Assembly: GCF_025628985.1 (NCBI RefSeq)
Contig: NZ_JAOTEM010000002.1
Location: forward strand, 248,001-312,000
Direction of reading: 5' to 3'
Origin: Chryseobacterium edaphi
GTDB taxonomy: Bacteria > Bacteroidota > Bacteroidia > Flavobacteriales > Weeksellaceae
Length of the DNA stretch: 64,000 bases
In this document: piece by piece, positions 1 through 64,000 of the stretch
Layout: every line of letters starts with the position of its first letter
Numbering within the stretch: position 1 is the stretch's first letter
Notes under the pieces: generated by a model
The model's database searches: none
The model's input: the letters and a program-made list of their open reading frames with translations, nothing else
What the model was told of the DNA's origin: nothing
Program-made: the position numbers and the translations under genes

Positions 1-1
1 C

Positions 2-1057
2 GTTTCAGGATTGAGCATGGCCAATTATTTAGAAAAAAATAATATCGATTATCATCTTTACGAAAGGCGTACTAAAGACGACTTGAAGGGTCACGGATTT
101 ATCCTGCCCAAAGAAGGAATTGAATACCTTTCGGAAATTATTGACATCGATGATCTCTATACCAAAGGAAGCTTCCTGAAAAAATACATTCATTACTGTC
201 ACAACGGGAATATTCTTTCAGAAAAAGATCTGGATAATGTTTTTGTGATTTCAAGAAGCACTTTGATTGAAGTTTTAAGCAAAAATATTCCTGCAGATAA
301 AATTTCTTACAGAAATACGCTTAATCTGACAGGTTTTTCAGATGGTAAAGCCGAACTTGAATTTGAAGACAATACAAAACTGCAAGCTGATGTTGTGATT
401 GCATCAGATGGTTCACGAAGCAGAATCAGAAGAGCGATTTTTCAGGATGAAGTGATGAAAGCAGTGAGAGAAAATGAAGTCGTCAACATCATTGAAAACG
501 AAGAAATTGCAAGTCAGATTGAAGGTAATTTTCATAAATTTCACCATGAAGACGGCGGATTGACTTTCGGAGTTTTAAAATTGTCTCCAACCAAGATTTT
601 GTGGTATTGCCAGTTTGATACTTTCAAATACACCATCAACGAAAACGATACGCCGGAAGAAATCAAGCAATTTATGCTGAATAATTTCGGAAACTGGAAT
701 CCTCTGGTTACATCGATTGTAAAAGAATCAAGCTATGAAAATGCGCATATTTGGCGAGTATACGAATTGGAAAAACTAAACCCTTTTCATCACGAAAATA
801 TAGCATTTTTAGGTGACGCAGCACATCCTCTGATTCCTTTTACAAGTCAGGGTGTAACTTCAGCTTTGAAAGATTCTTATATTTTGACACAGTTGTTGCT
901 GGAAAATAATGACTTGCAGGAAACCTTTGAAAAATACGAGCAGGAAAGAAAACCTGAAATAGAAATACACATCAAAAACGGCAGAATACTGCTTGAGCAG
1001 TTTTTATTGCCTGTTAGCGAACAACCAAAAGACTCTTTACCAATTTCTTACAAATAA
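2..1057 (+). CDS. FAD-dependent monooxygenase, 5' end cut by window edge
   Basis: The reading frame is open from the first bases, and the first visible residues (VSGLSMANYLEKN) look like the tail of an FAD-binding GxGxxG Rossmann motif, so the gene starts outside the window. Later landmarks are a GSRSRIR segment near residue 135 and FLGDAAHPLIPFTSQG near residue 270, the GD motif that contacts FAD ribose in the UbiH/PHBH class of flavin hydroxylases. The substrate cannot be told. The aminotransferase start codon follows 1 base after its stop, so the two are probably co-transcribed. Family assignment is firm; the specific reaction is unknown. Confidence 0.85.
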   Translation, partial: VSGLSMANYLEKNNIDYHLYERRTKDDLKGHGFILPKEGIEYLSEIIDIDDLYTKGSFLKKYIHYCHNGNILSEKDLDNVFVISRSTLIEVLSKNIPADKISYRNTLNLTGFSDGKAELEFEDNTKLQADVVIASDGSRSRIRRAIFQDEVMKAVRENEVVNIIENEEIASQIEGNFHKFHHEDGGLTFGVLKLSPTKILWYCQFDTFKYTINENDTPEEIKQFMLNNFGNWNPLVTSIVKESSYENAHIWRVYELEKLNPFHHENIAFLGDAAHPLIPFTSQGVTSALKDSYILTQLLLENNDLQETFEKYEQERKPEIEIHIKNGRILLEQFLLPVSEQPKDSLPISYK

Positions 1058-1058
1058 T

Positions 1059-2216
1059 ATGTTTAATAATACTGATATAAATTTTGAGGCTCTCAAAAAA
1101 AAGGCCTACAACGGAAGATGGGCAACTTTAGAAAACGGAATCATTCCTCTAACTGCTGCTGATCCGGATTTCAGAATGTCTACCGAGATCGAGCAAGGCA
1201 TTATTGAATATATTAAAGACGGATATTTGAGTTACGGACCATTTTCCGGCTTGCCTGAGTTTAAAAAAAGCGTTTCAGAACATTTCAATACAGGGAAAAA
1301 CGGAAATTTCACTCCCGAAAATGTATTGGCAGTAAACAGTGCCGCGATGGGAATGTTTATGGTTGCCAAATACGTTCTAAATCCCGGCGACGAAGCGATC
1401 ATCTTTGATCCGGTTGACTTTTTATTTAAAAAAACTGTCGATGCAGTTGGCGGAGTTTTGAAACTATGTCCAGTCGATTCTCAAACCGGAGATATTGATT
1501 TTGACATGTTGGTTTCACTGATCGGTCCTAAAACTAAACTGATCAGCATTTGCAACCCTCATAATCCGGTTGGAAGAGTTTACTCGAAAGAAATTTTAAA
1601 GAAAATTTCTGAGATTGCAGCAGCTCATGATCTTTGGGTGATGAGTGATGAAATATGGAGCGATATTGTTTACGATAAAAGAGAATTCAATACCTATTCA
1701 TCTGTTTCAGAAGAAGCGAAAAAGAAAAGTTTTACCGTATTCGGATTTTCAAAATCATTTGGAATTGCAGGTTTACGAATAGGCGCGGTTCTGTGCAACG
1801 ATCAGGAATTGCTGGATGATTTCACAGAAAAATCGCACTTCAATTCTACCATTGAGGGCGTTTCTACTTTGTCACAAATTGCAGGAAGCGTGGCAATCGA
1901 CAGGGCAAAACCTTGGTTTAATGATTTTCTAACACATTTGCAGCACAACAGAGATTTGGCTCACAGCATCTTGAGCAATTCAGGAATTTTAACGCCAAAT
2001 CTTCCGGAGGCGACATTTGTTATTTTCCCTAAAATTGAAAACGGAATGTCGAGCGACCAGTTTGCTCAACACGTTTTACAGCAAGGAAAAGTGGCCATTG
2101 TTCCCGGTTCTGAACGTTGGTTTGGAAAAGGAGCAGAAGGTCACATCAGAATCTGCTTTTCTACTTCCAGAGAAATTTTGGAAGAGGGTTTAAATAGAAT
2201 TATTAAAAGTTTTTAA
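1059..2216 (+). CDS. MalY/PatB-type PLP aminotransferase / C-S lyase
   Basis: A 385-residue class I/II PLP enzyme. The ATG at 1059 is preferred over an ATG at 993 because 993 lies deep inside the upstream gene and the family begins about here. Visible marks are GIIPLTAADPDF near the N terminus, typical of cystathionine beta-lyase-like MalY/PatB proteins, the NPHNPVGRV segment, SDEIWSDIVYD, and the PLP-lysine region FGFSKSFGIAGLRIG. MalY-type enzymes cleave cystathionine or do related C-S lyase or transamination chemistry; which applies here is not visible. It is probably in one operon with the upstream monooxygenase, and a terminator follows at 2221. Confidence 0.85.
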   Translation: MFNNTDINFEALKKKAYNGRWATLENGIIPLTAADPDFRMSTEIEQGIIEYIKDGYLSYGPFSGLPEFKKSVSEHFNTGKNGNFTPENVLAVNSAAMGMFMVAKYVLNPGDEAIIFDPVDFLFKKTVDAVGGVLKLCPVDSQTGDIDFDMLVSLIGPKTKLISICNPHNPVGRVYSKEILKKISEIAAAHDLWVMSDEIWSDIVYDKREFNTYSSVSEEAKKKSFTVFGFSKSFGIAGLRIGAVLCNDQELLDDFTEKSHFNSTIEGVSTLSQIAGSVAIDRAKPWFNDFLTHLQHNRDLAHSILSNSGILTPNLPEATFVIFPKIENGMSSDQFAQHVLQQGKVAIVPGSERWFGKGAEGHIRICFSTSREILEEGLNRIIKSF

Positions 2217-2220
2217 AATA

Positions 2221-2250
2221 AAATGCCTGAAGATTTTCAGGCATTTTTGT
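2221..2250. terminator. Rho-independent terminator between convergent genes
   Basis: Perfect stem AAATGCCTGAA (2221-2231), 4-base loop, TTCAGGCATTT (2236-2246), followed by T-rich sequence. It ends the aminotransferase and may also serve the convergent sugar dehydrogenase gene, which ends at 2254. Confidence 0.8.
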
Positions 2251-2253
2251 TTT

Positions 2254-3453
2254 TTATTTCTTTGAAATCTTGTATAGTTTTCCACTGTCGGTAATTCCGT
2301 ATAGATTTCCGTCCGAACCGTTCAGAACATCTCTGAATCTTTCTTTTTGGTCTAAAAGCAATCGTTCTTCGCCGACTACTTTATTATCTTTCATCACGAT
2401 TCTGTTAATGTGTTGTCCGCTTAGACAGGCAATGAACAAATTGTTTTTCCATTCTTCAATATTTCCGGTATAAAAAGTGACTCCACTTGGTGAAACTACA
2501 GGATCCCAATAATAAACAGGTTGTTCAGTTCCTTCTTTCTGTGTCGTTCCGTTGTTGATTTTTTCTCCGGAATATTCAATTCCATAAGTCACATCACCCC
2601 ATCCATAATTTTTTCCGGGTTGAATGAGATTAATTTCGTCTCCGCCTCTTGGTCCCATTTCGATATCCCAAAGCTGTCCTTTCTGATCTAAAGCCAAACC
2701 TTGAGGACTTCTGATTCCGAAAGCATAAATTTCAGGTTTGTAACCCTCTTTTCCAATGAATGGATTTCCGGAAGCAGGTTTTCCGTCTTTGGTAATTTTT
2801 AAAATTTTACCTAAATAATTATCCGTTTTCTGGGCATAAACTCTGGTCTGTTTATCTGATCTTTCACCCGTACTTACAAACAAACTTCCGTCCTTATCAA
2901 AAGCAAGACGACTTCCATAATGTTTGTCACCATCGTAAGAAGGTGTCGCACGGAAAATCACCTGTACATTTTCGATCTTTTTCATATCGGCAGACAGTTT
3001 TCCTTTACCAACTGAAGTAAGATTTCCGTCACCGAATGGTTCGGAAAAACTAAAATAAATCATTTGATTCGTTTTAAAATCAGGATCTAAAGCTACATCG
3101 AGCATTCCTCCCTGTCCTTTATCATCAACTTTTGGAAATCCTTCAATTTTAGAAATCTGTTTTCCGTCCGCAGAAACCAAATTAATGAAACCTGATTTTT
3201 CCGTGATCAAAAATTTTCCGTCCGGTAAATTGATGATTCCCCAAGGTTTTCCTAAGTCTTTATTTAAAACTTCAACGTTGTAAGGTGTAGTTGTTTTTAC
3301 CGCTTTGATTCGGGTTTGTCCTTCAAAAGCCGGTTTGTAGTTAGTGTTTGCTTTTTCTTGTGTTGCAGATGGCTCGCTGGGTTTTCCTTTTCCCTGACAA
3401 GACACTATCATTGTCGTCGAGACTAATAAAATGGGTAAGAGTAATTTATTCAT
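2254..3453 (-). CDS. PQQ-dependent soluble sugar dehydrogenase-like lipoprotein
   Basis: A 399-residue exported beta-propeller of the GSDH / aldose sugar dehydrogenase family. The N terminus has a lipoprotein signal (STTMIVSCQGKG, lipid Cys at residue 19). Family signatures include KPWGIINLPDGKFLITEKSGFI, a DKHYGSRLAFDKDG loop, GIRSPQGLALD, WDIEMGPRGGDEIN and KNYGWGDVTYG. Known members oxidise sugars with PQQ and pass electrons to the respiratory chain. No PQQ biosynthesis genes are in view, so cofactor supply would be external or encoded elsewhere. It is transcribed alone, divergent from the BlaI/BlaR1 pair. Confidence 0.88.
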   Translation of the reverse strand: MNKLLLPILLVSTTMIVSCQGKGKPSEPSATQEKANTNYKPAFEGQTRIKAVKTTTPYNVEVLNKDLGKPWGIINLPDGKFLITEKSGFINLVSADGKQISKIEGFPKVDDKGQGGMLDVALDPDFKTNQMIYFSFSEPFGDGNLTSVGKGKLSADMKKIENVQVIFRATPSYDGDKHYGSRLAFDKDGSLFVSTGERSDKQTRVYAQKTDNYLGKILKITKDGKPASGNPFIGKEGYKPEIYAFGIRSPQGLALDQKGQLWDIEMGPRGGDEINLIQPGKNYGWGDVTYGIEYSGEKINNGTTQKEGTEQPVYYWDPVVSPSGVTFYTGNIEEWKNNLFIACLSGQHINRIVMKDNKVVGEERLLLDQKERFRDVLNGSDGNLYGITDSGKLYKISKK

Positions 3454-3505
3454 AACTAATATTTAAGTGGTTACGAGATAGATGTAAAAATAATGCCACA
3501 AAAAA

Positions 3506-3541
3506 ATTGCTAAATTAAATTTTTATTCTACATTTGTAGAA
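3506..3541 (+). promoter_or_regulatory. Promoter overlapped by a BlaI/MecI-type operator
   Basis: A -33-like ATTG (3506-3509) and a perfect -7 box TACATTTG (3529-3536) are 19 bases apart. The -7 box lies inside a 16-base inverted repeat TTCTACATTTGTAGAA (3526-3541), whose core TACA-N2-TGTA is the half-site known for BlaI/MecI repressors. This fits autorepression of the blaI-blaR1-like operon. Confidence 0.7.
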
Positions 3542-3562
3542 CACAATATAAACACGTAGAAC

Positions 3563-3934
3563 ATGAAAGAAATAAAACTTACAGATTCTGAAGAAGTGAT
3601 TATGGAAATGCTTTGGGAAAAAGAGAAACTTTTCATGAAAGAAATTCTGGAATCTTACCCGGAACCAAAACCTGCATCTACAACTGTTGCAACTCTGTTG
3701 AAGAGAATGCAGAATAAAGATTTGGTAGGTTATACATTGTATGGAAATTCACGAGAATATTTTCCTAAAGTTGCGAAAAGCGAATATTTTAAAGAGGAAA
3801 TGACTTCAATGATTGACCGTTTTTTCAACAGTTCAGTAACTCAATTTGCATCATTTTTTACATCAAATACTAAATTGAGTCAAAAGCAGTTGAAAGAACT
3901 TCGTGAAATTATCGACAAAGAAATAAAAGAATAA
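3563..3934 (+). CDS. BlaI/MecI/CopY family transcriptional repressor
   Basis: A 123-residue winged-helix repressor of normal family length. The N terminus (LTDSEEVIMEMLWEKEKLFMKEIL) and the recognition region (ASTTVATLLKRMQNKDLV) match the Penicillinase_R family. The C-terminal third is the dimerisation part, cleaved by the partner protease in classical systems. The TACA-N2-TGTA operator at 3526-3541 lies over its own promoter. The partner M56 peptidase gene starts 2 bases after its stop, so the two are translationally close. No beta-lactamase gene is adjacent, so the regulated target is not known. Confidence 0.9.
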   Translation: MKEIKLTDSEEVIMEMLWEKEKLFMKEILESYPEPKPASTTVATLLKRMQNKDLVGYTLYGNSREYFPKVAKSEYFKEEMTSMIDRFFNSSVTQFASFFTSNTKLSQKQLKELREIIDKEIKE

Positions 3935-3936
3935 TC

Positions 3937-5724
3937 ATGGAAACGATCATTTTAAAAATAATTCTTTGCTCAGGAATTATACTTGGTCTCTACTATTTAT
4001 TTCTGGCAAAAGAGAAGACATTTATCTTTAATCGGTTTTATCTTTTATTAGGGTTAGTTTTCTCATATTCAATCCCTTTTGCAACGATTGAAACGAGACA
4101 GATTGAAGATAAAAAGTCAACAATTATTATTGAGCAGGATATTCCGCAGCAGGTTTTACAGAATCCGACTGTCACTCAGTCAGAAACTTTTGATTACATT
4201 CAGTTTTTATGGATTGCTTATTTTATCATTTCGGGAATACTGATTTTGAAAGTGCTTTATTCCATTATAAAAATTAAAAGATTGAAAGGTAAGAAAATCA
4301 TTTATCAGAACCGAAATGTCATTTTGCTTAAAAAAGAGATTGCACCTTTTAGTTTTTTGAGTACCATTTATCTTTCTGAAAAGTATTTTAAGGATCAAAA
4401 AATTGACGAAAGAATATTTCTTCATGAGGAAATTCATGTAAAACAAAAACATTCATTCGATGTATTACTTATCGAAGTTGTAAAGGCTTTTTCGTGGTTT
4501 AATCCATTCATTTATTTCTATAAAAATGCAATGATTACCAATCACGAATTTTTGGCTGATGAAGAAGTAATTAGTCAAAAAGAAAATATTAAAAATTATC
4601 AGGAGCTCATTCTCAATGAAGTTCTGAAACAACAGAATTTACCATTAACACACCGATTTAATTTCAATAACACTAAAAAAAGATTTATTATGATGACTAA
4701 AAGAAATTCGAAATTTGCGGAGGCAAAAAAATATCTGGCAATTCCCATATTTGCGGTTTTGGCGGTGCTTTTTGCAGAGAGAGTTTACGCAAATGAAAGC
4801 ACAGAAAATTTGATAAAAAGCAATACTATTTCCGATGATCCGTATACTGAATTTAAAAAGATCTTATCTAAATATTCAGAATTACTTGCAAAGAAACAAT
4901 ATGCTGAATTCGAAAAGAGGATTTCTGATGAAGAAAGACTGAAACTTGCTGATCTTTATGGAAAACTGACTGATCAACAACAGAACGAGCAACCTATATT
5001 GTTTCTAAACTTATCCGACTACAAAAAAGTTGTTCCTACAGAAAAACAGATTAACGATTTTTCAAATCTTCAAGATTATCTCGTAGTAATTGATGGTAAA
5101 ATTGTCAATAATTCAGAACTTAAAAAATTTAAAAGTTCAGATTTTTCATATTCTTCTGTCAACAGTAGCAGCGATAAGCCGTTCAATGTAACTTTAATGA
5201 CCAATTCTTATTTTAAAAAATACGTTGAAGAAAAAAATCCGGTCATGGCTTTCATAAGTTCTGATATAACTCCTCCAATTAGTAGAAAATCACTAATTAA
5301 CGATACAATCACACCAAGAAAAACTAACAATGCAAAAGTATTAAAACGGAACTCTACTAAGGATAAGGATCTTTCTATTCCGGCTCCACATCCTCCATCA
5401 GCAAATTTTGTACAAGCATCATTTCCAGAAGGTATGAATGTATTGAGAAGCAAAGTAGCCCAAAATTTTAACGGCTCTGTTTTCAAAGGTGACGAAGGAA
5501 CTGTAAAGTCAGCAGTATACATTGTAATTGATGTAAATGGAAACATTGATAAAGTTATAGCAACAGGAGATAGCAAAATATTTAATAACGAATCGGAACG
5601 TGCAGTAAAATCAGTAGTTGCCAATACAAAATGGAAACCTGCAACAGACAACGGAAAACCTGTAAAAACAACATTCAGTTTACCCCTAACAATGACATTT
5701 GAATCCGCAAAAAAAACACAATAA
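3937..5724 (+). CDS. BlaR1-like M56 membrane peptidase with C-terminal TonB domain
   Basis: A 595-residue protein. N-terminal membrane segments lie at about residues 5-50 and 88-112. The zinc peptidase motif HEEIH is at residues 163-167 with a likely third ligand in NHEFLADEE near 204. Another membrane segment is at about 267-285. The last ~90 residues are a TonB_C-like domain (VIDVNGNIDKVIATGDS, WKPATDNGKPVKTTF). M56 proteins sense an envelope signal and inactivate the BlaI partner; a TonB-like tail is common in the Bacteroidetes version. The periplasmic middle carries no recognisable penicillin-binding sensor domain, so the signal is probably not a beta-lactam (inference). Confidence 0.85.
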   Translation: METIILKIILCSGIILGLYYLFLAKEKTFIFNRFYLLLGLVFSYSIPFATIETRQIEDKKSTIIIEQDIPQQVLQNPTVTQSETFDYIQFLWIAYFIISGILILKVLYSIIKIKRLKGKKIIYQNRNVILLKKEIAPFSFLSTIYLSEKYFKDQKIDERIFLHEEIHVKQKHSFDVLLIEVVKAFSWFNPFIYFYKNAMITNHEFLADEEVISQKENIKNYQELILNEVLKQQNLPLTHRFNFNNTKKRFIMMTKRNSKFAEAKKYLAIPIFAVLAVLFAERVYANESTENLIKSNTISDDPYTEFKKILSKYSELLAKKQYAEFEKRISDEERLKLADLYGKLTDQQQNEQPILFLNLSDYKKVVPTEKQINDFSNLQDYLVVIDGKIVNNSELKKFKSSDFSYSSVNSSSDKPFNVTLMTNSYFKKYVEEKNPVMAFISSDITPPISRKSLINDTITPRKTNNAKVLKRNSTKDKDLSIPAPHPPSANFVQASFPEGMNVLRSKVAQNFNGSVFKGDEGTVKSAVYIVIDVNGNIDKVIATGDSKIFNNESERAVKSVVANTKWKPATDNGKPVKTTFSLPLTMTFESAKKTQ

Positions 5725-5757
5725 ATTATAAAAAATCGCTTAGCGATGCAAAATCTG

Positions 5758-5788
5758 ACCGCAAAGTTTACTGCTTTGCGGTTTTTAT
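5758..5788 (+). terminator. Rho-independent terminator after the M56 peptidase
   Basis: Stem ACCGCAAAG (5758-5766) and CTTTGCGGT (5774-5782), 7-base loop, followed by a T run. Confidence 0.85.
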
Positions 5789-5896
5789 TTTTAAAAACTA
5801 AATCTTTAAAAGAATAAAATATTATTTTATAAATGAAAATAACATTTATGATTCCACTCCTCTTCTCAGCACTTTTTTATTTCATAAATTTGATGT

Positions 5897-7888
5897 ATGA
5901 AATTTACGCTTCAATCAGAATATAAACCAACCGGAGACCAACCTACAGCCATCGAAAGATTAACTGAAGGTTTGGAAATCGGTGAAAAATATCAGACTTT
6001 ACTGGGAGTAACAGGTTCCGGGAAAACGTTTACCGTGGCCAATGTTGTTCACAATACACAGAAACCAACTTTAGTTTTAGCGCACAATAAAACTTTGGCG
6101 GCTCAGCTTTTCATGGAGTTTAAAGAATTCTTCCCCGAAAATGCCGTCGAATATTTTGTAAGTTATTACGACTACTATCAACCGGAAGCTTACATCGCAA
6201 GTTCAGGAACTTATATTGAAAAAGATCTGAGCATCAACGAAGAAGTAGAAAAACTTCGTCTTTCAGCTATTGCAAGTTTACTTTCAGGACGAAGAGATGT
6301 ACTTATTGTAGCCTCAGTATCATGTATTTATGGTGTAGGAAACCCCGCTGAGTTTCATAAGTCTTTAATTTCATTGCAAATTGGTGAGAAAACAACGAGA
6401 ACTTCACTTTTACATTCTTTAGTTAACGCATTATATTCTAGAACATTGGCAGACTTCTCGAGAGGTACATTTCGTGTAAAGGGTGATGTTGTAGATATTT
6501 TTCCTGCTTATGCTGATAATGGAGTGAGAATTCAGTTTTTTGGAGATGAAATTGAAAAAATTCAGAGCTTTGATCCCGTTTCCGGAAATACTACAGGAAA
6601 TTTTGATCAGATTCAAATTTATCCTGCTAATCTTTTTGTGACTTCAAAAGAAACTTTGAATGGAGCCATCAGAAATATTCAGGATGACATGGTCAAACAG
6701 GTTGACTTTTTCTCTGAAATCGGCAAACCTTTAGAATCAAAAAGACTTCAGGAAAGAACAGAGCTCGATCTTGAAATGATCAAAGAATTAGGGTATTGCT
6801 CAGGAATTGAAAACTATTCGCGTTATCTCGATGGTAGATTGCCTGGATCACGGCCTTTCTGCCTTTTAGATTATTTCCCGAAAGATTATCTGATGGTGAT
6901 TGATGAAAGTCACGTTACCGTTCCACAGGTTCATGCCATGTACGGTGGTGACCGAAGCCGTAAAGAAGCTTTGGTGGAATACGGATTCCGGCTTCCAGCT
7001 GCAATGGATAACCGACCTTTAAAATTTGAAGAGTTTGAAGCCATCCAGAATCAGGTAATTTATGTTTCTGCAACTCCGGCAGATTATGAATTGGAAAAAA
7101 CAGGCGGAGAATATATCGAGCAAATCATCCGTCCGACCGGACTTTTAGATCCGATTATAGAAATTCGTCCTTCTTTAAATCAAATCGATGATTTGATGGA
7201 AGAAATCCGAAAACGTGCTGAAATCGACGAAAGAGTTTTGGTAACAACTTTAACCAAGAAAATGGCAGAAGAACTGACCAAATATTTCACAAAATTTGGG
7301 ATCAGAACAAGATACATTCATTCTGATGTTGAAACTTTAGAACGAATTCAGATTATGCAGGATCTTCGTCTCGGAATTTTTGATGTATTAATCGGTGTCA
7401 ATTTGCTAAGAGAAGGTTTAGATTTACCTGAAGTTTCTTTGGTAGCAATTCTCGACGCCGACAAAGAAGGAATGCTAAGAAGCAGAAGATCAATGATTCA
7501 GACAGTCGGTCGTGCTGCAAGAAACCTTAACGGAAGAGCAATTTTATACGCCGATAAAATCACAAAATCCATGCAGGCAACGCTTGATGAAACTGAATAT
7601 CGTCGTGAAAAACAAATTGCATATAATACAGAACATGGTAAAGTTCCAATGGCGTTAAATAAGAAGATTTCTGAAAATCTTGTGGGAAGAAGTAAAGATT
7701 TCCCGGACGAAAAATATACACAGAAACAAATTTTGCAAAAAGTTGCTGATGTAAAAGCAACCTATGCTACGGAAGACGTTGAAAAACTTATTTCGCAAAA
7801 GCAAAAGGAAATGGAAGGTGCAGCGAAAAATTTAGATTTTATAAAAGCTGCGCAATTAAGAGATGAGATTGCTGCTTTGAAAGGATAA
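5897..7888 (+). CDS. uvrB: Excinuclease ABC subunit B
   Basis: A 663-residue, full-length UvrB. It is the helicase-like damage-verification subunit of nucleotide excision repair, loading on DNA with UvrA and recruiting UvrC. Visible: the start MKFTLQSEYKPTGDQPTAI, Walker A GVTGSGKTFT, the beta-hairpin region YYDYYQPEAYI, DESH Walker B, helicase motifs VSATPADYE and TVGRAARN, and the C-terminal UVR coiled coil (residues ~625-660). A TAAATTTG sequence at 5885-5892 matches a -7 box but sits only 4 bases before the ATG, so it is either fortuitous or gives an almost leaderless transcript. Confidence 0.97.
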   Translation: MKFTLQSEYKPTGDQPTAIERLTEGLEIGEKYQTLLGVTGSGKTFTVANVVHNTQKPTLVLAHNKTLAAQLFMEFKEFFPENAVEYFVSYYDYYQPEAYIASSGTYIEKDLSINEEVEKLRLSAIASLLSGRRDVLIVASVSCIYGVGNPAEFHKSLISLQIGEKTTRTSLLHSLVNALYSRTLADFSRGTFRVKGDVVDIFPAYADNGVRIQFFGDEIEKIQSFDPVSGNTTGNFDQIQIYPANLFVTSKETLNGAIRNIQDDMVKQVDFFSEIGKPLESKRLQERTELDLEMIKELGYCSGIENYSRYLDGRLPGSRPFCLLDYFPKDYLMVIDESHVTVPQVHAMYGGDRSRKEALVEYGFRLPAAMDNRPLKFEEFEAIQNQVIYVSATPADYELEKTGGEYIEQIIRPTGLLDPIIEIRPSLNQIDDLMEEIRKRAEIDERVLVTTLTKKMAEELTKYFTKFGIRTRYIHSDVETLERIQIMQDLRLGIFDVLIGVNLLREGLDLPEVSLVAILDADKEGMLRSRRSMIQTVGRAARNLNGRAILYADKITKSMQATLDETEYRREKQIAYNTEHGKVPMALNKKISENLVGRSKDFPDEKYTQKQILQKVADVKATYATEDVEKLISQKQKEMEGAAKNLDFIKAAQLRDEIAALKG

Positions 7889-7903
7889 TTTGATAAATAT
7901 CAA

Positions 7904-7936
7904 AATTTCGGCGGCACCAAAGGTGCCGCCGAAATT
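7904..7936. terminator. Strong bidirectional terminator between uvrB and the DUF3820 gene
   Basis: Perfect 15-base-pair stem (7904-7918 with 7922-7936), GC-rich core CGGCGGCACC, AAA loop, A/T-rich flanks. It lies between convergent genes. Confidence 0.85.
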
Positions 7937-7951
7937 ATTTCAATTAAAGAT

Positions 7952-8218
7952 TTAAAATTTATAAACTTTTGTTTTAGGTTTCTGATAATCAACCTTTCCT
8001 CCACGAAGCGGAGTCAGTAAATCCATGAGACCATTTAGTTTTATTTCGTAAACTGTTGAAAGCTGCATTCCCAGTTTCCCTTTTGGCATTCCCTGTCTGT
8101 GAAACCATTCGAGATAACTTATGGGTAAATCAGCCAAAATCGTGTTCTGATATTTTCCGAAAGGCATTTTTTCTACACAGATCTCCTTCAGTATTTCCGG
8201 ATTTATTCCCTGCTCCAT
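7952..8218 (-). CDS. DUF3820 family protein
   Basis: An 88-residue protein matching the DUF3820 pattern: MPFGKYQNTILADLPISYLEWFHRQGMPKGKLG in the middle. The family resembles small modules tied to exonuclease/quorum-sensing regulator folds, but its role is not established. It ends at the uvrB terminator and lies 3 bases downstream of the AI-2E family permease gene, so it is probably the last gene of that operon. Confidence 0.8.
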   Translation of the reverse strand: MEQGINPEILKEICVEKMPFGKYQNTILADLPISYLEWFHRQGMPKGKLGMQLSTVYEIKLNGLMDLLTPLRGGKVDYQKPKTKVYKF

Positions 8219-8221
8219 TTT

Positions 8222-9316
8222 TTAAACTATTAGATCAATTTTATTTTCCAATTCCTCATTTTTATCTTTAGTGGAAAGCTCAAGTTCAGGTATATCGTCT
8301 TCTGAAAATTCATTTCTATATACCTGAATCAAAAGAAGGGTAAGAGATATGAAAATCGGTCCAAAAACCAATCCCATAAATCCGAATAGATTCATTCCCA
8401 TTATAATTCCAAAAACGGTATTTAAAGGGTGAATATCTTCAAGTTTTTTCAGTAAAGTAAATCGAAGTAAATTATCTGTAAGTCCTACCACAATAAGGCA
8501 GTAGATACCCAAACCAATACCTGGTCCTGTTTGTCCCTCAGCAATCATAAATATACAAATAGGAGCATAAATAATTGCAGCGCCCACAATCGGTATCATC
8601 GATGCTACTGCAGTCAAAGCGAATAGTAAAATCGGGCTTGGTGCACCAAAAATGAAATATCCTATAAGAGCAACAATACCCTGCCCCAAAGCAACAACCG
8701 GAATACCAATAGCGTTGGCCATGATAAGTTTGCGCATCTTTTCTCCGATCATAGAAACATTTGACCTTTTCAAAGGAGCGGCAGATGCAAGTATTCTTTC
8801 AAAAAGACGAGGCTTTTCAAACATAAAATAAAGAATGAAATACATCGACATTACGACAGTTAATGTGTTAAATGTACCACTCAAAGCAGTTGTAGAAAAT
8901 TGACCAGCGAAGTTTTTAAGCTTCGTCATATTTTCTTTACTCAGAAGATCAAATTTTGTCTTGTCATAAACAAATGTGTGAATTTTTTCGATAAACACAT
9001 TAAATTTTTCCATATAGACTTTAGCATTCCCTAATTTTTCAATAAGAAGATCGCCAATGAAATACAATGGTAAAATGATAATTACAAGACTGGCAAACAT
9101 CAAAAATAAAGATGAAGCCCAAGGTTTCCATTTTTTTTCTTCCTGAAGATAAAAATTGTATTTCCTACAAACTACATAGATTGTAATTGCTCCAAGTACC
9201 GAAGGGATAAATAAAGCTAGATTAAAACAGATTAACACTGCTAAAATCAGAATAATTGCAAGCAACGCAACCTGCTTGATAACAACACTGCTAATTTGTT
9301 TTTCGTGATGTGACAT
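8222..9316 (-). CDS. AI-2E family transporter (PerM-like permease)
   Basis: A 364-residue multispanning membrane protein with the layout of the AI-2E/PerM family: paired N-terminal helices (about residues 12-45), a helix at 65-85, a cytoplasmic stretch, then helices from 150 onward including GIPVVALGQGIVALIGYFIFGAP and VFGIIMGMNLFGFMGLVFGP, the conserved C-terminal pattern. The acidic C-terminal tail is soluble. Members export signals or ions; substrate unknown. Its start codon overlaps the stop of the upstream gene by 1 base, which suggests coupled translation. Confidence 0.85.
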   Translation of the reverse strand: MSHHEKQISSVVIKQVALLAIILILAVLICFNLALFIPSVLGAITIYVVCRKYNFYLQEEKKWKPWASSLFLMFASLVIIILPLYFIGDLLIEKLGNAKVYMEKFNVFIEKIHTFVYDKTKFDLLSKENMTKLKNFAGQFSTTALSGTFNTLTVVMSMYFILYFMFEKPRLFERILASAAPLKRSNVSMIGEKMRKLIMANAIGIPVVALGQGIVALIGYFIFGAPSPILLFALTAVASMIPIVGAAIIYAPICIFMIAEGQTGPGIGLGIYCLIVVGLTDNLLRFTLLKKLEDIHPLNTVFGIIMGMNLFGFMGLVFGPIFISLTLLLIQVYRNEFSEDDIPELELSTKDKNEELENKIDLIV

Positions 9317-10056
9317 TATTTATAAGTTATTTGTCTTGGTTTACCTAAATAGGCACAGTAAGTAGAATACATTACTATCATAATAAAGGGTGCACTAAAA
9401 ATTATACCAATACAACACAAAAAGATTCCTGCAATACTAATAAGTCCTCCTAAAATGGCAACTCCTAAAAATACACCGTAGTTTTCTTTAGCAATATTGA
9501 AGGTTTTGCTCAGTGCTTCAACCGCAGATAAATTTTCGAATAATAAAATAGGATATCCTATCAAAAACAATGGATAAACAAAGAAAACAGGTATAACACA
9601 CATTATAAAAGAAATCCACAGAATGATATTGGTGATCAAACTATAAAGAAGAATATTCCCTAGATTCTGACGGTAACCTATGAAAAGATCAGAAAACTCA
9701 ACCGGAACTTTTGTGTTAAATTTATTCGCAATGTAGATTAAACCAACATATAATGGTGAAAGTAAAATTCCTACAACGCTGGAAAAAGAATAATAAAGTG
9801 ACAATCCCGGTTTATTCCAATAACCTCTGTAATATTCGGAATAATCACCGTCAAAATCTCTGTAGTCACCAAATCCGCTCCAGGAATTAAATCCTGTAAT
9901 CGACTGTAGTAAAAAATCTGCAAGCAGATAGATAATCATAGCGACAACTCCGTAGAGAATCACTCCTTTATACATTTCAAAAGCATGAGAGATGATCGAT
10001 CCTGTATTTCGATCTGGGGCAAAACCTTGTTGGTCAAATTCGTTAAAGTCGGACAT
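9316..10056 (-). CDS. Membrane protein of unknown function
   Basis: A 246-residue protein with about five hydrophobic segments (roughly residues 32-52, 90-112, 138-165, 172-195, 198-235). The last region is rich in Gly, Ile and Cys. The N terminus (SDFNEFDQQGFAPDRNTGSII) is soluble. It resembles DUF975/glycerophosphoryl-diesterase membrane-domain-like proteins in layout only, and I do not recognise it. It overlaps the permease gene by 1 base. Confidence 0.7.
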   Translation of the reverse strand: MSDFNEFDQQGFAPDRNTGSIISHAFEMYKGVILYGVVAMIIYLLADFLLQSITGFNSWSGFGDYRDFDGDYSEYYRGYWNKPGLSLYYSFSSVVGILLSPLYVGLIYIANKFNTKVPVEFSDLFIGYRQNLGNILLYSLITNIILWISFIMCVIPVFFVYPLFLIGYPILLFENLSAVEALSKTFNIAKENYGVFLGVAILGGLISIAGIFLCCIGIIFSAPFIMIVMYSTYCAYLGKPRQITYK

Positions 10057-10123
10057 GGTGTTATTTTTTAATGTTTCTCAAATTTAATTTTTTTTGAGAA
10101 GAAAACTGTCACCATTTTTAAAT

Positions 10124-10858
10124 TTAACTTTTTTCGTCGAAAATGGTTTTGTAAAGTGAATAAATCATTGCATTCCAGAAAGGCAACGTCAATAATCCGC
10201 CAACTAAAAATAATGCAAAACCAATATATTTAAATAAAATCGCAACTATTACGCAAACGAAAATTTCAATAAAATAAAGCTTTAAAACTTTCCAATTTAG
10301 GGCAATTCCTTCAAAAATTGTTTTGTTTTGGAAAAACATCAAAGGTGCTACAAATAATGTTACCAATACCCAAACAACGGGAAGTATGATTGTTTGAGCA
10401 ATCAATGTATAAAAGAAAAACCAAAAAATAAAGTAGCTTACATATCGGAAAAAATTAAGCCCATTATATCCTGCAAATAGGTCTCCGATAACTACTGTTT
10501 CTTTTAAATCAATTTTTCTGAAAATTTGAAAAAATCCCAGATTTAAAGGATATAGAAAAATCTGAACTGCAACAATTCCTAAATAAAAATTCTGAAAACC
10601 TTCGGTTCCCATGATTGCTGCAATGTTATTTTTATATTCGTCCATTCCAGCCGGTCCCGCTTTCATGTAATCCGAAGCTGCACCTAAGAACTGATCCATA
10701 ATTCCATATTTGTCAGAAAAATAAAACATCACGGTCAAAAATATCGCGAGATAAATGATTGAAAACATCAGCTGATAAAGCAATGTTCTGTTCCAATAAT
10801 AAAAAGCCTGTTTTAAAATAAAATCGAGTCCCGGTTTTTGTGGATATTTCTCCTGCAT
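10124..10858 (-). CDS. Membrane protein of unknown function
   Basis: A 244-residue protein with about five or six hydrophobic segments: residues ~30-50, 100-120, 130-165, 170-185 and 200-235. The ATG at 10858 (MQEKYPQKPGLDF) is chosen over 10876 because a -7 box on this strand occupies 10881-10874 and would overlap the longer start. General shape resembles its downstream neighbour, suggesting a related pair of membrane proteins in one transcription unit ending with the DUF3820 gene. Function not recognised. Confidence 0.65.
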   Translation of the reverse strand: MQEKYPQKPGLDFILKQAFYYWNRTLLYQLMFSIIYLAIFLTVMFYFSDKYGIMDQFLGAASDYMKAGPAGMDEYKNNIAAIMGTEGFQNFYLGIVAVQIFLYPLNLGFFQIFRKIDLKETVVIGDLFAGYNGLNFFRYVSYFIFWFFFYTLIAQTIILPVVWVLVTLFVAPLMFFQNKTIFEGIALNWKVLKLYFIEIFVCVIVAILFKYIGFALFLVGGLLTLPFWNAMIYSLYKTIFDEKS

Positions 10859-10872
10859 TGAAAATAATTTGT

Positions 10873-10902
10873 GCAAAAGTAAACATCAATAACTACTTTT
10901 GC
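10873..10902. promoter_or_regulatory. Back-to-back divergent promoters
   Basis: GCAAAAGTA (10873-10881) and TACTTTTGC (10894-10902) are perfect inverted copies. Each is a Bacteroidetes -7 box (TACTTTTG), one per strand. They drive the membrane-protein operon leftward and pabB rightward, and they fix the start codons at 10858 and 10939. Confidence 0.7.
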
Positions 10903-10938
10903 GGAATGTTTTCGGCAAATCATCAAAAATTTATTGAA

Positions 10939-11883
10939 ATGGACGAACTTTCGCTTCAGAAAGTTCCCTTTTTCTTTATCACAGATTTTCTTGTGGATCA
11001 AATCGAAATTTACACTGAAGAACAATTAGAAAAAAAGGGTTTATTGATTGATTTTCAAAATTTTAAAAATACAAAACCAACAGAAGAACTACATAAAAAA
11101 ACAGAATGGAAATCTTTTCCAGAAACTATAGAAAGCTTTAAAAAAGGATTTGATAAAGTTCAGAAAAACATCAGATTAGGAAATTCTTACCTCGTTAATT
11201 ATACCCGGAAAACAAAAATTGAAACCAACCTGACTTTAGAAGAAATTTTCTATCATTCTAGGGCAAAATATAAGGTTTTATATAAAGATTTTTTCGTATT
11301 TTTTTCTCCTGAAACTTTTGTGAAGATCAGTGACAACAAAATCCTCACTTATCCCATGAAAGGAACTATTGATGCATCTTTACCCAATGCAGAGGAAATT
11401 TTGAAGAATGATAAAAAGGAAAAAGCAGAGCATTATACCGTAGTCGATTTGTTGCGAAATGATCTTAGTATGGTTGCAGATGATGTGAAGGTTGATAAAT
11501 TCCAACATATTGATTTCCTCAAAACACAGCAAAAAGATCTGTTTGCTATGAGTTCAGAAATTTCCGGGAATTTAAAGCCCGAATTTCAGGGGAAAATTGG
11601 CAGCATCATGCGAAAACTTTTGCCTGCAGGATCAATTTTAGGAGCGCCAAAACCGAAAACTTTAGAAATCACGCTCGAAGCAGAAGGATTTGACAGAGGT
11701 TTCTATACGGGAGTTTGTGGCTGGTTTGACGGAGAGAACCTCGACAGTTGTGTGATGATCCGTTTTATTGAAAAAGAAAATGATACACTCTATTTCAAAA
11801 GCGGTGGCGGAATTACCCACATGAGCACATTAGAAGACGAGTATCAAGAAATGAAAAATAAAATTTATGTCCCAATTCATTGA
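10939..11883 (+). CDS. pabB: Aminodeoxychorismate synthase component I
   Basis: A 314-residue chorismate-binding enzyme that converts chorismate with ammonia to 4-amino-4-deoxychorismate for folate. Visible motifs: YPMKGTIDAS, VDLLRNDLSMVADDV, AGSILGAPKPKTLEI, GFYTGVCGWFDGE and the C-terminal GGGITHMSTLEDEYQEM. It is the short form, lacking the N-terminal extension of the longer TrpE/PabB proteins. The start at 10939 (MDELSL) is preferred because the -7 box at 10894-10901 leaves no leader for upstream ATGs. It overlaps pabC by 17 bases, so the two are coupled. Confidence 0.88.
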   Translation: MDELSLQKVPFFFITDFLVDQIEIYTEEQLEKKGLLIDFQNFKNTKPTEELHKKTEWKSFPETIESFKKGFDKVQKNIRLGNSYLVNYTRKTKIETNLTLEEIFYHSRAKYKVLYKDFFVFFSPETFVKISDNKILTYPMKGTIDASLPNAEEILKNDKKEKAEHYTVVDLLRNDLSMVADDVKVDKFQHIDFLKTQQKDLFAMSSEISGNLKPEFQGKIGSIMRKLLPAGSILGAPKPKTLEITLEAEGFDRGFYTGVCGWFDGENLDSCVMIRFIEKENDTLYFKSGGGITHMSTLEDEYQEMKNKIYVPIH

Positions 11884-12493
11884 AAGCATTAAAGTAGAAG
11901 ATCAGGAAATGTTCCTGCTGGAATATCACCAAAAACGTGTCAACGATACTTTTTCCCATTTCGGGAAAGAAGGTTCTATCGATCTGGATAAAATTTTTAA
12001 AAACCTGAATCATGACGAGGACGGCTTGTACAAACTAAGGCTGACTTACGATCTGGATAAAAAATTCAGAACCATGATGATTCCGTATGCGATTCCGGAG
12101 ATCCACGACTTTCAGTTGGTTGAGAACAATATTTATGATTATTCTTTCAAGTTTGAAGACCGTAAGGAACTGGAAAAAATGAAGGCTAAATCTAAAGCTG
12201 AAGAAATTATTATTGTCAAAAATAATCACATTACCGATACATCGTTTTCCAATCTTTTATTTCAAAAAGGGAAAGAATGGTTTACGCCATCAACTTATCT
12301 TTTAAATGGTGTTCAGAGACAAAATCTTTTAAAGAAAAAGAAAATCAAAGAAGCAGAAATCACTTTGCAAAACATCAAGGAATTTTCACATTTTCAATTG
12401 ATTAATGCCTTGAATGATTTTGATGATATGTTTATCTATCCAATTTCTAAAATCACCAATCTTCCCGGAAATAATGATTATTTAGATCTTTAG
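11867..12493 (+). CDS. pabC: Class IV aminotransferase family, probable aminodeoxychorismate lyase
   Basis: A 208-residue PLP class IV enzyme. The conserved part is KAEEIIIVKNNHITDTSFSNLLFQKGKEWFTPSTYLLNGVQRQNLL, the usual D-T-S-x-N and P-x2-x-LxG-x-xR pattern of PabC/IlvE folds. The usual catalytic Lys region is replaced by a more divergent RLTYDLDKKFRTMM stretch. Overlap with pabB strongly supports the folate role: release of pyruvate from aminodeoxychorismate to give p-aminobenzoate. It is short compared with typical PabC (about 270 residues), as in other Flavobacteriia. Confidence 0.8.
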   Translation: MSQFIESIKVEDQEMFLLEYHQKRVNDTFSHFGKEGSIDLDKIFKNLNHDEDGLYKLRLTYDLDKKFRTMMIPYAIPEIHDFQLVENNIYDYSFKFEDRKELEKMKAKSKAEEIIIVKNNHITDTSFSNLLFQKGKEWFTPSTYLLNGVQRQNLLKKKKIKEAEITLQNIKEFSHFQLINALNDFDDMFIYPISKITNLPGNNDYLDL

Positions 12494-12560
12494 AATTTAT
12501 TCTGAATAGTAGTTTTAAAATAATTTTCTTTTCCCCAACCCTAAAAGGAGGAAAATTATA

Positions 12561-12621
12561 TTAAAATTTCATCACAATTACAACTTTAGGGACGGGAAAA
12601 TTAATTTTGATGAAATTTTAA
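12561..12621. repeat. Structured intergenic inverted repeat between pabC and menD
   Basis: Perfect 14-base arms TTAAAATTTCATCA (12561-12574) and TGATGAAATTTTAA (12608-12621) surround a 33-base loop. A second complementary pair, CCCTAAA (12539-12545) and TTTAGGG (12585-12591), competes with it. It lies between convergent genes and may act as a terminator or be an intergenic repeat element. Confidence 0.5.
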
Positions 12622-12633
12622 ATCCTTCTAATT

Positions 12634-14304
12634 TTATTTTAAAAAATTAAAATAAGCCTTCAAAACATCTGCATTGTTTTTTCCTTGTGTAAAAACTTCA
12701 ATGATTTTTGGCTGAACATCAGGTTTATAAAAATTATCTAAAACACGGTCAAGCGTTCCATCATCTTCCACTTTTGTATAAGTGAAACCAAAATGTTTAG
12801 CTAAAAACTCTGCATTTTTATGATGTTTTGTGGCGATAAATTCATCTAAAGTATTAGGATTTGCATTTCCAGGTCCCGGAATAATTTTGAAGATATTTCC
12901 TTCCCCATTATTGAAGATCATAATTCTTGTAAATGGCGGAATGTATTGATTCCAAAGTCCGTTGATATCGTAAAAGAAACTTAAATCACCCGTAATCAAT
13001 AATGTTGGTTTTGCATTTTTAATCGCAAAACCCATCGCTGTGGAAGTTGAACCATCAATTCCGCTGGTTCCTCGGTTGCAATATATTTTTCTTTTACCAA
13101 AATCAAACAATTGCGCATATCGAATTGCCGAACTGTTACTGAAATGGATATTGTAATTCTCAGGAATGCTGTTAGAAGCTTTATTGAAGAAATAAAAATC
13201 TGAAAACTCAATCAGATTCAGAAACTCAGAATGCTTTTTGTCTTTTTTATCCCTCAAAACATCCCAAAGATTGTAATATGGTTTTGGTTCCAGATTGATA
13301 AAATGCAAAAGTTTAGAGAAGAAAATTTCAGGTTTTACCTCAACTTTTTGAGTCAAAGCAAAATAAGTATCGGGTTGCCAAACCTCATCCAAATGCCAAT
13401 GTTGTTTTGGATGTGCTTTTCTTAAAAACTGCTTTACCCTTTTAGAAACAACATTCTGTCCAACAGTGATCAATAAATCTGGAGCATAGGTTTTGTAATC
13501 TTCTTCTGAAAAATGGGTTACATAACGGTCGATATGTCTAAAAAACTTATCGTGATGCAGATTTGAGTTGACTTCACTTAAAACAACAACGGTATGATTT
13601 TTTACGAGTTGTGTTAACTGATTTTCCAGTTCAGGACTGTAATCTTTTGTCCCGACCAAAAGCATAATACGTTGTGAAGTATTCCAGTCGGCAACTAAGT
13701 TTGACGGAATTTCGTATTCTTTCTTTTTAATCGTCTTTTCGACAACCGGAAATTTAGGTAATTCCGAAACCAAGTCGTACAATGGTTCTTCCAATGGAAT
13801 ATTGATATGAACAGGACCTTGTTTTTCAAAACAAAGTTCAATTGCTTTTTTAATAATGTCTGAATTAATATCTTCCGCATTGTCTTTGCTGTCTTCCAAC
13901 AGTTCAAAATCGCCGTAAGAATGCTGATGAAAAATATTCTTTTGTCGGATCGTTTGTCCGTCAAAAAGATCAACGTAATCTGTTGGTCGGTCCGCTGTTA
14001 AGATCAAAAGCGGAATATTTGAATAAAAAGCTTCCGTAACAGCAGGATAATAATTTGCTGCTGCAGAACCGCTTGTGCAGGTGATTGCAACCGGTTTTTT
14101 TTCACTTATTGCCATTCCAAGAGCTACAAAGGCTGCACTTCTTTCATCAACGATACTGAAACAATTGAAGTCATCCAATTCCGAAAAATGAATTGCCAGA
14201 GGAGCATTTCGTGATCCCGGAGATATAACAACGTCTAAAATTCCGTATTGCTGAAAAAGATTGGCAAGTACCTGAATACTTCTCTTGGAGGAATATTTTT
14301 TCAT
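12634..14304 (-). CDS. menD: 2-succinyl-5-enolpyruvyl-6-hydroxy-3-cyclohexene-1-carboxylate synthase
   Basis: A 556-residue thiamine-diphosphate enzyme of menaquinone synthesis, joining isochorismate and 2-oxoglutarate. The N terminus (VISPGSRNAPLAIHF) and ACTSGSAAANYYPAVTEAFYSNIPLLILTADRP are diagnostic of MenD, as are RGTSGIDGSTSTAMGFA and the ThDP-binding GDLSFFYDINGL...NNGEGNIF near residues 440-475. Full length. It is transcribed alone, with the structured intergenic region at its 3' side. Menaquinone is the usual respiratory quinone of Flavobacteriia. Confidence 0.96.
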   Translation of the reverse strand: MKKYSSKRSIQVLANLFQQYGILDVVISPGSRNAPLAIHFSELDDFNCFSIVDERSAAFVALGMAISEKKPVAITCTSGSAAANYYPAVTEAFYSNIPLLILTADRPTDYVDLFDGQTIRQKNIFHQHSYGDFELLEDSKDNAEDINSDIIKKAIELCFEKQGPVHINIPLEEPLYDLVSELPKFPVVEKTIKKKEYEIPSNLVADWNTSQRIMLLVGTKDYSPELENQLTQLVKNHTVVVLSEVNSNLHHDKFFRHIDRYVTHFSEEDYKTYAPDLLITVGQNVVSKRVKQFLRKAHPKQHWHLDEVWQPDTYFALTQKVEVKPEIFFSKLLHFINLEPKPYYNLWDVLRDKKDKKHSEFLNLIEFSDFYFFNKASNSIPENYNIHFSNSSAIRYAQLFDFGKRKIYCNRGTSGIDGSTSTAMGFAIKNAKPTLLITGDLSFFYDINGLWNQYIPPFTRIMIFNNGEGNIFKIIPGPGNANPNTLDEFIATKHHKNAEFLAKHFGFTYTKVEDDGTLDRVLDNFYKPDVQPKIIEVFTQGKNNADVLKAYFNFLK

Positions 14305-14429
14305 GTGGCAAATTTAGGGATAAATGCTTAATTTTAAAATGATTTACATAATGTTTAATTGATATTAAATTTTATTTAGGCCGTTTTAATCTATGTTTTC
14401 AAAGCAATTTTTTAAAAAGAAAAATCAAA

Positions 14430-14840
14430 TTAGTTATAAAAGGATATTACTTTTGAACTCCCCTTCTGATCCTCAATTACAACTTTTATCGTGTCTGTTT
14501 TAATTTTTTGATGTGTCTTTTTTCCTTCTTCCCAAGTCATATCTTTAAAAAATAAATTCCCATTTGAAAAGCTCTTGCTTGTAATGGATTCTAACTTTCC
14601 ATAAACTTTAGACTCAACACTTAGGATATTAATTTTTCTTTGTTTTTCAGACTTATCCTGAACATGAAATACCAAACCTGCTTTTGGTAAATTATTCATT
14701 CGCGATGTATGATTAAAAAAATATCCTACAGAAAAATAATATTCGTCCATAACTACACTTTGATTATTATATTCAGTTATTGAATAAGGAGCACAACTAT
14801 ACAGGCAAAAAATAATGACACCAAGAAATCCTTTTTTCAT
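14430..14840 (-). CDS. Small lipoprotein of unknown function
   Basis: A 136-residue protein if started at 14840 (MKKGFLGVIIFCLYSCAPYS), which gives a clean lipoprotein signal ending at the Cys in LYSC; the ATG at 14864 adds eight residues ahead of the signal and is less likely. The rest is polar with beta-like alternation and no cysteine or known motif. Transcribed alone. No function recognised. Confidence 0.65.
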   Translation of the reverse strand: MKKGFLGVIIFCLYSCAPYSITEYNNQSVVMDEYYFSVGYFFNHTSRMNNLPKAGLVFHVQDKSEKQRKINILSVESKVYGKLESITSKSFSNGNLFFKDMTWEEGKKTHQKIKTDTIKVVIEDQKGSSKVISFYN

Positions 14841-15004
14841 ACAAAATGATTTAAGTATATTCAAATATAATAAAAGTCTATTGGCAACCTATACCATTTG
14901 TCATATTACCTGACATCTTAATCTTTCTTTTTGCATTCAACAAATAAATTCATAAATAAATAATCTAAAAACTGTAAATTAGCCCCACGTAAAATTTCTA
15001 TAAA

Positions 15005-15955
15005 ATGGATAAAATACCTAGTGTAGACCTGCGTGATTTCCTTTCGGGTGACCCGGAACGCAAACAGAAATTTGTAAATGAAATCGGAAAAGCTTACGAA
15101 GAAATTGGTTTTGTTGCCTTAAAAGGACATTTCCTTGATGACAAACTTGTAAGTGATCTTTATGGAGAAGTGAAAAACTTCTTTGACCTTCCCACAGAAA
15201 CCAAACAAAAGTACGAGATCCCCGGAATTGGAGGACAAAGAGGCTATGTAGGTTTCGGAAAAGAAACTGCAAAAGGATTTAAAAAAGGTGATTTGAAAGA
15301 GTTTTGGCATTTCGGACAATATGTTTCGGATGATTCAAAATACAAAAGCCAATATCCTGACAATGTGATCGTAGACGAACTTCCAAAATTCAACGCAGTA
15401 GGTAAGGAAACTTACCAAATGCTTGAAAAAACAGGAAAATATGTTTTGAGAGCTTTGGCATTGTATCTTGGTATTGACGAATTTTATTTTGATGATAAAA
15501 TTGCTGAAGGTAATTCTATTTTAAGACCAATCCACTATCCGCCAATCACTCAGGAACCGGATGATGCGGTAAGAGCTGCTGCTCATGGAGACATCAATCT
15601 GATTACTCTTTTGATGGGTTCTCAGGGAAAAGGACTTCAGGTTCAAAACCACAAAGGAGAATGGATTGATGCGATTGCAGAACCAGACGAATTGATGATC
15701 AACGTTGGAGATATGCTTTCAAGACATACCAACAATAAACTGAAATCTACGATTCACAGAGTGGTTAATCCGCCAAGAGAATTGTGGGGAACTTCAAGAT
15801 ATTCAATTCCTTTCTTTATGCATCCCGTAAGTGAAATGTCGCTGAATGCACTTGAAAATTGTGTTGATGAAAAGAATCCGAAGTTATATGAAGATACAAC
15901 AGCAGGAGAATTTTTACATGAAAGACTGATTGAATTAGGATTAATTAAAAAGTAA
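15005..15955 (+). CDS. Isopenicillin N synthase-like 2OG-Fe(II) oxygenase
   Basis: A 316-residue non-haem iron dioxygenase. The N-terminal DIOX_N part (IPSVDLRDFLSGDPERKQKFVNEIGKAYEEIGFVALKGH) is followed by the 2OG-FeII_Oxy core: AAHGDINLITLLMG supplies the first His and the Asp, and STIHRVVNPP supplies the second His, followed by RYSIPFFMHP whose Arg binds 2-oxoglutarate. Such enzymes hydroxylate or desaturate small molecules; the substrate is unknown. It stands alone and ends at a terminator at 16000. Confidence 0.88.
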   Translation: MDKIPSVDLRDFLSGDPERKQKFVNEIGKAYEEIGFVALKGHFLDDKLVSDLYGEVKNFFDLPTETKQKYEIPGIGGQRGYVGFGKETAKGFKKGDLKEFWHFGQYVSDDSKYKSQYPDNVIVDELPKFNAVGKETYQMLEKTGKYVLRALALYLGIDEFYFDDKIAEGNSILRPIHYPPITQEPDDAVRAAAHGDINLITLLMGSQGKGLQVQNHKGEWIDAIAEPDELMINVGDMLSRHTNNKLKSTIHRVVNPPRELWGTSRYSIPFFMHPVSEMSLNALENCVDEKNPKLYEDTTAGEFLHERLIELGLIKK

Positions 15956-15999
15956 TTAGATATAATTTCTAAGATATTTTTGAATTATCTAATATAAAT

Positions 16000-16027
16000 A
16001 AAACCGCTTTTTTAAGGCGGTTTTTTG
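16000..16027. terminator. Bidirectional terminator
   Basis: Stem AAAACCGC (16000-16007) with GCGGTTTT (16017-16024), then T-rich sequence. It lies between the convergent oxygenase and lipoprotein genes. Confidence 0.8.
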
Positions 16028-16029
16028 TT

Positions 16030-16485
16030 TTAATAACAATTTCCGCTGCAACTTCCGGCATTTTGATAATCATCCGGCGTTACGGTATAAATTTTCGTTC
16101 CCACACCGTTATTCAGATTGTTAAAAATATTTCGGGGATCTGCGTTGCAATCATTGGTATCGCTACAACTTTTATAATGAACTTTTTTCTGATTATTAAA
16201 CACAATATCCAATTCGTACACATTAGCCTCAAACAGCAAAACTCCCATATTATATCCGTCATAAGGAGCGCCGTCTTTATATTGTTTTTGAATTTTAGCA
16301 TTATTCGGAACCGTTACTTTTTTACTGTAATTCGGCAAACCATTATCAAACGGAACTATTTCCAGAGTAAATCCTGAATTATTTAAGAAGGTATAATCAT
16401 AGATCACAGGTTGATCATCACAATGATCGCAATTGCCGCAACCTGAAACAATTAGAAGACTGAAAATTATAATTAAATATTTCAT
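16030..16485 (-). CDS. Cysteine-containing lipoprotein of unknown function
   Basis: A 151-residue protein with a lipoprotein signal (MKYLIIIFSLLIVSGCGNCDHCDD, lipid Cys at residue 16). The mature part has paired cysteines at both ends (CGNCDHCDD; SCSDTNDCNADP; GSCSGNCY), which would suit disulfides in the periplasm. No catalytic motif is recognised. Confidence 0.7.
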   Translation of the reverse strand: MKYLIIIFSLLIVSGCGNCDHCDDQPVIYDYTFLNNSGFTLEIVPFDNGLPNYSKKVTVPNNAKIQKQYKDGAPYDGYNMGVLLFEANVYELDIVFNNQKKVHYKSCSDTNDCNADPRNIFNNLNNGVGTKIYTVTPDDYQNAGSCSGNCY

Positions 16486-16547
16486 AAAACCGTTTTAGCC
16501 AAATATAATATTATTTTACAGATGATTAAATAAGAATATGATCTTAA

Positions 16548-16630
16548 CACTCTGTTTGTCATTCTGTAGGAATCTAAAAGATGTTTTATCATTTAGCAGG
16601 TGAGATTCTTACAGAATGACAAACAGTGTG
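16548..16630. repeat. Near-perfect 28-bp inverted repeat (REP/MITE-like intergenic element)
   Basis: Arms at 16548-16575 and 16603-16630 match at 26 of 28 positions when one is reverse-complemented; the core reads TTTGTCATTCTGTAGGAATC. The 27-base centre is not symmetrical. From memory, GTCATTCTG...GAATC sequences recur between genes in Chryseobacterium genomes, so this is probably a dispersed palindromic element. It sits between two 3' gene ends and the peptide-export operon. Confidence 0.6.
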
Positions 16631-16708
16631 TTGATTTTATATTTCAATAATAAGTATAACTTATATATATATCTAATTGAAAATAATAGTATTAAAATAG
16701 AAATGAAA

Positions 16709-18013
16709 TTATGACTGATATCCAAGCAATTTCCTCATCTGATAAAAGAATCTTTCAATCAATCTTAAATCCTGGGTCACGATTTCTGCATTTCCTCTTA
16801 ATTCTTTATCAAATTTTAAAGTCTTGTTATAAGAAGTTTTTAAACCTTTAGGCAACACAACATCAACATAATAGTTTCCTTTATCATCGGGAATCAGAGA
16901 AATATTCTGCACTTTTCCTTCGATAATTCCATATTCTTGAAAACGGTAGTTGTCTAATTTAATTAAAACCTTTTCTCCTGGAATAATTTTCCCTGAATTT
17001 GCTGTCGGCACAGACATTCTTCCTACCAATTGTTCTGTATGATCCGGTAAAATTGAGATGATCGGATCTCCAGCTTTTACAAACTGGTTTTCACCAAAAA
17101 ATTGCTGAAAACTCGCCATTCCGTCTGTAGAAGAAATGATGAGATATGTTTGCTCCCACTGTTTTAGCGACTTTCTTAGCTGTTCAAATAACTGCAAAGT
17201 TTGTGAAGAATAATTGATTTTATCTTTCTCGGTATTAATTGCCGTTCCGCTTTTTGTTTTATTTAAATTGGAAATACTTTCCTGCATCTGAGACAAAGAA
17301 ATATTGATGTTTTCTAAATTTTGTTGCGCCTGAAGATATTTAATTTTTTCACCTTCAAGTTCTACGGCAGCAATTACGCCCTGATTGTATAATTCCTGCG
17401 AACGCTGATAACTTTTGCGCGTAAGTTCGGCTTTTGCAGCTTCCAGATTTTTTTGCTGTCTTAAATTGGCAATTCTGCTTCTGGATTCTGAAATGCTTTG
17501 ATTCGCAGCAATATTTTCCGGCGCATAAGGTTGTAATCTTGTGAACAGACTTTCATCCTGAAAAGCTTTAGCGAAACTGTTGTAATCTGCCTGAAGCTCG
17601 CCCAATTTAAAATGAGAAGCTTCATTAACTGGAAATGCCGTTAATTGATTAGACGAAAGAGAATCGACCAGTTTTTTAAGTTTTAAAACATCCTGATAAT
17701 TCGCCGTTGACTGCAAAACAATTAGAACATCTCTTTTTTTTACTTTCGTGTGATCTTTAATAAATATTTTTTCGATTTTTGAACTGCTTCTTGCTTCAAT
17801 TTTCTCAGGCGGATTTTGCGAAGTCACAATAATCGGAGCCGGAACAAATTCCGGATATTTAATGATGTAGCTCATTACTAAAACAAGCAGCAATATGATT
17901 AATATAATTGTATTTCCCCATCGGAACATCCAATGTGGCGGTTCCGTAAGAATATCCTGTACGCTTTCTGAGCGCAACTCAATATTATCTAGTAAATCTT
18001 TTTTAGTTTCCAA
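16709..18013 (-). CDS. HlyD-family membrane fusion protein of the peptide exporter
   Basis: A 434-residue periplasmic adaptor. It has one N-terminal membrane helix (about residues 34-52), a lipoyl-like half (PIIVTSQNPPEKIEARSSSKIEKIFIKDHTKV), a long coiled-coil hairpin (roughly 120-280, with ARSx-type heptads) and a beta-barrel part near VGRMSVPTANSGKIIPGEKVLIKL. It would link the inner-membrane C39-ABC exporter to an outer-membrane channel. It overlaps the ABC gene by 11 bases and is the last gene of the 22514-16709 operon. No TolC-like gene is in the window. Confidence 0.9.
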   Translation of the reverse strand: METKKDLLDNIELRSESVQDILTEPPHWMFRWGNTIILIILLLVLVMSYIIKYPEFVPAPIIVTSQNPPEKIEARSSSKIEKIFIKDHTKVKKRDVLIVLQSTANYQDVLKLKKLVDSLSSNQLTAFPVNEASHFKLGELQADYNSFAKAFQDESLFTRLQPYAPENIAANQSISESRSRIANLRQQKNLEAAKAELTRKSYQRSQELYNQGVIAAVELEGEKIKYLQAQQNLENINISLSQMQESISNLNKTKSGTAINTEKDKINYSSQTLQLFEQLRKSLKQWEQTYLIISSTDGMASFQQFFGENQFVKAGDPIISILPDHTEQLVGRMSVPTANSGKIIPGEKVLIKLDNYRFQEYGIIEGKVQNISLIPDDKGNYYVDVVLPKGLKTSYNKTLKFDKELRGNAEIVTQDLRLIERFFYQMRKLLGYQS

Positions 18014-20198
18014 GTTCTAACTGATTTTTAACAAGCCTGTAATATTCACCTTTTAAAGCAACCAATTCAATATGATTTCCTTCTTCCACCACTTTCCCTT
18101 TATCTAAAACGATAATTTTATCGGCATGTTTTACGGTTGACAATCTGTGAGCAATCACAATGGCTGTTTTGCCTTCGAAAAACTGTTCCAGATTTTCCAT
18201 GATTACCTTCTCATTATTCGCATCTAAAGCACTTGTCGCTTCGTCAAAGAAAATATATTCCGGAGATTTGTAAACCGCTCTTGCTATGAACAATCTTTGT
18301 TTTTGTCCGCCACTTACACCAAGTCCTTCATTTCCGATTTTCGTGTTGTAACTTAACGGCAATCCTTCAATGAACTCTTTGATGTTGGCAATTTCGACGG
18401 CTTTTCTAAGTTTTGTTTTATCTACATAATCTTCACCTACTGCGATATTATTGGCAATCGTATCATTAAAAACATAACCTTCCTGCATCACAACACCGCA
18501 CTGATCTCTCCAGAATCTTGGTGAAATGTTTTTCATCTGGGTATTCCCAATTTTTATTTCGCCCTCATTGGGTTCGTAAAATTTCATTAATAATTTTAAA
18601 AGCGTCGTTTTACCACTTCCGCTGGCTCCGACGATTGCCGTTGTTTTTTGAAAAGGAATATTTAAACTTAAATTTTCAAAAACAGGAACATCCGAACCAA
18701 TGTATCTGAATGACATATTGCTGATTTCGATATCTTTTTCCGGAACTTCGGTGGCATATTGTTCGTCTTTGTTTTCCTCATCTTCCTTATCATGAATTTC
18801 GCCTAATCTTTCCAGAGAAATTTTGGCATCCTGAGTTTGTTTGATAAAGTCAATCAATTGTAATAATGGACTGTTTAATTGACCGATAATGTACTGAACG
18901 GAAAGCATCATCCCCAAAGTAAGATTTCCTTCCAAAACCAATTTGGCAGAAAGAAAACTTACCAAAATATCTTTCATCTGATTGATGAAATTTCCACCGA
19001 CAGACTGCCATTGTTCTAACGAAAGTGATTTTATTCTAAGTTTGAATAATTTAACCTGTAAAAACTCCCAATCCCAACGTTTTTGCTTTTCGGCATTATG
19101 CATTTTGATTTCCTGCATTCCGTTGATAAGCTCAATAACTTTGCTTTGTTCCTGAGAAACCTGTGAAAATCTTTTGTAATCAAGTTCTTTTCTTTTTCCG
19201 AGAAAAAAAGTTATCCATCCAATATATAAAATCGCTCCGACCAAATAAACAACAAACAATCTGTAATCATAAAACAGCAAAACAATACTGAAAATGATTA
19301 AGTTAACCAACGAAAACAAAGTATTGAGCGAAGAATTTGTCAGAAGCTGCTCAATTCTGTGATGATCGTTGATTCTCTGCATAATATCTCCCGTCATTCT
19401 TGTATCAAAGAAACTGATGGGAAGTTTCATTAATTTAATAAAGAAATCTGAGATGATCGAAATATTAATTCTTGTAGAAAGATGAAGCAAAATCCAGCTT
19501 CGGATGACTTCAATTCCCATACGTCCTAAAAACAGCATCACTTGAGCCAGTAAAACCAGATAAATGAAATTCAGATCCTGATTCTGAATCCCCACATCCA
19601 CAATACTTTGGGTAAGAAAAGGAAGGATAAGTGACAATAAACTTCCCGCCAATAAACCAATCGCCAATTGAACGATCAACGATTTGTATTTCAGTAAATA
19701 TTTTGAAAGAAAAGAAAAACTGGCTTTACTTTCCTGATCGTCAAATTCGGTTTGAAAAAATGCGGGAGTCGTCTCAAGAATCAAGACGATTCCTTCCTCC
19801 GTGTTTTCGTTCGCATTTTCGCCAATCCATCGTTTGATAAATTCTTCTCGTGTATAGGTAATCAAACCATAACTAGGGTCAGAAACATAAACGAGATTTT
19901 TTTTATCGATTTTATAAACAACGACAAAATGATTTTTGTTCCAATGTACAATACAAGGAAAAGGAACTTCTTCAGCCAAAGTATTAAAATCGATCTGTAC
20001 TCCCAAAGAACGGAAACCCAAATCTTCTGCAGCATCACTTAAACCCAACAAACTGCTTCCTTCTCTTGTGGTTTCTGAGAGGTTACGGATTTGCTGCAAC
20101 GAAATGCTTTTTCCGTAATGTTTGCTGACTATTCTGAGACATGTGGGACCGCAGTCTTTGGAATCGGGCTGAATATAGTTGGGGAATTTTTTTGCCAA
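18003..20198 (-). CDS. Peptidase C39 domain ABC transporter (bacteriocin/RiPP exporter)
   Basis: A 731-residue fusion. Residues 1-125 are a C39 cysteine protease with catalytic Cys16 (KDCGPTC), His90 (NHFVVVY) and Asp107 (SDPSYG). Residues ~170-450 are the six-helix ABC membrane domain. Residues ~490-731 are the ATPase with Walker A GASGSGKTT (524-532), signature VSGGQKQR (628-635) and Walker B YIFFDEATS. Such proteins cleave leaders after a double glycine and export the core peptide. GG leaders occur in this window at 24716-24889 and 30590-35247, so this is the natural exporter for them (inference). All catalytic residues are intact. Confidence 0.95.
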   Translation of the reverse strand: MAKKFPNYIQPDSKDCGPTCLRIVSKHYGKSISLQQIRNLSETTREGSSLLGLSDAAEDLGFRSLGVQIDFNTLAEEVPFPCIVHWNKNHFVVVYKIDKKNLVYVSDPSYGLITYTREEFIKRWIGENANENTEEGIVLILETTPAFFQTEFDDQESKASFSFLSKYLLKYKSLIVQLAIGLLAGSLLSLILPFLTQSIVDVGIQNQDLNFIYLVLLAQVMLFLGRMGIEVIRSWILLHLSTRINISIISDFFIKLMKLPISFFDTRMTGDIMQRINDHHRIEQLLTNSSLNTLFSLVNLIIFSIVLLFYDYRLFVVYLVGAILYIGWITFFLGKRKELDYKRFSQVSQEQSKVIELINGMQEIKMHNAEKQKRWDWEFLQVKLFKLRIKSLSLEQWQSVGGNFINQMKDILVSFLSAKLVLEGNLTLGMMLSVQYIIGQLNSPLLQLIDFIKQTQDAKISLERLGEIHDKEDEENKDEQYATEVPEKDIEISNMSFRYIGSDVPVFENLSLNIPFQKTTAIVGASGSGKTTLLKLLMKFYEPNEGEIKIGNTQMKNISPRFWRDQCGVVMQEGYVFNDTIANNIAVGEDYVDKTKLRKAVEIANIKEFIEGLPLSYNTKIGNEGLGVSGGQKQRLFIARAVYKSPEYIFFDEATSALDANNEKVIMENLEQFFEGKTAIVIAHRLSTVKHADKIIVLDKGKVVEEGNHIELVALKGEYYRLVKNQLELGN

Positions 20199-20209
20199 TT
20201 AATTGTGAT

Positions 20210-20632
20210 TTAATTTTTCTTAACTAATTCTTGCATCCCATAATACTTTATCGCTTTCTCTTTAAGAGGATTGGTACTCCATTCTTCCCATTCTCCGGTG
20301 TAAGGATCATACCCACATTTTAAAGGCTTTGAAATATCTAATCCTTCATTATCTTCATGGGTTCTTTCAGTATAAGCTCTGCAATCTTTACAAATATAAC
20401 GAAACTCACAATCTTTACAAACTTCTATTTTATCCTTCGTAAGATTCCAATATTTTTTGAAATCTTTGTGACATAATTCATCTTCCAAAGTTGTGTCTTT
20501 AATATTGCCGAAGCTTTGAGGCATTGAAGGATAATTACGAATATATAGGTTTGCGTACTCACTTTTCAAAACATTATCTAACTCCAAACCAAATGCACAA
20601 CCATTCTGAATTGAAAACAAAAACCAAAGCAA
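20210..20632 (-). pseudogene. Truncated grasp-with-SPASM peptide maturase (C-terminal SPASM part only)
   Basis: About 135 residues matching the C-terminal end of SPASM-domain peptide maturases: EVCKDCEFRYICKDCRAY (C-x2-C-x5-C-x2-C iron-sulfur ligands), then PLKCGYDPYTGEWEEW and the tail KAIKYYGM. The radical SAM-like N-terminal two thirds are absent, and the apparent start at 20632 lies inside a terminator hairpin (20621-20651), so this is probably not expressed. Intact relatives work with an ATP-grasp ligase, which is also missing here. The intact C39 exporter gene follows 11 bases downstream, which suggests that deletion removed the maturase from a once complete cluster. Confidence 0.75.
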
Positions 20633-20651
20633 AACTTTTTTGCTTTGGTTT
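20621..20651 (-). terminator. Terminator after the exported six-cysteine protein gene
   Basis: Perfect 14-base stem: AAACCAAAGCAAAA (20621-20634) with TTTTGCTTTGGTTT (20638-20651), 3-base loop, followed on the minus strand by TTTTTGTTTTC. It would reduce readthrough from 20741-22514 into the exporter genes. It overlaps the apparent start of the SPASM fragment. Confidence 0.75.
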
Positions 20652-20668
20652 AATTACTTATTTTTGAT

Positions 20669-20701
20669 TTACTGTATCGGATTTTTAGGACGGTACAGTA
20701 A
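20669..20701. repeat. Short inverted repeat TTACTGTA...TACAGTAA
   Basis: Arms 20669-20676 and 20694-20701 are exact reverse complements, separated by 17 bases. The half-site resembles the TACTGTAC segment found in the conserved elements at 22551 and 34082. It may be a regulator site left upstream of the exporter genes. Confidence 0.4.
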
Positions 20702-20740
20702 TGAAATTCTAAATCATTTTACTGATTGAAAATTTTTTAC

Positions 20741-21223
20741 TTAGGCACATGCAATTCCGCATTCAGCAGAACATAATAAAACTCCTGTTGATGTTTCTTT
20801 ATCATAACATTTATTCGTTCGATGACATTTTGTTACACATTGAGTAGGAGTTTCACTAATAGATTCTACAGATTTTTCTGGTCCAAAAATAACCCTCTTA
20901 AGATTTTCAACTGTTGAATCTGAAATCTGCTGATCACCTTCATTTGCATAATAAGTTGCAATAGGCTTTTCGTTTTTATCCAATACTATTTTAAAATAAA
21001 AACCTTGACCTAATGAGTTTTCTTTGTAAATCACATAAAAATTTTCACCAGCAACCTCAGATTTTTTATTAAGAATATTGAATTTCTTATTCTTTGGTGC
21101 TTCATTTTTTTTGAAAGAACTAAAATATTCTTTATCGTTTCTATCTGTGTACTTGCTGTTCGCTTTCAATGTAGCGAAGCCAAATAATAAAAATGCTAAT
21201 GCTATTAAAAAGTTGTTTTTCAT
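20741..21223 (-). CDS. Exported protein with six-cysteine C-terminal tail
   Basis: A 160-residue protein with a Sec signal (MKNNFLIALAFLLFGFATLKA), a polar middle and a cysteine-rich end. The tail has six Cys with spacing C-x3-C-x5-C-x11-C-x3-C-x3-C and the block TGVLLCS, identical in spacing and partly in sequence to the tail of the protein at 22065-22514. No enzyme motif is seen. It is the third gene of the operon (two six-Cys proteins around a GLPGLI protein) and lies upstream of the C39 exporter. A secreted peptide made as a long Sec-dependent precursor is possible, but it has no GG leader. Function unknown. Confidence 0.75.
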   Translation of the reverse strand: MKNNFLIALAFLLFGFATLKANSKYTDRNDKEYFSSFKKNEAPKNKKFNILNKKSEVAGENFYVIYKENSLGQGFYFKIVLDKNEKPIATYYANEGDQQISDSTVENLKRVIFGPEKSVESISETPTQCVTKCHRTNKCYDKETSTGVLLCSAECGIACA

Positions 21224-21235
21224 TTCGTTTTGTTT

Positions 21236-22063
21236 TTAAAGTTCAATTTTGTTTTCTTTTTTATATTCTTCAATCATTTTTCTCTGTGTTTCACTAAAGA
21301 TTTTTCTCATATCAATGATGTTGCCGTTTGCATCTTTTTTTTCATAAACTTGAGTGTTATCCATCAATTCAAACATTCTTCGCAGAGGTGTTTCAATATG
21401 ATTTTTTCTCATTTCGACAAATTTTGGTTTTGTAGTTGCAATATACTTTGTAGTTGCAATACGACTGTCGATAGAAATTTTCTTTTCTTTTGAAATACCT
21501 GTCGCCAAAAAATGATGATCCCTTTTTTCATCAAATATCTCAAGAATTAAACCAGGTAATCCAAAAAACTTATACGGTCCGTCTTGAACAGGAATTTGTG
21601 GAGTGAAATATGCCTTGTAATTTCTTCCTGCATAACTAGTCGTAGCCAAATAAGCCTTATAACCCAATAGTTCTTTGCTTTCTTTGCTTATTTTCCATAC
21701 AAATTTTGGTTTCTCATTATACTTGTATTCATGCTCACCAAACTCATCGGAATAATAGGTCACTTCTTTAGATGAATATTTTTTTTGAATAAAGCAACCG
21801 AGTAAATCGCTGGGTAATCCCTTAAAATTAATCTTCTTTCCTAATTTTTGATCCGATGCGATAATAGAATCGGATAAATATTGCGCTTCACTAAAAAATG
21901 TAGAACGATCTTTTTCAATATTTAAAAAAGTATTCTGTGAAATTATTGTCGTGCTGTCTCTCATAATATGTTTTGAATAATTGTATTGCACAACAAATGA
22001 CTGTGCTGCTACGGAAAATGAGAGACAAACGAAAAACAGAAAAAGTGTGATTTTATTTCTCAT
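21236..22063 (-). CDS. GLPGLI family exported protein
   Basis: A 275-residue exported protein with the family signature (YKFFGLPGLILEIFD, residues ~165-180). The start at 22063 (MRNKITLFLFFVCLSFSVAAQ) gives a clean signal peptide and lies 1 base after the upstream stop; the ATG at 22078 would overlap the neighbour. The GLPGLI family is restricted to Bacteroidetes and its function is not established. It sits between two six-cysteine exported proteins, and a paralogue lies next to a GG-leader peptide at 32963, so an accessory role in peptide maturation, export or immunity is plausible (inference). Confidence 0.85.
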   Translation of the reverse strand: MRNKITLFLFFVCLSFSVAAQSFVVQYNYSKHIMRDSTTIISQNTFLNIEKDRSTFFSEAQYLSDSIIASDQKLGKKINFKGLPSDLLGCFIQKKYSSKEVTYYSDEFGEHEYKYNEKPKFVWKISKESKELLGYKAYLATTSYAGRNYKAYFTPQIPVQDGPYKFFGLPGLILEIFDEKRDHHFLATGISKEKKISIDSRIATTKYIATTKPKFVEMRKNHIETPLRRMFELMDNTQVYEKKDANGNIIDMRKIFSETQRKMIEEYKKENKIEL

Positions 22064-22064
22064 C

Positions 22065-22514
22065 TTATGCGCCGGCACACTCTAATACACAATCTAAAGA
22101 ACATAATAATACGCCTGTCTCCGTTGGTTTATCAGAACAATGCCATGTACTACTACACGTAGAAAAACAACTTCCTATTGTTAATACTGGTCCAACTGCG
22201 CCACCTCTTGCAGAGTTTGAAATAGATACAATATTTGCGATGTTTTTGTTTATTTTATCTTTATCTGCTAATAATACTTTTTCTAAGGTGTTGTCGTTGC
22301 CTAAAACCTCAATAGACAAAGATGATACTTTACCTAAAAAGCTTTCGCCGACAGAAACCTTCAAATCATAGATTTTATTATTAAGTCTTTTTTTTATTAT
22401 AACAGTGTTCATTTTAACTTCTTTTAGGTCATTTTTATAAAAGAGATTATTATCGTTACAATAGTGAAAACTGAAAGCTAATAATGCTAAGAATAAAAAA
22501 AATTGCTTTTTCAT
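22065..22514 (-). CDS. Exported protein with six-cysteine C-terminal tail (first gene of exporter operon)
   Basis: A 149-residue protein with a signal-like N terminus (MKKQFFLFLALLAFSFHYCND; the Cys could be lipidated). After a polar middle and an ARGGAVGP segment it ends in a six-Cys tail with spacing C-x3-C-x5-C-x11-C-x3-C-x3-C and TETGVLLCS, matching the protein at 20741-21223. The two proteins differ strongly outside the tail. A conserved element that also precedes the GG-leader peptide at 33850 lies 36-126 bases upstream of its ATG. Function not recognised. Confidence 0.75.
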   Translation of the reverse strand: MKKQFFLFLALLAFSFHYCNDNNLFYKNDLKEVKMNTVIIKKRLNNKIYDLKVSVGESFLGKVSSLSIEVLGNDNTLEKVLLADKDKINKNIANIVSISNSARGGAVGPVLTIGSCFSTCSSTWHCSDKPTETGVLLCSLDCVLECAGA

Positions 22515-22550
22515 AAATTTAATTTTTAATTGTTTTTTTGATTAAGTTTT

Positions 22551-22640
22551 GTCATACAATCCCTGACATGGGGCTTTTGCTGATCAGCGTTTCATATTTA
22601 TAATTTTGTACTGTACACATACAAAAAATAAACATTCGTG
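22551..22640 (-). promoter_or_regulatory. Conserved upstream element, copy 1
   Basis: About 85 bases closely match 34082-34165. Shared blocks on the plus strand are CATACAATCCCTGACAT, TTTTGCTGATCAGCG (containing the perfect palindrome GCTGATCAGC) and TACTGTACAC..TACAAAAAA. In both places the element lies 30-40 bases before the ATG of a minus-strand peptide gene. Read on the minus strand, TTTG-N21-TAAATATG could be its promoter; on the plus strand TAATTTTG (22601-22608) is a perfect -7 box. Strand given as minus by association. Confidence 0.65.
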
Positions 22641-22693
22641 TTTTTGTTGAAGCAAAGATGCATGAGATAATTAAAAAAGACAAACAACATATA

Positions 22694-22736
22694 TCGAAAT
22701 TGGTATATTTTGGATTTGGAATAGTCGAAATTGGTA
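22694..22736. promoter_or_regulatory. Two direct repeats of TCGAAATTGGTA
   Basis: The 12-base sequence occurs at 22694-22705 and 22725-22736, 31 bases apart (about three helical turns), in the divergent region between the exporter operon and the TPR/AraC-type regulator gene. Direct repeats with whole-turn spacing suit AraC-type regulators. The rest of the 22515-22847 gap holds the element at 22551, the -7 box at 22824 and otherwise plain AT-rich sequence. Confidence 0.5.
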
Positions 22737-22823
22737 AAAAAACAAATACTAAAAACAATAATTAACTAAAAATCAAATACTTAATTTACAATATTGAAAA
22801 TCTAATTAATTCTAAAAAAAATG

Positions 22824-22831
22824 TAATTTTG
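22824..22831 (+). promoter_or_regulatory. -7 box of the regulator gene
   Basis: TAATTTTG matches TAnnTTTG exactly, 16 bases before the ATG at 22848. No clear TTTG -33 box at the expected distance, which may mean that an activator is needed. Confidence 0.5.
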
Positions 22832-22847
22832 CACTATAAAAACACAA

Positions 22848-24596
22848 ATGTTCCGATTTTCTTTATTCTTAATTTTTTTAATCTGTCAAAATTTATTCTT
22901 CTCACAAAGTATAAAACACTTCCACATCCCTGATTCTCTTAAAAACAAAAATTATGAGCAACTACAAAATGCTTATGATAAAGTATTCAGAATAGATAAT
23001 AATAAGGCAGAGATATTTGCCAATACAATTTTAAGCAAAGGGAAAAAGGAGAAAAATAGAGATCTTATTTATGATGGCTATTACAAAATTGCACATATAA
23101 AAGGATTGAAATCTGAAAATGGTCATCCATATGCAGATACATTATTATCTATAACACAAAATGTAGATACTAAAGACTATCCAGCAAAAGCACATATTAT
23201 AAAAGGCATTCTATACAATTATGATTGGAAATACAATAAAGCTTTAGATCAATACATTGAAGCGCAAAAATCCTCTAAGAATAAAAATCCTGATCAGTTT
23301 TATTATATCAAGAAACTAATAGGAATTTTAAAAACTGCTACTGATGAAAATGAAGAGGCACTTCCTCTTTTTTTGGAGTATTATAATTACCAAAAGCAAA
23401 AAGTAAACACCGAAAAGAAAGATATTAAAAGCTACATAGGTTCTGTATTTTCAGTATCAAATGCTTACAGCAAAACAAAGAATTATCAAAAAAGTAAACA
23501 ATATAATAAAATCGGAATTTCAGAATGTAAAAAGCACAATGATTATTCACATTATGCTTATTTTCTAATGTCGGAAGGTATTGCCGATTATTATTTAAAA
23601 AATTACAATATTGCCACAGAAAATCTCTTAGTTGTTGAAAAAAAACTTCTAAAGAATGAAGATCATCCTAATTTAGCAATTGTTTATTATTTTTTAGCTA
23701 AAATTAATACCGAAACTAAAAATGAAAAAAAAGCCGTCAACTATTTCATAAAATCAGATTCGCTTTCTTTTGTTTCGAATGAATTTTTGCCAGTAACTAG
23801 AGACGGATATGAAATACTGATAGATTATTATAAGAACAAAGGAGACAAAGAAAACCAACTTAAATATATTAATAAATTATTTCATGCAGACAGTATTATA
23901 AATAATAGTAAGCAATATCTTTCAAAGGAAATTTATAAAAAATATGATACACCCATCTTATTGGAAGAGAAAGAAAAGTTAATTTCTGATTTAAATAACA
24001 AAAATTCTATCTTATACTGGTTTCTCGGTATTGGGTTTTTTACTATTTCAATATTACTTTTCATGTTCATTAAAAATAAGAAGAGAGTAAAAGAATATAA
24101 AAAACAAGCAGAAATTTTATTATCAAAATCAACAAAAGAATTCGAATTCGTACATGAAGTAACGACTAATTCAGATGATTGGATCAACAAAAATTATCCC
24201 CCTCAAGAAAAACCAAAAAATACAGTTCCACATAATATACTAACAGAATTGAAGTTGCAACTTGAGTTATTTGAAACAAAAAAAGAATTCCTTCATAAAA
24301 ACATAACTATAGACGGATTAGCAAAAGAATTTGGAACAAATCGCGACTATCTTTCAAAATCGGTAAATGAAATTAAAGAGCAAAATTTCTCACAATATTT
24401 GAATGAGTTACGGATCAATTATGTCGTGAAAGAATTAAAAAGTAATGAAAAACTGAGGAAATATACAATTTCTGCTATTGCAAGTGAAATAGGATACAAT
24501 AATTCGGAATCATTTTCTAATGCTTTTAAGAAGATAACCGGCACTCTTCCTTCTTTTTACATAAAATTACTCAATCAAGAAACGAACATATTATAA
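22848..24596 (+). CDS. TPR-transmembrane regulator with AraC-type DNA-binding domain
   Basis: A 582-residue one-protein signalling regulator. It has a signal peptide (MFRFSLFLIFLICQNLFFSQ), a periplasmic region of TPR-like helices (about 30-370), one membrane helix (about 387-408) and a cytoplasmic AraC/HTH_18 domain (about 480-575) with ITIDGLAKEFGTNRDYLSKSVNEI and YTISAIASEIGYNNSESFSNAFKKITG. This architecture is common in Flavobacteriia. It is divergent from the six-Cys/exporter operon and directly upstream of the lanthipeptide-like operon, so it probably controls one or both; paired direct repeats lie upstream. The ligand is unknown. Confidence 0.85.
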   Translation: MFRFSLFLIFLICQNLFFSQSIKHFHIPDSLKNKNYEQLQNAYDKVFRIDNNKAEIFANTILSKGKKEKNRDLIYDGYYKIAHIKGLKSENGHPYADTLLSITQNVDTKDYPAKAHIIKGILYNYDWKYNKALDQYIEAQKSSKNKNPDQFYYIKKLIGILKTATDENEEALPLFLEYYNYQKQKVNTEKKDIKSYIGSVFSVSNAYSKTKNYQKSKQYNKIGISECKKHNDYSHYAYFLMSEGIADYYLKNYNIATENLLVVEKKLLKNEDHPNLAIVYYFLAKINTETKNEKKAVNYFIKSDSLSFVSNEFLPVTRDGYEILIDYYKNKGDKENQLKYINKLFHADSIINNSKQYLSKEIYKKYDTPILLEEKEKLISDLNNKNSILYWFLGIGFFTISILLFMFIKNKKRVKEYKKQAEILLSKSTKEFEFVHEVTTNSDDWINKNYPPQEKPKNTVPHNILTELKLQLELFETKKEFLHKNITIDGLAKEFGTNRDYLSKSVNEIKEQNFSQYLNELRINYVVKELKSNEKLRKYTISAIASEIGYNNSESFSNAFKKITGTLPSFYIKLLNQETNIL

Positions 24597-24658
24597 ATTG
24601 AAAATCAACAACTTACAAATAAAAACACACGGTATTGATAAATTTCGAGATCAATATT

Positions 24659-24689
24659 TTTGGTCGACTTATGAATTAGAGTTTATTTG
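24659..24689 (+). promoter_or_regulatory. Promoter of the lanthipeptide-like operon
   Basis: TTTG (24659-24662), 19 bases, then TTTATTTG (24682-24689), which differs from TAnnTTTG at one defined position. This is the ideal Bacteroidetes -33/-7 spacing, 26 bases before the precursor ATG. Confidence 0.6.
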
Positions 24690-24715
24690 CAGCTTAATTT
24701 AAAATTTTAATCAAA

Positions 24716-24889
24716 ATGAAAAAACAGAAACAAGTAGAAAAAAAATTGTCATTAAAAAAATTACAGATGACTAAAATCACAAGTAGATTGAATTCTATTA
24801 GAGGAGGAGATAATGGTGTTGGTAATGATACCGTTTTGGATGAAACTTTCACAAAAAGTAAAAACAAAAATGGTGGTATTGAAAACTAA
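24716..24889 (+). CDS. Class I lanthipeptide-like precursor without cysteine
   Basis: A 57-residue peptide. The leader contains KKLSLKKLQMTKITSRLNSIRGG; the KKLSLKKL-x-M/I-x-K-I/L pattern and terminal GG are typical of Bacteroidetes class I lanthipeptide leaders. The core after GG (about 26 residues, DNGVGNDTVLDETFTKSKNK plus GGIEN) has Thr and Ser for dehydration but no Cys anywhere, so no lanthionine ring can form within it. The split LanB genes follow in the same operon and no LanC is present. The C39 exporter at 18003 could cut after GG. Identification as the LanB substrate is inference from leader and position. Confidence 0.75.
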   Translation: MKKQKQVEKKLSLKKLQMTKITSRLNSIRGGDNGVGNDTVLDETFTKSKNKNGGIEN

Positions 24890-24901
24890 TCAATTACTTT
24901 A

Positions 24902-27151
24902 ATGAAAAAAATTTTCTTCATATATTTTATCTTTTTCTCACAATTTGTTTTTTGTCAAAAAATAAGTTTACAAGAATTTATTAAAACTGATTCTTCAAAT
25001 TTTAAAAATATTGCTAAATATTTAGCGAAAGAAGTCGAGGTTAAATACAAAGAAAAAGATTCTGCTGCGTATTATGATAATCTTTTTAGAATAAATCTGG
25101 TAAATGAAAAATATGATTTAGCACTTTATCACCTTAATCTTGTTAGGGACATTTATACAAAAAGAAATCCCGCTCTGTCTAAGGAAATGGGAAGCCAATT
25201 TGAAATTTACATTAATACTATAAAAAGATTAAATTACAACAAAGATTTTGATAAAATATATGAAGAAGAATTTAGAAAAAAATATAAAAATCTATCTTTA
25301 AAATCACAAATTACTTTTCCACAGTATTTTATTTATAATAAAATACAAACGAAAAAAGACATTGAAGAAATAATAATAAAAAATATCAAAGAGGGAAGTA
25401 TTGAGATCAAAGATGCTGTACAATTATGTAGAAAATATAATACTTATAATATAGGTGGAAAAACATTTGATCTAGGAACTAAGTTAATTAAAAAACTTGA
25501 AAAGGAAGATTTTATAATTTATGATAGCATAAAAGTTATTACAAAAAACAATGAGATACTTACACTCAGCATCATATTAAGTAACAAGAATAAAACTGCT
25601 CAAAATACTATCCTTATAAATACTATCTATTCAGATACAGATAATATAGCTGAAGCAAAACAATATGCAATCAATGGCTATGCAGCAGCGATAGTAAATA
25701 CGCGTGGTAAATATTTAAGCCCAAATGCAATTGAACCTTTTGAACATGAGTCAGAAGATATCAATGAAGTTATTGATTGGATTATAAAACAGCCGTGGAG
25801 TAATGGAAAAGTAGGAATGATCGGCGGAAGCTATTTAGGTTTTAGCCAATGGGCCGCAACAAAGCAATTGCATCCTGCATTGAAAACAATAATACCTCAA
25901 GCATCTGTAGGAATTGGCAGTATGGATTTTCCTATGAATAACAATATATATTCATCTTATTTTTTGCGCTGGCTAAATTACGTAATGAATACAAAAATGA
26001 CAGATTATGATGATTTTTCTAATTTAGAAAAGTGGAATTCTATATATAAAAAATGGTATGAAAGTGGAAAACCTTTCAACAAGCTAGATTCTATTAGCGG
26101 AAAACCAAATACTATTTTCCAACGATGGCTTTCTCATCCCAGCCATGACAACTACTGGCAAAAAATGGTTCCATATAAAAAAGAATTTTCTAAAATCAGT
26201 ATTCCTATTCTTACAACAACTGGTTATTATGACACAGACCAGTTAGGAGCATTGTATTATTTTAGAGAACATTATAAATATAATAAAAACGCTAATCATT
26301 ATTTAATTATTGGACCATATGATCATTCCGGAGCTCAAGGAAATATAAAAAGTGATTTGAAAGGCTATAATGTGGATCAAGTGGCCAATATTGATTTAGA
26401 TAAAATTTGTATTGAATGGTTTGACTATGTATTAAAGAATAAAAAGAAACCTGAATTTCTAAAAAATAAAATAAATTATCAAGTTATGGGTACTAATCAA
26501 TGGAAAAGTACAAATTCCATACATGATTTTGATAATAATAAAATGAAATTTTATTTGGAAAATAAAGATAATAACTACATCTTATCAAAATCAAAACTAA
26601 GTAATAAAAGTTTTTCATCCCTTAAAGTTGATTATAAAAACAGATCCGATGCTGATGAATTGCTCAAACTGGAATATGATGTAATTGAAGATACTATTTA
26701 TAATAAAAACAATTTGATTTTCTCTACGGATGCATTTGAAAAACCATTTGAATTATCTGGTAATTTTTCAGGTAATTTAAAATTTTCAATGAATAAAAAA
26801 GACTGTGATGTTTTGATGTGCTTATATGAGCTTATGCCTAATGGAAAATATTTTTTATTATCAACATATTTAGGAAGAGCAAGCTATGCAAAAAATAGTA
26901 AAAAAAGAAATTTGCTTACACCAAATAAAAAAGAAACGGTCTCGATATACAATAATGAATTTGTAAGTAAAAAAATAGAGGCAGGAAGCAAATTAGTTCT
27001 GACAGTCGGTATTAATAAGAGTCCTTACTATCAAATTAACTACGGCACAGGAAAAGACGTAAGCGAAGAAACAATAGCTGATGCAAGAGAACCTTTGGAA
27101 ATAAAATGGTATAACGACAGTTATATTGAAATTCCAATTCTAAAAGAATAA
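24902..27151 (+). CDS. Exported CocE/NonD (S15-like) hydrolase
   Basis: A 749-residue protein with a signal peptide (MKKIFFIYFIFFSQFVFCQ), an N-terminal helical region of ~200 residues of unknown role, and an X-Pro dipeptidyl-peptidase/CocE alpha/beta hydrolase domain. Nucleophile Ser310 lies in GMIGGSYLGF; the acid is probably Asp444 in GYYDTDQLGA and the base His475 in GPYDHSGAQ. The C terminus is the usual jelly-roll domain. It starts 12 bases after the precursor and ends 2 bases before lanB, so it is part of the pathway operon. Trimming of the exported peptide, or degrading it for self-protection, are both possible (inference). Confidence 0.82.
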   Translation: MKKIFFIYFIFFSQFVFCQKISLQEFIKTDSSNFKNIAKYLAKEVEVKYKEKDSAAYYDNLFRINLVNEKYDLALYHLNLVRDIYTKRNPALSKEMGSQFEIYINTIKRLNYNKDFDKIYEEEFRKKYKNLSLKSQITFPQYFIYNKIQTKKDIEEIIIKNIKEGSIEIKDAVQLCRKYNTYNIGGKTFDLGTKLIKKLEKEDFIIYDSIKVITKNNEILTLSIILSNKNKTAQNTILINTIYSDTDNIAEAKQYAINGYAAAIVNTRGKYLSPNAIEPFEHESEDINEVIDWIIKQPWSNGKVGMIGGSYLGFSQWAATKQLHPALKTIIPQASVGIGSMDFPMNNNIYSSYFLRWLNYVMNTKMTDYDDFSNLEKWNSIYKKWYESGKPFNKLDSISGKPNTIFQRWLSHPSHDNYWQKMVPYKKEFSKISIPILTTTGYYDTDQLGALYYFREHYKYNKNANHYLIIGPYDHSGAQGNIKSDLKGYNVDQVANIDLDKICIEWFDYVLKNKKKPEFLKNKINYQVMGTNQWKSTNSIHDFDNNKMKFYLENKDNNYILSKSKLSNKSFSSLKVDYKNRSDADELLKLEYDVIEDTIYNKNNLIFSTDAFEKPFELSGNFSGNLKFSMNKKDCDVLMCLYELMPNGKYFLLSTYLGRASYAKNSKKRNLLTPNKKETVSIYNNEFVSKKIEAGSKLVLTVGINKSPYYQINYGTGKDVSEETIADAREPLEIKWYNDSYIEIPILKE

Positions 27152-27153
27152 AA

Positions 27154-29358
27154 ATGCCCCAATTCCCTTATCATTTTTTTGAAGAGTATATCGTACGTAC
27201 TCCCATATTTTCACGCAGAAATTTTCAGGGAAAAGCATACAAAGAAACATTTTCGGATGGAGAATTAAAAGAAATTTGCAGTAATTCGGTTTTTCAGGAG
27301 GCAATTTATCTCGCGTCTCCCAATTTATATAAAGAATTAAAAAACTGGTTAGATTCAAAAAAAGAATTATCCACAAGTCAACACCAAAAACTTAAAAACA
27401 CCATCTTAAAATACTACACGAGAATGAGTACAAGATGTACCCCATTCGGATTATTTTCAGGAGTTGGCTTGGGGAAATTTAATAATCAAAGAGAAAATGA
27501 CAAACTTTCTGACAACATCAAATTACAATCAGTAAGGGATACAAAATTAGATATGCATTTGCTGGATACTCTCGCGAAGACTTTAGAGAAAAATCCAAAC
27601 ATCAGAAATCAACTTCTTTATTCCCAAAATAATAGTATTTATAAAATAGGGAAGAAAATTCGTTACGTAGAGTACGAATATAAAGATGGAAAAAGAGATT
27701 ACATTATTTCGTCTGCTCCACTTTCTGAAGAGTTATTTCAGATATTAGATTTCTCAAAACAAGGAAAAACAATCTCGCAGATTGCAGAAATTCTTATAAG
27801 TGATGAAATAAGCTATGAAGAAGCTAATGAATTCATAGAAGAATTAATTGACAATCAGGTTTTGATAAGCGAACTGGAGCCCAATGTTTCAGGATGCGAT
27901 TTTTTAGACACTCTAATTTCTGTTCTAAGCCGAATTGAAGCTAAAAATAAGACCGCCATTTTAATTTCGATAAAAAATAAACTAGCCGAATTGGACTTAA
28001 AGATCGGAAACCAAGTTTCTTTATACTCAGAAATTGAAGATCTGATTAAATCTTTCAAAACAGATTATGAGCAAAAATATCTCTTCCAAACGGACGTATA
28101 CTTTAAAGATAAAATTACAATTTCAACTCATTGGAAAAAAGAAATTAAAAAAGGCTTGAGTTTTCTCAATAAGATTACTTTACTAAGCAAAGACACACCT
28201 ATTGAACATTTTAAAAAAGCCTTTTACGAAAGATTTGAAACTCAGGAAGTACCTTTATCATATGTATTGGATACAGAAATAGGTATAGGCTACCTTCAAA
28301 ACAAAAGTGTTAAAGGAATTCATCCTTACATAGATGATTTAAAACTTAATAATTCTCAAAAGAAACAAAATTTCCATATTAAGCTAACTCCATTTCAGAT
28401 GATACTTAATGAAAAATTACAGGAAGCTTTATTAGAAAAACAATTTACAATCTCATTAAAAGATGATGATATTAAAGACTTTGAAGAAAAATGGTATGAT
28501 TTGCCCGATACTTTATCTGTAATGGTAGAAATCATTTCTGAAAACAATCAAGAGAAGTTATGCATCGGAAGTACAGGAGGTAGCAGTGCTGCAAATCTTT
28601 TAGGAAGATTCTGCTCTGAAAAATCACAAGTACAGAACCTAACTAAAACAATTACACAAAAAGAAGAAGAGCTAAACCCAGACTGTATTTTAGCAGAAAT
28701 TATCCACCTTCCCGAAGCCAGAATCGGAAATGTAATCAGAAGACCAACACTAAGGAAATACGAAATTCCGTATTTGGCACAATCCGTTTTGTCAAAAGAA
28801 AATCAAATAGTGGTTGATGATCTGTATATTTCTTTGAAAAACGATCGAATCATATTACGTTCTAAAAAATTCGATAAAGAAATTATGCCTCATCTAACAA
28901 ACGCTCATAATTATTATACCAATACCTTACCTGTTTATCACTTCTTGTCAGATCTGAATTCACAAAATACTCGGACAGGTTTATACTTCAATTGGGGAGG
29001 TCTTTCTCAGATTTATAAATTTCTGCCAAGAGTCGAATATGGAAACATCATTTTATCAAAAGCTCAATGGAATATCACAGAAAAAGAAATTGCTGCAATA
29101 GAGTCATTGCTGGAAAATAAAAATGAATTCCTTTCACTAATGAAAATATGGCGAAGCAAAAGACAAATTCCTAAATGGATTCAGTGGGTAAAATCTGATA
29201 TTACGTTACCGATGAATTTGGCAAATTACGATATGGCTCAACTCTTTGTACATACCATAAAAAGTGAAAAATCAATCACTATTGAAGAATTTTTGTATAA
29301 TGAAAATGACGATTTCATGCGAGAATTTATATTCCCGATGTACAGAGAAAAGCTCTAA
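27154..29358 (+). CDS. lanB: Lantibiotic dehydratase, glutamylation part (split LanB)
   Basis: A 734-residue Lant_dehydr_N protein. The signature YYTRMSTRCTPFGLFSG is at residues 87-103, and EARIGNVIRRPTLRKYEIP and HLTNAHNYYTNTLPVYHFL follow in the second half. In class I lanthipeptide synthesis this part uses glutamyl-tRNA to glutamylate Ser/Thr. The elimination part is a separate gene at 29405, as in pinensin-type Bacteroidetes clusters. Start at 27154 lies 2 bases after the hydrolase stop. No LanC-type cyclase gene is near, so the likely product is a dehydrated peptide. Confidence 0.9.
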   Translation: MPQFPYHFFEEYIVRTPIFSRRNFQGKAYKETFSDGELKEICSNSVFQEAIYLASPNLYKELKNWLDSKKELSTSQHQKLKNTILKYYTRMSTRCTPFGLFSGVGLGKFNNQRENDKLSDNIKLQSVRDTKLDMHLLDTLAKTLEKNPNIRNQLLYSQNNSIYKIGKKIRYVEYEYKDGKRDYIISSAPLSEELFQILDFSKQGKTISQIAEILISDEISYEEANEFIEELIDNQVLISELEPNVSGCDFLDTLISVLSRIEAKNKTAILISIKNKLAELDLKIGNQVSLYSEIEDLIKSFKTDYEQKYLFQTDVYFKDKITISTHWKKEIKKGLSFLNKITLLSKDTPIEHFKKAFYERFETQEVPLSYVLDTEIGIGYLQNKSVKGIHPYIDDLKLNNSQKKQNFHIKLTPFQMILNEKLQEALLEKQFTISLKDDDIKDFEEKWYDLPDTLSVMVEIISENNQEKLCIGSTGGSSAANLLGRFCSEKSQVQNLTKTITQKEEELNPDCILAEIIHLPEARIGNVIRRPTLRKYEIPYLAQSVLSKENQIVVDDLYISLKNDRIILRSKKFDKEIMPHLTNAHNYYTNTLPVYHFLSDLNSQNTRTGLYFNWGGLSQIYKFLPRVEYGNIILSKAQWNITEKEIAAIESLLENKNEFLSLMKIWRSKRQIPKWIQWVKSDITLPMNLANYDMAQLFVHTIKSEKSITIEEFLYNENDDFMREFIFPMYREKL

Positions 29359-29404
29359 GATTAGTAGTCCCGGCTCAGATAAAAGTACAAAAGAATAAAG
29401 ATAA

Positions 29405-30265
29405 ATGACGAACAAAAGAAAATTTATACCAGGAGATGAATGGCTTTATCTGAAAGTTTATGCAGGAATTACAACTGCAGATATTATTTTGGAAGAAGCT
29501 ATACAATCCTTAGCAGAATATTTTCAGGAAAATAACTATATCTCCAAATGGTTTTTCATTCGCTATCATGATCCAAAACCGCATTTGAGAATAAGATTTT
29601 TTTTAAATCAATCTAAAGATTATTTAACAGTTCTAAATAAAATTACAAACGAGCTTCAAGAGTTTACAAATAATGGAGAAATTTCAAATATTTTAGCTGA
29701 AACTTATAGCAAAGAAATTGAGCGTTACGGGCAAAGCACCATAGAAGACGCCGAAACGTTATTTCATAAAAATAGCGAATTTACCTTGCTGTGTTTGCCA
29801 TACGATGATGAAGATAAGTTGATATTCAGTATTTTTTATATTAATGAAATATTGAATAATCTTAATCTTGATATTCAGGAAAAGCTCGTCTGGATTAAAA
29901 ATTTTAATGATTGTTTTAAAGAAGAATTTAATGCCAATAAAAATCTCAACAGTCAGTTAGATAAAAAATATAGAGCGTTTAAACCGAAGTTGATGAACTT
30001 CATGTATTCGGATGAGTTTTCGGATGAAAGAAATGCCATTATTCTTCATATCGAAGAATGTGACACTGTATTAAAACAGGTTCTTCAGCGTTCTCAAAAG
30101 CAATCTCTGGAAGTTGCTTTACAAAGTTTTTTTCAAAGTATATTCCATATGAACATCAATAGACTTTTTGTTTCTAATCAAAGATTGTTTGAGATGATTA
30201 TTTATGATTATCTAGTAAGGTATTATAAATCATTAGCATTTTACAACCTCCATGAAAAAGCTTGA
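29405..30265 (+). CDS. LanB elimination subunit (thiopeptide-type / SpaB_C domain)
   Basis: A 286-residue SpaB_C-like protein. The N-terminal part GDEWLYLKVYAGITTADIILEEAI and the motif WFFIRYHDPKPHLRIRFF (residues ~54-71) are the family hallmarks; the Arg and His residues here act in glutamate elimination in NisB-like enzymes. Together with the 27154 product it would form a complete dehydratase turning Ser/Thr into dehydroalanine/dehydrobutyrine. It lies 46 bases downstream in the same operon. Family assignment is firm; activity on the cysteine-free precursor is inferred. Confidence 0.88.
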   Translation: MTNKRKFIPGDEWLYLKVYAGITTADIILEEAIQSLAEYFQENNYISKWFFIRYHDPKPHLRIRFFLNQSKDYLTVLNKITNELQEFTNNGEISNILAETYSKEIERYGQSTIEDAETLFHKNSEFTLLCLPYDDEDKLIFSIFYINEILNNLNLDIQEKLVWIKNFNDCFKEEFNANKNLNSQLDKKYRAFKPKLMNFMYSDEFSDERNAIILHIEECDTVLKQVLQRSQKQSLEVALQSFFQSIFHMNINRLFVSNQRLFEMIIYDYLVRYYKSLAFYNLHEKA

Positions 30266-30341
30266 TAATTAAACATCTCAATTAATGAATAGAGATGATT
30301 TATCAAAATAAGCAAAATCTAATATCAAAAAGGAAAATGAC

Positions 30342-30476
30342 ATGATAAAAATAACTGACCTGGAATGGCAAAGAATTACAAAACTTTTGGATGTTGAAAT
30401 TGAAGAAATTTATGAAGAACACATTGAACAAAATACAATTAACTTAAAAGAAGAGTTACAACTATTGAAAGAGTAA
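30342..30476 (+). pseudogene. C-terminal fragment of an XRE-type regulator
   Basis: A 44-residue frame (ITDLEWQRITKLLDVEIEEIYEE...) similar to the post-HTH part of the regulator remnant at 34165-34452 (HDEEWQKIANALDVPVEEIKEE). The helix-turn-helix itself is missing, so it is a remnant or a very short stand-alone protein. It is downstream of the LanB genes and just before the 30519 terminator. Confidence 0.55.
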
Positions 30477-30518
30477 AATTAAAATTTTAGAACAAAAATT
30501 TAGCATATTATTATTAAG

Positions 30519-30550
30519 AAAGAGACTGTATTCAGTCTCTTTCTTTTTTT
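30519..30550 (+). terminator. Terminator of the lanthipeptide-like operon
   Basis: Perfect stem AAAGAGACTG (30519-30528), loop TATT, CAGTCTCTTT (30533-30542), followed on the plus strand by a seven-T run. Confidence 0.85.
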
Positions 30551-30589
30551 AGTAGTTTAGATTTTACAATGAATCATTACTAAAATCTT

Positions 30590-30745
30590 CTATACATACT
30601 GCGGACAAACAACTGCCGGACAGTAGATTTTCGGACATCTTGGTCTGCCGTCAGTAGGACAGCAAGCAGTTGAGCAGCCGATTATCGGTCCTGATCCCAA
30701 GATGTCTTTCATTTCGTTTCTTGCTAATTTTTTCAAATTTTTCAT
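30590..30745 (-). CDS. GG-leader-type cysteine-rich peptide precursor 1
   Basis: A 51-residue peptide beginning MKNLKKLARNEMKDILGSG; the usual GG is changed to GS-G. The core is rich in Cys and Pro (GCSTACCPTDG, RCPKIYCPAVVCPQ; six Cys). It is a close relative of the adjacent peptide at 30758-30904 (same CSxACCP and RCP blocks). Such peptides are often labelled bacteriocin-like in Flavobacteriia. Third of three tandem precursors downstream of the VKOR-thioredoxin gene. The altered GG may impair C39 cleavage. Confidence 0.7.
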   Translation of the reverse strand: MKNLKKLARNEMKDILGSGPIIGCSTACCPTDGRPRCPKIYCPAVVCPQYV

Positions 30746-30757
30746 AAGATTAATTTT

Positions 30758-30904
30758 TTAAGATTCTACGGGACATGCAATAATACAAATAACATTAGGA
30801 CATCTTTTTATTCCCGGAGGTGGGCAACATGCTTGAGAGCAACCTGCAGCTCCACCATTAATGTCTTTCATTTGACTTCTTGATACTTTTTTTAAATTTT
30901 TCAT
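30758..30904 (-). CDS. GG-leader cysteine-rich peptide precursor 2
   Basis: A 48-residue peptide: leader MKNLKKVSRSQMKDINGG, core starting AAGCSQACCPPPGIKRCPN and ending IACPVES, with five Cys in the core. It pairs with precursor 1 as a recent duplicate. A 12-base gap separates its stop from the precursor 1 start codon. The GG is intact and fits the C39 exporter at 18003. Confidence 0.72.
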   Translation of the reverse strand: MKNLKKVSRSQMKDINGGAAGCSQACCPPPGIKRCPNVICIIACPVES

Positions 30905-30934
30905 AATACTGTAATTTAGTTTGTTTGATGATTA

Positions 30935-31078
30935 TTATGGCTGGTTTCCACCACCGCATCCGTCGTAAGGCATGCATTTCCATTTTCCGTCGATCAGGCA
31001 AAGTTGTCCACCTTTGCAGGTAAGACCTCCCTGAATCGTTTTCATTTCCTGTCGGTTGATTTTTTTTAAATTTTTCAT
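30935..31078 (-). CDS. GG-leader cysteine-rich peptide precursor 3
   Basis: A 47-residue peptide: leader MKNLKKINRQEMKTIQGG; core LTCKGGQLCLIDGKWKCMPY followed by DGCGGGNQP, with four Cys. The core differs from precursors 1 and 2 and resembles the 35092 peptide in its CKxGxxxC and DGKxxC blocks. It is first of the three tandem precursors and is preceded 22 bases upstream by the conserved element at 31100-31137. Confidence 0.72.
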   Translation of the reverse strand: MKNLKKINRQEMKTIQGGLTCKGGQLCLIDGKWKCMPYDGCGGGNQP

Positions 31079-31099
31079 AAAAATTGAATTTGGTAATTT

Positions 31100-31137
31100 C
31101 CTACTCTTTTTTAAGCTTTTCGGAATTCGCTTTTAAT
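31100..31137 (-). promoter_or_regulatory. Conserved leader element, copy 1
   Basis: On the plus strand this contains TCCTACTCTTTTTTAAGCTT and TTCGGAATTCGCTTTT, matching 35268-35305 with few differences. On the transcribed strand AAAGCG...CCGAAAAGCTT can fold as a small hairpin followed by GAGTAGGA. Both copies end 21-22 bases before a GG-leader peptide ATG. Confidence 0.6.
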
Positions 31138-31175
31138 CAATTTAAAATTAATAAAATTTAATTAAATGAAAATTA

Positions 31176-32684
31176 TTACGCAGGAAAATCTTCATCCTCA
31201 ATTAATTCGCTGATAAAATAGTTAATATCTTCACGGTCATATTTATCCGGAAACTGATAACCATTGATGATAAAGACCGGTGTAAAATTAAGTCCGGCTG
31301 AACTATTTTCTGCAGTCATCTGAATAATATTGGCAAGATCTTGCGGATTTTCTGTTCCCGATTTTCTCCTAATTTCACTCTCATCTTTATTTTTAAACCA
31401 AATATCTACAGAATTTAAAAATTCTTTTTGTGATTTGTTGTTATAAATGCTCAAAAAATCTGAAATAAGCCGAGTATATTTTTCATCAGCTCTTTCATTT
31501 GAATAGTTGAACCTCATCTGTGCAGAAATTTCATCAGGATATTGCAATAATAAATCTTCTACAATCTTATGAGCGTCCTTACAAAATCCACAGTAGGGAT
31601 TAGAAACAACAGAAATATGAAGTTTTGCATCTATGTTTCCTACGAAAAATGTCTGTTGATCAGAAAACTCAATTTTTTCATTATCGGTAAGTTCTCTTTT
31701 GAACAGATCATAATTTCTTTTAAATCTTAAATTTTTTGAGTTAGATTTTTTGAGTTCTTCCTTTTGATTCATCAGATTGTTTAAAAAAGCAACCGTAAAA
31801 AATAGAGAAATAAATAATATGACACTCGTAAAGATAACAGGCATATTTATTTCCCAACTAAAATAGAAAGAACTTAATGCGATCTGACCCAGCAAAACAA
31901 AAATAATCACCAGACATACTCTACATAACGATTTTTCTACAAAAGCCTGAACATAAAATGAGTAAAGAATCACCAGAACCGAAATCATTGAAGTAATACG
32001 CAAAATAACCTGTGACTGCGGAAGAACAAGCCCGACAAACGTAATTCCCAAGAAATAAATTAAGCTAAAATCTGAAAGTTTCAGTCCTAAAACATCTGTT
32101 TTATCGGAAGAAAAAATCTTTGAACATGAACTTTGAGAAGAACTATTGGCAGCACCACCGCAAATATTACTAACAACAGCAGATTCCTGACCAAATTTCT
32201 GATTAAAAAGCTCTAACGATATGTAAACTCCAACCAATGACAATAAGTTGAAAACACTTTCGTACCAGGTAAACTGGAGAAACGAATAAAGAATAATAAT
32301 CGCAAAAACTAAGTAAATTATGGGTCTAAAGTTGAAAAAAGATTTTGTTTTTACATTTTCAGTTTTTTCAAAAAGAAGTACGAAATCTCCGGAATTTTTG
32401 TAAAGCTCTTCCTTATTCAGCGTTTTTATTTTATCTGAATAAATTGTAAAATCGTTTCCTTTCTTTTTGACTAAAGAAAACGAATTATCAACCAAAGCCA
32501 TGTATTCTTCCGGCAATTCGTCCCAATATTCTTTGTCTAATTCGTAGGCATCATTTTTTAATCCCAAAAAATTGAGAGTATCGCTGAAAGCCAATGCTGA
32601 AGGGTAATTGGGATGAGAATTGAACTGAAAATAAAATTCCTGTTTGTCGAGCTTAAAATGGTCTATGAGTTTGTCGAAATTCAT
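31176..32684 (-). CDS. VKOR-thioredoxin fusion with inactive C39-like N terminus
   Basis: A 502-residue membrane oxidoreductase. Residues 1-105 resemble a C39 peptidase domain without a catalytic Cys. Residues ~120-300 are a VKOR four-helix domain with Cys175, Cys187 and the CRVC pair (254-257). Residues ~340-502 are a periplasmic thioredoxin/DsbA-like domain with NPYCGFC (CGFC, 365-368). VKOR-Trx fusions make disulfide bonds. Here the gene lies directly upstream of three cysteine-rich precursors, so oxidative folding of the exported peptides is the likely job, with the C39-like domain perhaps binding GG leaders (inference). A broken duplicate of its 5' end lies at 32872-32945. Confidence 0.85.
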   Translation of the reverse strand: MNFDKLIDHFKLDKQEFYFQFNSHPNYPSALAFSDTLNFLGLKNDAYELDKEYWDELPEEYMALVDNSFSLVKKKGNDFTIYSDKIKTLNKEELYKNSGDFVLLFEKTENVKTKSFFNFRPIIYLVFAIIILYSFLQFTWYESVFNLLSLVGVYISLELFNQKFGQESAVVSNICGGAANSSSQSSCSKIFSSDKTDVLGLKLSDFSLIYFLGITFVGLVLPQSQVILRITSMISVLVILYSFYVQAFVEKSLCRVCLVIIFVLLGQIALSSFYFSWEINMPVIFTSVILFISLFFTVAFLNNLMNQKEELKKSNSKNLRFKRNYDLFKRELTDNEKIEFSDQQTFFVGNIDAKLHISVVSNPYCGFCKDAHKIVEDLLLQYPDEISAQMRFNYSNERADEKYTRLISDFLSIYNNKSQKEFLNSVDIWFKNKDESEIRRKSGTENPQDLANIIQMTAENSSAGLNFTPVFIINGYQFPDKYDREDINYFISELIEDEDFPA

Positions 32685-32767
32685 GTAGTGATAGGTGTTA
32701 TTATTTGAGCTGAAATTTACTAATTATTTTAAATTTTGCTATTTTTTAAAGAAAACAAATTTATTGA

Positions 32768-32847
32768 TTGTGAAAAGGAAACAAAATAACATGATCATGT
32801 TATTTTGTTGAATCGTACTTAAAATTAATAAAGTGAAGTTTTCACAA
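32768..32847. repeat. 30-bp perfect palindrome inside a wider inverted repeat
   Basis: Positions 32780-32809 are a perfect palindrome with no loop, centred on TGATCA (arms AACAAAATAACATGA and its complement). It is enclosed, asymmetrically, by TTGTGAAAA (32768-32776) and TTTTCACAA (32839-32847). It lies between the GLPGLI gene and the VKOR-thioredoxin gene on the minus strand, with no T run, so a protein-binding site or recombination site is as likely as a terminator. Confidence 0.65.
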
Positions 32848-32871
32848 GAAAACAATTGAACTAAAATTGCA

Positions 32872-32945
32872 CTAAAATAAATTATTATTGTACGTATAGT
32901 TTATGAGTTGATCGAAATTCATATGTTGATTTGGTGTTTATTAAT
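32872..32945 (-). pseudogene. Degenerate copy of the VKOR-thioredoxin gene start
   Basis: On the minus strand an ATG at 32922 opens MNFDQLINY and stops after 16 codons; the intact gene opens MNFDKLIDHF. Similarity continues into the upstream sequence (AAxAACACC before the ATG). This looks like the remnant of a duplicated VKOR-thioredoxin gene, most of which was deleted. Confidence 0.55.
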
Positions 32946-32962
32946 TATTATGAAGATAATAA

Positions 32963-33781
32963 TTAATTTTTAAGTAATTCAAGTTCGATAATATTATTAT
33001 CTTTTTTCAACTCTTCAAGTGCTTGTTTTTCAAATAGACGAAAAACTTCTTCTCCCGAATGAAAAACACCATTCGCATCCGTTTGGTCTGGAAAAGCCCC
33101 AACCGAACCTGCCATCGGATCTTTTCGAAAATTCTTATAAATTTTCACATATTTTGGATACGTTATTTTCATATCTTTAAAATTATTCACATAAGGATAA
33201 ATAAAATCTCCTTTTGTGGCTTTTATTCCTTTAAGTTCAAAAATGTGGTTTTTGTGAGTGTCTTCTATTTTAAGAATCAATCCCGGAAGTCCAAAAAATT
33301 TATACGGACCACTTTTTATCGGGATCTCTTTTGCAAACCACGCAATCCACCTTCTGCCTCCAAACTCTGTGGTTGCTTTTTGCACATTGTACCCCAAAAT
33401 ATTATCAAACTCCGCAAGTACATTCCATTTTAAATCTATACTCTGACTAACCGAATATCTATAATCTGGAACAATTGTAATATATTCAACTTTTTGAGTA
33501 TTAATATTTCTAACGACTCTATCCCTATTCATTTTTATGTTAGGGGGCATGGAAAAAACTCCTTTTTCAAAATCTGCATTCAAGGTTGAGTCCGATTTGT
33601 ATTTTTCAAAACTATAAAATTCTGATTTATCTTTATTAATATTCAAAACCATTATTTCTTTCTCTATATTTTTCACGTTTGTAGAATCAGGAATAAATTT
33701 GTATTCGTAGAGAAACTGTTTGTTTTGACCAAAAATATTAATTGATGTGAAAATAAGAATGATGATTTTAAAAGTATTCAT
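32963..33781 (-). CDS. GLPGLI family exported protein
   Basis: A 272-residue exported protein with a signal peptide (MNTFKIIILIFTSINIFGQ) and the signature GPYKFFGLPGLILKIED near residue 165. It is clearly paralogous to the protein at 21236-22063 (shared pattern NVQKATTEFGGRRWIAWFA versus GYKAYLATTSYAGRNYKAYF). It lies 68 bases downstream of the GG-leader peptide at 33850, with a hairpin in between that could lower its expression relative to the peptide. Role unknown. Confidence 0.83.
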   Translation of the reverse strand: MNTFKIIILIFTSINIFGQNKQFLYEYKFIPDSTNVKNIEKEIMVLNINKDKSEFYSFEKYKSDSTLNADFEKGVFSMPPNIKMNRDRVVRNINTQKVEYITIVPDYRYSVSQSIDLKWNVLAEFDNILGYNVQKATTEFGGRRWIAWFAKEIPIKSGPYKFFGLPGLILKIEDTHKNHIFELKGIKATKGDFIYPYVNNFKDMKITYPKYVKIYKNFRKDPMAGSVGAFPDQTDANGVFHSGEEVFRLFEKQALEELKKDNNIIELELLKN

Positions 33782-33805
33782 TATATTTTTTTATTTAAAA
33801 CAAAA

Positions 33806-33829
33806 GCTGTTAAATAATTATTCAACAGC
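33806..33829 (-). terminator. Hairpin between the peptide gene and the GLPGLI gene
   Basis: GCTGTT (33806-33811) and AACAGC (33824-33829) pair around a 12-base loop, followed on the minus strand by TTTTGTTTT. A weak terminator or attenuator that would give more peptide than GLPGLI transcript. Confidence 0.5.
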
Positions 33830-33849
33830 CTAAATTATTTTAGTTGATT

Positions 33850-34050
33850 TTAAAAACAGCTTCGTAAAAAATAACCTGATGGACAATTGCTTCCAATACT
33901 ACATGATCCGCAATTATACAGAGTAAGACAACATTGATAAGTTTTTTCAACTGCTTCCCCATCACCCAAGCCTTCTTCAATACCCAGATTTTTTTTCCCA
34001 CCAACTAAGTTTTTTAGTTCTCTTCTTGAAATTTTTTTTAAATTTTTCAT
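33850..34050 (-). CDS. GG-leader cysteine-rich peptide precursor 4
   Basis: A 66-residue peptide with leader MKNLKKISRRELKNLVGG and a longer core (KKNLGIEEGLGDGEAVEK, then TYQCCLTLYNCGSCSIGSN and CPSGYFLRSCF), with six Cys all in the C-terminal half. The acidic, cysteine-free spacer after GG is unlike the other precursors. The conserved upstream element (34082-34165) lies 32 bases before its ATG. Likely exported by the C39 transporter; activity unknown. Confidence 0.72.
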   Translation of the reverse strand: MKNLKKISRRELKNLVGGKKNLGIEEGLGDGEAVEKTYQCCLTLYNCGSCSIGSNCPSGYFLRSCF

Positions 34051-34081
34051 TTTGTTAATTTAAATTTAGTAAATATTCTTT

Positions 34082-34165
34082 TGCATACAATCCCTGACAT
34101 TGGATTTTTGCTGATCAGCGATAAAATATTTATTTCTTATACTGTACACTTACAAAAAACAAATA
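34082..34165 (-). promoter_or_regulatory. Conserved upstream element, copy 2
   Basis: Matches 22551-22640: CATACAATCCCTGACAT, TTTTTGCTGATCAGCG with the palindrome GCTGATCAGC, and TACTGTACACTTACAAAAAA. On the minus strand TTTG-N20-TAAATATT could be a promoter for the peptide at 33850. On the plus side it abuts the remains of an XRE regulator, so it may instead be a regulator-bound divergent promoter. Confidence 0.65.
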
Positions 34166-34452
34166 TTTATAATTACTCTCGCAAAGAACGGGGTGAAACA
34201 AGAATTCATGATGAAGAATGGCAAAAAATTGCTAATGCTTTAGATGTTCCTGTTGAAGAAATAAAAGAAGAAAAACATTCAGGTATTGTTCACAATGATA
34301 ATTCGACTTTACATGATCGGTCTGGAAGCTATATTCATAATTATAACATTCCAAATTCTATTGTAGAAAACCTTCAGGATTATATTTCAATTCTTAAGAA
34401 GGAAATTGAAAATTTAAAAGAAGAGAATACAGCTTTGAAAGCTGAGAAATAA
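34165..34452 (+). pseudogene. 5'-truncated XRE-type transcriptional regulator
   Basis: From about 34171 the frame encodes NYSRKERGETRIHDEEWQK then IANALDVPVEEIKEE, the end of an XRE helix-turn-helix and the following helix, then a linker (HNDNSTLHDRSG) and a coiled coil (LKKEIENLKEENTALKAEK). The first ~25-30 residues of the HTH are absent: upstream the frame runs into the conserved element with no homologous sequence. The apparent TTG start at 34081 lies in that element and is not credible. Intact relatives sit next to precursor peptides, so the regulator has probably been lost here. Confidence 0.7.
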
Positions 34453-34472
34453 ATTTAATTTGTAATAATTGC

Positions 34473-34511
34473 AACCCTTCCAGCATTTAAAACGCTGGAA
34501 GGGTTTTTTAA
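34473..34511 (+). terminator. Terminator after the XRE remnant
   Basis: Perfect 12-base stem AACCCTTCCAGC (34473-34484) with GCTGGAAGGGTT (34494-34505), then a T run. Confidence 0.85.
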
Positions 34512-34699
34512 TACATTAGTTTTAGAATTGTTTGATTAAGATTTTAAAAACAATTTAAATCTTCTAAACAAAAAAAAAATCTACTTTAAAAGCTTATAAA
34601 CAATTAAAATACCAAGCCCAAGTGTATCTTTTTCTCACTTTAGACTGGACTTAAATCATAAGAACACCGCTACCGCTAAATCAATCTAATAACATTTGA

Positions 34700-34864
34700 T
34701 TAAACTGGATTAGTTACAGGGCAAAGAGGAATTATTCTATTGCAACACGGTGGAGCAAGGTGTGGATTTCTGACATAACTACAACAACCTCTTGATGAGC
34801 ATTGCATCATTCCTCCATTAAATGACTTTAAATCTTCTCTTGATAATTTTTTTAAATTTTTCAT
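34700..34864 (-). CDS. GG-leader cysteine-rich peptide precursor 5
   Basis: A 54-residue peptide: leader MKNLKKLSREDLKSFNGG; core MMQCSSRGCCSYVRNPHLA then PPCCNRIIPLCPVTNPV, with six Cys including two CC pairs. It is the last of three tandem precursors on this strand. The 247 bases before the next gene end (34453-34699) hold a terminator and otherwise AT-rich sequence. Confidence 0.72.
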   Translation of the reverse strand: MKNLKKLSREDLKSFNGGMMQCSSRGCCSYVRNPHLAPPCCNRIIPLCPVTNPV

Positions 34865-34905
34865 AGTGATTTTTTTAAATTTTAATTAATAATTATTTTT
34901 AAAAA

Positions 34906-34932
34906 TATGCACTAAAGTAATTTTAGTGCATA
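34906..34932 (-). terminator. Terminator between tandem precursors
   Basis: Perfect 11-base stem TATGCACTAAA (34906-34916) with TTTAGTGCATA (34922-34932), followed on the minus strand by TTTTTAAAAATAATT. It ends or attenuates the transcript of the precursor at 34940. Confidence 0.75.
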
Positions 34933-34939
34933 TAGTTAC

Positions 34940-35074
34940 TTATTGACCTAAGCAACTGTAATCCCAAGAGCTGCAAACTCTAGTTCTAGGATTCCAAGTT
35001 ATACAACAAGAAGGTACCATACCTCCAAAAATAGCTTTTTGCTCTTCTTTTGAAATTTTCTTTAGATTTGTCAT
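34940..35074 (-). CDS. GG-leader cysteine-containing peptide precursor 6
   Basis: A 44-residue peptide: leader MTNLKKISKEEQKAIFGG; core MVPSCCITWNPRTRVCSSWD then YSCLGQ, with four Cys. MTN instead of MKN at the start is the only leader oddity. The terminator at 34906 follows 8 bases after the stop. Confidence 0.7.
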   Translation of the reverse strand: MTNLKKISKEEQKAIFGGMVPSCCITWNPRTRVCSSWDYSCLGQ

Positions 35075-35091
35075 AATTATTTTATTTGACA

Positions 35092-35247
35092 TTAGCACAT
35101 TTGATTGTTCGGTATGCATTTTCCATCACAAAACTGCTCTCCTCTTTTGCATTTACATGCTGTCGGAGGATAAGGACCACTACAGTCATACCATCCACCA
35201 CTGATAGATTTCAAATTTTCTTTTGAGATTTTTTTTAGATTTTTCAT
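35092..35247 (-). CDS. GG-leader cysteine-rich peptide precursor 7
   Basis: A 51-residue peptide: leader MKNLKKISKENLKSISGG; core WYDCSGPYPPTACKCKRGEQ then FCDGKCIPNNQMC, with six Cys. The core resembles precursor 3 (CKxGxQxC...DGKxxC). The second copy of the conserved leader element lies at 35268-35305, 21 bases before the ATG, just as for precursor 3. Confidence 0.72.
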   Translation of the reverse strand: MKNLKKISKENLKSISGGWYDCSGPYPPTACKCKRGEQFCDGKCIPNNQMC

Positions 35248-35267
35248 AAAATAGTTTGTTTTGATTT

Positions 35268-35305
35268 TTCCTACTCTTTTTAAAGCTTTTCGGATTACGC
35301 TTTGA
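35268..35305 (-). promoter_or_regulatory. Conserved leader element, copy 2
   Basis: TCCTACTCTTTTTAAAGCTT followed by TTCGGATTACGCTTTGAT on the plus strand; counterpart of 31100-31137. On the minus strand AAAGC...GCTTT can pair across TAATCCGAAAA, followed by GAGTAGGA. Its conserved position before two related precursors suggests a shared 5' leader or promoter segment. Confidence 0.6.
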
Positions 35306-35439
35306 TGATTTTGAAGTTAAAATTTATTGGGATGTAAATCTTTACTTTGATAAATCAATATAGAAACATTTGTGTTTTTTTCTTTAGCAATAAGACGAGA
35401 AATTATGCCCAACTGCTTTTTAATAATAATTATTATTTG

Positions 35440-35823
35440 TTATGGTTTAATAAATGATTCTGATATATTTATATTGGTTGGCGTAATAACATCTACAGAA
35501 ATATAATGAATCCCTGGTCTCAGATTTGAGATATCAATCAAGTAAGAATTTGTCGGACGAATTTGCTGATCTTCACAAATAGTCACACCAGATCCGCTAT
35601 ACAACGAATAACTGTTAAATCTCGCGTCTGAGCGTGTAAGAGAGATTCTCAAATTATTTCCATCTCGTACTACAAGTAAGTTTGGCAAATTATTCCCCGA
35701 CCCACTTCCTTCTCCACTAGAACTTTTGACTTTGGTACCGTCACCCTCTAATGTTGACACTCCACTAGTCTGCGCAAAATATAATGAGCATCCAAATAAA
35801 AAAAATATTAAAGTTTTTAGCAT
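35440..35823 (-). CDS. Small exported protein of unknown function
   Basis: A 127-residue protein with a signal peptide (MLKTLIFFLFGCSLYFAQT), a low-complexity Ser/Gly stretch (SSSGEGSGSGNN) and a beta-rich domain (NNLRISLTRSDARFNSYSLY, ISNLRPGIHYISVDV) that looks like a T9SS sorting-type or Ig-like module but is too short to assign. A -7 box TACTTTTG (35851-35844) lies upstream with a 20-base palindrome above it. It is divergent from a TPR histidine kinase, which may control it. Confidence 0.65.
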   Translation of the reverse strand: MLKTLIFFLFGCSLYFAQTSGVSTLEGDGTKVKSSSGEGSGSGNNLPNLLVVRDGNNLRISLTRSDARFNSYSLYSGSGVTICEDQQIRPTNSYLIDISNLRPGIHYISVDVITPTNINISESFIKP

Positions 35824-35843
35824 AATTATATTGTTTTACTTAA

Positions 35844-35892
35844 CAAAAGTATTGTAAATACATATTGCACGCTATACCATAAATATGGTATA
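35844..35892 (-). promoter_or_regulatory. Promoter with upstream palindrome
   Basis: On the minus strand TACTTTTG (35851-35844) is a perfect -7 box. Upstream by 21 bases lies TATACCAT (35873-35880), AAAT, ATGGTATA (35885-35892), perfect 8-base arms. The position over the expected -33 box suggests an activator site, perhaps for the response regulator at 37797. Confidence 0.6.
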
Positions 35893-35901
35893 TTTACTTC
35901 T

Positions 35902-37800
35902 ATGATGAAATATTTTATATTGTTCTGCGTGTTTAGCAGTATTTTTTTCATGGGTCAGAAGAAAGATCCTGAGATTGAAAAAATGCTGACAAAGTACAGA
36001 AGTAATTTAAGCGAGAATTTAGATTCTTCTTTCTATTATATAAACAAAATCAAAATTATAAGTGAACATAAAGGCGATAATTTTTACCTGTCAAAAGGAT
36101 TTTATGGATTAGGTTACTGTTATTATAAAAAAGGAGATATACAAAAAGCTCAAAAATATATTTCCACGTCTATCCCAATTGCTGTCAAATCTAAAAACTT
36201 TCAAACACTCGCTTTAGCTTACAATCAATTGGGGCTGATTAAAAATAACGAGAGTAATTATCCAGTTGCAATACAATTATTCTTAAAATCATTAAAAATA
36301 TCAGAGAAAAATGAACTTAATGAGAAGAGTTTTGCTTTAAAAAATTTAGGAAATCTTTTTTTATCTCAAAACGACACCACTCAAGCGATAAAGTATTTTG
36401 AAGAAGATTACCTTTTTACAAAAGAAAAGAAATTAATTCCCGAACAATTCGGAAGCTGTAATAATCTGGGATTAATTTTGCGAAAGAAAAATCCCGGTTT
36501 AGCATTGCAATATTTTAATACCGCTCTTTCTACCGCGAAAAAACTTGATAATAAAAGATGGCAGTATGATGTTCATATAAATTTATCAGTGCTTTATATG
36601 AGTGCTAATGAATATAAAGACTATAACAAAACTATAATTCACCTGAAAAATGCGAAAAAACTGATTGACGAAATTGGGGATTCAAATTTATATTTTTTAT
36701 ACTACTATAACTTTGGCGGTTATTATTACAAAAAAGGTCAATATTCTAATGCTGTAGATTATTATTTCAAAGCTGAAAAAATTGTCCAAAATTCTTCTAT
36801 TCCTTTAGATTATAAAATTTCTTTGATGGATGATCTTCATTCAGCGCTCGAAAACAACGGTGATTATAAAAAAGCTTATCAATACCAGAAAATTTATCAC
36901 AAGCTCAATGACAGTATTTTCAGTGTAGAAAAAGCCAAAAACATCAACGAAATCATTACCAAATATGAAGTTGATAAAAAAAACAGTCAAATAAAATTAC
37001 TCAATCAGCAGAAAGAATTTCAGGAGAAAAAAAGCAAATTAGTGTTGATCAGTTCTCTTTTATTCATTTTAATTTTAATTGGATTTTTGTATTTTGTTTA
37101 TAAAAAGTCACAGTTTCAGAAAAGACTGAGGCATCAGGAAAACATAAATTATCATCAGGAAAAAGAAAAATTAATACAGAACCAAAAGCTCAATGAAATG
37201 AGTGCAGTAATAAAAGGTCAGGATTTTGAGAGAAACAGAATTGCAAAGGACCTTCACGATGGTGTTGCCGGAGATTTGGCAGGAATAAAACTTTTATTAG
37301 CTAAAGAAAATTTGGATCTTAATAATAAAAATCTGGAAAAAATTCAGGATAATCTTTCTGATGTATTTCAGGAAATAAGGCAAATTTCGCATAATCTGAG
37401 TCTCAATAATCTTAAAGACAAAAACCTTAAAGATCTTTTATTAGATTTGGAATTAAATTACCAAAAAAGGAATGAATTCAATTTTGAGGTTCATATTTAT
37501 CCCGAAGATGCAGTTGATGATTTAAGCGAAATAAACAAAATCAACATCTACAGAATTTTACAGGAATTGCTGAGTAATATTTCTAAACACGCAAAAGCAA
37601 CTGAAGTAGAATTATCCATCAACAGACACCTGAATGAGATTAATATCATCATCACCGATAACGGAATAGGATTCAGCATTGACAAAAAAGGAGTTGGCCT
37701 AAATAATATTCAGGAAAGATTGCAGACAATATCGGGCGAGATCAATATTCAGTCAGATTTAAATAAAGGCACATCAATAGTTATTGAGCTAAAATTATGA
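35902..37800 (+). CDS. TPR-containing histidine kinase (NarX/DesK-like)
   Basis: A 632-residue sensor: signal peptide (MMKYFILFCVFSSIFFMGQ), periplasmic TPR helices (~30-350), one membrane helix (~378-400), a coiled coil, a HisKA_3 phosphoacceptor (DFERNRIAKDLHDGVAGDLAG) and a HATPase domain (ITDNGIGFSIDKKGVGLNNIQERL). Its last codon overlaps the response regulator start (ATGA at 37797-37800). It belongs to the peptide island: divergent from a small exported protein and 0.7 kb upstream of a GG-leader peptide. Signal unknown. Confidence 0.88.
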   Translation: MMKYFILFCVFSSIFFMGQKKDPEIEKMLTKYRSNLSENLDSSFYYINKIKIISEHKGDNFYLSKGFYGLGYCYYKKGDIQKAQKYISTSIPIAVKSKNFQTLALAYNQLGLIKNNESNYPVAIQLFLKSLKISEKNELNEKSFALKNLGNLFLSQNDTTQAIKYFEEDYLFTKEKKLIPEQFGSCNNLGLILRKKNPGLALQYFNTALSTAKKLDNKRWQYDVHINLSVLYMSANEYKDYNKTIIHLKNAKKLIDEIGDSNLYFLYYYNFGGYYYKKGQYSNAVDYYFKAEKIVQNSSIPLDYKISLMDDLHSALENNGDYKKAYQYQKIYHKLNDSIFSVEKAKNINEIITKYEVDKKNSQIKLLNQQKEFQEKKSKLVLISSLLFILILIGFLYFVYKKSQFQKRLRHQENINYHQEKEKLIQNQKLNEMSAVIKGQDFERNRIAKDLHDGVAGDLAGIKLLLAKENLDLNNKNLEKIQDNLSDVFQEIRQISHNLSLNNLKDKNLKDLLLDLELNYQKRNEFNFEVHIYPEDAVDDLSEINKINIYRILQELLSNISKHAKATEVELSINRHLNEINIIITDNGIGFSIDKKGVGLNNIQERLQTISGEINIQSDLNKGTSIVIELKL

Positions 37801-38408
37801 AGAACACAATAAAGATTGCTATCATAGACGATCATCTTATTTTTTTGAAAGGTCTTACGATGCTTTTGGAACAGGATGATGAGTTTGAAGTAATATATGC
37901 CTTCAGCAACTATTCCGATTTATTAAAGAGCTTAAAGCTTCAAAAACCCGACTTATTGATAACCGATATTTCAATGCCGGAAATCAATGGTATTGAGCTC
38001 TCCAAAATGGTAAGGCAAATTTACCCAACTATAAAAATCATGGTGATGAGTTCTTATTCTAATATGATATCTGCTTCCGATGTCGATGGTTATTTGCTAA
38101 AAGATACAAACTCTGAAATACTGATTGAAAGCATCAAAAAAATTGTATTGAATAACGAGAAAGTTTTTCATAAAGATTTTAAGACAGATAAAAAATATGA
38201 ATTTAATAAAAGTATCGTAAGCAAAAGAGAAAAAGAGATCATCAATTTTATATGTAAAGGTTGTACAACCGATGAAATATCCGAAAAACTCTTCATCAGT
38301 AAACATACGGTAGAGACGCACCGAAAAAACATTTTTAACAAACTACAGGTAAATAATATTGCTGGATTGGTGAAAAAATCAATTAGTTTAGGGATCATTG
38401 ATATTTAG
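37797..38408 (+). CDS. LuxR-family response regulator
   Basis: A 203-residue two-domain regulator. The receiver has the acidic pair DD at 11-12, phosphoacceptor Asp57 (LLITDISMPE) and the GYLLKDT lysine near 100. The C-terminal LuxR HTH reads SKREKEIINFICKGCTTDEIS then KHTVETHRKNIFNKL. Translationally coupled to the kinase. Likely targets are the palindrome at 35873-35892 and perhaps the peptide gene at 38502 (inference). Confidence 0.9.
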   Translation: MKNTIKIAIIDDHLIFLKGLTMLLEQDDEFEVIYAFSNYSDLLKSLKLQKPDLLITDISMPEINGIELSKMVRQIYPTIKIMVMSSYSNMISASDVDGYLLKDTNSEILIESIKKIVLNNEKVFHKDFKTDKKYEFNKSIVSKREKEIINFICKGCTTDEISEKLFISKHTVETHRKNIFNKLQVNNIAGLVKKSISLGIIDI

Positions 38409-38501
38409 CAAAAACCTGTTTATTATTTTTTTCAACAAAAATAAAACATAACCAAATTTTAATTATCTTTACAAGACCATCAAATTTTAAAACAAAACGT
38501 T

Positions 38502-38666
38502 ATGAAAAATCTAAAAAAATTGAGCAAAGACCAATTAAAATCAATCTCAGGAGCAGGTGGAATCAAAGGATCTCCAGAACCTGACTTTTGCATGTATTAC
38601 TGTAACGGTGTTGTCATTTGTGCAACTTGCAGTAAAGATTTTAAATGTCCGGATGATTCTATTTAA
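38502..38666 (+). CDS. GG-leader-type cysteine-containing peptide precursor 8
   Basis: A 54-residue peptide starting MKNLKKLSKDQLKSISGAGG, so the GG is displaced by two residues (G-A-G-G) compared with the other precursors. The core IKGSPEPDFCMYYCNGVVIC then ATCSKDFKCPDDSI has five Cys. It follows the two-component genes on the same strand by 93 bases and has its own terminator at 38688. Confidence 0.7.
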   Translation: MKNLKKLSKDQLKSISGAGGIKGSPEPDFCMYYCNGVVICATCSKDFKCPDDSI

Positions 38667-38687
38667 AAAATAATCAGCAATGATCAG

Positions 38688-38720
38688 AAACCGTTTCTTT
38701 TGGGGAACGGTTTTTTTTAT
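38688..38720 (+). terminator. Terminator after peptide precursor 8
   Basis: Stem AAACCGTT (38688-38695) with AACGGTTT (38706-38713), 10-base loop, then a T run. Confidence 0.8.
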
Positions 38721-38721
38721 T

Positions 38722-39766
38722 TCAAAACAATCTCAACTGCTGTTCTCTGGCTCCCGTAAAGCCATCTTTAGAAAGTTTAGGAAATTCTTTTCCGTCAAAA
38801 TATTTCTTTCTACCGATTTTAAATGTATTATGAATCATTTCTGCAATATTCCCTTCGCCTTTCTGTCTTTCAAAATATCTTTTTTCACCCAACTTTCCGC
38901 CGCGCATTGATTTGATTAAATTTAAAACTTTCTGTGCTCTGTCCGGGAAATTTGACTCAATCCATTTTACAAAAACCGGTTCAACAGTATCGTTTAACCT
39001 AACCAAAGTATATCCAAAACTCTGAGCTCCGACTTCAGAAAATAGCTTTTAAAATACTTAAAGGTTCATCGCTGTTCAATCCGGGAATAATCGGGGCAAC
39101 CATAACATTTACGGGTATTCCATTTTCAGAAAGAATTTCTACTGCTTTCAATTTATTTTTTGACGAGCTTGTTCTTGGTTCCATTTTTCTGCGTAAGTCT
39201 TTATTGATTGTAGGAATACTTAATGAGACAGAAACTAAATTCTGCTCTGCCATTGGTTTTAAAATATCCAGATCTCTCAACACCATCGCATTTTTTGTCA
39301 GAACATTGACAGGATGTCTGTAATCGAGACAGACTTGTAACAACTTTCTTGTAATTTCAAATTGCCTTTCGGCAGGTTGATAACAGTCGGTGTTGCCAGA
39401 GAGTAAAATCGGTTGAGGCTTGTAACCTCTTTTTCTGAAGAATTTCTCCAGTAATTCCGGAGCATTTTTCTTGACCATGATTTTTCTTTCAAAGTCAATT
39501 CCCGCACTGTATCCCCAATATTCGTGGGTGGGTCTTGCGAAACAATAAGAACATCCGTGCTCACAACCCTGATAAGGATTCATGGAATATTCCATCGGCA
39601 AATCTTCACTTTTTACCTGATTGACAATGGTTTTCGGGAAAACTTCTGTGAAAGTGGTTTTTACAGTTTCAAAATCTTCATCTTCAGGCTCAAAGGTGAA
39701 TCTGTCGAAACGGTTGATGACATTTCGCTGAGCTCCCTGACCTTTTATGATATTTTCGTTCTGCAT
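38722..39766 (-). pseudogene. PA0069-type radical SAM protein, disrupted by a frameshift
   Basis: The first part (ATG at 39766, MQNENIIKGQGAQRN) holds the radical SAM cysteines in NPYQGCEHGCSYCFARPTHEYW and runs to 39035, where it stops after SILKAIF. The remainder continues in another frame from about 39040 to 38722 (SEVGAQSFGYTLVRLNDTVE...). Removing one T from the TTTT run at about 39041-39044 (plus-strand AAAA) restores ILKAISEVGAQSFGYTLVRL. So this is one gene of about 347 residues broken by a single-base insertion, or a sequencing error. The family resembles SplB photolyase-like enzymes; its reaction is not established. Confidence 0.85.
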
Positions 39767-39840
39767 TTCTTTTGTAAAATTATAACGCTTTGTTTTGAAA
39801 ATAATGAGTTTTAACACTAAAGTTTTCCACAAAAAAAAAT

Positions 39841-39864
39841 CCGGCATCAAATATATGATGTCGG
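39841..39864 (-). terminator. Terminator after the small membrane protein gene
   Basis: CCGGCATC (39841-39848) and GATGTCGG (39857-39864) pair with one G-T wobble; a T run follows on the minus strand. Confidence 0.7.
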
Positions 39865-39899
39865 TCTTTTTTAAAATTTATTTCTCTTGCTACTTCTTA

Positions 39900-40091
39900 T
39901 TATTTGAAAGCATAATATTCTATCCCATGATCATCGTCGTCATATTTTTTATCAAAATGTCTGTGATGATCAGAATAATAATCGCTATACTTTTTATGTT
40001 TTTTACTTAATATTTTTTTTACGCTTAAAAAGCTAAGCACTGCCAAAAGACCTACTCCTCCTGCCAGTAAAACTCCTACTTCTTTTTTCAT
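39900..40091 (-). CDS. Small membrane protein of unknown function
   Basis: A 63-residue protein: one membrane helix at about residues 5-24 (VGVLLAGGVGLLAVLSFLSV), then a highly charged tail rich in Lys, His, Asp and Tyr (KYSDYYSDHHRHFDKKYDDD). It has its own terminator, which supports it as a real gene. The His/Asp tail could bind metal, but this is a guess. Not a recognised family. Confidence 0.55.
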   Translation of the reverse strand: MKKEVGVLLAGGVGLLAVLSFLSVKKILSKKHKKYSDYYSDHHRHFDKKYDDDDHGIEYYAFK

Positions 40092-40266
40092 AATTTAGTA
40101 CAATTTTGTAAATAGATTAAGCAAATAGTGTACCTTTTTTTATTCGTATAATGATAAATTTTGTTAATGTCAGCTTCATTTTCCGCCTCTAAATATCTTT
40201 GTCAAGATAAATTGTGGTTTGAAAATTGTAGTAATTCTGTACGAAACAAATCAAAAAAATAATATT

Positions 40267-40617
40267 ATGGAAAATCCGAATAACATTGACAGAATGACCA
40301 CTTTGAGCCAGGTAATGGAAAGGCTGAGAGAAAGAGGTATTCACAGAGAATTCAGAATGAACGAAGCTTGTGAAATGAAGTATGAAGATTCTGACAAAAA
40401 TTACAAACCTGATGAACTGACAATTTTAAAAACATACCGATTTGAAGGAGACAGCAATCCGGACGACAGCGCTGTTCTTTATGTATTGGAAGACAACTCA
40501 GGAAACAAAGGTATCATCATCGATTCTTACGGAGCAGACAGCAACTATCCCGGTCATGAATTTGATACTTTCCTTAGAGATATTCCTGTAAATGAAAGCG
40601 ACGAATATAATTTTTAA
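40267..40617 (+). CDS. Small conserved Bacteroidetes protein
   Basis: A 116-residue protein. The ATG at 40267 (MENPNNIDRMTTLSQVMERL) is preferred over 40219, which gives an unrelated hydrophobic extension. The pattern TLSQVMERLRERGIHREFRM...ILKTYRFEGDSNPDDSAVLY...GNKGIIIDSYGA resembles small Bacteroidetes proteins that databases often name phosphoribosylpyrophosphate synthetase without good reason; no such active site is present. Function unknown. A terminator follows at 40640. Confidence 0.7.
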   Translation: MENPNNIDRMTTLSQVMERLRERGIHREFRMNEACEMKYEDSDKNYKPDELTILKTYRFEGDSNPDDSAVLYVLEDNSGNKGIIIDSYGADSNYPGHEFDTFLRDIPVNESDEYNF

Positions 40618-40639
40618 ATTAAGCCTTCGCAACAATATA

Positions 40640-40667
40640 AAAACCGAAACTACTGAGTTTCGGTTTT
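40640..40667. terminator. Bidirectional terminator overlapping the 3' end of the AsmA-like gene
   Basis: Perfect 12-base stem AAAACCGAAACT (40640-40651), loop ACTG, AGTTTCGGTTTT (40656-40667). It lies between convergent genes and includes the last codons of the minus-strand gene. Confidence 0.8.
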
Positions 40668-43331
40668 TTCTTTTTTATAAAAAATTTTCTTAAGTAAACC
40701 TTTCTTTTCTTTTGGCTTTTCGGTTTCCTTTTTTGGAGTTGAAACGGCCTTTGAAATATCTTTTTCAGCTTCTTTTACAGAAGATTTCACCTCCTTTACT
40801 GTACTTTTTACTTCTTTTACCGATTCCTTGGTTTTTTCGACAGTCTTTTTAGCTTTATCGACATTGATTCCGATCAGCGTTTTCTTCAGACCGTCTTCAA
40901 TTCCTTTCCAGAAAAGATTAAAGAATGATTTTGTAGGATCTCTTTCAACATCTTCCACTACAACAGACTCCGGAAATTTCCCTGAATCAGATTTAACGAA
41001 AATATTAACTACAGCACTCAAAACTCCTTTCTTTTCTTTGCTTTCTTTATCTAAAATTGAGACTTTAAGATCTTTATGTTTTATTTTAAAAGTTCCGCCA
41101 ATTCCTTTTGGATTTCCTTTAAAATCAAATAACATTTCCTGAATTGTTCCCGTCGCTGTAACACTCATATACGGAACCACAAAAGCATTCAAAGCTACTG
41201 CCGGAATATTGTTGAGTTTTCCTGCAATCGAAAAACGGTCGCTTTGATCTGCCGTATTAAATCCCCAATTGACAGACAGAAGAGACGTTTTCATGAAAGT
41301 ACAATCGATTTTTATATCAACCTGCGTTGGTCTTCCCTTCATCTTTGCAGAATTCAGGTTTTTTACATTCATATTAAAATTGGTAAACGTCAGTTTTCCC
41401 GGTCCGCTGCTTTTTGGTGTATCTTCTTCATATTCTAAAACCGAGTTTTTCAGCTGAAGCAAATCAATAAACATCGGAATTTTGATCGTTCTCAATAATC
41501 TGGAATACAATAACTTTTCCTTCGGATCATCTGCCGGAATTTTACTTCTGAAAATATTGGCATTGGCAGACGAAATTGTCATATTAGTTGCGTGTAAAAA
41601 TTTATTCTCTGAAAACAAGTCCCAATTTCCAACTGCAGTTACCTGATTTGCTTTCAGGTCATACAAATCGCTTTCAACAGGAATCATTCTGATAAACTGA
41701 GCTCTTGAAACAAGAGGTTTCATGTCAAACTTTTCAAGTTTTATTTTATTTTTATCAAATGCTAAAGCTCCCACTGTCATGTTGTAAAACTTTGTTTTGT
41801 AGGCAAAATTCTTGGCTGTCAGATTATAATCTTTCACTTTTACAGCCAAACCTCCGCTCTTTGGTTTCTCTGTCAGTTCAATATCTTTTATTGTTGCATT
41901 AAGATCTTTGAATTGTAACGGCTGATTTTTTGAATCATAAGTTAAATTTGAATTCTTTAAAGTAACGTTTCTTACTAAAATTGGAAACTGAATTCCGTTG
42001 AAATCTGACTTTTTATTAGATTTAATGGTTCCTGCTGTAATTGTTCCGTCAACCTGATTTACCAAAACGTCTTTTACATCAAGATTGAGTTTTTTGTCAA
42101 CGATTTCCCATTTATTAATGTTAAAAGCTATTTGACTGGCCTTAAGATTCATTGTCGTTTTTCCAGAACCTGAATGATTCGGAATAACTGAAATATTTCT
42201 AATATCACCTTTTTTCGGACTCAAAACAACACTTCCAAACTTCATGTCCTGATGATTGGAAAACTGAATATCTTTCCCTGAAAAATTGAAATCCTTATAT
42301 CTCAAAGGAATCATTTCTGCAGAAATCTCTTTGCTGAATTCAATATTTTTAATATTTAAATTAACATCTTTAGCAAAAAGCATTTTATTTCCATTTGCTT
42401 TGTTGACCTGAATAACAGCATTATTTAATCTAAAATCATCTAAATTTAATTCAAAATTGACCGGCTTTTTTACTGCATCAGGAATTGCATTGGTAGTATA
42501 AATTAAAATATTGGGATTCTGAAAAGTTGCATTACTCAAAGAAACTTTATTATCCTTTAAAACAACATCTGTAAAATCAATTTTCTGAATAGATGCCGAA
42601 ATCAGTTGCTTTTTCTTTGGGTATGATTTTTTAAAATCTTCAAACTCAATAATCGGAGCAAGCTGAAATTGATCGATTGAAACCTGTCCGTTTGCAGTAG
42701 TGATTTTTGCAATTTTTAAATTATAAATATCATCCGGCTGAAAGAAAATATCTTTTCCTTTAATGCTGTATTGATCAAATGTCACAGGAAGTTTGTTTTC
42801 CACAGTTTCTTCGTTCAACTGAAGATTTTCTACAATCAGATCTAAATCATTTACACTTAATAATTTTTGTTTGGTATATTTAAAAACCTGAATGGTTCCG
42901 TTACTGATTCTGATATTTTCAAAACTGATCGGATTTGTCTTCTTATCCGTTTTTTTATCTTTAGGTTTTGCTAAAACAATATTGAGATTAGGTTTCACCA
43001 AAAGCAAATCACTTGAACTGATTGTCTTATTAAAAATAGCATCGTAAATTCCAAAACGACTTACCTTTAAGGTGTCAATCGTTCCCTGAAAACCCATTAT
43101 ATTGACGTTCTGCGGATTTTTATTATTGACGGTAATTCCTGTCGCAAAAATATTTCCGGTTCCCAAATCTACACCCAAAGATTTGTAGGAAACCTGATAA
43201 TCGGTATTTTTTTTAATATAATCAGGAAGCTGGGTTTTGAGCCAGATATTGATCGCAAAGTTCGCAATCAGAATAAGTCCGAAAAAAATTCCAAGACCTA
43301 TTAAGAGCTTTTTCACCCAGGCTTTTTTCAT
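40650..43331 (-). CDS. AsmA/TamB-like membrane-anchored protein
   Basis: An 893-residue protein with one N-terminal membrane helix (about residues 8-30) and a very long repetitive beta-rich region typical of AsmA/DUF748-like bridge proteins, probably spanning the periplasm and moving or positioning lipids between membranes. The C-terminal ~80 residues are Lys/Glu-rich and helical, with repeated KESVKEVKSTVKEVKSSVKE units. No enzyme motif. It lies 14 bases downstream of the DUF2797 gene on the same strand. Confidence 0.75.
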   Translation of the reverse strand: MKKAWVKKLLIGLGIFFGLILIANFAINIWLKTQLPDYIKKNTDYQVSYKSLGVDLGTGNIFATGITVNNKNPQNVNIMGFQGTIDTLKVSRFGIYDAIFNKTISSSDLLLVKPNLNIVLAKPKDKKTDKKTNPISFENIRISNGTIQVFKYTKQKLLSVNDLDLIVENLQLNEETVENKLPVTFDQYSIKGKDIFFQPDDIYNLKIAKITTANGQVSIDQFQLAPIIEFEDFKKSYPKKKQLISASIQKIDFTDVVLKDNKVSLSNATFQNPNILIYTTNAIPDAVKKPVNFELNLDDFRLNNAVIQVNKANGNKMLFAKDVNLNIKNIEFSKEISAEMIPLRYKDFNFSGKDIQFSNHQDMKFGSVVLSPKKGDIRNISVIPNHSGSGKTTMNLKASQIAFNINKWEIVDKKLNLDVKDVLVNQVDGTITAGTIKSNKKSDFNGIQFPILVRNVTLKNSNLTYDSKNQPLQFKDLNATIKDIELTEKPKSGGLAVKVKDYNLTAKNFAYKTKFYNMTVGALAFDKNKIKLEKFDMKPLVSRAQFIRMIPVESDLYDLKANQVTAVGNWDLFSENKFLHATNMTISSANANIFRSKIPADDPKEKLLYSRLLRTIKIPMFIDLLQLKNSVLEYEEDTPKSSGPGKLTFTNFNMNVKNLNSAKMKGRPTQVDIKIDCTFMKTSLLSVNWGFNTADQSDRFSIAGKLNNIPAVALNAFVVPYMSVTATGTIQEMLFDFKGNPKGIGGTFKIKHKDLKVSILDKESKEKKGVLSAVVNIFVKSDSGKFPESVVVEDVERDPTKSFFNLFWKGIEDGLKKTLIGINVDKAKKTVEKTKESVKEVKSTVKEVKSSVKEAEKDISKAVSTPKKETEKPKEKKGLLKKIFYKKEKTETQ

Positions 43332-43345
43332 AAATTATATTTGAA

Positions 43346-44143
43346 TTAGTTCTTTACATTCATCTCAATTACGTATCCTTCATGTCCTCTTACATTCATA
43401 AAATTTCCACCATCAAATCCCAAATATTGTCCTTTAATTCCAACAAGTTTTCCTGTAAATTCAGGTTTTTTGTCGAGCGTAAAAGAAGTTACTTTTTCCG
43501 GTTTTGAAAAAGGATAATCAAACTTCCACATATTTTCGCCTTCAGAATAAAATTTCTGGAAATCTTCAGGGAAATATTCCTTTATTTTCTGCTGGAAATC
43601 TGCCAAATCTACCTCATCTTCAAAATCATCCTGCAGCATTTTTCTCCAGTTGGTTTTGTCGGCAAGATGTTCTTTTAGGGCAACTTCTATCATCCCGGCT
43701 TCATAGCGATTTTCAGTTCGTGCAATCGGTAAAGCAAATGTTGCGCCCTGATCAATCCATCGCGTGGGAATTTGCGTATTTCTCGTCACTCCCACTTTTA
43801 CATCTCCGGTATAAGCTAGATATACGGTATGCGGCTGCAATTGGATTTGTTTTTCTACTTCTAAATCTCTTTCACCAACTCCCAAATGAGCGGTAGAAAG
43901 CTCCGGACGGATAATCGTATCACTTGCATACGGACTCTCAAAAAAACAGCTTTTGCAGAAACCCATTCTGTAAATTGTTTTATCTAATCCACAATTTACA
44001 CATTGAAAACCTGTATGTTTAATGCTTAATTCCTTACCCAACAATTCGTTCATATGAATTAAATCTCCCGAAAGATTCAGATAATATTGTATCGGCTGAT
44101 CATTAAAACTTGTCATTTTTAAAATTTGTCCCTGAAACTGCAT
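43346..44143 (-). CDS. DUF2797 family zinc-ribbon protein
   Basis: A 265-residue protein matching DUF2797. The N-terminal half carries a Cys4 zinc-ribbon (FQCVNCGLDKTIYRMGFCKSC, residues ~47-67), followed by QPHTVYLAYTGDVKVGVTRNTQIPTRWIDQGA and a C-terminal helical part; this middle segment has a GIY-YIG-like look. The role is not established. It is upstream of and probably co-transcribed with the AsmA-like gene. Confidence 0.82.
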   Translation of the reverse strand: MQFQGQILKMTSFNDQPIQYYLNLSGDLIHMNELLGKELSIKHTGFQCVNCGLDKTIYRMGFCKSCFFESPYASDTIIRPELSTAHLGVGERDLEVEKQIQLQPHTVYLAYTGDVKVGVTRNTQIPTRWIDQGATFALPIARTENRYEAGMIEVALKEHLADKTNWRKMLQDDFEDEVDLADFQQKIKEYFPEDFQKFYSEGENMWKFDYPFSKPEKVTSFTLDKKPEFTGKLVGIKGQYLGFDGGNFMNVRGHEGYVIEMNVKN

Positions 44144-44292
44144 GTTATGATTGTATTACTTTTGTGAAGTAAATGTAATCAAATAATATTTTCATCTGAT
44201 AATCAACTTTTGGTTTTAACACATAATGCTGCGAGAAAAATTTTAATCGCTGTTGTAATTGTGATTCATAGCGATTTCAAAACATAAATTAA

Positions 44293-44300
44293 TACTTTTG
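44293..44300 (+). promoter_or_regulatory. -7 box of the epimerase gene
   Basis: TACTTTTG, a perfect TAnnTTTG match followed by C, 16 bases before the ATG at 44317. No clear -33 box. Confidence 0.55.
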
Positions 44301-44316
44301 CATTACTAAAAAAACA

Positions 44317-45342
44317 TTGATGACATATCTTGTAACCGGAGGAAGCGGATTTATTGGTTCTCACCTAGTTGAAAAATTATTAAAAGAAGGACATTCTGTC
44401 ATAAACATTGACAATTTTGATGATTTCTACGATTATCAGGTGAAAATTAAAAATACTTTAGAATCAATTGAAAAAAATATTGACTTTAAATTTTCCGATA
44501 AGCAAAACGATATCAAAAATTTGATTTCTCTCTCAAAATCAGGACGTTACATTTTATATTATCAGGATATAAGAGATAAAGAAGGTTTAGAAAAAATATT
44601 TAAAAGTCATCAGATTGATCTAATTATTCATTTAGCAGCACTTGCCGGAGTACGACCATCAATCGAAAGACCTTTAGAATATGAAGAAGTAAATGTACGC
44701 GGAACGATGAACCTTTGGGAACTCTGTAATCAGTTTGGAATTAAAAAATTCGTTTGCGCATCGTCATCAAGTGTTTATGGAAATAACGAAAAAATTCCTT
44801 TTTCAGAATCAGATAATGTCGATCAGCCAATTTCACCTTATGCAGCGACAAAAAAGTGTGGCGAAATTTTAGGTCATGTGTATCATAGCCTTTATGATAT
44901 TGACATGATTCAGTTGAGATTCTTTACTGTTTACGGACCGAGACAAAGACCTGATTTAGCAATACATAAATTCACAAAGCTTATTTCAGAAAACAAAGAA
45001 ATTCCTTTCTACGGTGACGGAAAGACCGCAAGAGACTATACCTATATCGACGACATCATTGATGGAATTTTAAAATCAATTCACTATTTAGAAAATAATT
45101 CAAAGATTTATGAAATTATAAATCTCGGCGAAAGCGAAGTCATTAATCTTTCTGAAATGTTGTCAGTTATTGAAAAAAATCTTGACAAAATTGCCACAAA
45201 AAAAATACTGCCACTACAGCAGGGAGACGTGCAGAAAACCAATGCAGACATTACAAAAGCCCGAAATTTAATCGGTTACAAACCAACTACAAACTTCCAA
45301 AATGGCACAAAAAAATTTGTGGAATGGTTTTTGAGAAAATGA
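44317..45342 (+). CDS. NAD-dependent nucleotide-sugar epimerase (UDP-glucuronate 4-epimerase-like)
   Basis: A 341-residue extended SDR enzyme: NAD-binding GGSGFIGSHLVEKL (residues 7-20), catalytic YxxxK in SPYAATKKCGE, preceding CASSSSVYGN with the catalytic Ser, and RFFTVYGPRQRPDLAIHKF, the signature of UDP-glucuronate 4-epimerase/CapI-like members. It would make UDP-galacturonate or a related sugar for surface polysaccharide. It is isolated here, with no glycosyltransferases nearby. Confidence 0.88.
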   Translation: MMTYLVTGGSGFIGSHLVEKLLKEGHSVINIDNFDDFYDYQVKIKNTLESIEKNIDFKFSDKQNDIKNLISLSKSGRYILYYQDIRDKEGLEKIFKSHQIDLIIHLAALAGVRPSIERPLEYEEVNVRGTMNLWELCNQFGIKKFVCASSSSVYGNNEKIPFSESDNVDQPISPYAATKKCGEILGHVYHSLYDIDMIQLRFFTVYGPRQRPDLAIHKFTKLISENKEIPFYGDGKTARDYTYIDDIIDGILKSIHYLENNSKIYEIINLGESEVINLSEMLSVIEKNLDKIATKKILPLQQGDVQKTNADITKARNLIGYKPTTNFQNGTKKFVEWFLRK

Positions 45343-45456
45343 CATCAATCTACCGCAATCACGCTTACAAAAGCATTTGCAGTAATCATAGACGAAATTT
45401 AATAAAAGAATTGAAAATCAAGTCATAAAAAAAGTTTATAATATAACCTATTTTTA

Positions 45457-45464
45457 TACTTTTG
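45457..45464 (+). promoter_or_regulatory. -7 box of the DUF2795 gene
   Basis: TACTTTTG, exact match, 16 bases before the ATG at 45481. Near-match GTTT lies 19 bases upstream. Confidence 0.55.
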
Positions 45465-45480
45465 CAAAAAATAATAAATT

Positions 45481-45702
45481 ATGTACTGGACATTAGAATT
45501 AGCTTCATACTTAAGCGACGCACCTTGGCCGATGACAAAAGCAGAATTGATCGACTACGCAATCAGAACTGGTGCACCAATGGAAGTTGTAGAAAACCTT
45601 CAGGCTATTGAAGACGAAGGTGAAGTATATGACGCTATTGATGAAATCTGGAGCGACTATCCTACCGACGAAGATTATCTTTGGAACGAGGACGAATACT
45701 AA
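45481..45702 (+). CDS. DUF2795 domain protein
   Basis: A 73-residue acidic protein: MYWTLELASYLSDAPWPMTK then AELIDYAIRTGAPMEVVENL, matching the DUF2795 fold, with an Asp/Glu-rich C terminus (DYPTDEDYLWNEDEY). Common just upstream of secA in Flavobacteriia. Function unknown. Confidence 0.82.
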   Translation: MYWTLELASYLSDAPWPMTKAELIDYAIRTGAPMEVVENLQAIEDEGEVYDAIDEIWSDYPTDEDYLWNEDEY

Positions 45703-45816
45703 TAAAAGCATTAGGCTTTAGGCAACACGCTTAAAGCTTTTTCAATAATAACATACACCATCGAGTGTAATTTTAATATGCTTGAAACCTGAGGTTTTGA
45801 GCTTAAAACAAATTCT

Positions 45817-48800
45817 ATGAGTTTTTTAAATAAAGTTCTTAAAGGGTTTTTGGGAGACAAGAAAGCGCAGGACCTTAAGGAAGTAAAAAAAGTTGTAACC
45901 AAAATCAAAGCTGTTGAACCAAACATCGGAGAATTATCTGATGACGGTTTGAGAGAAAAGACCGCTGAATTTAAATCTAAAATTAAAGAAGCGACCAATG
46001 CTATTACAACTCAGATAGAACAAATCAAAGAGCAGATCAAAAACTCAAAAAATGTTGATGAGAAAGAAGCTCTGTTCTCTAAGATAGAAGCTTTGAAAAA
46101 AGATTCTTACGAGATTGAAGAAAAAGTTCTGTTACAGGTTCTTCCGGAAGCTTTTGCGTTGATCAAAGAAACGTCAAAAAGATGGGCTCAAAACGGAGAA
46201 ATCCGTGTAACGGCTACAGACTGGGACAGAGAACTTGCTGCAACTAAAGATTTCGTTGAAATCCAGGGTAATGAAGCAGTTTGGAAAAACTCATGGAATG
46301 CAGCCGGAACTCCTATTTTATGGGACATGGTGCATTACGACACTCAGTTTATTGGTGGTGTCATTCTACACAGCGGTAAGATTGCCGAAATGGCAACCGG
46401 TGAAGGTAAAACTTTGGTAGGTACACTTCCAATTTACCTGAACGCACTTCCTGAAAGAGGGGTACACGTAGTAACGGTGAACGATTATTTGGCAAAACGT
46501 GACTCGGCGTGGATGGGACCATTGTACCAATTCCACGGAATGTCTATCGACTGTATTGATAATCACCAACCGAATTCAGACGGAAGAAGAAAAGCATACA
46601 ACTCAGACATTACATACGGAACCAATAATGAATTTGGTTTCGATTATTTGAGAGATAACATGGTGGCTTCACCTACAGAATTGGTACAAAGAGAATTAAA
46701 CTTTGCCATTGTGGATGAGGTTGACTCTGTATTGGTGGATGATGCAAGAACGCCATTGATTATTTCAGGTCCGGTTCCTCAGGGAGACAGACAGGAATTT
46801 GATGTTCTAAAACCTTCTATCGACAGAATTGTTGAAGTTCAGAAAAAAACAGTTTCTGGAATCTTTAATGAAGCTAAAAAATTAATCGCTGCCGGAAATA
46901 CTAAAGAAGGCGGATTTAAATTACTTCAGGCTTACAGAGGTTTACCAAAAAACAGACAGTTAATCAAGTTCTTATCTGAAAGCGGAAACAGAGCATTGTT
47001 ACAGAAAGTAGAAGCTCAGTATATGCAGGATAACAATCGTGATATGCCAATCGTTGATAAAGATTTATATTTCGTTATCGAAGAGAAAAACAATCAGGTT
47101 GATTTGACGGATAAGGGTGTTGAATATATGTCTCAAGGAAATTCAGACAACAATTTCTTCGTACTTCCTGATATCGGGACTGAAATTGCTGAAGTAGAGG
47201 CTAAAAATTTATCTAAAGAAGAAGAATTTGAAGCTAAAGAAAAACTGTTCTCTGACTTTGCTGAAAAATCTGAGCGTGTTCATACAATGAGTCAACTATT
47301 GAAAGCATACACATTATTCGAAAAAGATGATGAATATGTTGTCATTGATGGCGAAGTAAAAATCGTTGATGAACAGACAGGTCGTATCATGGAAGGAAGA
47401 CGTTACTCAGACGGTCTTCATCAGGCAATTGAAGCTAAAGAAAGCGTAAAAATCGAAGCAGCTACACAGACTTTTGCTACCGTTACTCTTCAGAACTACT
47501 TCCGTATGTACAACAAACTTGCGGGGATGACGGGTACTGCAGAAACTGAGGCTGGAGAACTTTGGCAGATTTACAAATTAGACGTTGTGGTAATTCCTAC
47601 CAACCGTCCGATTCAGAGACATGACAGACAGGATTTGGTTTTCAAAACCAACAGAGAAAAATATAACGCTGTAATTGAAGAAATTGAAAATTTAACATCT
47701 GCCGGAAGACCTGTATTGGTGGGTACGACTTCTGTTGAGATTTCACAATTGCTTTCAAAAGCACTTCAGTTACGAAAAATTCAGCACCAAGTATTGAATG
47801 CTAAGCTTCACAAGAAAGAAGCAGAAATCGTTGCTGGGGCAGGTCAACCAGGAGTTGTAACCATTGCAACCAACATGGCGGGTCGTGGTACCGATATTAA
47901 ACTTTCAAAAGAAGTGAAAGAATCTGGTGGTTTAGCAATCATCGGAACAGAAAGACACGATTCAAGACGTGTTGACAGACAGTTGAGAGGTAGAGCAGGA
48001 AGACAGGGAGATCCTGGAAGTTCGCAGTTCTATGTTTCTTTGGAAGACAATTTGATGCGTTTATTCGGTTCTGAAAGAATTGCTAAAATGATGGACAGAA
48101 TGGGTCATAAAGATGGTGAAGTGATTCAGCATTCTATGATTTCTAAATCGATCGAAAGAGCTCAGAAAAAAGTGGAAGAAAATAACTTCGGAACAAGAAA
48201 GAGACTTCTTGAGTACGATGATGTAATGAATAAACAGCGTGACGTAATCTACAAGAGAAGAAAGAACGCATTGTTCGGAGATCACTTGAAGTACGATATT
48301 ACTAACATGATTTTTGATGTTGCCAACTCTATCGTAACAAAAGGTAAAGCTAATGGAAACTTTAAAGATTTTGAATTTGAAGTCATTAAAAACTTCACCA
48401 TGGAATCTCCGGTTTCTGAAAATGATTTTAAATCTAAACAAATTCCTGAACTTACAGATCTTCTTTTCAAAGCAGCGCAGGCTGACTATGATATGAAGCT
48501 GAATCTTCTTAAAGAAAAATCATTCCCTATTATTGAGAATGTTTATCAGAACCAAGGTTCAATGTTTAAAATGATTCAGGTTCCTTTCACAGACGGAGTG
48601 AAGACTTTAACAATCGTTACTGATCTGAAAGAAGCTCACGACACCAACTGTGACAGTTTGATCAATGATTTCGAGAAGAATATCACATTATCAATCATTG
48701 ATGAGAACTGGAAGCTTCACCTTCGTGAAATGGATGATTTAAGAAAATCTTCTCAAGGAGCTGTTTACGAACAGAAAGATCCATTGGTAATCTACAAGCA

Positions 48801-48888
48801 GGAATCTTTCCACTTGTTTAGCGAAATGGTAGACAAAATGAATAAAGAAATTATTTCATTTTTATACAGAGGAGAAATTCCTGCATAA
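45817..48888 (+). CDS. secA: Preprotein translocase ATPase
   Basis: A 1023-residue SecA, the motor that drives unfolded proteins through SecYEG. Visible: Walker [14 protein letters not shown] near residue 194, [90 protein letters not shown]. Longer than E. coli SecA (about 900), with extra sequence near residues 25-120 and 340-400, as in other Bacteroidetes. The usual C-terminal zinc-binding tail is absent; the protein ends [10 protein letters not shown]. Confidence 0.97.
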
Positions 48889-48909
48889 GAAATATTACAG
48901 ATATGATAA

Positions 48910-48938
48910 AAACCGCTTCTTTTGAAGCGGTTTTTTTG
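48910..48938 (+). terminator. secA terminator
   Basis: Perfect stem AAACCGCTTC (48910-48919), loop TTTT, GAAGCGGTTT (48924-48933), T run. Confidence 0.88.
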
Positions 48939-49015
48939 TTATTCATTAAATAGTACTTTGGCAATAACATGACAAATGTCAATTTTAGCATTTTATTTAG
49001 AATAATTAAAAACAA

Positions 49016-49023
49016 TATATTTG
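49016..49023 (+). promoter_or_regulatory. -7 box of the siderophore receptor gene
   Basis: TATATTTG, exact TAnnTTTG match, 16 bases before the ATG at 49040. No Fur-box-like palindrome was recognised. Confidence 0.5.
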
Positions 49024-49039
49024 CAAAAAATTACTCTAC

Positions 49040-51190
49040 ATGAATAAGCTAATTATTTGCGCTTCATTGTTGTCAACCACTTTTGCTTTTGCACAAGAAA
49101 AAGATTCTGCCAACTCAAAAAATATAGAAGAAGTAATCATCAATAAGATGGTGAAAAAACTCGATACCGAATCCTCCAACAAAATGCCGATAAGCTTTAT
49201 CGAAAATCCACAAGTTTATTCTTCTATAGATAGAGGAATCTTGGAAAATCAGAATATTTTCACTGTGGATGATGCTTACCGAAATGTAACAGGCTTACAG
49301 AAAATGTGGAATCCAACCGGAAGAGCCGGAGATGGTGGTTCATTTTTTGTCTTGAGAGGCTTCCCTTCTCAAGCTTCTACAAGAAATGGTATGGTTGCTC
49401 CCGTTACTTCTACAATTGATGCGATAAATGTAGAAACTCTGGAATTCTTAAAAGGTCCTGTAGGAACACTTTACGGAAGTACAGTAGCTTCTTATGGTGG
49501 TCTTATTAACAGAGTGACTAAAAAACCTCAACAAAATTTCTTTGGTGCAGTCTCAGCTTCTGCCGGAAGTTACAATACTTACAGAGCAACTGCGGATGTT
49601 AACGCACCAATTACAAAAGACTTACTTTTCCGTATAAATACAGCTTATACAAATGAAGGAAATTTCACGAAACCAGATGCGAAAAACCAGTATACAACAT
49701 TCGCTCCGAGTTTGACTTGGAATGTTTCCGACAAAGTTCAGCTGAATGTTGATTATGAATTATTCAGCAACCGAGTAACAGCAAATCCTTATTTCTTCTA
49801 TCTTTCTCCGAAATCTTTGAACCAAATTACCAATATGAAAGATTTGGAAAAAGCTGCTGGTTTAGATTATAAAGAATCTTACACAGGAAATGATTTGTAT
49901 ATGACGGCAAGAAATTCCAATATTTTCGGAAACGTGAAGTGGAAAATCAACAATAATATCACGTCAAATACTTACATTAATAATTCAGATTCTTATTCTG
50001 ACGGTTACAACCCTTATTTTTCGATTGGTTATGATAATGCATCTTCTTCATATTTAGTTACAAGAGCAGACCAATCTACAAACGACAGTAAAAAATCTTG
50101 GTTCCAAGTTCAACAAAACTTCAACTTCAATTATGATTTCTCCAATGGAATGAAAAACAAAACGGTTGTTGGTTTTGATTATATGAGAACAACAGAAAGA
50201 TTGAAATACAAGTATTTGAACTCTAATTTTGATACTGTAGCAGCTTCAGGTGCAGATTATTCTGGAATGAATGCTAATGCATTATCTGCACTTTACGCAA
50301 GTTCTGCAAATTTTTCAACTTGGGATTATTTGAGAGATTTGAATACTTATTCAGGATATATTTCCAACTTATTTACTCCGATTGCAAACTTGCACATTAT
50401 GGCAGGACTTCGTTATGAAAACAACGATTATCTAGGCGGAATGTCTGGACCAAATACAGAGAAAGCATTCAACCAATCTGCATTTTCACCAAAAGCCGGA
50501 CTTGTTTACGAAATCGTGAAAGATAAATTCTCAGTTTTCGGAAATTATCAAAACTCTTTCAAGTCTAACGGATACTATACCTCTGATGTAGCAGGAAATA
50601 CAACTTTATCAGATCCTGAGAGAGGAAATCAGTTTGAAGGTGGTTTCAAAGCGAGTTTATTCAAAAATAGATTCAACGCAACAGTTTCTTACTACAACAT
50701 TAAAGTGAAAAATCAATTGCTATATACCGGTGAATACACTGCAAATTTTTCTTCAGTGCAACAACAAACCGCTTCTACACTTAGTAAAGGTTTTGAGTTA
50801 GAAGTTAACGCTTATCTTGTTAAAGGTTTCTCGTTGGTCGGAGGTTTAGCTTACAACGATACAGTGGATGAATCAACAGATTTAAGACCAACAACAGCGG
50901 GTTCTTTCTGGAACGCTAATTTCAATCTTGCTTATCAATTTATTGATGGAAAAGTAAAAGGTCTTGGATTCGGATTTGGAGGAAATTATGCAAGTGATAA
51001 TAATGTAACAGGTGATTTCATTTTACCAAAATATTTCGTTTTGAATGCCAATGCATTTTACGATGCCAAGAAATTCAGAATCGGAGTAAAAGTTGATAAC
51101 TTCACGAATGAACATTATTGGACAGGATATTCCACAGCCAATCCGCAAAAATTAGCAAACTTCTTAGGAACAATTGCTTATAAATTCTAA
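49040..51190 (+). CDS. TonB-dependent siderophore receptor
   Basis: A 716-residue outer-membrane receptor: signal peptide (MNKLIICASLLSTTFAFAQ), TonB-box region and plug (NIFTVDDAYRNVTGLQKMW... GGSFFVLRGFPSQASTRNG, then VETLEFLKGPVGTLYGSTVASYGGLINRVTKKP), and a 22-strand barrel ending in the aromatic YKF. The plug matches the ferric-siderophore (FhuA/FoxA) class. The PepSY-type reductase-like gene downstream suggests one iron-uptake module. The substrate siderophore is not determined. Confidence 0.92.
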   Translation: MNKLIICASLLSTTFAFAQEKDSANSKNIEEVIINKMVKKLDTESSNKMPISFIENPQVYSSIDRGILENQNIFTVDDAYRNVTGLQKMWNPTGRAGDGGSFFVLRGFPSQASTRNGMVAPVTSTIDAINVETLEFLKGPVGTLYGSTVASYGGLINRVTKKPQQNFFGAVSASAGSYNTYRATADVNAPITKDLLFRINTAYTNEGNFTKPDAKNQYTTFAPSLTWNVSDKVQLNVDYELFSNRVTANPYFFYLSPKSLNQITNMKDLEKAAGLDYKESYTGNDLYMTARNSNIFGNVKWKINNNITSNTYINNSDSYSDGYNPYFSIGYDNASSSYLVTRADQSTNDSKKSWFQVQQNFNFNYDFSNGMKNKTVVGFDYMRTTERLKYKYLNSNFDTVAASGADYSGMNANALSALYASSANFSTWDYLRDLNTYSGYISNLFTPIANLHIMAGLRYENNDYLGGMSGPNTEKAFNQSAFSPKAGLVYEIVKDKFSVFGNYQNSFKSNGYYTSDVAGNTTLSDPERGNQFEGGFKASLFKNRFNATVSYYNIKVKNQLLYTGEYTANFSSVQQQTASTLSKGFELEVNAYLVKGFSLVGGLAYNDTVDESTDLRPTTAGSFWNANFNLAYQFIDGKVKGLGFGFGGNYASDNNVTGDFILPKYFVLNANAFYDAKKFRIGVKVDNFTNEHYWTGYSTANPQKLANFLGTIAYKF

Positions 51191-51210
51191 CAAGAATACA
51201 AATAAAAACC

Positions 51211-51250
51211 ATCTGCCAAACTGCAAGAGTAGTTTGGCAGATTTTTTTTG
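51211..51250 (+). terminator. Terminator after the siderophore receptor gene
   Basis: Perfect 12-base stem ATCTGCCAAACT (51211-51222) with AGTTTGGCAGAT (51231-51242), T run. Confidence 0.88.
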
Positions 51251-51306
51251 ATTAAAAACAATCCGATTCGTTAATTGTAATTAATCTAAATAAAAACGGA
51301 AAATCT

Positions 51307-51314
51307 TATATTTG
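51307..51314 (+). promoter_or_regulatory. -7 box of the PepSY gene
   Basis: TATATTTG, exact match, 17 bases before the ATG at 51332; the same box sequence as the siderophore receptor promoter at 49016. Confidence 0.5.
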
Positions 51315-51331
51315 CACAACTTTAGAAATTC

Positions 51332-52543
51332 ATGAAGAAAAAACATCACCCTAAAAGGAAACCGAGCCCATTCAAAAAATGGACTGGGAAACTGCACTTA
51401 TGGTTCGGATTGGGAATCGGATTTTTGATATTCATTATCTCAATTACCGGTGCTCTCTATGTATTTAAAGATGAAGTGGAAAACTTCACCCGCAAAGATG
51501 TTATCAATCACAATGAGCAAAATATCGATCAAAAAGAAATACTTCCAATCAGGGTCCTAGAAAAATCGGTTGTTGCACAGGTCAAAGAAAAATATCCTGT
51601 ACATTGGGTTAACATCCCGATTGATAAAAAAATGTCGTACCAGTTCTATTGGTATGAGCACAATCCTAAAGCATGGAATTATTTTGAAGAATTTCCTATC
51701 TACAAAGTTGCTTACGTCAATCCATACAACGGAAAAGTTCTAGAAACTTATGACGAGAAAAATGGTTTTTTTCAGATTGTAAAAATGATCCACTGGAGTT
51801 ATTTACTGAAGCAGGAATGGGGAACTTATGTTGTCGGCATTCCGGTGATTATCTTTGTGATCATGCTTATTTCAGGGATTATTTTGTGGTGGCCAAAAAA
51901 TAAAGCTGCCAGAAAACAACGTTTCTCATTCAAATGGCAAAATGTAAAAAGCTGGAAAAGAAAAAATTACGACCTTCATAACGTCCTAGGATTTTATGCA
52001 TCAATATTTGCTTTAATATTTTCTCTTACCGGTTTGTTCTACGCATTTTTTGTTGTTCAGGCGGCGTTTTATTTTATCTTTTCTGGAGGAAGTACAGTCT
52101 ATCCTGATTTCTCATCTATTAAAACAAAAGCTCCTACAGAGTTGAGAACTGAGGGCACTTTAGATAAAATCAGCAATACCGTAAAAGAAAAATATCCTGA
52201 TTCTTTCGGTTTCGCAATCGATTTAGGGCATCCTCACATGGATGATCATGAGCATCCAAATTTTGAAGTTTTTGTAAAACACCTCTCCTATTCTTACCAT
52301 AAAAGCAGCAGTCTGATTTTCGATGAAAACTCCGGAGAATTACTTCATACGCATGATATGAAAGATAAAAATTTTGGTGAGAAAACAGTAGGAGCGAATT
52401 ACGACATTCACGTTGGATCGATTTTAGGATTGCCAACCAAAATTATTGCTTTCATTGTAAGTTTGATCTGTGCATCTTTACCCGTAACAGGATTTTTAGT
52501 TTGGTGGGGAAGAAGAAAAAAAACCAAAAAAGCAATCTCATAA
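51332..52543 (+). CDS. PepSY-associated transmembrane protein
   Basis: A 403-residue inner-membrane protein with four helices (about residues 25-50, 165-190, 222-250, 365-390) in the PepSY_TM arrangement: KWTGKLHLWFGLGIGFLIFI, YDLHNVLGFYASIFALIFSLTGLFYAF and IHVGSILGLPTKIIAFIVSL. The conserved His residues in helices can hold haem, and such proteins are thought to reduce imported ferric siderophores. A His/Asp-rich loop (GHPHMDDHEHPNFEV) is notable. It follows the TonB receptor with its own promoter. Confidence 0.87.
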   Translation: MKKKHHPKRKPSPFKKWTGKLHLWFGLGIGFLIFIISITGALYVFKDEVENFTRKDVINHNEQNIDQKEILPIRVLEKSVVAQVKEKYPVHWVNIPIDKKMSYQFYWYEHNPKAWNYFEEFPIYKVAYVNPYNGKVLETYDEKNGFFQIVKMIHWSYLLKQEWGTYVVGIPVIIFVIMLISGIILWWPKNKAARKQRFSFKWQNVKSWKRKNYDLHNVLGFYASIFALIFSLTGLFYAFFVVQAAFYFIFSGGSTVYPDFSSIKTKAPTELRTEGTLDKISNTVKEKYPDSFGFAIDLGHPHMDDHEHPNFEVFVKHLSYSYHKSSSLIFDENSGELLHTHDMKDKNFGEKTVGANYDIHVGSILGLPTKIIAFIVSLICASLPVTGFLVWWGRRKKTKKAIS

Positions 52544-52625
52544 ATTTTTAATAATATTCTACATTAAGCTTTATTAATACAATCTTTTTTATAAATTTAT
52601 TGCCTCGAAATTATACAATAAGAAA

Positions 52626-53594
52626 ATGTCAGTAATAGATTTGTCAAAACAGGTTGCATTAGGTATCGATATCGGTGGGACCAATACTAAATTTGGTTTA
52701 GTGAATCACAGAGGCCAGATTTTAGCAAAAGGTTCAATCCCAACCGATCAATACGGTACTCCGGAAGAATTTATTGATGCACTGCACAAAGAAATTCAGC
52801 CGTTGATCGATGAGCATGGTGTAGATAAAATGATGGAAGGAATCGGTGTAGGCGCGCCCAACGCAAACTATTACAGAGGAACTATCGAACAGGCCCCCAA
52901 TCTTCCATGGAAAGGTGTGATTCAATTTGCGGATTTGATGACTGAAAAATTCGGACAGCCTTGTAAAATGACCAATGATGCAAATGCTGCAGCTCTTGGT
53001 GAAATGATGTACGGCGCTGCAAGAGGCATGAAAGATTTTATCATGATTACTTTGGGAACTGGTGTTGGAAGTGGAATTGTTTCCAGCGGACATTTGATCT
53101 ATGGTCATGACGGTTTTGCAGGAGAACTCGGTCATACCATCGTAAAACCAGGCGGAAGAAAACATTGGAGCACAGGTTCTGAAGGAAGCCTTGAATCTTA
53201 TGCATCTGCTACAGGAATTGCCATCACCGCAAAAAAAATGAGAGCAGAATTCCCGGATTCTATGCTGAATCAATATCCTGAAGATACCATCAATTCTAAA
53301 ACCGTACACGAATGCGCTTTAAAAGGAGATCCTGTAGCCATTGAAGTTTTCAGATATACCGGTCAGAAATTGGGTGAAGCATTAGCAAATTTCGTGATGT
53401 TCTCTTCACCGGAAGCTATTTTATTATTCGGAGGAGTAATTAAAGCGGGAGATTTTATTTTAAAACCAGCCAAACTTCACATGGAAAGAAACCTTTTACC
53501 AATTTTCAGAAACAAAGTAAGATTGGTTTTCAGTGAACTGGATGAAGCAGACGCTGCTATTTTGGGAGCAAGCGCATTGGTTTGGGAAAAATAA
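52626..53594 (+). CDS. ROK family sugar kinase-like protein lacking zinc cysteines
   Basis: A 322-residue ROK protein: ATP-binding LGIDIGGTNTKFGLV (12-26), catalytic region NDANAAALGE (117-126), GTGVGSGIV, and GELGHTIVKPGG with the zinc-binding His170. The usual CxCGxxGCLE zinc motif is replaced by KHWSTGSEGSLESYAS (179-194), so all three zinc cysteines are absent. The catalytic Asp (118) is kept. Sugar phosphorylation (glucokinase-like) is likely but structural zinc cannot bind in the normal way. It is transcribed alone. Confidence 0.85.
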   Translation: MSVIDLSKQVALGIDIGGTNTKFGLVNHRGQILAKGSIPTDQYGTPEEFIDALHKEIQPLIDEHGVDKMMEGIGVGAPNANYYRGTIEQAPNLPWKGVIQFADLMTEKFGQPCKMTNDANAAALGEMMYGAARGMKDFIMITLGTGVGSGIVSSGHLIYGHDGFAGELGHTIVKPGGRKHWSTGSEGSLESYASATGIAITAKKMRAEFPDSMLNQYPEDTINSKTVHECALKGDPVAIEVFRYTGQKLGEALANFVMFSSPEAILLFGGVIKAGDFILKPAKLHMERNLLPIFRNKVRLVFSELDEADAAILGASALVWEK

Positions 53595-53615
53595 ATTCAG
53601 GCAAATAAAAATAGT

Positions 53616-53645
53616 AAGCATTCTCTTTTGAGGATGCTTTTTTTG
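53616..53645 (+). terminator. Terminator after the ROK gene
   Basis: AAGCATTCTC (53616-53625) pairs with GAGGATGCTT (53630-53639) with one mismatch, followed by a T run. Confidence 0.78.
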
Positions 53646-53817
53646 TTTAATATTTTTGCTGAAAATAATTTAAGATTATTTGTGAAATCTATGAGTGCGA
53701 TTTGTGTTTAAACCTTTGCTTGAAACAATTTTGGCTCAATTTTTTCTTATTTTTGATACGTTTTTAAACTACCTAAAAAAGGTGTGAGAAACTATTAAAT
53801 TTAAAATCAATTTTAAA

Positions 53818-54375
53818 ATGGATAAAAATAATTTACAGCAAATTACTTTCGGAGGCGGATGTTTCTGGTGTGTAGAAAGCTGTTTTAATATGCTGAAAGG
53901 TGTAGAATCTGCAATTTCCGGATATTCGGGTGGTCACACAGATAATCCGACTTATGAAGAAATCTGTACCGGACAAACAGGTCATGCAGAAGTTGTACAA
54001 ATCACTTATGATCCTGCAATTATTTCTTATGATCAACTGATGGATGTATTTTTCTTCCTCCACGATCCTACTCAGCTTAACGGACAGGGAAATGATATCG
54101 GAACTCAATATCGTTCTGTCATTTTCTACAAAGATGATGCGGAAAAAGAAAGAGCGGAAAATGCCATCAAAGAATCTGAAGCGTCAGGAAAATGGTCAGG
54201 AAAATATGTGACAGAATTGGCACCATTTGAAAAATTCTGGGCAGCAGAACAATATCATCAAGGATATTACAATGTGAATCCTAATCAGCCTTACTGCAGC
54301 GCAGTAGTGGGTCCAAAAATTCAAAAATTTAAAAAACATTTCGGAGAACTTGGAATGTTAACAGATTCAGAATAA
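53818..54375 (+). CDS. msrA: Peptide-methionine (S)-S-oxide reductase
   Basis: A 185-residue MsrA, repairing methionine-S-sulfoxide in proteins. The active site GGGCFWCVESCF is at residues 12-23 with the catalytic Cys in GCFWC. The substrate-binding part follows: SGYSGGHTDNPTYEEICTGQTGHAEVVQ, DPTQLNGQGNDIGTQYRS, and YHQGYY. No signal peptide, so cytoplasmic. No MsrB domain fused. Isolated gene with its own terminator at 54381. Confidence 0.95.
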   Translation: MDKNNLQQITFGGGCFWCVESCFNMLKGVESAISGYSGGHTDNPTYEEICTGQTGHAEVVQITYDPAIISYDQLMDVFFFLHDPTQLNGQGNDIGTQYRSVIFYKDDAEKERAENAIKESEASGKWSGKYVTELAPFEKFWAAEQYHQGYYNVNPNQPYCSAVVGPKIQKFKKHFGELGMLTDSE

Positions 54376-54380
54376 AGAAA

Positions 54381-54409
54381 AAGCGAAGATTTCTCTTCGC
54401 TTTTTTTGT
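54381..54409. terminator. Bidirectional terminator after msrA
   Basis: AAGCGAAG (54381-54388) with CTTCGCTT (54395-54402), 6-base loop, T run on the plus strand and A-rich flank on the other; it lies between convergent genes. Confidence 0.8.
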
Positions 54410-54412
54410 TTT

Positions 54413-55237
54413 TTACTCTTCCTGAATTCCAGCGTACTTTTCAATAATGTAAGCCGTTGAACTTCGCAATTCTCGTCCATTATCCGGATCTACACCATCC
54501 AAAGTGAAAAACTCTACCACTCCATTATACTTTGAATACCAAGTGTTTCCTATTGCATTCTCAACAGTCAAGGTATCTTTTCTTGTGATTTTTTTAAAAT
54601 ATTTAACTAAATATTCATCCGCTGGTGTTAAATCAAGATTAGGTCGATCGTCTTCACAATCTGTGATTTTATATTCAAATTTATCCCAGTACATACATTT
54701 CTTTTCTTTCGTAGATTCGCCTAATAAAGAAAGCACAGAAGGGTTTTCTTTATTTTGTTGTTTAGAAAAAGTATAATTCCCTGTAAGAAGTAATAATACG
54801 AAAGCAACTTCTACCATTCCGAAACCATTCTGTTTCATAAATTCCGGCATTTTGAAATATTGTTCGTTGGTAATATTAATGATGATATTCGAAAGCTTTT
54901 CCGTTAAAGATTCTTCATTCTCATCTACACTTATTTTTATTGTTGTTTTGTTTGCATCATCTTCTTTTTTTACAAAAGTTCTGGCAAAGTCTGAGAAATC
55001 TTTGTAGCCGACATATTGACTTAATTTATTTAAAGTATCAGAATCAATATTGATTTCCTTATCATCCCTTATAAATGCATCGTAATATCTGATAAAAGTC
55101 TTATCTGAAATACTTGGTGAAAAATGATCGTCAAAATAAGACCATAAATAAGCAGCTATTCCGCTTTTTGCATTTTTTCCCGATTCTCTTTCTCCTCGCT
55201 TAAATACCTCATCGATTAATAGTTTTCTTTTGGACAT
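54413..55237 (-). CDS. Single-pass membrane protein with N-terminal cytoplasmic domain
   Basis: A 274-residue protein. The N-terminal ~110 residues form a cytoplasmic domain (LLIDEVFKRGERESGKNAK, SDKTFIRYYDAFIRDDK, LSQYVGYKDFSDFARTFVKK) common in Bacteroidetes membrane-anchored regulators. One membrane helix lies at about 143-160, followed by a C-terminal external domain with two cysteines. The promoter carries the TTACGG-N4-CCGTAA repeat also found before the operon at 58280, so it is likely part of the same regulon. Function not recognised. Confidence 0.65.
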   Translation of the reverse strand: MSKRKLLIDEVFKRGERESGKNAKSGIAAYLWSYFDDHFSPSISDKTFIRYYDAFIRDDKEINIDSDTLNKLSQYVGYKDFSDFARTFVKKEDDANKTTIKISVDENEESLTEKLSNIIINITNEQYFKMPEFMKQNGFGMVEVAFVLLLLTGNYTFSKQQNKENPSVLSLLGESTKEKKCMYWDKFEYKITDCEDDRPNLDLTPADEYLVKYFKKITRKDTLTVENAIGNTWYSKYNGVVEFFTLDGVDPDNGRELRSSTAYIIEKYAGIQEE

Positions 55238-55258
55238 AATTAGTTTTTAAGAGTATTA

Positions 55259-55304
55259 CAAAATAGGTGATTTCCAACCATACTTCATTACGGTTTTCCG
55301 TAAT
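55259..55304 (-). promoter_or_regulatory. Promoter with TTACGG-N4-CCGTAA operator, copy 1
   Basis: ATTACGG (55287-55293), TTTT, CCGTAAT (55298-55304). On the minus strand the -7-like CTATTTTG (55266-55259) lies 21 bases beyond the core repeat. The same repeat and spacing occur at 58204-58248 on the plus strand. Confidence 0.7.
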
Positions 55305-55618
55305 CAAATCCTGTCCATTTATTGTCCATCGATGTCTATGTTTTGTCTAACACCGGCTTCTCCATTTGTCGCAAATTTGCTCAAGAAATCAGTGAGAAAC
55401 AAACAATTACAAAAACAAATTTACAAAACTGATTTCAAAATCACCTGATAAAACGGAAGAAAACTCCGGGTTGGGAAGCAGATGTTTCTCTTCCGTTTTT
55501 GAAGGTTCACTTCCCAAAAAATTTTAGAAGCGCTTCATTTTTTTAATCGTGTAACACTATCTGTGATCTGTTTCGCAGGGAAGAACACGAATGCTTTAAC
55601 AATAAATTTTTTGACAAA
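55305..55618 (+). other. Gene-free region with one terminator-like hairpin
   Basis: No convincing protein gene. A hairpin AAACGGAAGA (55451-55460) with TCTTCCGTTT (55489-55498) followed by TTG-rich sequence looks like a terminator, although no gene precedes it, so a short transcript or small RNA ending here is possible. A 38-codon frame (55332-55448) precedes it but has no recognisable features. Confidence 0.4.
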
Positions 55619-55810
55619 ATGATTCAATTACTTTTAGTGCTACTTGGTTTAGCATTCGGAAATAATAACGGAAATGCAACATGCAATGACAATAACGGAG
55701 GAACAGTGACAACTCAGGATTCCGGAGGAACAGGTTTAGATCCAGGAACCGGAATTGATCCGGGTGGAGATACAGGTGGGGAAACGCATCCAATACCACC
55801 AAAGAAATAA
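55619..55810 (+). CDS. Small Gly/Asp-rich exported peptide
   Basis: A 63-residue protein: short hydrophobic N terminus (MIQLLLVLLGLAFG) then a low-complexity region of Asn, Gly, Thr, Asp and Pro (CNDNNGGTVTTQDSGGTG..., ending PIPPKK) with one Cys. It lies 22 bases upstream of a TPR histidine kinase gene and is probably its co-transcribed partner or signal, but this is conjecture. Weak Sec signal. Confidence 0.5.
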   Translation: MIQLLLVLLGLAFGNNNGNATCNDNNGGTVTTQDSGGTGLDPGTGIDPGGDTGGETHPIPPKK

Positions 55811-55832
55811 TATTATTTTTTAACTTAGGGGA

Positions 55833-57476
55833 ATGAAAAAAAATCATTCCCTTTTTTTATTATTGTTTATTTTAACTTTTATTGCATGTGGTAAAGAAAA
55901 AGATAAAATTGAAGCCGATAAGCTTTATGAACAAGGTACTGAATTATATTATAAGAAAAAATTTGATAGTGCATTTGTGAAATTTTATAAATCCTACCAA
56001 CAATATTTAAACAATAAACAAAATAAAGACGCTGCAGTATCATTAATATTTTCTTCCATGATACAAACTGAGAAGGGAGATTATTTAGGCAGTAATGATA
56101 ATGCCACAAAGGCTGCAAAGCTTTTAGACAAAAATGATGAAAATTTTTCCTCTATATATAATCAATTTGGTAGAAATCATGAGGAATTAAAAAATTACAA
56201 AGAAGCAATATATTTTTACAACAAAGCTATTCCATTTAGTGATAATGAGCATGCGAAATTAGTTTTACAGAATAATATTGGAATTATTAATTTAAAAATT
56301 AAAAATTATCCTGAAGCTGTTAAAATTTTCTCCAATGCAACAAAAAACAAATTAATTAAAGACAGTATCGACCTAGGAAATAAAATTTTCGATAATTATG
56401 CTTATTCAAAATTTTTATCAAACAAAAATTATAATGCAGAAAAAGAATTAAAATCTATTTTATCAAATAAGTTAGGAAGAAAAGATTTATCTGGAATAAA
56501 TGCCAGTTTATCTCATCTTGCCGATTTTTTTAAAAACAAAAATCAATCTAAGAGTTTATATTACGCAAAAGCGATGTATGAAAACTCTAAAAAGACAGGC
56601 AGTTCTGATGATGAATTAGAAGCTTTAAAAAAGATGATTAGTACTGAAGAAAGTGAGAATATTAAACCCCTTTTTAATAAATATCAAGGCTTAAATGACA
56701 GTATTCAAAAGGAAATCAACAATTCAAAAAGCCAATTCACTTCAGTAATTTATGATACAGAACAAAACAGAATTAATGCTTTAAACAGCGAAAACAAAGT
56801 TCAAAAGCAATATTTTCTTCTTGTTTTTTTAGCTTTAGTAATTATTATAATAAGTGTTTGGTTTCGCAAACGCCAGATAAGATTAAAAAAAGAAAAAGAA
56901 CTCGAAGTAAAAAACACAGAACTCAGATATTCCAAAAAAGTACATGACAAAGTAGCCAACAAAGTTTATCATGTCATGTCTGAAGTAGAGAATACTGAGA
57001 ACATGAACAAAGAAGTTTTGCTTTACAAACTTGATGGGATTTATCAGATTTCGCGAGACATATCCTATGAGAAAAATGATGTCGCTCTTGAGCATAATTT
57101 CTCACAGCATTTATCTCAAATGCTAAAATCTTACTCCTCAGAAATTATCAAAGTTCCTATTATCGGTAACGAAGAATCTTTGTGGGAGGAAGTTGCAGAT
57201 CATTCAAAGGTTGAAGTTTTTTATATCTTACAGGAACTCATGACCAATATGAAAAAACACAGCAAAGCAAATAAAGTTCTTCTTGATTTTTTACTCGAAA
57301 ATGACCTGATCAATATTGTATATTCTGATAACGGAATAGGAATTTCGGAATTTTCTCCCAAAAATGGTTTGCAAAATACGGAATCCCGTATAAATTCTAT
57401 TGGTGGAACAATTAATTTTGACACGAAAACAGAAAATGGTTTGATAATAACCCTTTCATTTCCAGCAAAAAATTAA
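55833..57476 (+). CDS. TPR-containing histidine kinase, lipoprotein-like N terminus
   Basis: A 547-residue sensor: N terminus SLFLLLFILTFIACGKEK with a lipobox-like IACG, periplasmic TPR helices (~30-300), a membrane helix (~325-345), a coiled coil, a divergent HisKA_3-like helix (SKKVHDKVANKVYHVMSEVE) with the likely phospho-His, and a HATPase (YSDNGIGISEFSPKNGLQNTESRINSIGG). The response regulator gene starts 5 bases later. This pair differs in sequence from the 35902-38408 pair. Confidence 0.85.
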   Translation: MKKNHSLFLLLFILTFIACGKEKDKIEADKLYEQGTELYYKKKFDSAFVKFYKSYQQYLNNKQNKDAAVSLIFSSMIQTEKGDYLGSNDNATKAAKLLDKNDENFSSIYNQFGRNHEELKNYKEAIYFYNKAIPFSDNEHAKLVLQNNIGIINLKIKNYPEAVKIFSNATKNKLIKDSIDLGNKIFDNYAYSKFLSNKNYNAEKELKSILSNKLGRKDLSGINASLSHLADFFKNKNQSKSLYYAKAMYENSKKTGSSDDELEALKKMISTEESENIKPLFNKYQGLNDSIQKEINNSKSQFTSVIYDTEQNRINALNSENKVQKQYFLLVFLALVIIIISVWFRKRQIRLKKEKELEVKNTELRYSKKVHDKVANKVYHVMSEVENTENMNKEVLLYKLDGIYQISRDISYEKNDVALEHNFSQHLSQMLKSYSSEIIKVPIIGNEESLWEEVADHSKVEVFYILQELMTNMKKHSKANKVLLDFLLENDLINIVYSDNGIGISEFSPKNGLQNTESRINSIGGTINFDTKTENGLIITLSFPAKN

Positions 57477-57481
57477 TAACT

Positions 57482-58147
57482 ATGTTTAAAAAAGCACTGA
57501 TAGCCGAAGATTTCGAGAGTTATTACTCATCTATTCAAAATGCCCTTGAAGAATTAAAAATTGAAACTGTTGACAATGTTCAGTATTGTGACGATGCATT
57601 TATAAAGATCAAAAAGAGCAATCGTGAACACGCCCCTTATGATTTACTTATTACCGATCTTTCTTTTGTAAGCGATCATAGAGAACAGCATCTAACGAAT
57701 GGTCGGGATTTAATTAGTATCATTAAAAGTGAATCTCCTACTACTAAAATCATTGCTTTCTCAATAGAAGATAGGGCTGAAGTCATTGATGATCTTTTCA
57801 AAACGCATAAAATTAATGGTTTTGTATCTAAAGGTCGAGGTGACCTTAAAGAATTGAAACAAGCTGTAAAAGCTGTCTTTAATGATCAAAAATATATTTC
57901 AACCAATATAAAAAATTCGATAAAGACAAAAAATTCTTACGATTTTACAAGATTTGAGATTATTTTGGTGAAATTACTTTCAGAAGGTATGATGCAAAAA
58001 AATATTCCTGATTATTTAAAAGAAAACAACATCAAACCATCGAGCTTGAGCAGTGTTGAAAAGTGTCTCAATAATATGAAAGAATCTTTAGGAGTCGGCA
58101 ATAACGAACAACTGATTGCTCTTTGCAAAGATTGGGGAATTATTTAA
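57482..58147 (+). CDS. Response regulator with LuxR-like C-terminal domain
   Basis: A 221-residue regulator. Receiver residues ED at 9-10, phosphoacceptor Asp59 (LLITDLSF), VSKGRGDLKEL with the Lys. The C-terminal HTH (TRFEIILVKLLSEGMMQKNIP, then SSVEKCLNNMKESLGVGN) is a divergent LuxR type. The terminator at 58171 separates it from the large operon, but TTACGG-N4-CCGTAA repeats in the two flanking promoters make it the prime candidate to bind them (inference). Confidence 0.85.
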   Translation: MFKKALIAEDFESYYSSIQNALEELKIETVDNVQYCDDAFIKIKKSNREHAPYDLLITDLSFVSDHREQHLTNGRDLISIIKSESPTTKIIAFSIEDRAEVIDDLFKTHKINGFVSKGRGDLKELKQAVKAVFNDQKYISTNIKNSIKTKNSYDFTRFEIILVKLLSEGMMQKNIPDYLKENNIKPSSLSSVEKCLNNMKESLGVGNNEQLIALCKDWGII

Positions 58148-58170
58148 TGATATTCTTTATAAAATTTATA

Positions 58171-58199
58171 AAACTTTTCATTTTTTGAAAGGTTTTTTT
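58171..58199 (+). terminator. Terminator after the response regulator gene
   Basis: AAACTTTTCA (58171-58180) pairs with TGAAAGGTTT (58186-58195) with one G-T wobble, then a T run. Confidence 0.75.
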
Positions 58200-58203
58200 C
58201 GTT

Positions 58204-58248
58204 TTACGGTTTCCCGTAAGGATTGGTTTTTAAAGGGTTATACTTTTG
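58204..58248 (+). promoter_or_regulatory. Promoter with TTACGG-N4-CCGTAA operator, copy 2
   Basis: TTACGG (58204-58209), TTTC, CCGTAA (58214-58219), then 21 bases to a perfect -7 box TACTTTTG (58241-58248). It drives the operon starting at 58280. Same repeat and spacing as at 55259-55304. Confidence 0.75.
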
Positions 58249-58279
58249 GAGTGTTAAAACAATTAAAAAAATATTTACT

Positions 58280-58429
58280 ATGAATGTAAAACACACACCA
58301 ACAGCAATCGTTCACAAAGGACAAAAAGGAGGAACGACTGGTTGCGGAACTGACACGACTATTCATTCTACTCATTGGACAAATACAAGTGAAAAAATAA
58401 CATGTGATAAAAACGGCTGTAAAAACTAA
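58280..58429 (+). CDS. Small cysteine-containing protein, first gene of the operon
   Basis: A 49-residue protein from ATG 58280 (MNVKHTPTAIVHKGQKGGTT); an upstream ATG at 58223 lies before the -7 box and is rejected. The rest reads GCGTDTTIHSTHWTNTSEK then ITCDKNGCKN, with three Cys and three His, so metal binding is possible. No signal or membrane helix. A GG occurs in QKGG but the leader lacks the MKNLKK pattern, so it is not a GG-leader peptide of the other island. Confidence 0.55.
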   Translation: MNVKHTPTAIVHKGQKGGTTGCGTDTTIHSTHWTNTSEKITCDKNGCKN

Positions 58430-58433
58430 AATC

Positions 58434-58766
58434 ATGGGAAAATTTGAAATCACTCAGAGAGTTAACAAAGAATATCAATTTAACTTGAAAGCCAACAACG
58501 GAGAAATCATTTTAATGAGTGAAGGATACGTTCAGAAATCATCTTGTCAAAAAGGAATTGATTCTGTGAAAATTAATTCACAAAACGATGCGAGATATGA
58601 CAGACGAGTTACAGTTAACAGCAAAGATTATTTTGTCTTGAAAGCCGGGAATGGAGAAATTATAGGTAAAAGCCAATATTACAGTTCAAAAGCTTCTATG
58701 GAAGTTGGCATTTCTTCTGTTAAAACCAATGCTCCGACAGCAGAAACTGTTGATGAAACGATTTAA
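58434..58766 (+). CDS. YegP-like DUF1508 tandem-repeat protein
   Basis: A 110-residue protein with two DUF1508 repeats: EYQFNLKANNGEIILMSEGY...GIDSVKINS and YFVLKAGNGEIIGKSQYYSSKASMEVGISSVKTN. Start at 58434 (MGKFEITQRV) follows 4 bases after the previous stop; the ATG at 58404 overlaps that gene. YegP proteins are small and their role is unknown; they appear in stress-linked gene sets. Encoded inside the same operon as a nuclease-like and TerB-like protein. Confidence 0.85.
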   Translation: MGKFEITQRVNKEYQFNLKANNGEIILMSEGYVQKSSCQKGIDSVKINSQNDARYDRRVTVNSKDYFVLKAGNGEIIGKSQYYSSKASMEVGISSVKTNAPTAETVDETI

Positions 58767-58777
58767 AAATCAAAACC

Positions 58778-59848
58778 ATGGATCTTAAAATTAAACTTGA
58801 ACAATTACATCAGAAAGTTGTAGGACTAAAAGATCAGATCGGAACAGAAGAAGCTACAAAAAACGCTTTTGTAATGCCTTTTATTCAGATTTTAGGTTAC
58901 GATATTTTCAATCCTACAGAAGTAATTCCGGAACACATCTGTGATATCGGAACAAAGAAAGGAGAAAAGATAGATTATGTTATCAGAAAAAATGATGAAC
59001 CCATTCTTATCATAGAGTGCAAACACTGGAAAGAAAGCGCAGATGCTCACAACTCTCAGCTTCATCGTTATTATCATGTTTCAAAATCAAGATTTGGAGT
59101 TCTTACCAATGGAATCATCTATAATTTTTACACAGATCTTGAAAAGCCAAATATTATGGATGAAAAACCTTTTTTCACCATTAATATTGAAGACATTAAA
59201 GATAGTTCGATAAAAATATTGGAGAGCTTTACCAAAAAAGATTACAATCTCGAAAGTATCTTAGACTCTGCGGAAGCTTTGAAATACATCAGAGCTATCA
59301 GAAATGAATTTGAGAAAGAAATCGAAACTCCTTCGGATGAATTGGTCAAAATGTTGGTCAGTCGATTTTTTAATAGGCCGCTCATTGCAAACCGAATGAT
59401 CGCTTTTAAAGAATATACCAAAAAAGCACTGACCACATCAATCAACGAGTCAATTAGTTTTAGACTAAAATCTGCATTAAGCATCAACGAGCAAATCGAA
59501 AAACAGGAAGAAAAAGTTACAACTTCAACTCCTATTGATGAAAATAATGATTCTAAAATCGTTACAACCGAAGAAGAACTAGAAGCTTTTCAAATTGTAA
59601 AAGCCATTTTGAGAGAAAAAATTCCTTCTGAACGAATTGCTCATAGAGACACTTTATCATATTTCGGAGTTCTGCTTGATGATAACAACAGAAAACCACT
59701 TTGCAGATTCCATTTTAATACTGCAAATAAATATTTGGAAACTTTTCATCATGGTAAAGACGCAGGAGAAAAAGTTTTGCTGAATAGTCTTGATGAAATT
59801 TATAATTTCAGGAATGAACTTCACAAAACATTAGAAAACTATTCATAA
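58778..59848 (+). CDS. HsdR_N-type PD-(D/E)XK nuclease-like protein
   Basis: A 356-residue protein whose N-terminal half is a type I restriction HsdR_N-like nuclease fold: Asp66 in KIDYVIRKN, Glu80 and Lys82 in LIIECKHWK (the D...E-x-K motif), then SQLHRYYHVSKSRFGVLTNG carrying the Q and RFGVLTNG signatures. No helicase domain or methylase/specificity partner is present, so it is not a classical type I system. The C-terminal part (EELEAFQIVKAILREKIPSE, LCRFHFNTANKYLE) is a separate domain common in such stand-alone proteins. Active-site residues are intact. It starts 11 bases after YegP. Confidence 0.82.
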   Translation: MDLKIKLEQLHQKVVGLKDQIGTEEATKNAFVMPFIQILGYDIFNPTEVIPEHICDIGTKKGEKIDYVIRKNDEPILIIECKHWKESADAHNSQLHRYYHVSKSRFGVLTNGIIYNFYTDLEKPNIMDEKPFFTINIEDIKDSSIKILESFTKKDYNLESILDSAEALKYIRAIRNEFEKEIETPSDELVKMLVSRFFNRPLIANRMIAFKEYTKKALTTSINESISFRLKSALSINEQIEKQEEKVTTSTPIDENNDSKIVTTEEELEAFQIVKAILREKIPSERIAHRDTLSYFGVLLDDNNRKPLCRFHFNTANKYLETFHHGKDAGEKVLLNSLDEIYNFRNELHKTLENYS

Positions 59849-59859
59849 AACTTATAACC

Positions 59860-61125
59860 ATGAAAACTTTTTTATTGATACTGAAAATTTTACGTTGGTT
59901 TTTCGGAGCTTTATTTTTTCTTTTGTCATTGGGTTTACTATTGGAACAAAGCTTTATCGCTTCTGTAGTAACTTTAATATTTACAATATTTCTACTTCCA
60001 TTATCAGGCGATTTCATTATAAATAAAATAATGAACCTTGATGGAACCAATAAAATCTTACAAACAATAAACTATTCTGATCTCAATACTATTTTGCCAA
60101 TCTACAATCAAAATGTATTAAATCGTAAAAAACCATTAAGTAACAAGCTAAAAATAAAAGTCGGGAAAAAGATTTACTATAATACTTTATGCTATGCAGT
60201 TTCAGATTTTAATCTTACTCCGAATGAGATAATTAAGCTAAATGAGATCAAAGTATATTTCAATTTATCCGATCAGCAAATATTTCTTGAAAAAAATAGA
60301 ATTTCAGAAAAAACTGTGAAAAATTTAATTCAGAAATGTTACTCAGATCAGGTATTGACCGATTCTGAAAATCAACAAATAACAAGCGTGTCTAACTTTC
60401 TTCAATTTCCACCAGACAAAACTGAAGCAATCAAAAACAAAATTGCCTTTTCATTATTTAATAAAATTCTTGAAGAAAAGATATCTGATAGACGTCTTTC
60501 TCCTATGAAAGAAACGGAATTGAAGCAGACAACAAGAAACTTGAAAATTGATCACCAGAATATTAAAAATTTTATCTCTGAAAGAAAAATTAAAAGTTTA
60601 CAACACGCTAAACTATTATGGAATTTAGATCATGGTATTTTTCCGCTCGTCTACAATCCTCCAATAGTTTTAAGCAGAGATGAGCAATGCTATCTGAGTA
60701 TTAATGCCAATCTCATTGAAAATAAATTGGTTCATAAAGGCTATTCGAGTACAAGTTCTAGCGTTTCTTTTAGAGTTACGAAAGGAGTAGGTGCAAGAGT
60801 TGGCGGCGGAAGATCCCGTCCTATAAAAGAAAACGTGACACAGATACATCCCGGAACTTTATTTCTGACAAATTCTAGAATAGTTTTCAATGCTGGAGGA
60901 AAAAGCTTTCAAATTCCCTTTTATAAGTTGATTTCTCATGATATACGGGGAGGAAGTTTCGAGTTTGTTGTTCAAAACAAAAGCTACTTATTACGCTTAA
61001 ATTATAATGAAGCCGAAATACTTTCACTAGGATTAACCAGCTGTATCAGGCAGCATAGAAATGCCAATGATCATGTAAAAGCACAAGCGATGAGAGAAAA
61101 ATCTATGAATGAAATTTTTATATAA
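59860..61125 (+). CDS. Membrane protein with TerB-like middle and C-terminal PH-like domain
   Basis: A 421-residue protein. Two membrane helices lie at about residues 5-26 and 30-52. The middle is helical (residues ~90-270, possibly TerB-like or SAP-like). The C-terminal ~150 residues resemble a bacterial PH-like domain: CYLSINANLIENKLVHKGYS, IHPGTLFLTNSRIVFNAGGK, FQIPFYKLISHDIRGGSFEF. PH-like domains of this kind (SHOCT/bPH style) often bind membranes or act in envelope stress. Lies 11 bases after the nuclease-like gene. Assignment of domains is by pattern only. Confidence 0.6.
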   Translation: MKTFLLILKILRWFFGALFFLLSLGLLLEQSFIASVVTLIFTIFLLPLSGDFIINKIMNLDGTNKILQTINYSDLNTILPIYNQNVLNRKKPLSNKLKIKVGKKIYYNTLCYAVSDFNLTPNEIIKLNEIKVYFNLSDQQIFLEKNRISEKTVKNLIQKCYSDQVLTDSENQQITSVSNFLQFPPDKTEAIKNKIAFSLFNKILEEKISDRRLSPMKETELKQTTRNLKIDHQNIKNFISERKIKSLQHAKLLWNLDHGIFPLVYNPPIVLSRDEQCYLSINANLIENKLVHKGYSSTSSSVSFRVTKGVGARVGGGRSRPIKENVTQIHPGTLFLTNSRIVFNAGGKSFQIPFYKLISHDIRGGSFEFVVQNKSYLLRLNYNEAEILSLGLTSCIRQHRNANDHVKAQAMREKSMNEIFI

Positions 61126-61143
61126 ATAATTAACATTAAAACC

Positions 61144-61428
61144 ATGAAAAAACTACTATTTACAAGCCTTTTAGGTTTAGGCTTATTATTACCTGCAACC
61201 ATTTTTGCATCAACAAACAACACAACTTCTACCACCGAAATGTCTTTTTCAAAAGGAAAGAAAAAGAAAAGCAAGAAGAGCAGAACTCGAAAATCAACTT
61301 CATCAAAAAGCCGAGGTTGTACTTTCAATGGTCACACCTTGTACGTTGGAAAAAGAGGTGGATGTTATTATATGGCGGGAAGCAGCAAAGAATATGTAGA
61401 CAGATCTTATTGTTCAGGCTGTAACTAA
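61144..61428 (+). CDS. Small exported basic protein with PBCV-adaptor-like domain
   Basis: A 94-residue protein: Sec signal (MKKLLFTSLLGLGLLLPATIFAS), a Lys/Arg/Ser stretch (GKKKKSKKSRTRKSTSSKSR), then GCTFNGHTLYVGKRGGCYYM and AGSSKEYVDRSYCSGC. The GKRGGCYY-x-YVDRSYC pattern resembles the small basic adaptor domain known from chlorovirus proteins and some bacteria. Four Cys in the tail could form disulfides. Export of such a cationic protein from a nuclease/TerB operon is unusual. Function unknown. Confidence 0.65.
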   Translation: MKKLLFTSLLGLGLLLPATIFASTNNTTSTTEMSFSKGKKKKSKKSRTRKSTSSKSRGCTFNGHTLYVGKRGGCYYMAGSSKEYVDRSYCSGCN

Positions 61429-61466
61429 TTCACAATAAAAGTCCGGCAAATTTTAAAACTAATTAT

Positions 61467-61829
61467 ATGAAATACCTCATCATTATAGCATCACTATGCT
61501 GTTTCATCGGCATTATTGATCTACCAATTGGCTATTATACTTTTCTTCGGATCATCGTTTCGTTCATGTCATTCGTGATTATTGTGAATGAGTTTAAAAC
61601 CAGAAGATTTTGGTTCATCGCTTTCGTTTTGATCTTCATTCTTTTCAATCCGATTGTTCCGATTTACCTTTATTTAAATCCATTTTGGATTTTCATTGAT
61701 TGCATTGTCGGACTTTTATTGCTCTACTATTTCTACAGTTTAGTTCCGAAGAAAAAGATAAAAGAACCGGAAACAATTGACATTCAGCATCAGGAAATCC
61801 CACGAACAAGAGACCGAATAATTAAATAA
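61467..61829 (+). CDS. Small multispanning membrane protein (DUF6804-like)
   Basis: A 120-residue protein with about four hydrophobic segments (residues 2-20, 23-43, 48-66, 70-95) and a charged tail (PKKKIKEPETIDIQHQEIPR). The pattern LPIGYYTFLRIIVSF and NPIVPIYL is reminiscent of DUF6804 small membrane proteins, but I am not sure. Co-directional, 38 bases after the previous stop and 6 before the next start. Confidence 0.6.
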   Translation: MKYLIIIASLCCFIGIIDLPIGYYTFLRIIVSFMSFVIIVNEFKTRRFWFIAFVLIFILFNPIVPIYLYLNPFWIFIDCIVGLLLLYYFYSLVPKKKIKEPETIDIQHQEIPRTRDRIIK

Positions 61830-61835
61830 AAAACT

Positions 61836-62243
61836 ATGGAAACACTACAAATACCCGAAAATCTTAAAGCTCATTTTTTAAGATTATATCAAATGGCAAT
61901 TTGCGACGATGATTTTAGTCCGCTCGAATTGAAAATGCTTTACAAATCTGCTGAAGAAAGAGGCATTTCGTCAAAAAACTTAGATGAAATTCTTTTAAAT
62001 CCAATTAATTCAAAATCTCTGATTCCTGAAACTATCGAAGAAAAAGTAGAATATCTCTACGATCTCACGGTAATGATTTGGGCAGACGGAATTGTCACGG
62101 AAAATGAATATTCTGCTCTCAAAAAATATGTCGGAATGTTCGGCTTCTTAGAAGAAAACGTACAAGATATTGCCGATTATTTCATCGAAGGAGTAAAGAA
62201 TGGAAAAACCAAAACCGATATTCTTAATGACTTAAAAAACTGA
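61836..62243 (+). CDS. TerB-like protein
   Basis: A 135-residue soluble helical protein with a TerB/tellurite-resistance-type pattern: LYQMAICDDDFSPLELKMLY (first acidic DxDxxPxE-like turn) and LTVMIWADGIVTENEYSALKKYV (second ADG-x-V-x2-xE turn). TerB proteins bind divalent metal through such acidic loops and sit at the membrane in stress-response complexes. Starts 6 bases after the small membrane protein. Confidence 0.78.
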   Translation: METLQIPENLKAHFLRLYQMAICDDDFSPLELKMLYKSAEERGISSKNLDEILLNPINSKSLIPETIEEKVEYLYDLTVMIWADGIVTENEYSALKKYVGMFGFLEENVQDIADYFIEGVKNGKTKTDILNDLKN

Positions 62244-62248
62244 TCACT

Positions 62249-63592
62249 ATGAATGCCATGACCTCAAATATTAAAAATCTTTTCAGATTAAAAACTGTTC
62301 CGGTTGATGAAAATCAAAATCAGCTTCCGACAACTGAAACGGTAAACATCGAAGAAACAGAAGAAAGCCGAAAAAGAACGTATCACGAATCCGGCTACAG
62401 AGACGGAACAAGAAACAGCGGAAATCATACTGCCTTATCAATTTGCCTTGATGCAATTTATTCTAAATTTCAGAACGAAGAAAAACAACTCGTTGAAAAA
62501 CAGAGTAAACTAAAGGAACCTTATCTCAATGAACAAAAAAACAAGGAAACAGAGATCAAAGGACTGACAGTTTCTTTAGATAACAAAGAAGAAAAGCTTA
62601 ACAACATTGGTGAAGACATCAAAAATGTTCAGGATAAAATTGAAGGTCTGAAATTTGAAATCAACGATCTTCCAAGAAATCCCGAAGCGTACAGCGTAAA
62701 CGCAACAAAAGGTGCTTCCACAAAATTCTGGATCGGTTTGATTCTTCTGATTCCGATCAGTCTGTATCTTTTCACTTTTTATATTTCGACTTCGTATTCT
62801 GCGTTTTTCAAAAGTTTTGATGCGAACGGAAATATTATTCAGAGTGTTTTGGATGCGCAAGCTTTCAACAAAGCTTGGGATGAAGGTCCGCTTGAAGGAG
62901 CTTTTGTGACGCTGATTCCGTTTGTGTTTTTAGGTTTGGGATATTTGATCCACATGTTTGGCGAAAATAAAAGTTTTGGCAATTATGCTAAAATCGCACT
63001 ATTATTCATTATCACATTTGTGTTCGATGCCATTTTAGCCTATGAAATTGAATCTAAATTGTACGAACTCAACAAAACTTTTGAATCTCTCCCATTCGAT
63101 CTCAAAATAGCATTTACAAAAAATCAGTTTTGGGGAATTATTTTCGCCGGGTTTATTGTCTACATTATTTGGGGACTGGTTTTCGACTTTGTGATGAAAG
63201 AGCATAAAGAAAAAGATAAGATCAAAAACGAGCAAATCAGAAGACAAAAAGATATTTTGATTCATCAGGAAAGAATTCTTGATTTTGAAAAAGAGAAAGA
63301 AGAAGTCAGAAATAGTATTGGAAGTATCAAAGAACTAATTGCCAAAGCAAAAGGCAGAATCGAAGAACTTCAGAACATTATCGATGGAGTGATTATTCCT
63401 ACAAAAGATTATAAACTCTACGCTTCGGAATATATGCAGGGTTGGATCACTTTTATGAGTGAAAAATTAGCCGTTTCTCAATCAGTAAAACAGGAAATGA
63501 TAGAAGAATGCAAGAAACAATACAACTACAATCTCAATAAAGTAGGTGCAAATTCCGACAGTCAGAATTCTGTTTATATGTCAGTTTTATAA
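62249..63592 (+). CDS. Four-helix membrane protein with flanking coiled coils
   Basis: A 447-residue protein. The N terminus (1-60) is polar and includes RKRTYHESGYRDGTRNSGNH. A long coiled coil (~70-135) is followed by four membrane helices (about residues 155-178, 212-235, 245-265, 290-312) and a second coiled coil (~320-395). It begins 5 bases after the TerB-like gene. No catalytic motif. The paired coiled coils around a small membrane domain suggest an oligomeric scaffold or channel. Not a recognised family. Confidence 0.7.
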   Translation: MNAMTSNIKNLFRLKTVPVDENQNQLPTTETVNIEETEESRKRTYHESGYRDGTRNSGNHTALSICLDAIYSKFQNEEKQLVEKQSKLKEPYLNEQKNKETEIKGLTVSLDNKEEKLNNIGEDIKNVQDKIEGLKFEINDLPRNPEAYSVNATKGASTKFWIGLILLIPISLYLFTFYISTSYSAFFKSFDANGNIIQSVLDAQAFNKAWDEGPLEGAFVTLIPFVFLGLGYLIHMFGENKSFGNYAKIALLFIITFVFDAILAYEIESKLYELNKTFESLPFDLKIAFTKNQFWGIIFAGFIVYIIWGLVFDFVMKEHKEKDKIKNEQIRRQKDILIHQERILDFEKEKEEVRNSIGSIKELIAKAKGRIEELQNIIDGVIIPTKDYKLYASEYMQGWITFMSEKLAVSQSVKQEMIEECKKQYNYNLNKVGANSDSQNSVYMSVL

Positions 63593-63601
63593 AAATTAAT
63601 T

Positions 63602-64000
63602 ATGAAAAAAATATTTTACTTTATCATTGTGTCCGCTTTTTTCATTCAATGTGGAAAGACACCAAAAAATGATTCCGAAGATCCGATTCAGATTAAAGAC
63701 ACTTCAAATTCTAAAAATTTAAATGTGAGTGTATTAATCGATCTTTCAGACAGAATCGATCCTGAAAAAAATCCAAATCCGACAATGGAATATTTCCAAA
63801 GAGACACGGAATACATCAAAGCCATCGAGAAAGGATTTTTAGATCACATTAAAAGCAAAAAAGTCATTCAGCTCAACGATCAAATGCAGGTATTCTTTAA
63901 TCCTGAACCTTCTGATCCTAAAATGAACCAACTGACAAAAGAGTTGAAAGTTTCTTTTGATAAAAACACCACGAAAGAAAACATCAAATTGGTTGAAAAT
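63602..64000 (+). CDS. Lipoprotein with VWA-like start, cut by the right edge
   Basis: The first 133 residues of a lipoprotein: signal MKKIFYFIIVSAFFIQCGKT (lipid Cys at residue 17), then NVSVLIDLSDRIDPEKNPN, which resembles the start of a von Willebrand factor A domain with a DLSDR-like metal site. It lies 9 bases downstream of the four-helix membrane protein and continues past the window. VWA partners are typical of Ter-type stress systems. The rest of the operon is not visible. Confidence 0.65.
   Translation, partial: MKKIFYFIIVSAFFIQCGKTPKNDSEDPIQIKDTSNSKNLNVSVLIDLSDRIDPEKNPNPTMEYFQRDTEYIKAIEKGFLDHIKSKKVIQLNDQMQVFFNPEPSDPKMNQLTKELKVSFDKNTTKENIKLVEN

Follow-up and report, generated by a model that had tools for sequence, protein, structure and literature searches.

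A LanC-free operon of the class I RiPP type in Chryseobacterium edaphi appears to encode a linear dehydrated peptide that is probably a secreted signal. The operon lies within the window, the 64,000-nucleotide stretch of DNA analysed here, and its features are collected in Table 1. Genes follow one another closely, with gaps of 12, 2 and 46 bases separating the precursor, the S15 hydrolase and the two halves of LanB.

Table 1. Positions in the window of the operon, its control elements and the exporter genes
Feature	Position	Strand	Description and basis
HlyD-type adaptor adjoining the exporter	16709..18013	-	PF13437 1.9e-11
C39-peptidase ABC exporter	18003..20198	-	Sole C39 match of the genome; putative role in GG-leader removal
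Transmembrane TPR-AraC regulator, 582 aa	22848..24596	+	PF12833 7e-14, hydropathy, AlphaFold model
Operator-like palindrome CGGTATTGATAAATTTCG	24630..24647	+	Begins 86 nt upstream of the precursor start; candidate operator
TTTG-type promoter-like boxes TATTTTTG (24655-24662) and TTTATTTG (24682-24689)	24655..24689	+	Conserved in an alignment of 13 intergenic regions
Precursor peptide, 57 aa	24716..24889	+	GG at residues 30-31, Cys-free core DNGVGNDTVLDETFTKSKNKNGGIEN; ORF list, family alignment (n = 77)
S15/CocE-type serine hydrolase, 749 aa, with N-terminal hydrophobic segment	24902..27151	+	PF02129 9.4e-37, PF08530 6.6e-9
LanB N half, glutamylation domain	27154..29358	+	PF04738 1.2e-141
LanB C half, glutamate-elimination domain	29405..30265	+	PF14028 2.5e-59, TIGR03891 1.4e-58
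Terminator-like 13-bp stem with T tail, likely operon end	30516..30545	+	Terminator scan

Samples

Comparisons drew on 100 regions from among the matches listed for LanB, which are a part of all such matches. The named genome collection yielded only three close loci, and the sample was widened to other genomes of the genus, family and order. Clade A denotes the window locus and its relatives in the genus, 82 loci in all, and clade B 19 more distant LanB loci, hand-picked from weaker matches and mostly carrying split LanBs, with many fused LanBs left out.

A split LanB without LanC

The preliminary description had proposed a LanB pathway acting on a Cys-free precursor with no cyclase, and this core of it stood: both LanB domains were matched, their catalytic residues are retained and the arrangement extends across the lineage. 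Conserved positions are R15, R90, R94, T96, D133, D314 and R485 in the N half, and R62, R64, E104, R107 and H248 in the C half; those of the N half are taken as counterparts of NisB residues, in a pairing that we in part presume. Most catalytic positions are kept in 82/82 clade-A loci (the R14-like one in 81, H961-like in 80, T89-like in 78), and a separate LanB-C follows LanB-N in every one of them. The window's LanB-C is the only PF14028 match of its genome (E ≤ 0.01). By sequence, the nearest solved LanB structures are MadB (9g04/9g05) and MibB (5ehk), which are single chains of 1038 and 1115 aa, whereas the LanB of the window is split.

LanC, already reported as lacking from the window, is missing from the entire genome: PF05147 has no match at E ≤ 1 in 4.12 Mb of a 99.99% complete assembly, window included. 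The same holds for 39 of the 92 genomes carrying this LanB, a list that includes partial matches. LanC nevertheless occurs somewhere in 53 of these 92 genomes vs 30/81 in the rest of the genus (p = 0.009), and this higher frequency counts against a LanC-free reading. Measured against class I lanthipeptide loci, the operon has a LanB with both domains and their catalytic residues, and a leader with the expected motif and GG; core Cys, LanC and a leader score above the model cut-off are absent.

The precursor and its relatives

An ORF of 57 aa without Cys is present where a GG-leader precursor had been proposed. Bacteroidetes class I leaders share the motif LxLxKx5L (PMC7268733). The window leader fits this motif, with Ile replacing the last Leu and a GG end, as judged from its sequence and the alignment of 77 related precursors. 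It scores 13 bits on the NCBIfam class I leader model NF038153, below the cut-off of 22, and this model matches 14/77 related precursors at E ≤ 0.1; the window precursor belongs to no Pfam family and to no NCBIfam family above cut-off. The precursor of one clade-A locus (L075) is 73% identical to it over 48 aa.

Whether related cores are always Cys-free had been posed as a check, and the answer was divided. Among 77 clade-A precursors, recognised in 74/82 loci (additional candidates without Cys in L031 and L047 are not counted), 43 lack core Cys, 34 hold exactly one and none holds two or more. A 26-residue core without Cys is unremarkable by chance, yet it is notable beside the LanC-linked precursors of the same genus: in clade B, all 8 precursors counted (≤4 kb upstream on the LanB strand, from 4/19 loci) have 3–5 core Cys, the rule leaving uncounted a one-Cys S9-cassette precursor 6.3 kb upstream (L117), a one-Cys precursor on the minus strand (L118) and a downstream one with four Cys (L132). 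So few clade-B loci yielded precursors because the leader model had clade A as its training set; three additional loci (L141, L142, L143) agree, with 3–5 Cys each. Because 34/77 related cores hold one Cys, a single thioether formed without LanC is possible in those relatives. The motif T-[VI]-[VLI]-[DE]-x-T, with two Thr, recurs in 9/77 precursors and in L135. Of the dehydration sites suggested earlier, KSK lies outside this motif.

An exported protease in the LanC position

By gene order, the S15 hydrolase stands at the position that LanC has in relatives, and S9 and S8 proteases can take its place in other loci. Directly before LanB, the 82 clade-A loci (window included) carry an S9 gene in 60 cases, an S15 gene in 17 and neither within the rule in 5, where L033 and L090 score as 'none' though an S9 gene lies farther upstream, and the L056 precursor is labelled S9 by slot though it precedes an S15 gene. 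The same position is occupied by LanC in 16 of the 19 sampled clade-B loci. A precursor is present without an S9 or S15 gene in L080 and L087; at L061, precursor, protease and regulator were all unrecognised. Three other genera of the family have the same layout (L134-L140). A different family of the order has an S8 subtilase at the slot or adjoining it (L149, L151, L154 and L158 by Pfam, L157 by similarity), and a TPR-AraC gene stands beside 4/5 of these loci.

The earlier identification of an exported S15/CocE hydrolase after the precursor agrees with the Pfam S15 matches and the N-terminal hydrophobic segment, export being predicted from that segment only. Triad-type residues S310, D444/D446 and H475 are invariant among 19 aligned members (window included), and the nearest solved structure by sequence is cocaine esterase.

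Regulator, control elements and cassette exchange

The regulator (22848-24596) and the palindrome (24630-24647) belong to the system, judging from sequence. In 75/82 clade-A loci vs 1/19 LanC-type loci, a TPR-AraC relative is encoded no more than 7.5 kb upstream of LanB. The protein combines a hydrophobic stretch (1-19), a TPR superhelix (about 29-330), a TM segment (388-406) and an AraC-type HTH (491-571), with a mean pLDDT of 82 for its AlphaFold model; the best PDB match of the model is the pheromone receptor Rap of Phi3T, and the generic TPR chains Pins and LGN score equally. A central TM is predicted in 75/75 regulators. Because only 28/75 pass a simple N-terminal hydrophobicity test, periplasmic placement of the TPRs is uncertain.

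The palindrome aligns and is conserved in loci with a co-directional regulator, and a degenerate pattern built from the window copy matches nothing else in the genome when ≤1 mismatch is allowed. A strict Bacteroidetes-type promoter pattern was found in 7/74 precursor upstreams vs 1 in the control, which took one stretch inside LanB per clade-A locus. A sigma-70 promoter scan was uninformative (33 sites vs 34.8 in shuffles), and terminator-like sites in the region show no excess (2 vs 1.9 in shuffles). The conserved palindrome and TTTG boxes before the precursor and the stem at the operon's likely end do not prove the one promoter that had been proposed.

Sequence comparison indicates that the genes for regulator, precursor and protease travel together, as a cassette before LanB, and are exchanged between closely similar LanBs. 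The window and L032 share 80% identity in LanB and a common downstream flank, with different cassettes. Two loci of one genome (L075 and L090) are 92% identical in LanB-N and 39% in the regulator, with S15 in one and S9 in the other. Mantel correlations were computed for the 68/82 loci with a single full-length protease and regulator. Across all 68, protease family tracks the regulator (0.56 given LanB) and not LanB (-0.10 given the regulator). In the S9 group (n = 54), regulator and protease correlate at r = 0.93 (0.92 given LanB), and regulator and LanB given protease at -0.01. The small S15 group (n = 12 after near-duplicate removal) differs: the correlation of its regulator is stronger with LanB (0.79, controlling for the protease) than with the protease (0.39, controlling for LanB), so that only the S9 group shows clear covariation of protease and regulator. 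For core sequence, the partial correlation with the protease (LanB controlled; S9 0.52, S15 0.81) exceeds that with LanB (protease controlled; 0.29 and 0.19). The slot replacement, the upstream TPR-AraC regulator, the palindrome and cassette movement before LanB had all been missed by the preliminary description.

Proposed mechanism and alternatives

The TPR-AraC regulator would bind the palindrome before the precursor and drive the operon. The two LanB halves would glutamylate core Thr/Ser and eliminate the glutamate, most likely at the recurring Thr of TVLDET, giving Dhb. A linear dehydrated product is likely, since the core has no Cys and the genome no LanC. No exporter lies inside the operon, and the single C39 exporter of the genome may cut the GG leader and export the core; C39 is found in 169/173 genomes of the genus and, being near universal, says little about this operon. 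The serine protease, which belongs to S15 in the window and to S9 or S8 in relatives, would then trim the core outside the cytoplasm in a LanP-like manner. A periplasmic TPR domain of the regulator could read the mature peptide and close an autoinducing loop; such sensing is plausible, at slightly under an even chance.

Antibiotics account for most LanB products whose function is known, and the peptide could instead be an antimicrobial or other effector, with the protease serving maturation or self-protection and the regulator sensing something else. An exported protease might degrade the peptide as immunity, and four further regulator relatives lie elsewhere in the genome (five matches including the regulator itself). 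We nonetheless consider an effector unlikely: the regulator covaries with the protease and not with the LanB enzyme (S9 group), the palindrome occurs once in the genome, and the operon's + strand ORFs include no evident immunity or efflux gene. Some LanB-like proteins are known to catalyse different reactions, and PEARLs lack an elimination domain. A tRNA-dependent ligase is described in PMC10979984. Glutamylation alone, or PEARL-like tRNA-dependent amino-acid addition, is improbable here: the window has the PF14028 partner with conserved residues, and a separate LanB-C, with its R, E, R and H residues conserved, follows LanB-N in 82/82 loci. The NisB variants R786A, R826A and H961A transfer glutamate without elimination (PMC4979651).

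Three further explanations would give a product other than the linear, dehydrated signal that we prefer. The slot protease might be a macrocyclase yielding a head-to-tail cyclic dehydropeptide; S9 and S8 RiPP cyclases such as PCY1 and PatG are known, macrocyclases of the S9a and S8 families have been described (PMC4979651), and the protease sits at the ring-former's position of relatives. There is little chance of this, given that proteases of three families, S15 among them, occupy the slot, that the two LanP leader-protease types with names likewise belong to S8 and S9 (PMC7268733), and that related cores differ in length and at the C-terminus. Rings closed with Cys from a second peptide, raised in the preliminary description, found no positive support and, like thiol addition to the dehydroamino acids, are very improbable, even though the product of a Chryseobacterium LanB acquired glutathione adducts in E. 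coli (PMC9993889). The nearest candidates are Cys-rich peptides of similar GG-leader style that adjoin the operon (30590-31078), but they lie on the opposite strand past the terminator-like stem, beside a VKOR/thioredoxin gene that suggests disulfides for them; they stay next to LanB in L032, with its different cassette, but in L033 and L035 it is other genes that come after LanB. Closure by an unrecognised cyclase or by a LanC outside the assembly, with the true substrate elsewhere, is extremely improbable: one-Cys relatives could form one ring and LanC is found somewhere in 53/92 genomes with this LanB, but this near-complete genome yields no LanC match, nor do 39/92 genomes of that list, and the window core has no Cys to close.

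Implications and comparison with known systems

Because an exported protease of three families fills the LanC slot, dehydroamino acids may be an end in themselves. We tentatively suggest, and would put it somewhat below even odds, a Gram-negative pheromone family of dehydrated, mostly linear RiPPs, with a common LanB, specificity set by cassettes of receptor, precursor and protease (S8, S9, S15), and LanC lost with a protease in its slot. This widespread layout may be an unrecognised class of peptide signal. To our knowledge, few defined peptide signals are known in Bacteroidota; if the regulator reads the peptide, the operon would add a quorum-sensing system there whose cassette logic can be tested.

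Genome mining for lanthipeptides misses operons like this one when it sets out from LanC and requires core Cys. The survey described in PMC7268733 searched by LanC and dropped ORFs without core Cys, so that its pipeline could not have listed the window operon. We found no description in the open-access literature of LanB operons that lack both LanC and precursor Cys and carry a protease where LanC would stand; PMC10352776 reports LanB as absent from Bacteroidales, and the text of a BGC survey (PMC10734526) contains neither 'LanB' nor 'LanC'.

The closest known systems are pinensin and other Bacteroidota class I loci, likewise LanB-based, with an LxLxKx5L and GG leader and C39 proteases often encoded; the pinensin LanB is split like that of the window (PMC7268733). 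The Chryseobacterium LanB of OV715 ChmABC performed seven dehydrations in E. coli (PMC9993889). Both pinensin and ChmABC have LanC and Cys-containing cores, whereas the window has no LanC and a Cys-free core. LanP proteases are likewise serine proteases in lanthipeptide-type operons, LanPA being subtilisin-like and LanPB a prolyl oligopeptidase (PMC7268733). The window's relatives have S9 and S8 versions; its own predicted exported enzyme differs in being S15/CocE-like and in occupying the LanC position.

RRNPP systems (Rap/Phr, PlcR/PapR) combine an exported precursor, extracytoplasmic protease processing and a TPR receptor, the receptor being cytoplasmic and the peptide re-imported. The proposed exported precursor, its trimming outside the cytoplasm and a TPR regulator whose model has Rap of Phi3T as its best fold match, with generic TPRs equally close, would resemble this scheme. 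The operon differs in its AraC HTH, in a predicted membrane-spanning regulator (the central TM of all 75 regulators departs from a cytoplasmic receptor), in the periplasmic sensor and in the dehydrated peptide that we propose. In the agr and ComQXP pherotype loci, the receptor varies together with the precursor and the processing enzyme, and the three are swapped as one cassette; the cassettes described here covary in a similar way, clearly in the S9 group only, and are built from unrelated proteins.

Results

The four genes of the operon (see table) are separated by gaps of 12, 2 and 46 bases, and the precursor contains no Cys, both as the preliminary description had stated. Its reading of the leader as class I-like holds in part: the leader ends in GG and, with Ile for the last Leu, fits LxLxKx5L, given as the leader motif of Bacteroidetes class I precursors in passages of PMC7268733, but it falls below the NCBIfam class I cut-off. 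The absence of LanC extends beyond the window to the whole genome (4.12 Mb, 99.99% complete), with 0 PF05147 matches at E ≤ 1. PF14028 and the C39 peptidase each have a single match in this genome: the LanB-C of the operon, and part of an ABC exporter adjoined by an HlyD-type gene, respectively. All three relatives that carry a name belong to Chryseobacterium.

Features of the LanB operon and its surroundings (window coordinates)
Feature	Position	Strand	Remarks
Four-gene operon	24716-30265	+	57-aa precursor, exported S15/CocE-type hydrolase, LanB-N, LanB-C
TPR-AraC regulator	22848-24596		582 aa
Palindrome copy	24630-24647		15/18 matches to consensus
Short ORF	30342-30476	+	44 aa, no family matches; between LanB-C and terminator-like stem; may share the operon transcript
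C39 peptidase match	19821-20177		within ABC exporter
SPASM-like piece	20210-20632	-	140 aa, near C39 exporter; weak PF13186 match, below cut-off; possibly a short or remnant radical-SAM RiPP maturase
Cys-rich GG-leader peptides	30590-31078	-	three, short, tandem; probably an exported disulfide-containing group
VKOR-thioredoxin fusion gene	31176-32684		adjoins the Cys-rich peptides
TPR sensor 1	35902-38408	+	histidine-kinase-type ATPase domain; response-regulator gene follows (judged by eye)
TPR sensor 2	55833-58147	+	as sensor 1, domain below cut-off; response-regulator gene follows

An exported protease takes the place of LanC in the operon. A LanB relative was present in 131 of the 173 genomes searched across the genus, and we mapped the genes in 100 regions fetched from among the matches listed. 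Across 82 close loci, defined by a LanB-N identity of ≥50% and counting the window, the slot directly before LanB-N holds an S9 prolyl-oligopeptidase-like gene in 60 and an S15 hydrolase in 17, with neither inside our distance rule in five; the only one of these regions to contain LanC is L093, where it lies ~5 kb upstream and on the opposite strand. The slot is occupied by LanC in 16 of 19 more distant, hand-picked LanB loci (30-41% identity). The catalytic Ser, Asp and His are invariant in all 19 S15 proteins aligned, and 76/78 proteases carry an N-terminal hydrophobic segment. Seven close loci from three other genera of the family (L134-L140) retain the layout. Outside the family but within the order, 20 regions, probably mostly Flavobacteriaceae, showed an S8 subtilase in or beside the slot in five (four by Pfam, L157 by similarity), S9 in the slot in one (L152) and LanC in four (L143, L144, L145; L160 by Pfam). 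Because three protease families occupy one slot, its job points to proteolysis and not to a family-specific reaction. Another LanC-free arrangement is found in seven of the 20 (L146, L147, L148, L150, L153, L155, L156), where a TPR-AraC gene directly follows the split LanB, with no slot gene and no precursor recognised; the last three fit neither pattern (L159, fused LanB; L161, dehydrogenase-like gene; L162, none).

Cores in related genomes are not always Cys-free: of the 77 precursors recognised (from 74 of the 82 close loci), 43 lack Cys in the core and the remaining 34 have exactly one; none has two. LanC-linked cores carried 3-5 Cys in all eight counted, from 4 of the 19 distant loci (Fisher p = 2e-11, uncorrected for relatedness). 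Core Thr outnumbers Ser (237 vs 118). The motif [ND]xT[VI][VLI][DE]xT marks nine precursors, the window's included, all Cys-free; eight of them come from S15 loci, and the other (L056) also stands ahead of an S15 gene; Pro-Thr cores recur mostly with S9. Recurring one-Cys types either finish in a C..P[ED]N[AG]S-like sequence (found with S9) or show TTSKNC (found with S15); aligned by eye with the latter, the window core has Lys at the Cys position. No LanC match exists anywhere in 39 of 92 genomes with close-type LanB, but LanC is commoner among the 92 as a whole (53/92) than in the rest of the genus (30/81; p = 0.009). Near the LanC-type LanB operons of L117 (~6.3 kb before LanB, with an S9 gene) and L118 (minus strand) lie cassette-type one-Cys precursors, possible orphan cassettes, with no close-type LanB seen in either region.

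LanB residues were paired with NisB from motif spacing, NisB numbering and the MibB and MadB alignments. All residues whose importance was shown by mutation in passages of PMC4341554 (R14, R83, R87, T89, H961) and PMC4979651 (R786, R826, H961) have counterparts in the window's LanB. Counterparts of R83, R87, D121, D299 and R464 (LanB-N) and of the RxR pair, E823 and R826 (LanB-C) are kept in 82/82 loci, R14 in 81, H961 in 80 and T89 in 78; D121 and D299 carry little weight, since D121A and D299A had little effect on NisB (PMC4341554, in part). Judged by these residues, the enzyme looks complete.

A regulator relative lies ≤7.5 kb upstream of LanB in 75/82 close loci vs 1/19 LanC-type loci, 277-538 bases from the precursor stop codon in 71 of the 72 loci with both placed. 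All 75 regulators have a central TM, and 28 passed a simple N-terminal hydrophobicity test. The AlphaFold model (pLDDT 82) combines a TPR superhelix and an HTH domain with a long TM helix. Against the PDB it scores best with the pheromone-bound Rap of phage Phi3T (E 1.4e-6, TM-score 0.39 by query), but generic TPRs such as Pins and LGN come equally close. An operator-like palindrome, consensus CGAAATTGATCAATTTCG, is common to loci whose regulator is co-directional; in most it begins ~86 nt upstream of the precursor (57-99 nt). A degenerate pattern built from the window copy matched the window's genome once at ≤1 mismatch, at the operon (control 0). The alignment consensus of 47 divergent S9 loci suggests a different, candidate palindrome, like ATAAATTTATAAATTTAT, at similar distance.

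Regulator, precursor and protease form a cassette. Among S9 loci (n = 54), the distance correlation between regulator and protease is 0.93 (0.92 given LanB; 0.92 without near-duplicates, n = 48), whereas that between regulator and LanB, with protease controlled for, is -0.01, though protease and LanB adjoin. In the S15 group without near-duplicates (n = 12), the regulator tracks LanB (0.79) more than protease (0.39); core sequence, in either group, is tied more closely to protease than to LanB. Direct exchanges exist: nine pairs among 68 loci combine LanB ≥75% with regulators <45%; the window and L032, which share LanB (80% identical) and a downstream flank (75-98%), differ in protease family and have regulators 31% identical on opposite strands; and L075 and L090, from one genome, have LanB-N 92% identical but regulators at 39% and S15 vs S9. 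Such a pattern is not accounted for by species descent alone. A Cys-rich GG-peptide group also adjoins the L032 operon. In L031 (1282-7990, LanB oriented +), protease genes stand in series before one LanB (S15 in pieces, S9, S15), as if cassettes were accumulating or decaying there.

Discussion

We propose that LanB dehydrates the recurring Thr of the core, that the C39 exporter would remove the GG leader and the exported protease then trim the peptide, and that the TPR regulator probably senses the product. Dehydration is likely, given that the LanB has kept its residues and that seven dehydrations were obtained in E. coli with a Chryseobacterium LanB (PMC9993889, section 7). The putative sensing is the least certain step, made doubtful by the generic TPR match, the contrary S15-group result and the weak signal segments.

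Our searches of an open-access library brought up no description of a LanC-free, Cys-free LanB operon with a protease in the LanC slot; the survey in PMC7268733, in the passages concerned, searched by LanC and discarded ORFs without core Cys. Lacking Cys and LanC, the operon is by definition not a lanthipeptide one. It functions like the first part of a class I lanthipeptide pathway, joined by a LanP-type protease. Passages of PMC7268733 name subtilisin-like LanPA and prolyl-oligopeptidase LanPB, the window's S15 type not being among the LanP types given there.
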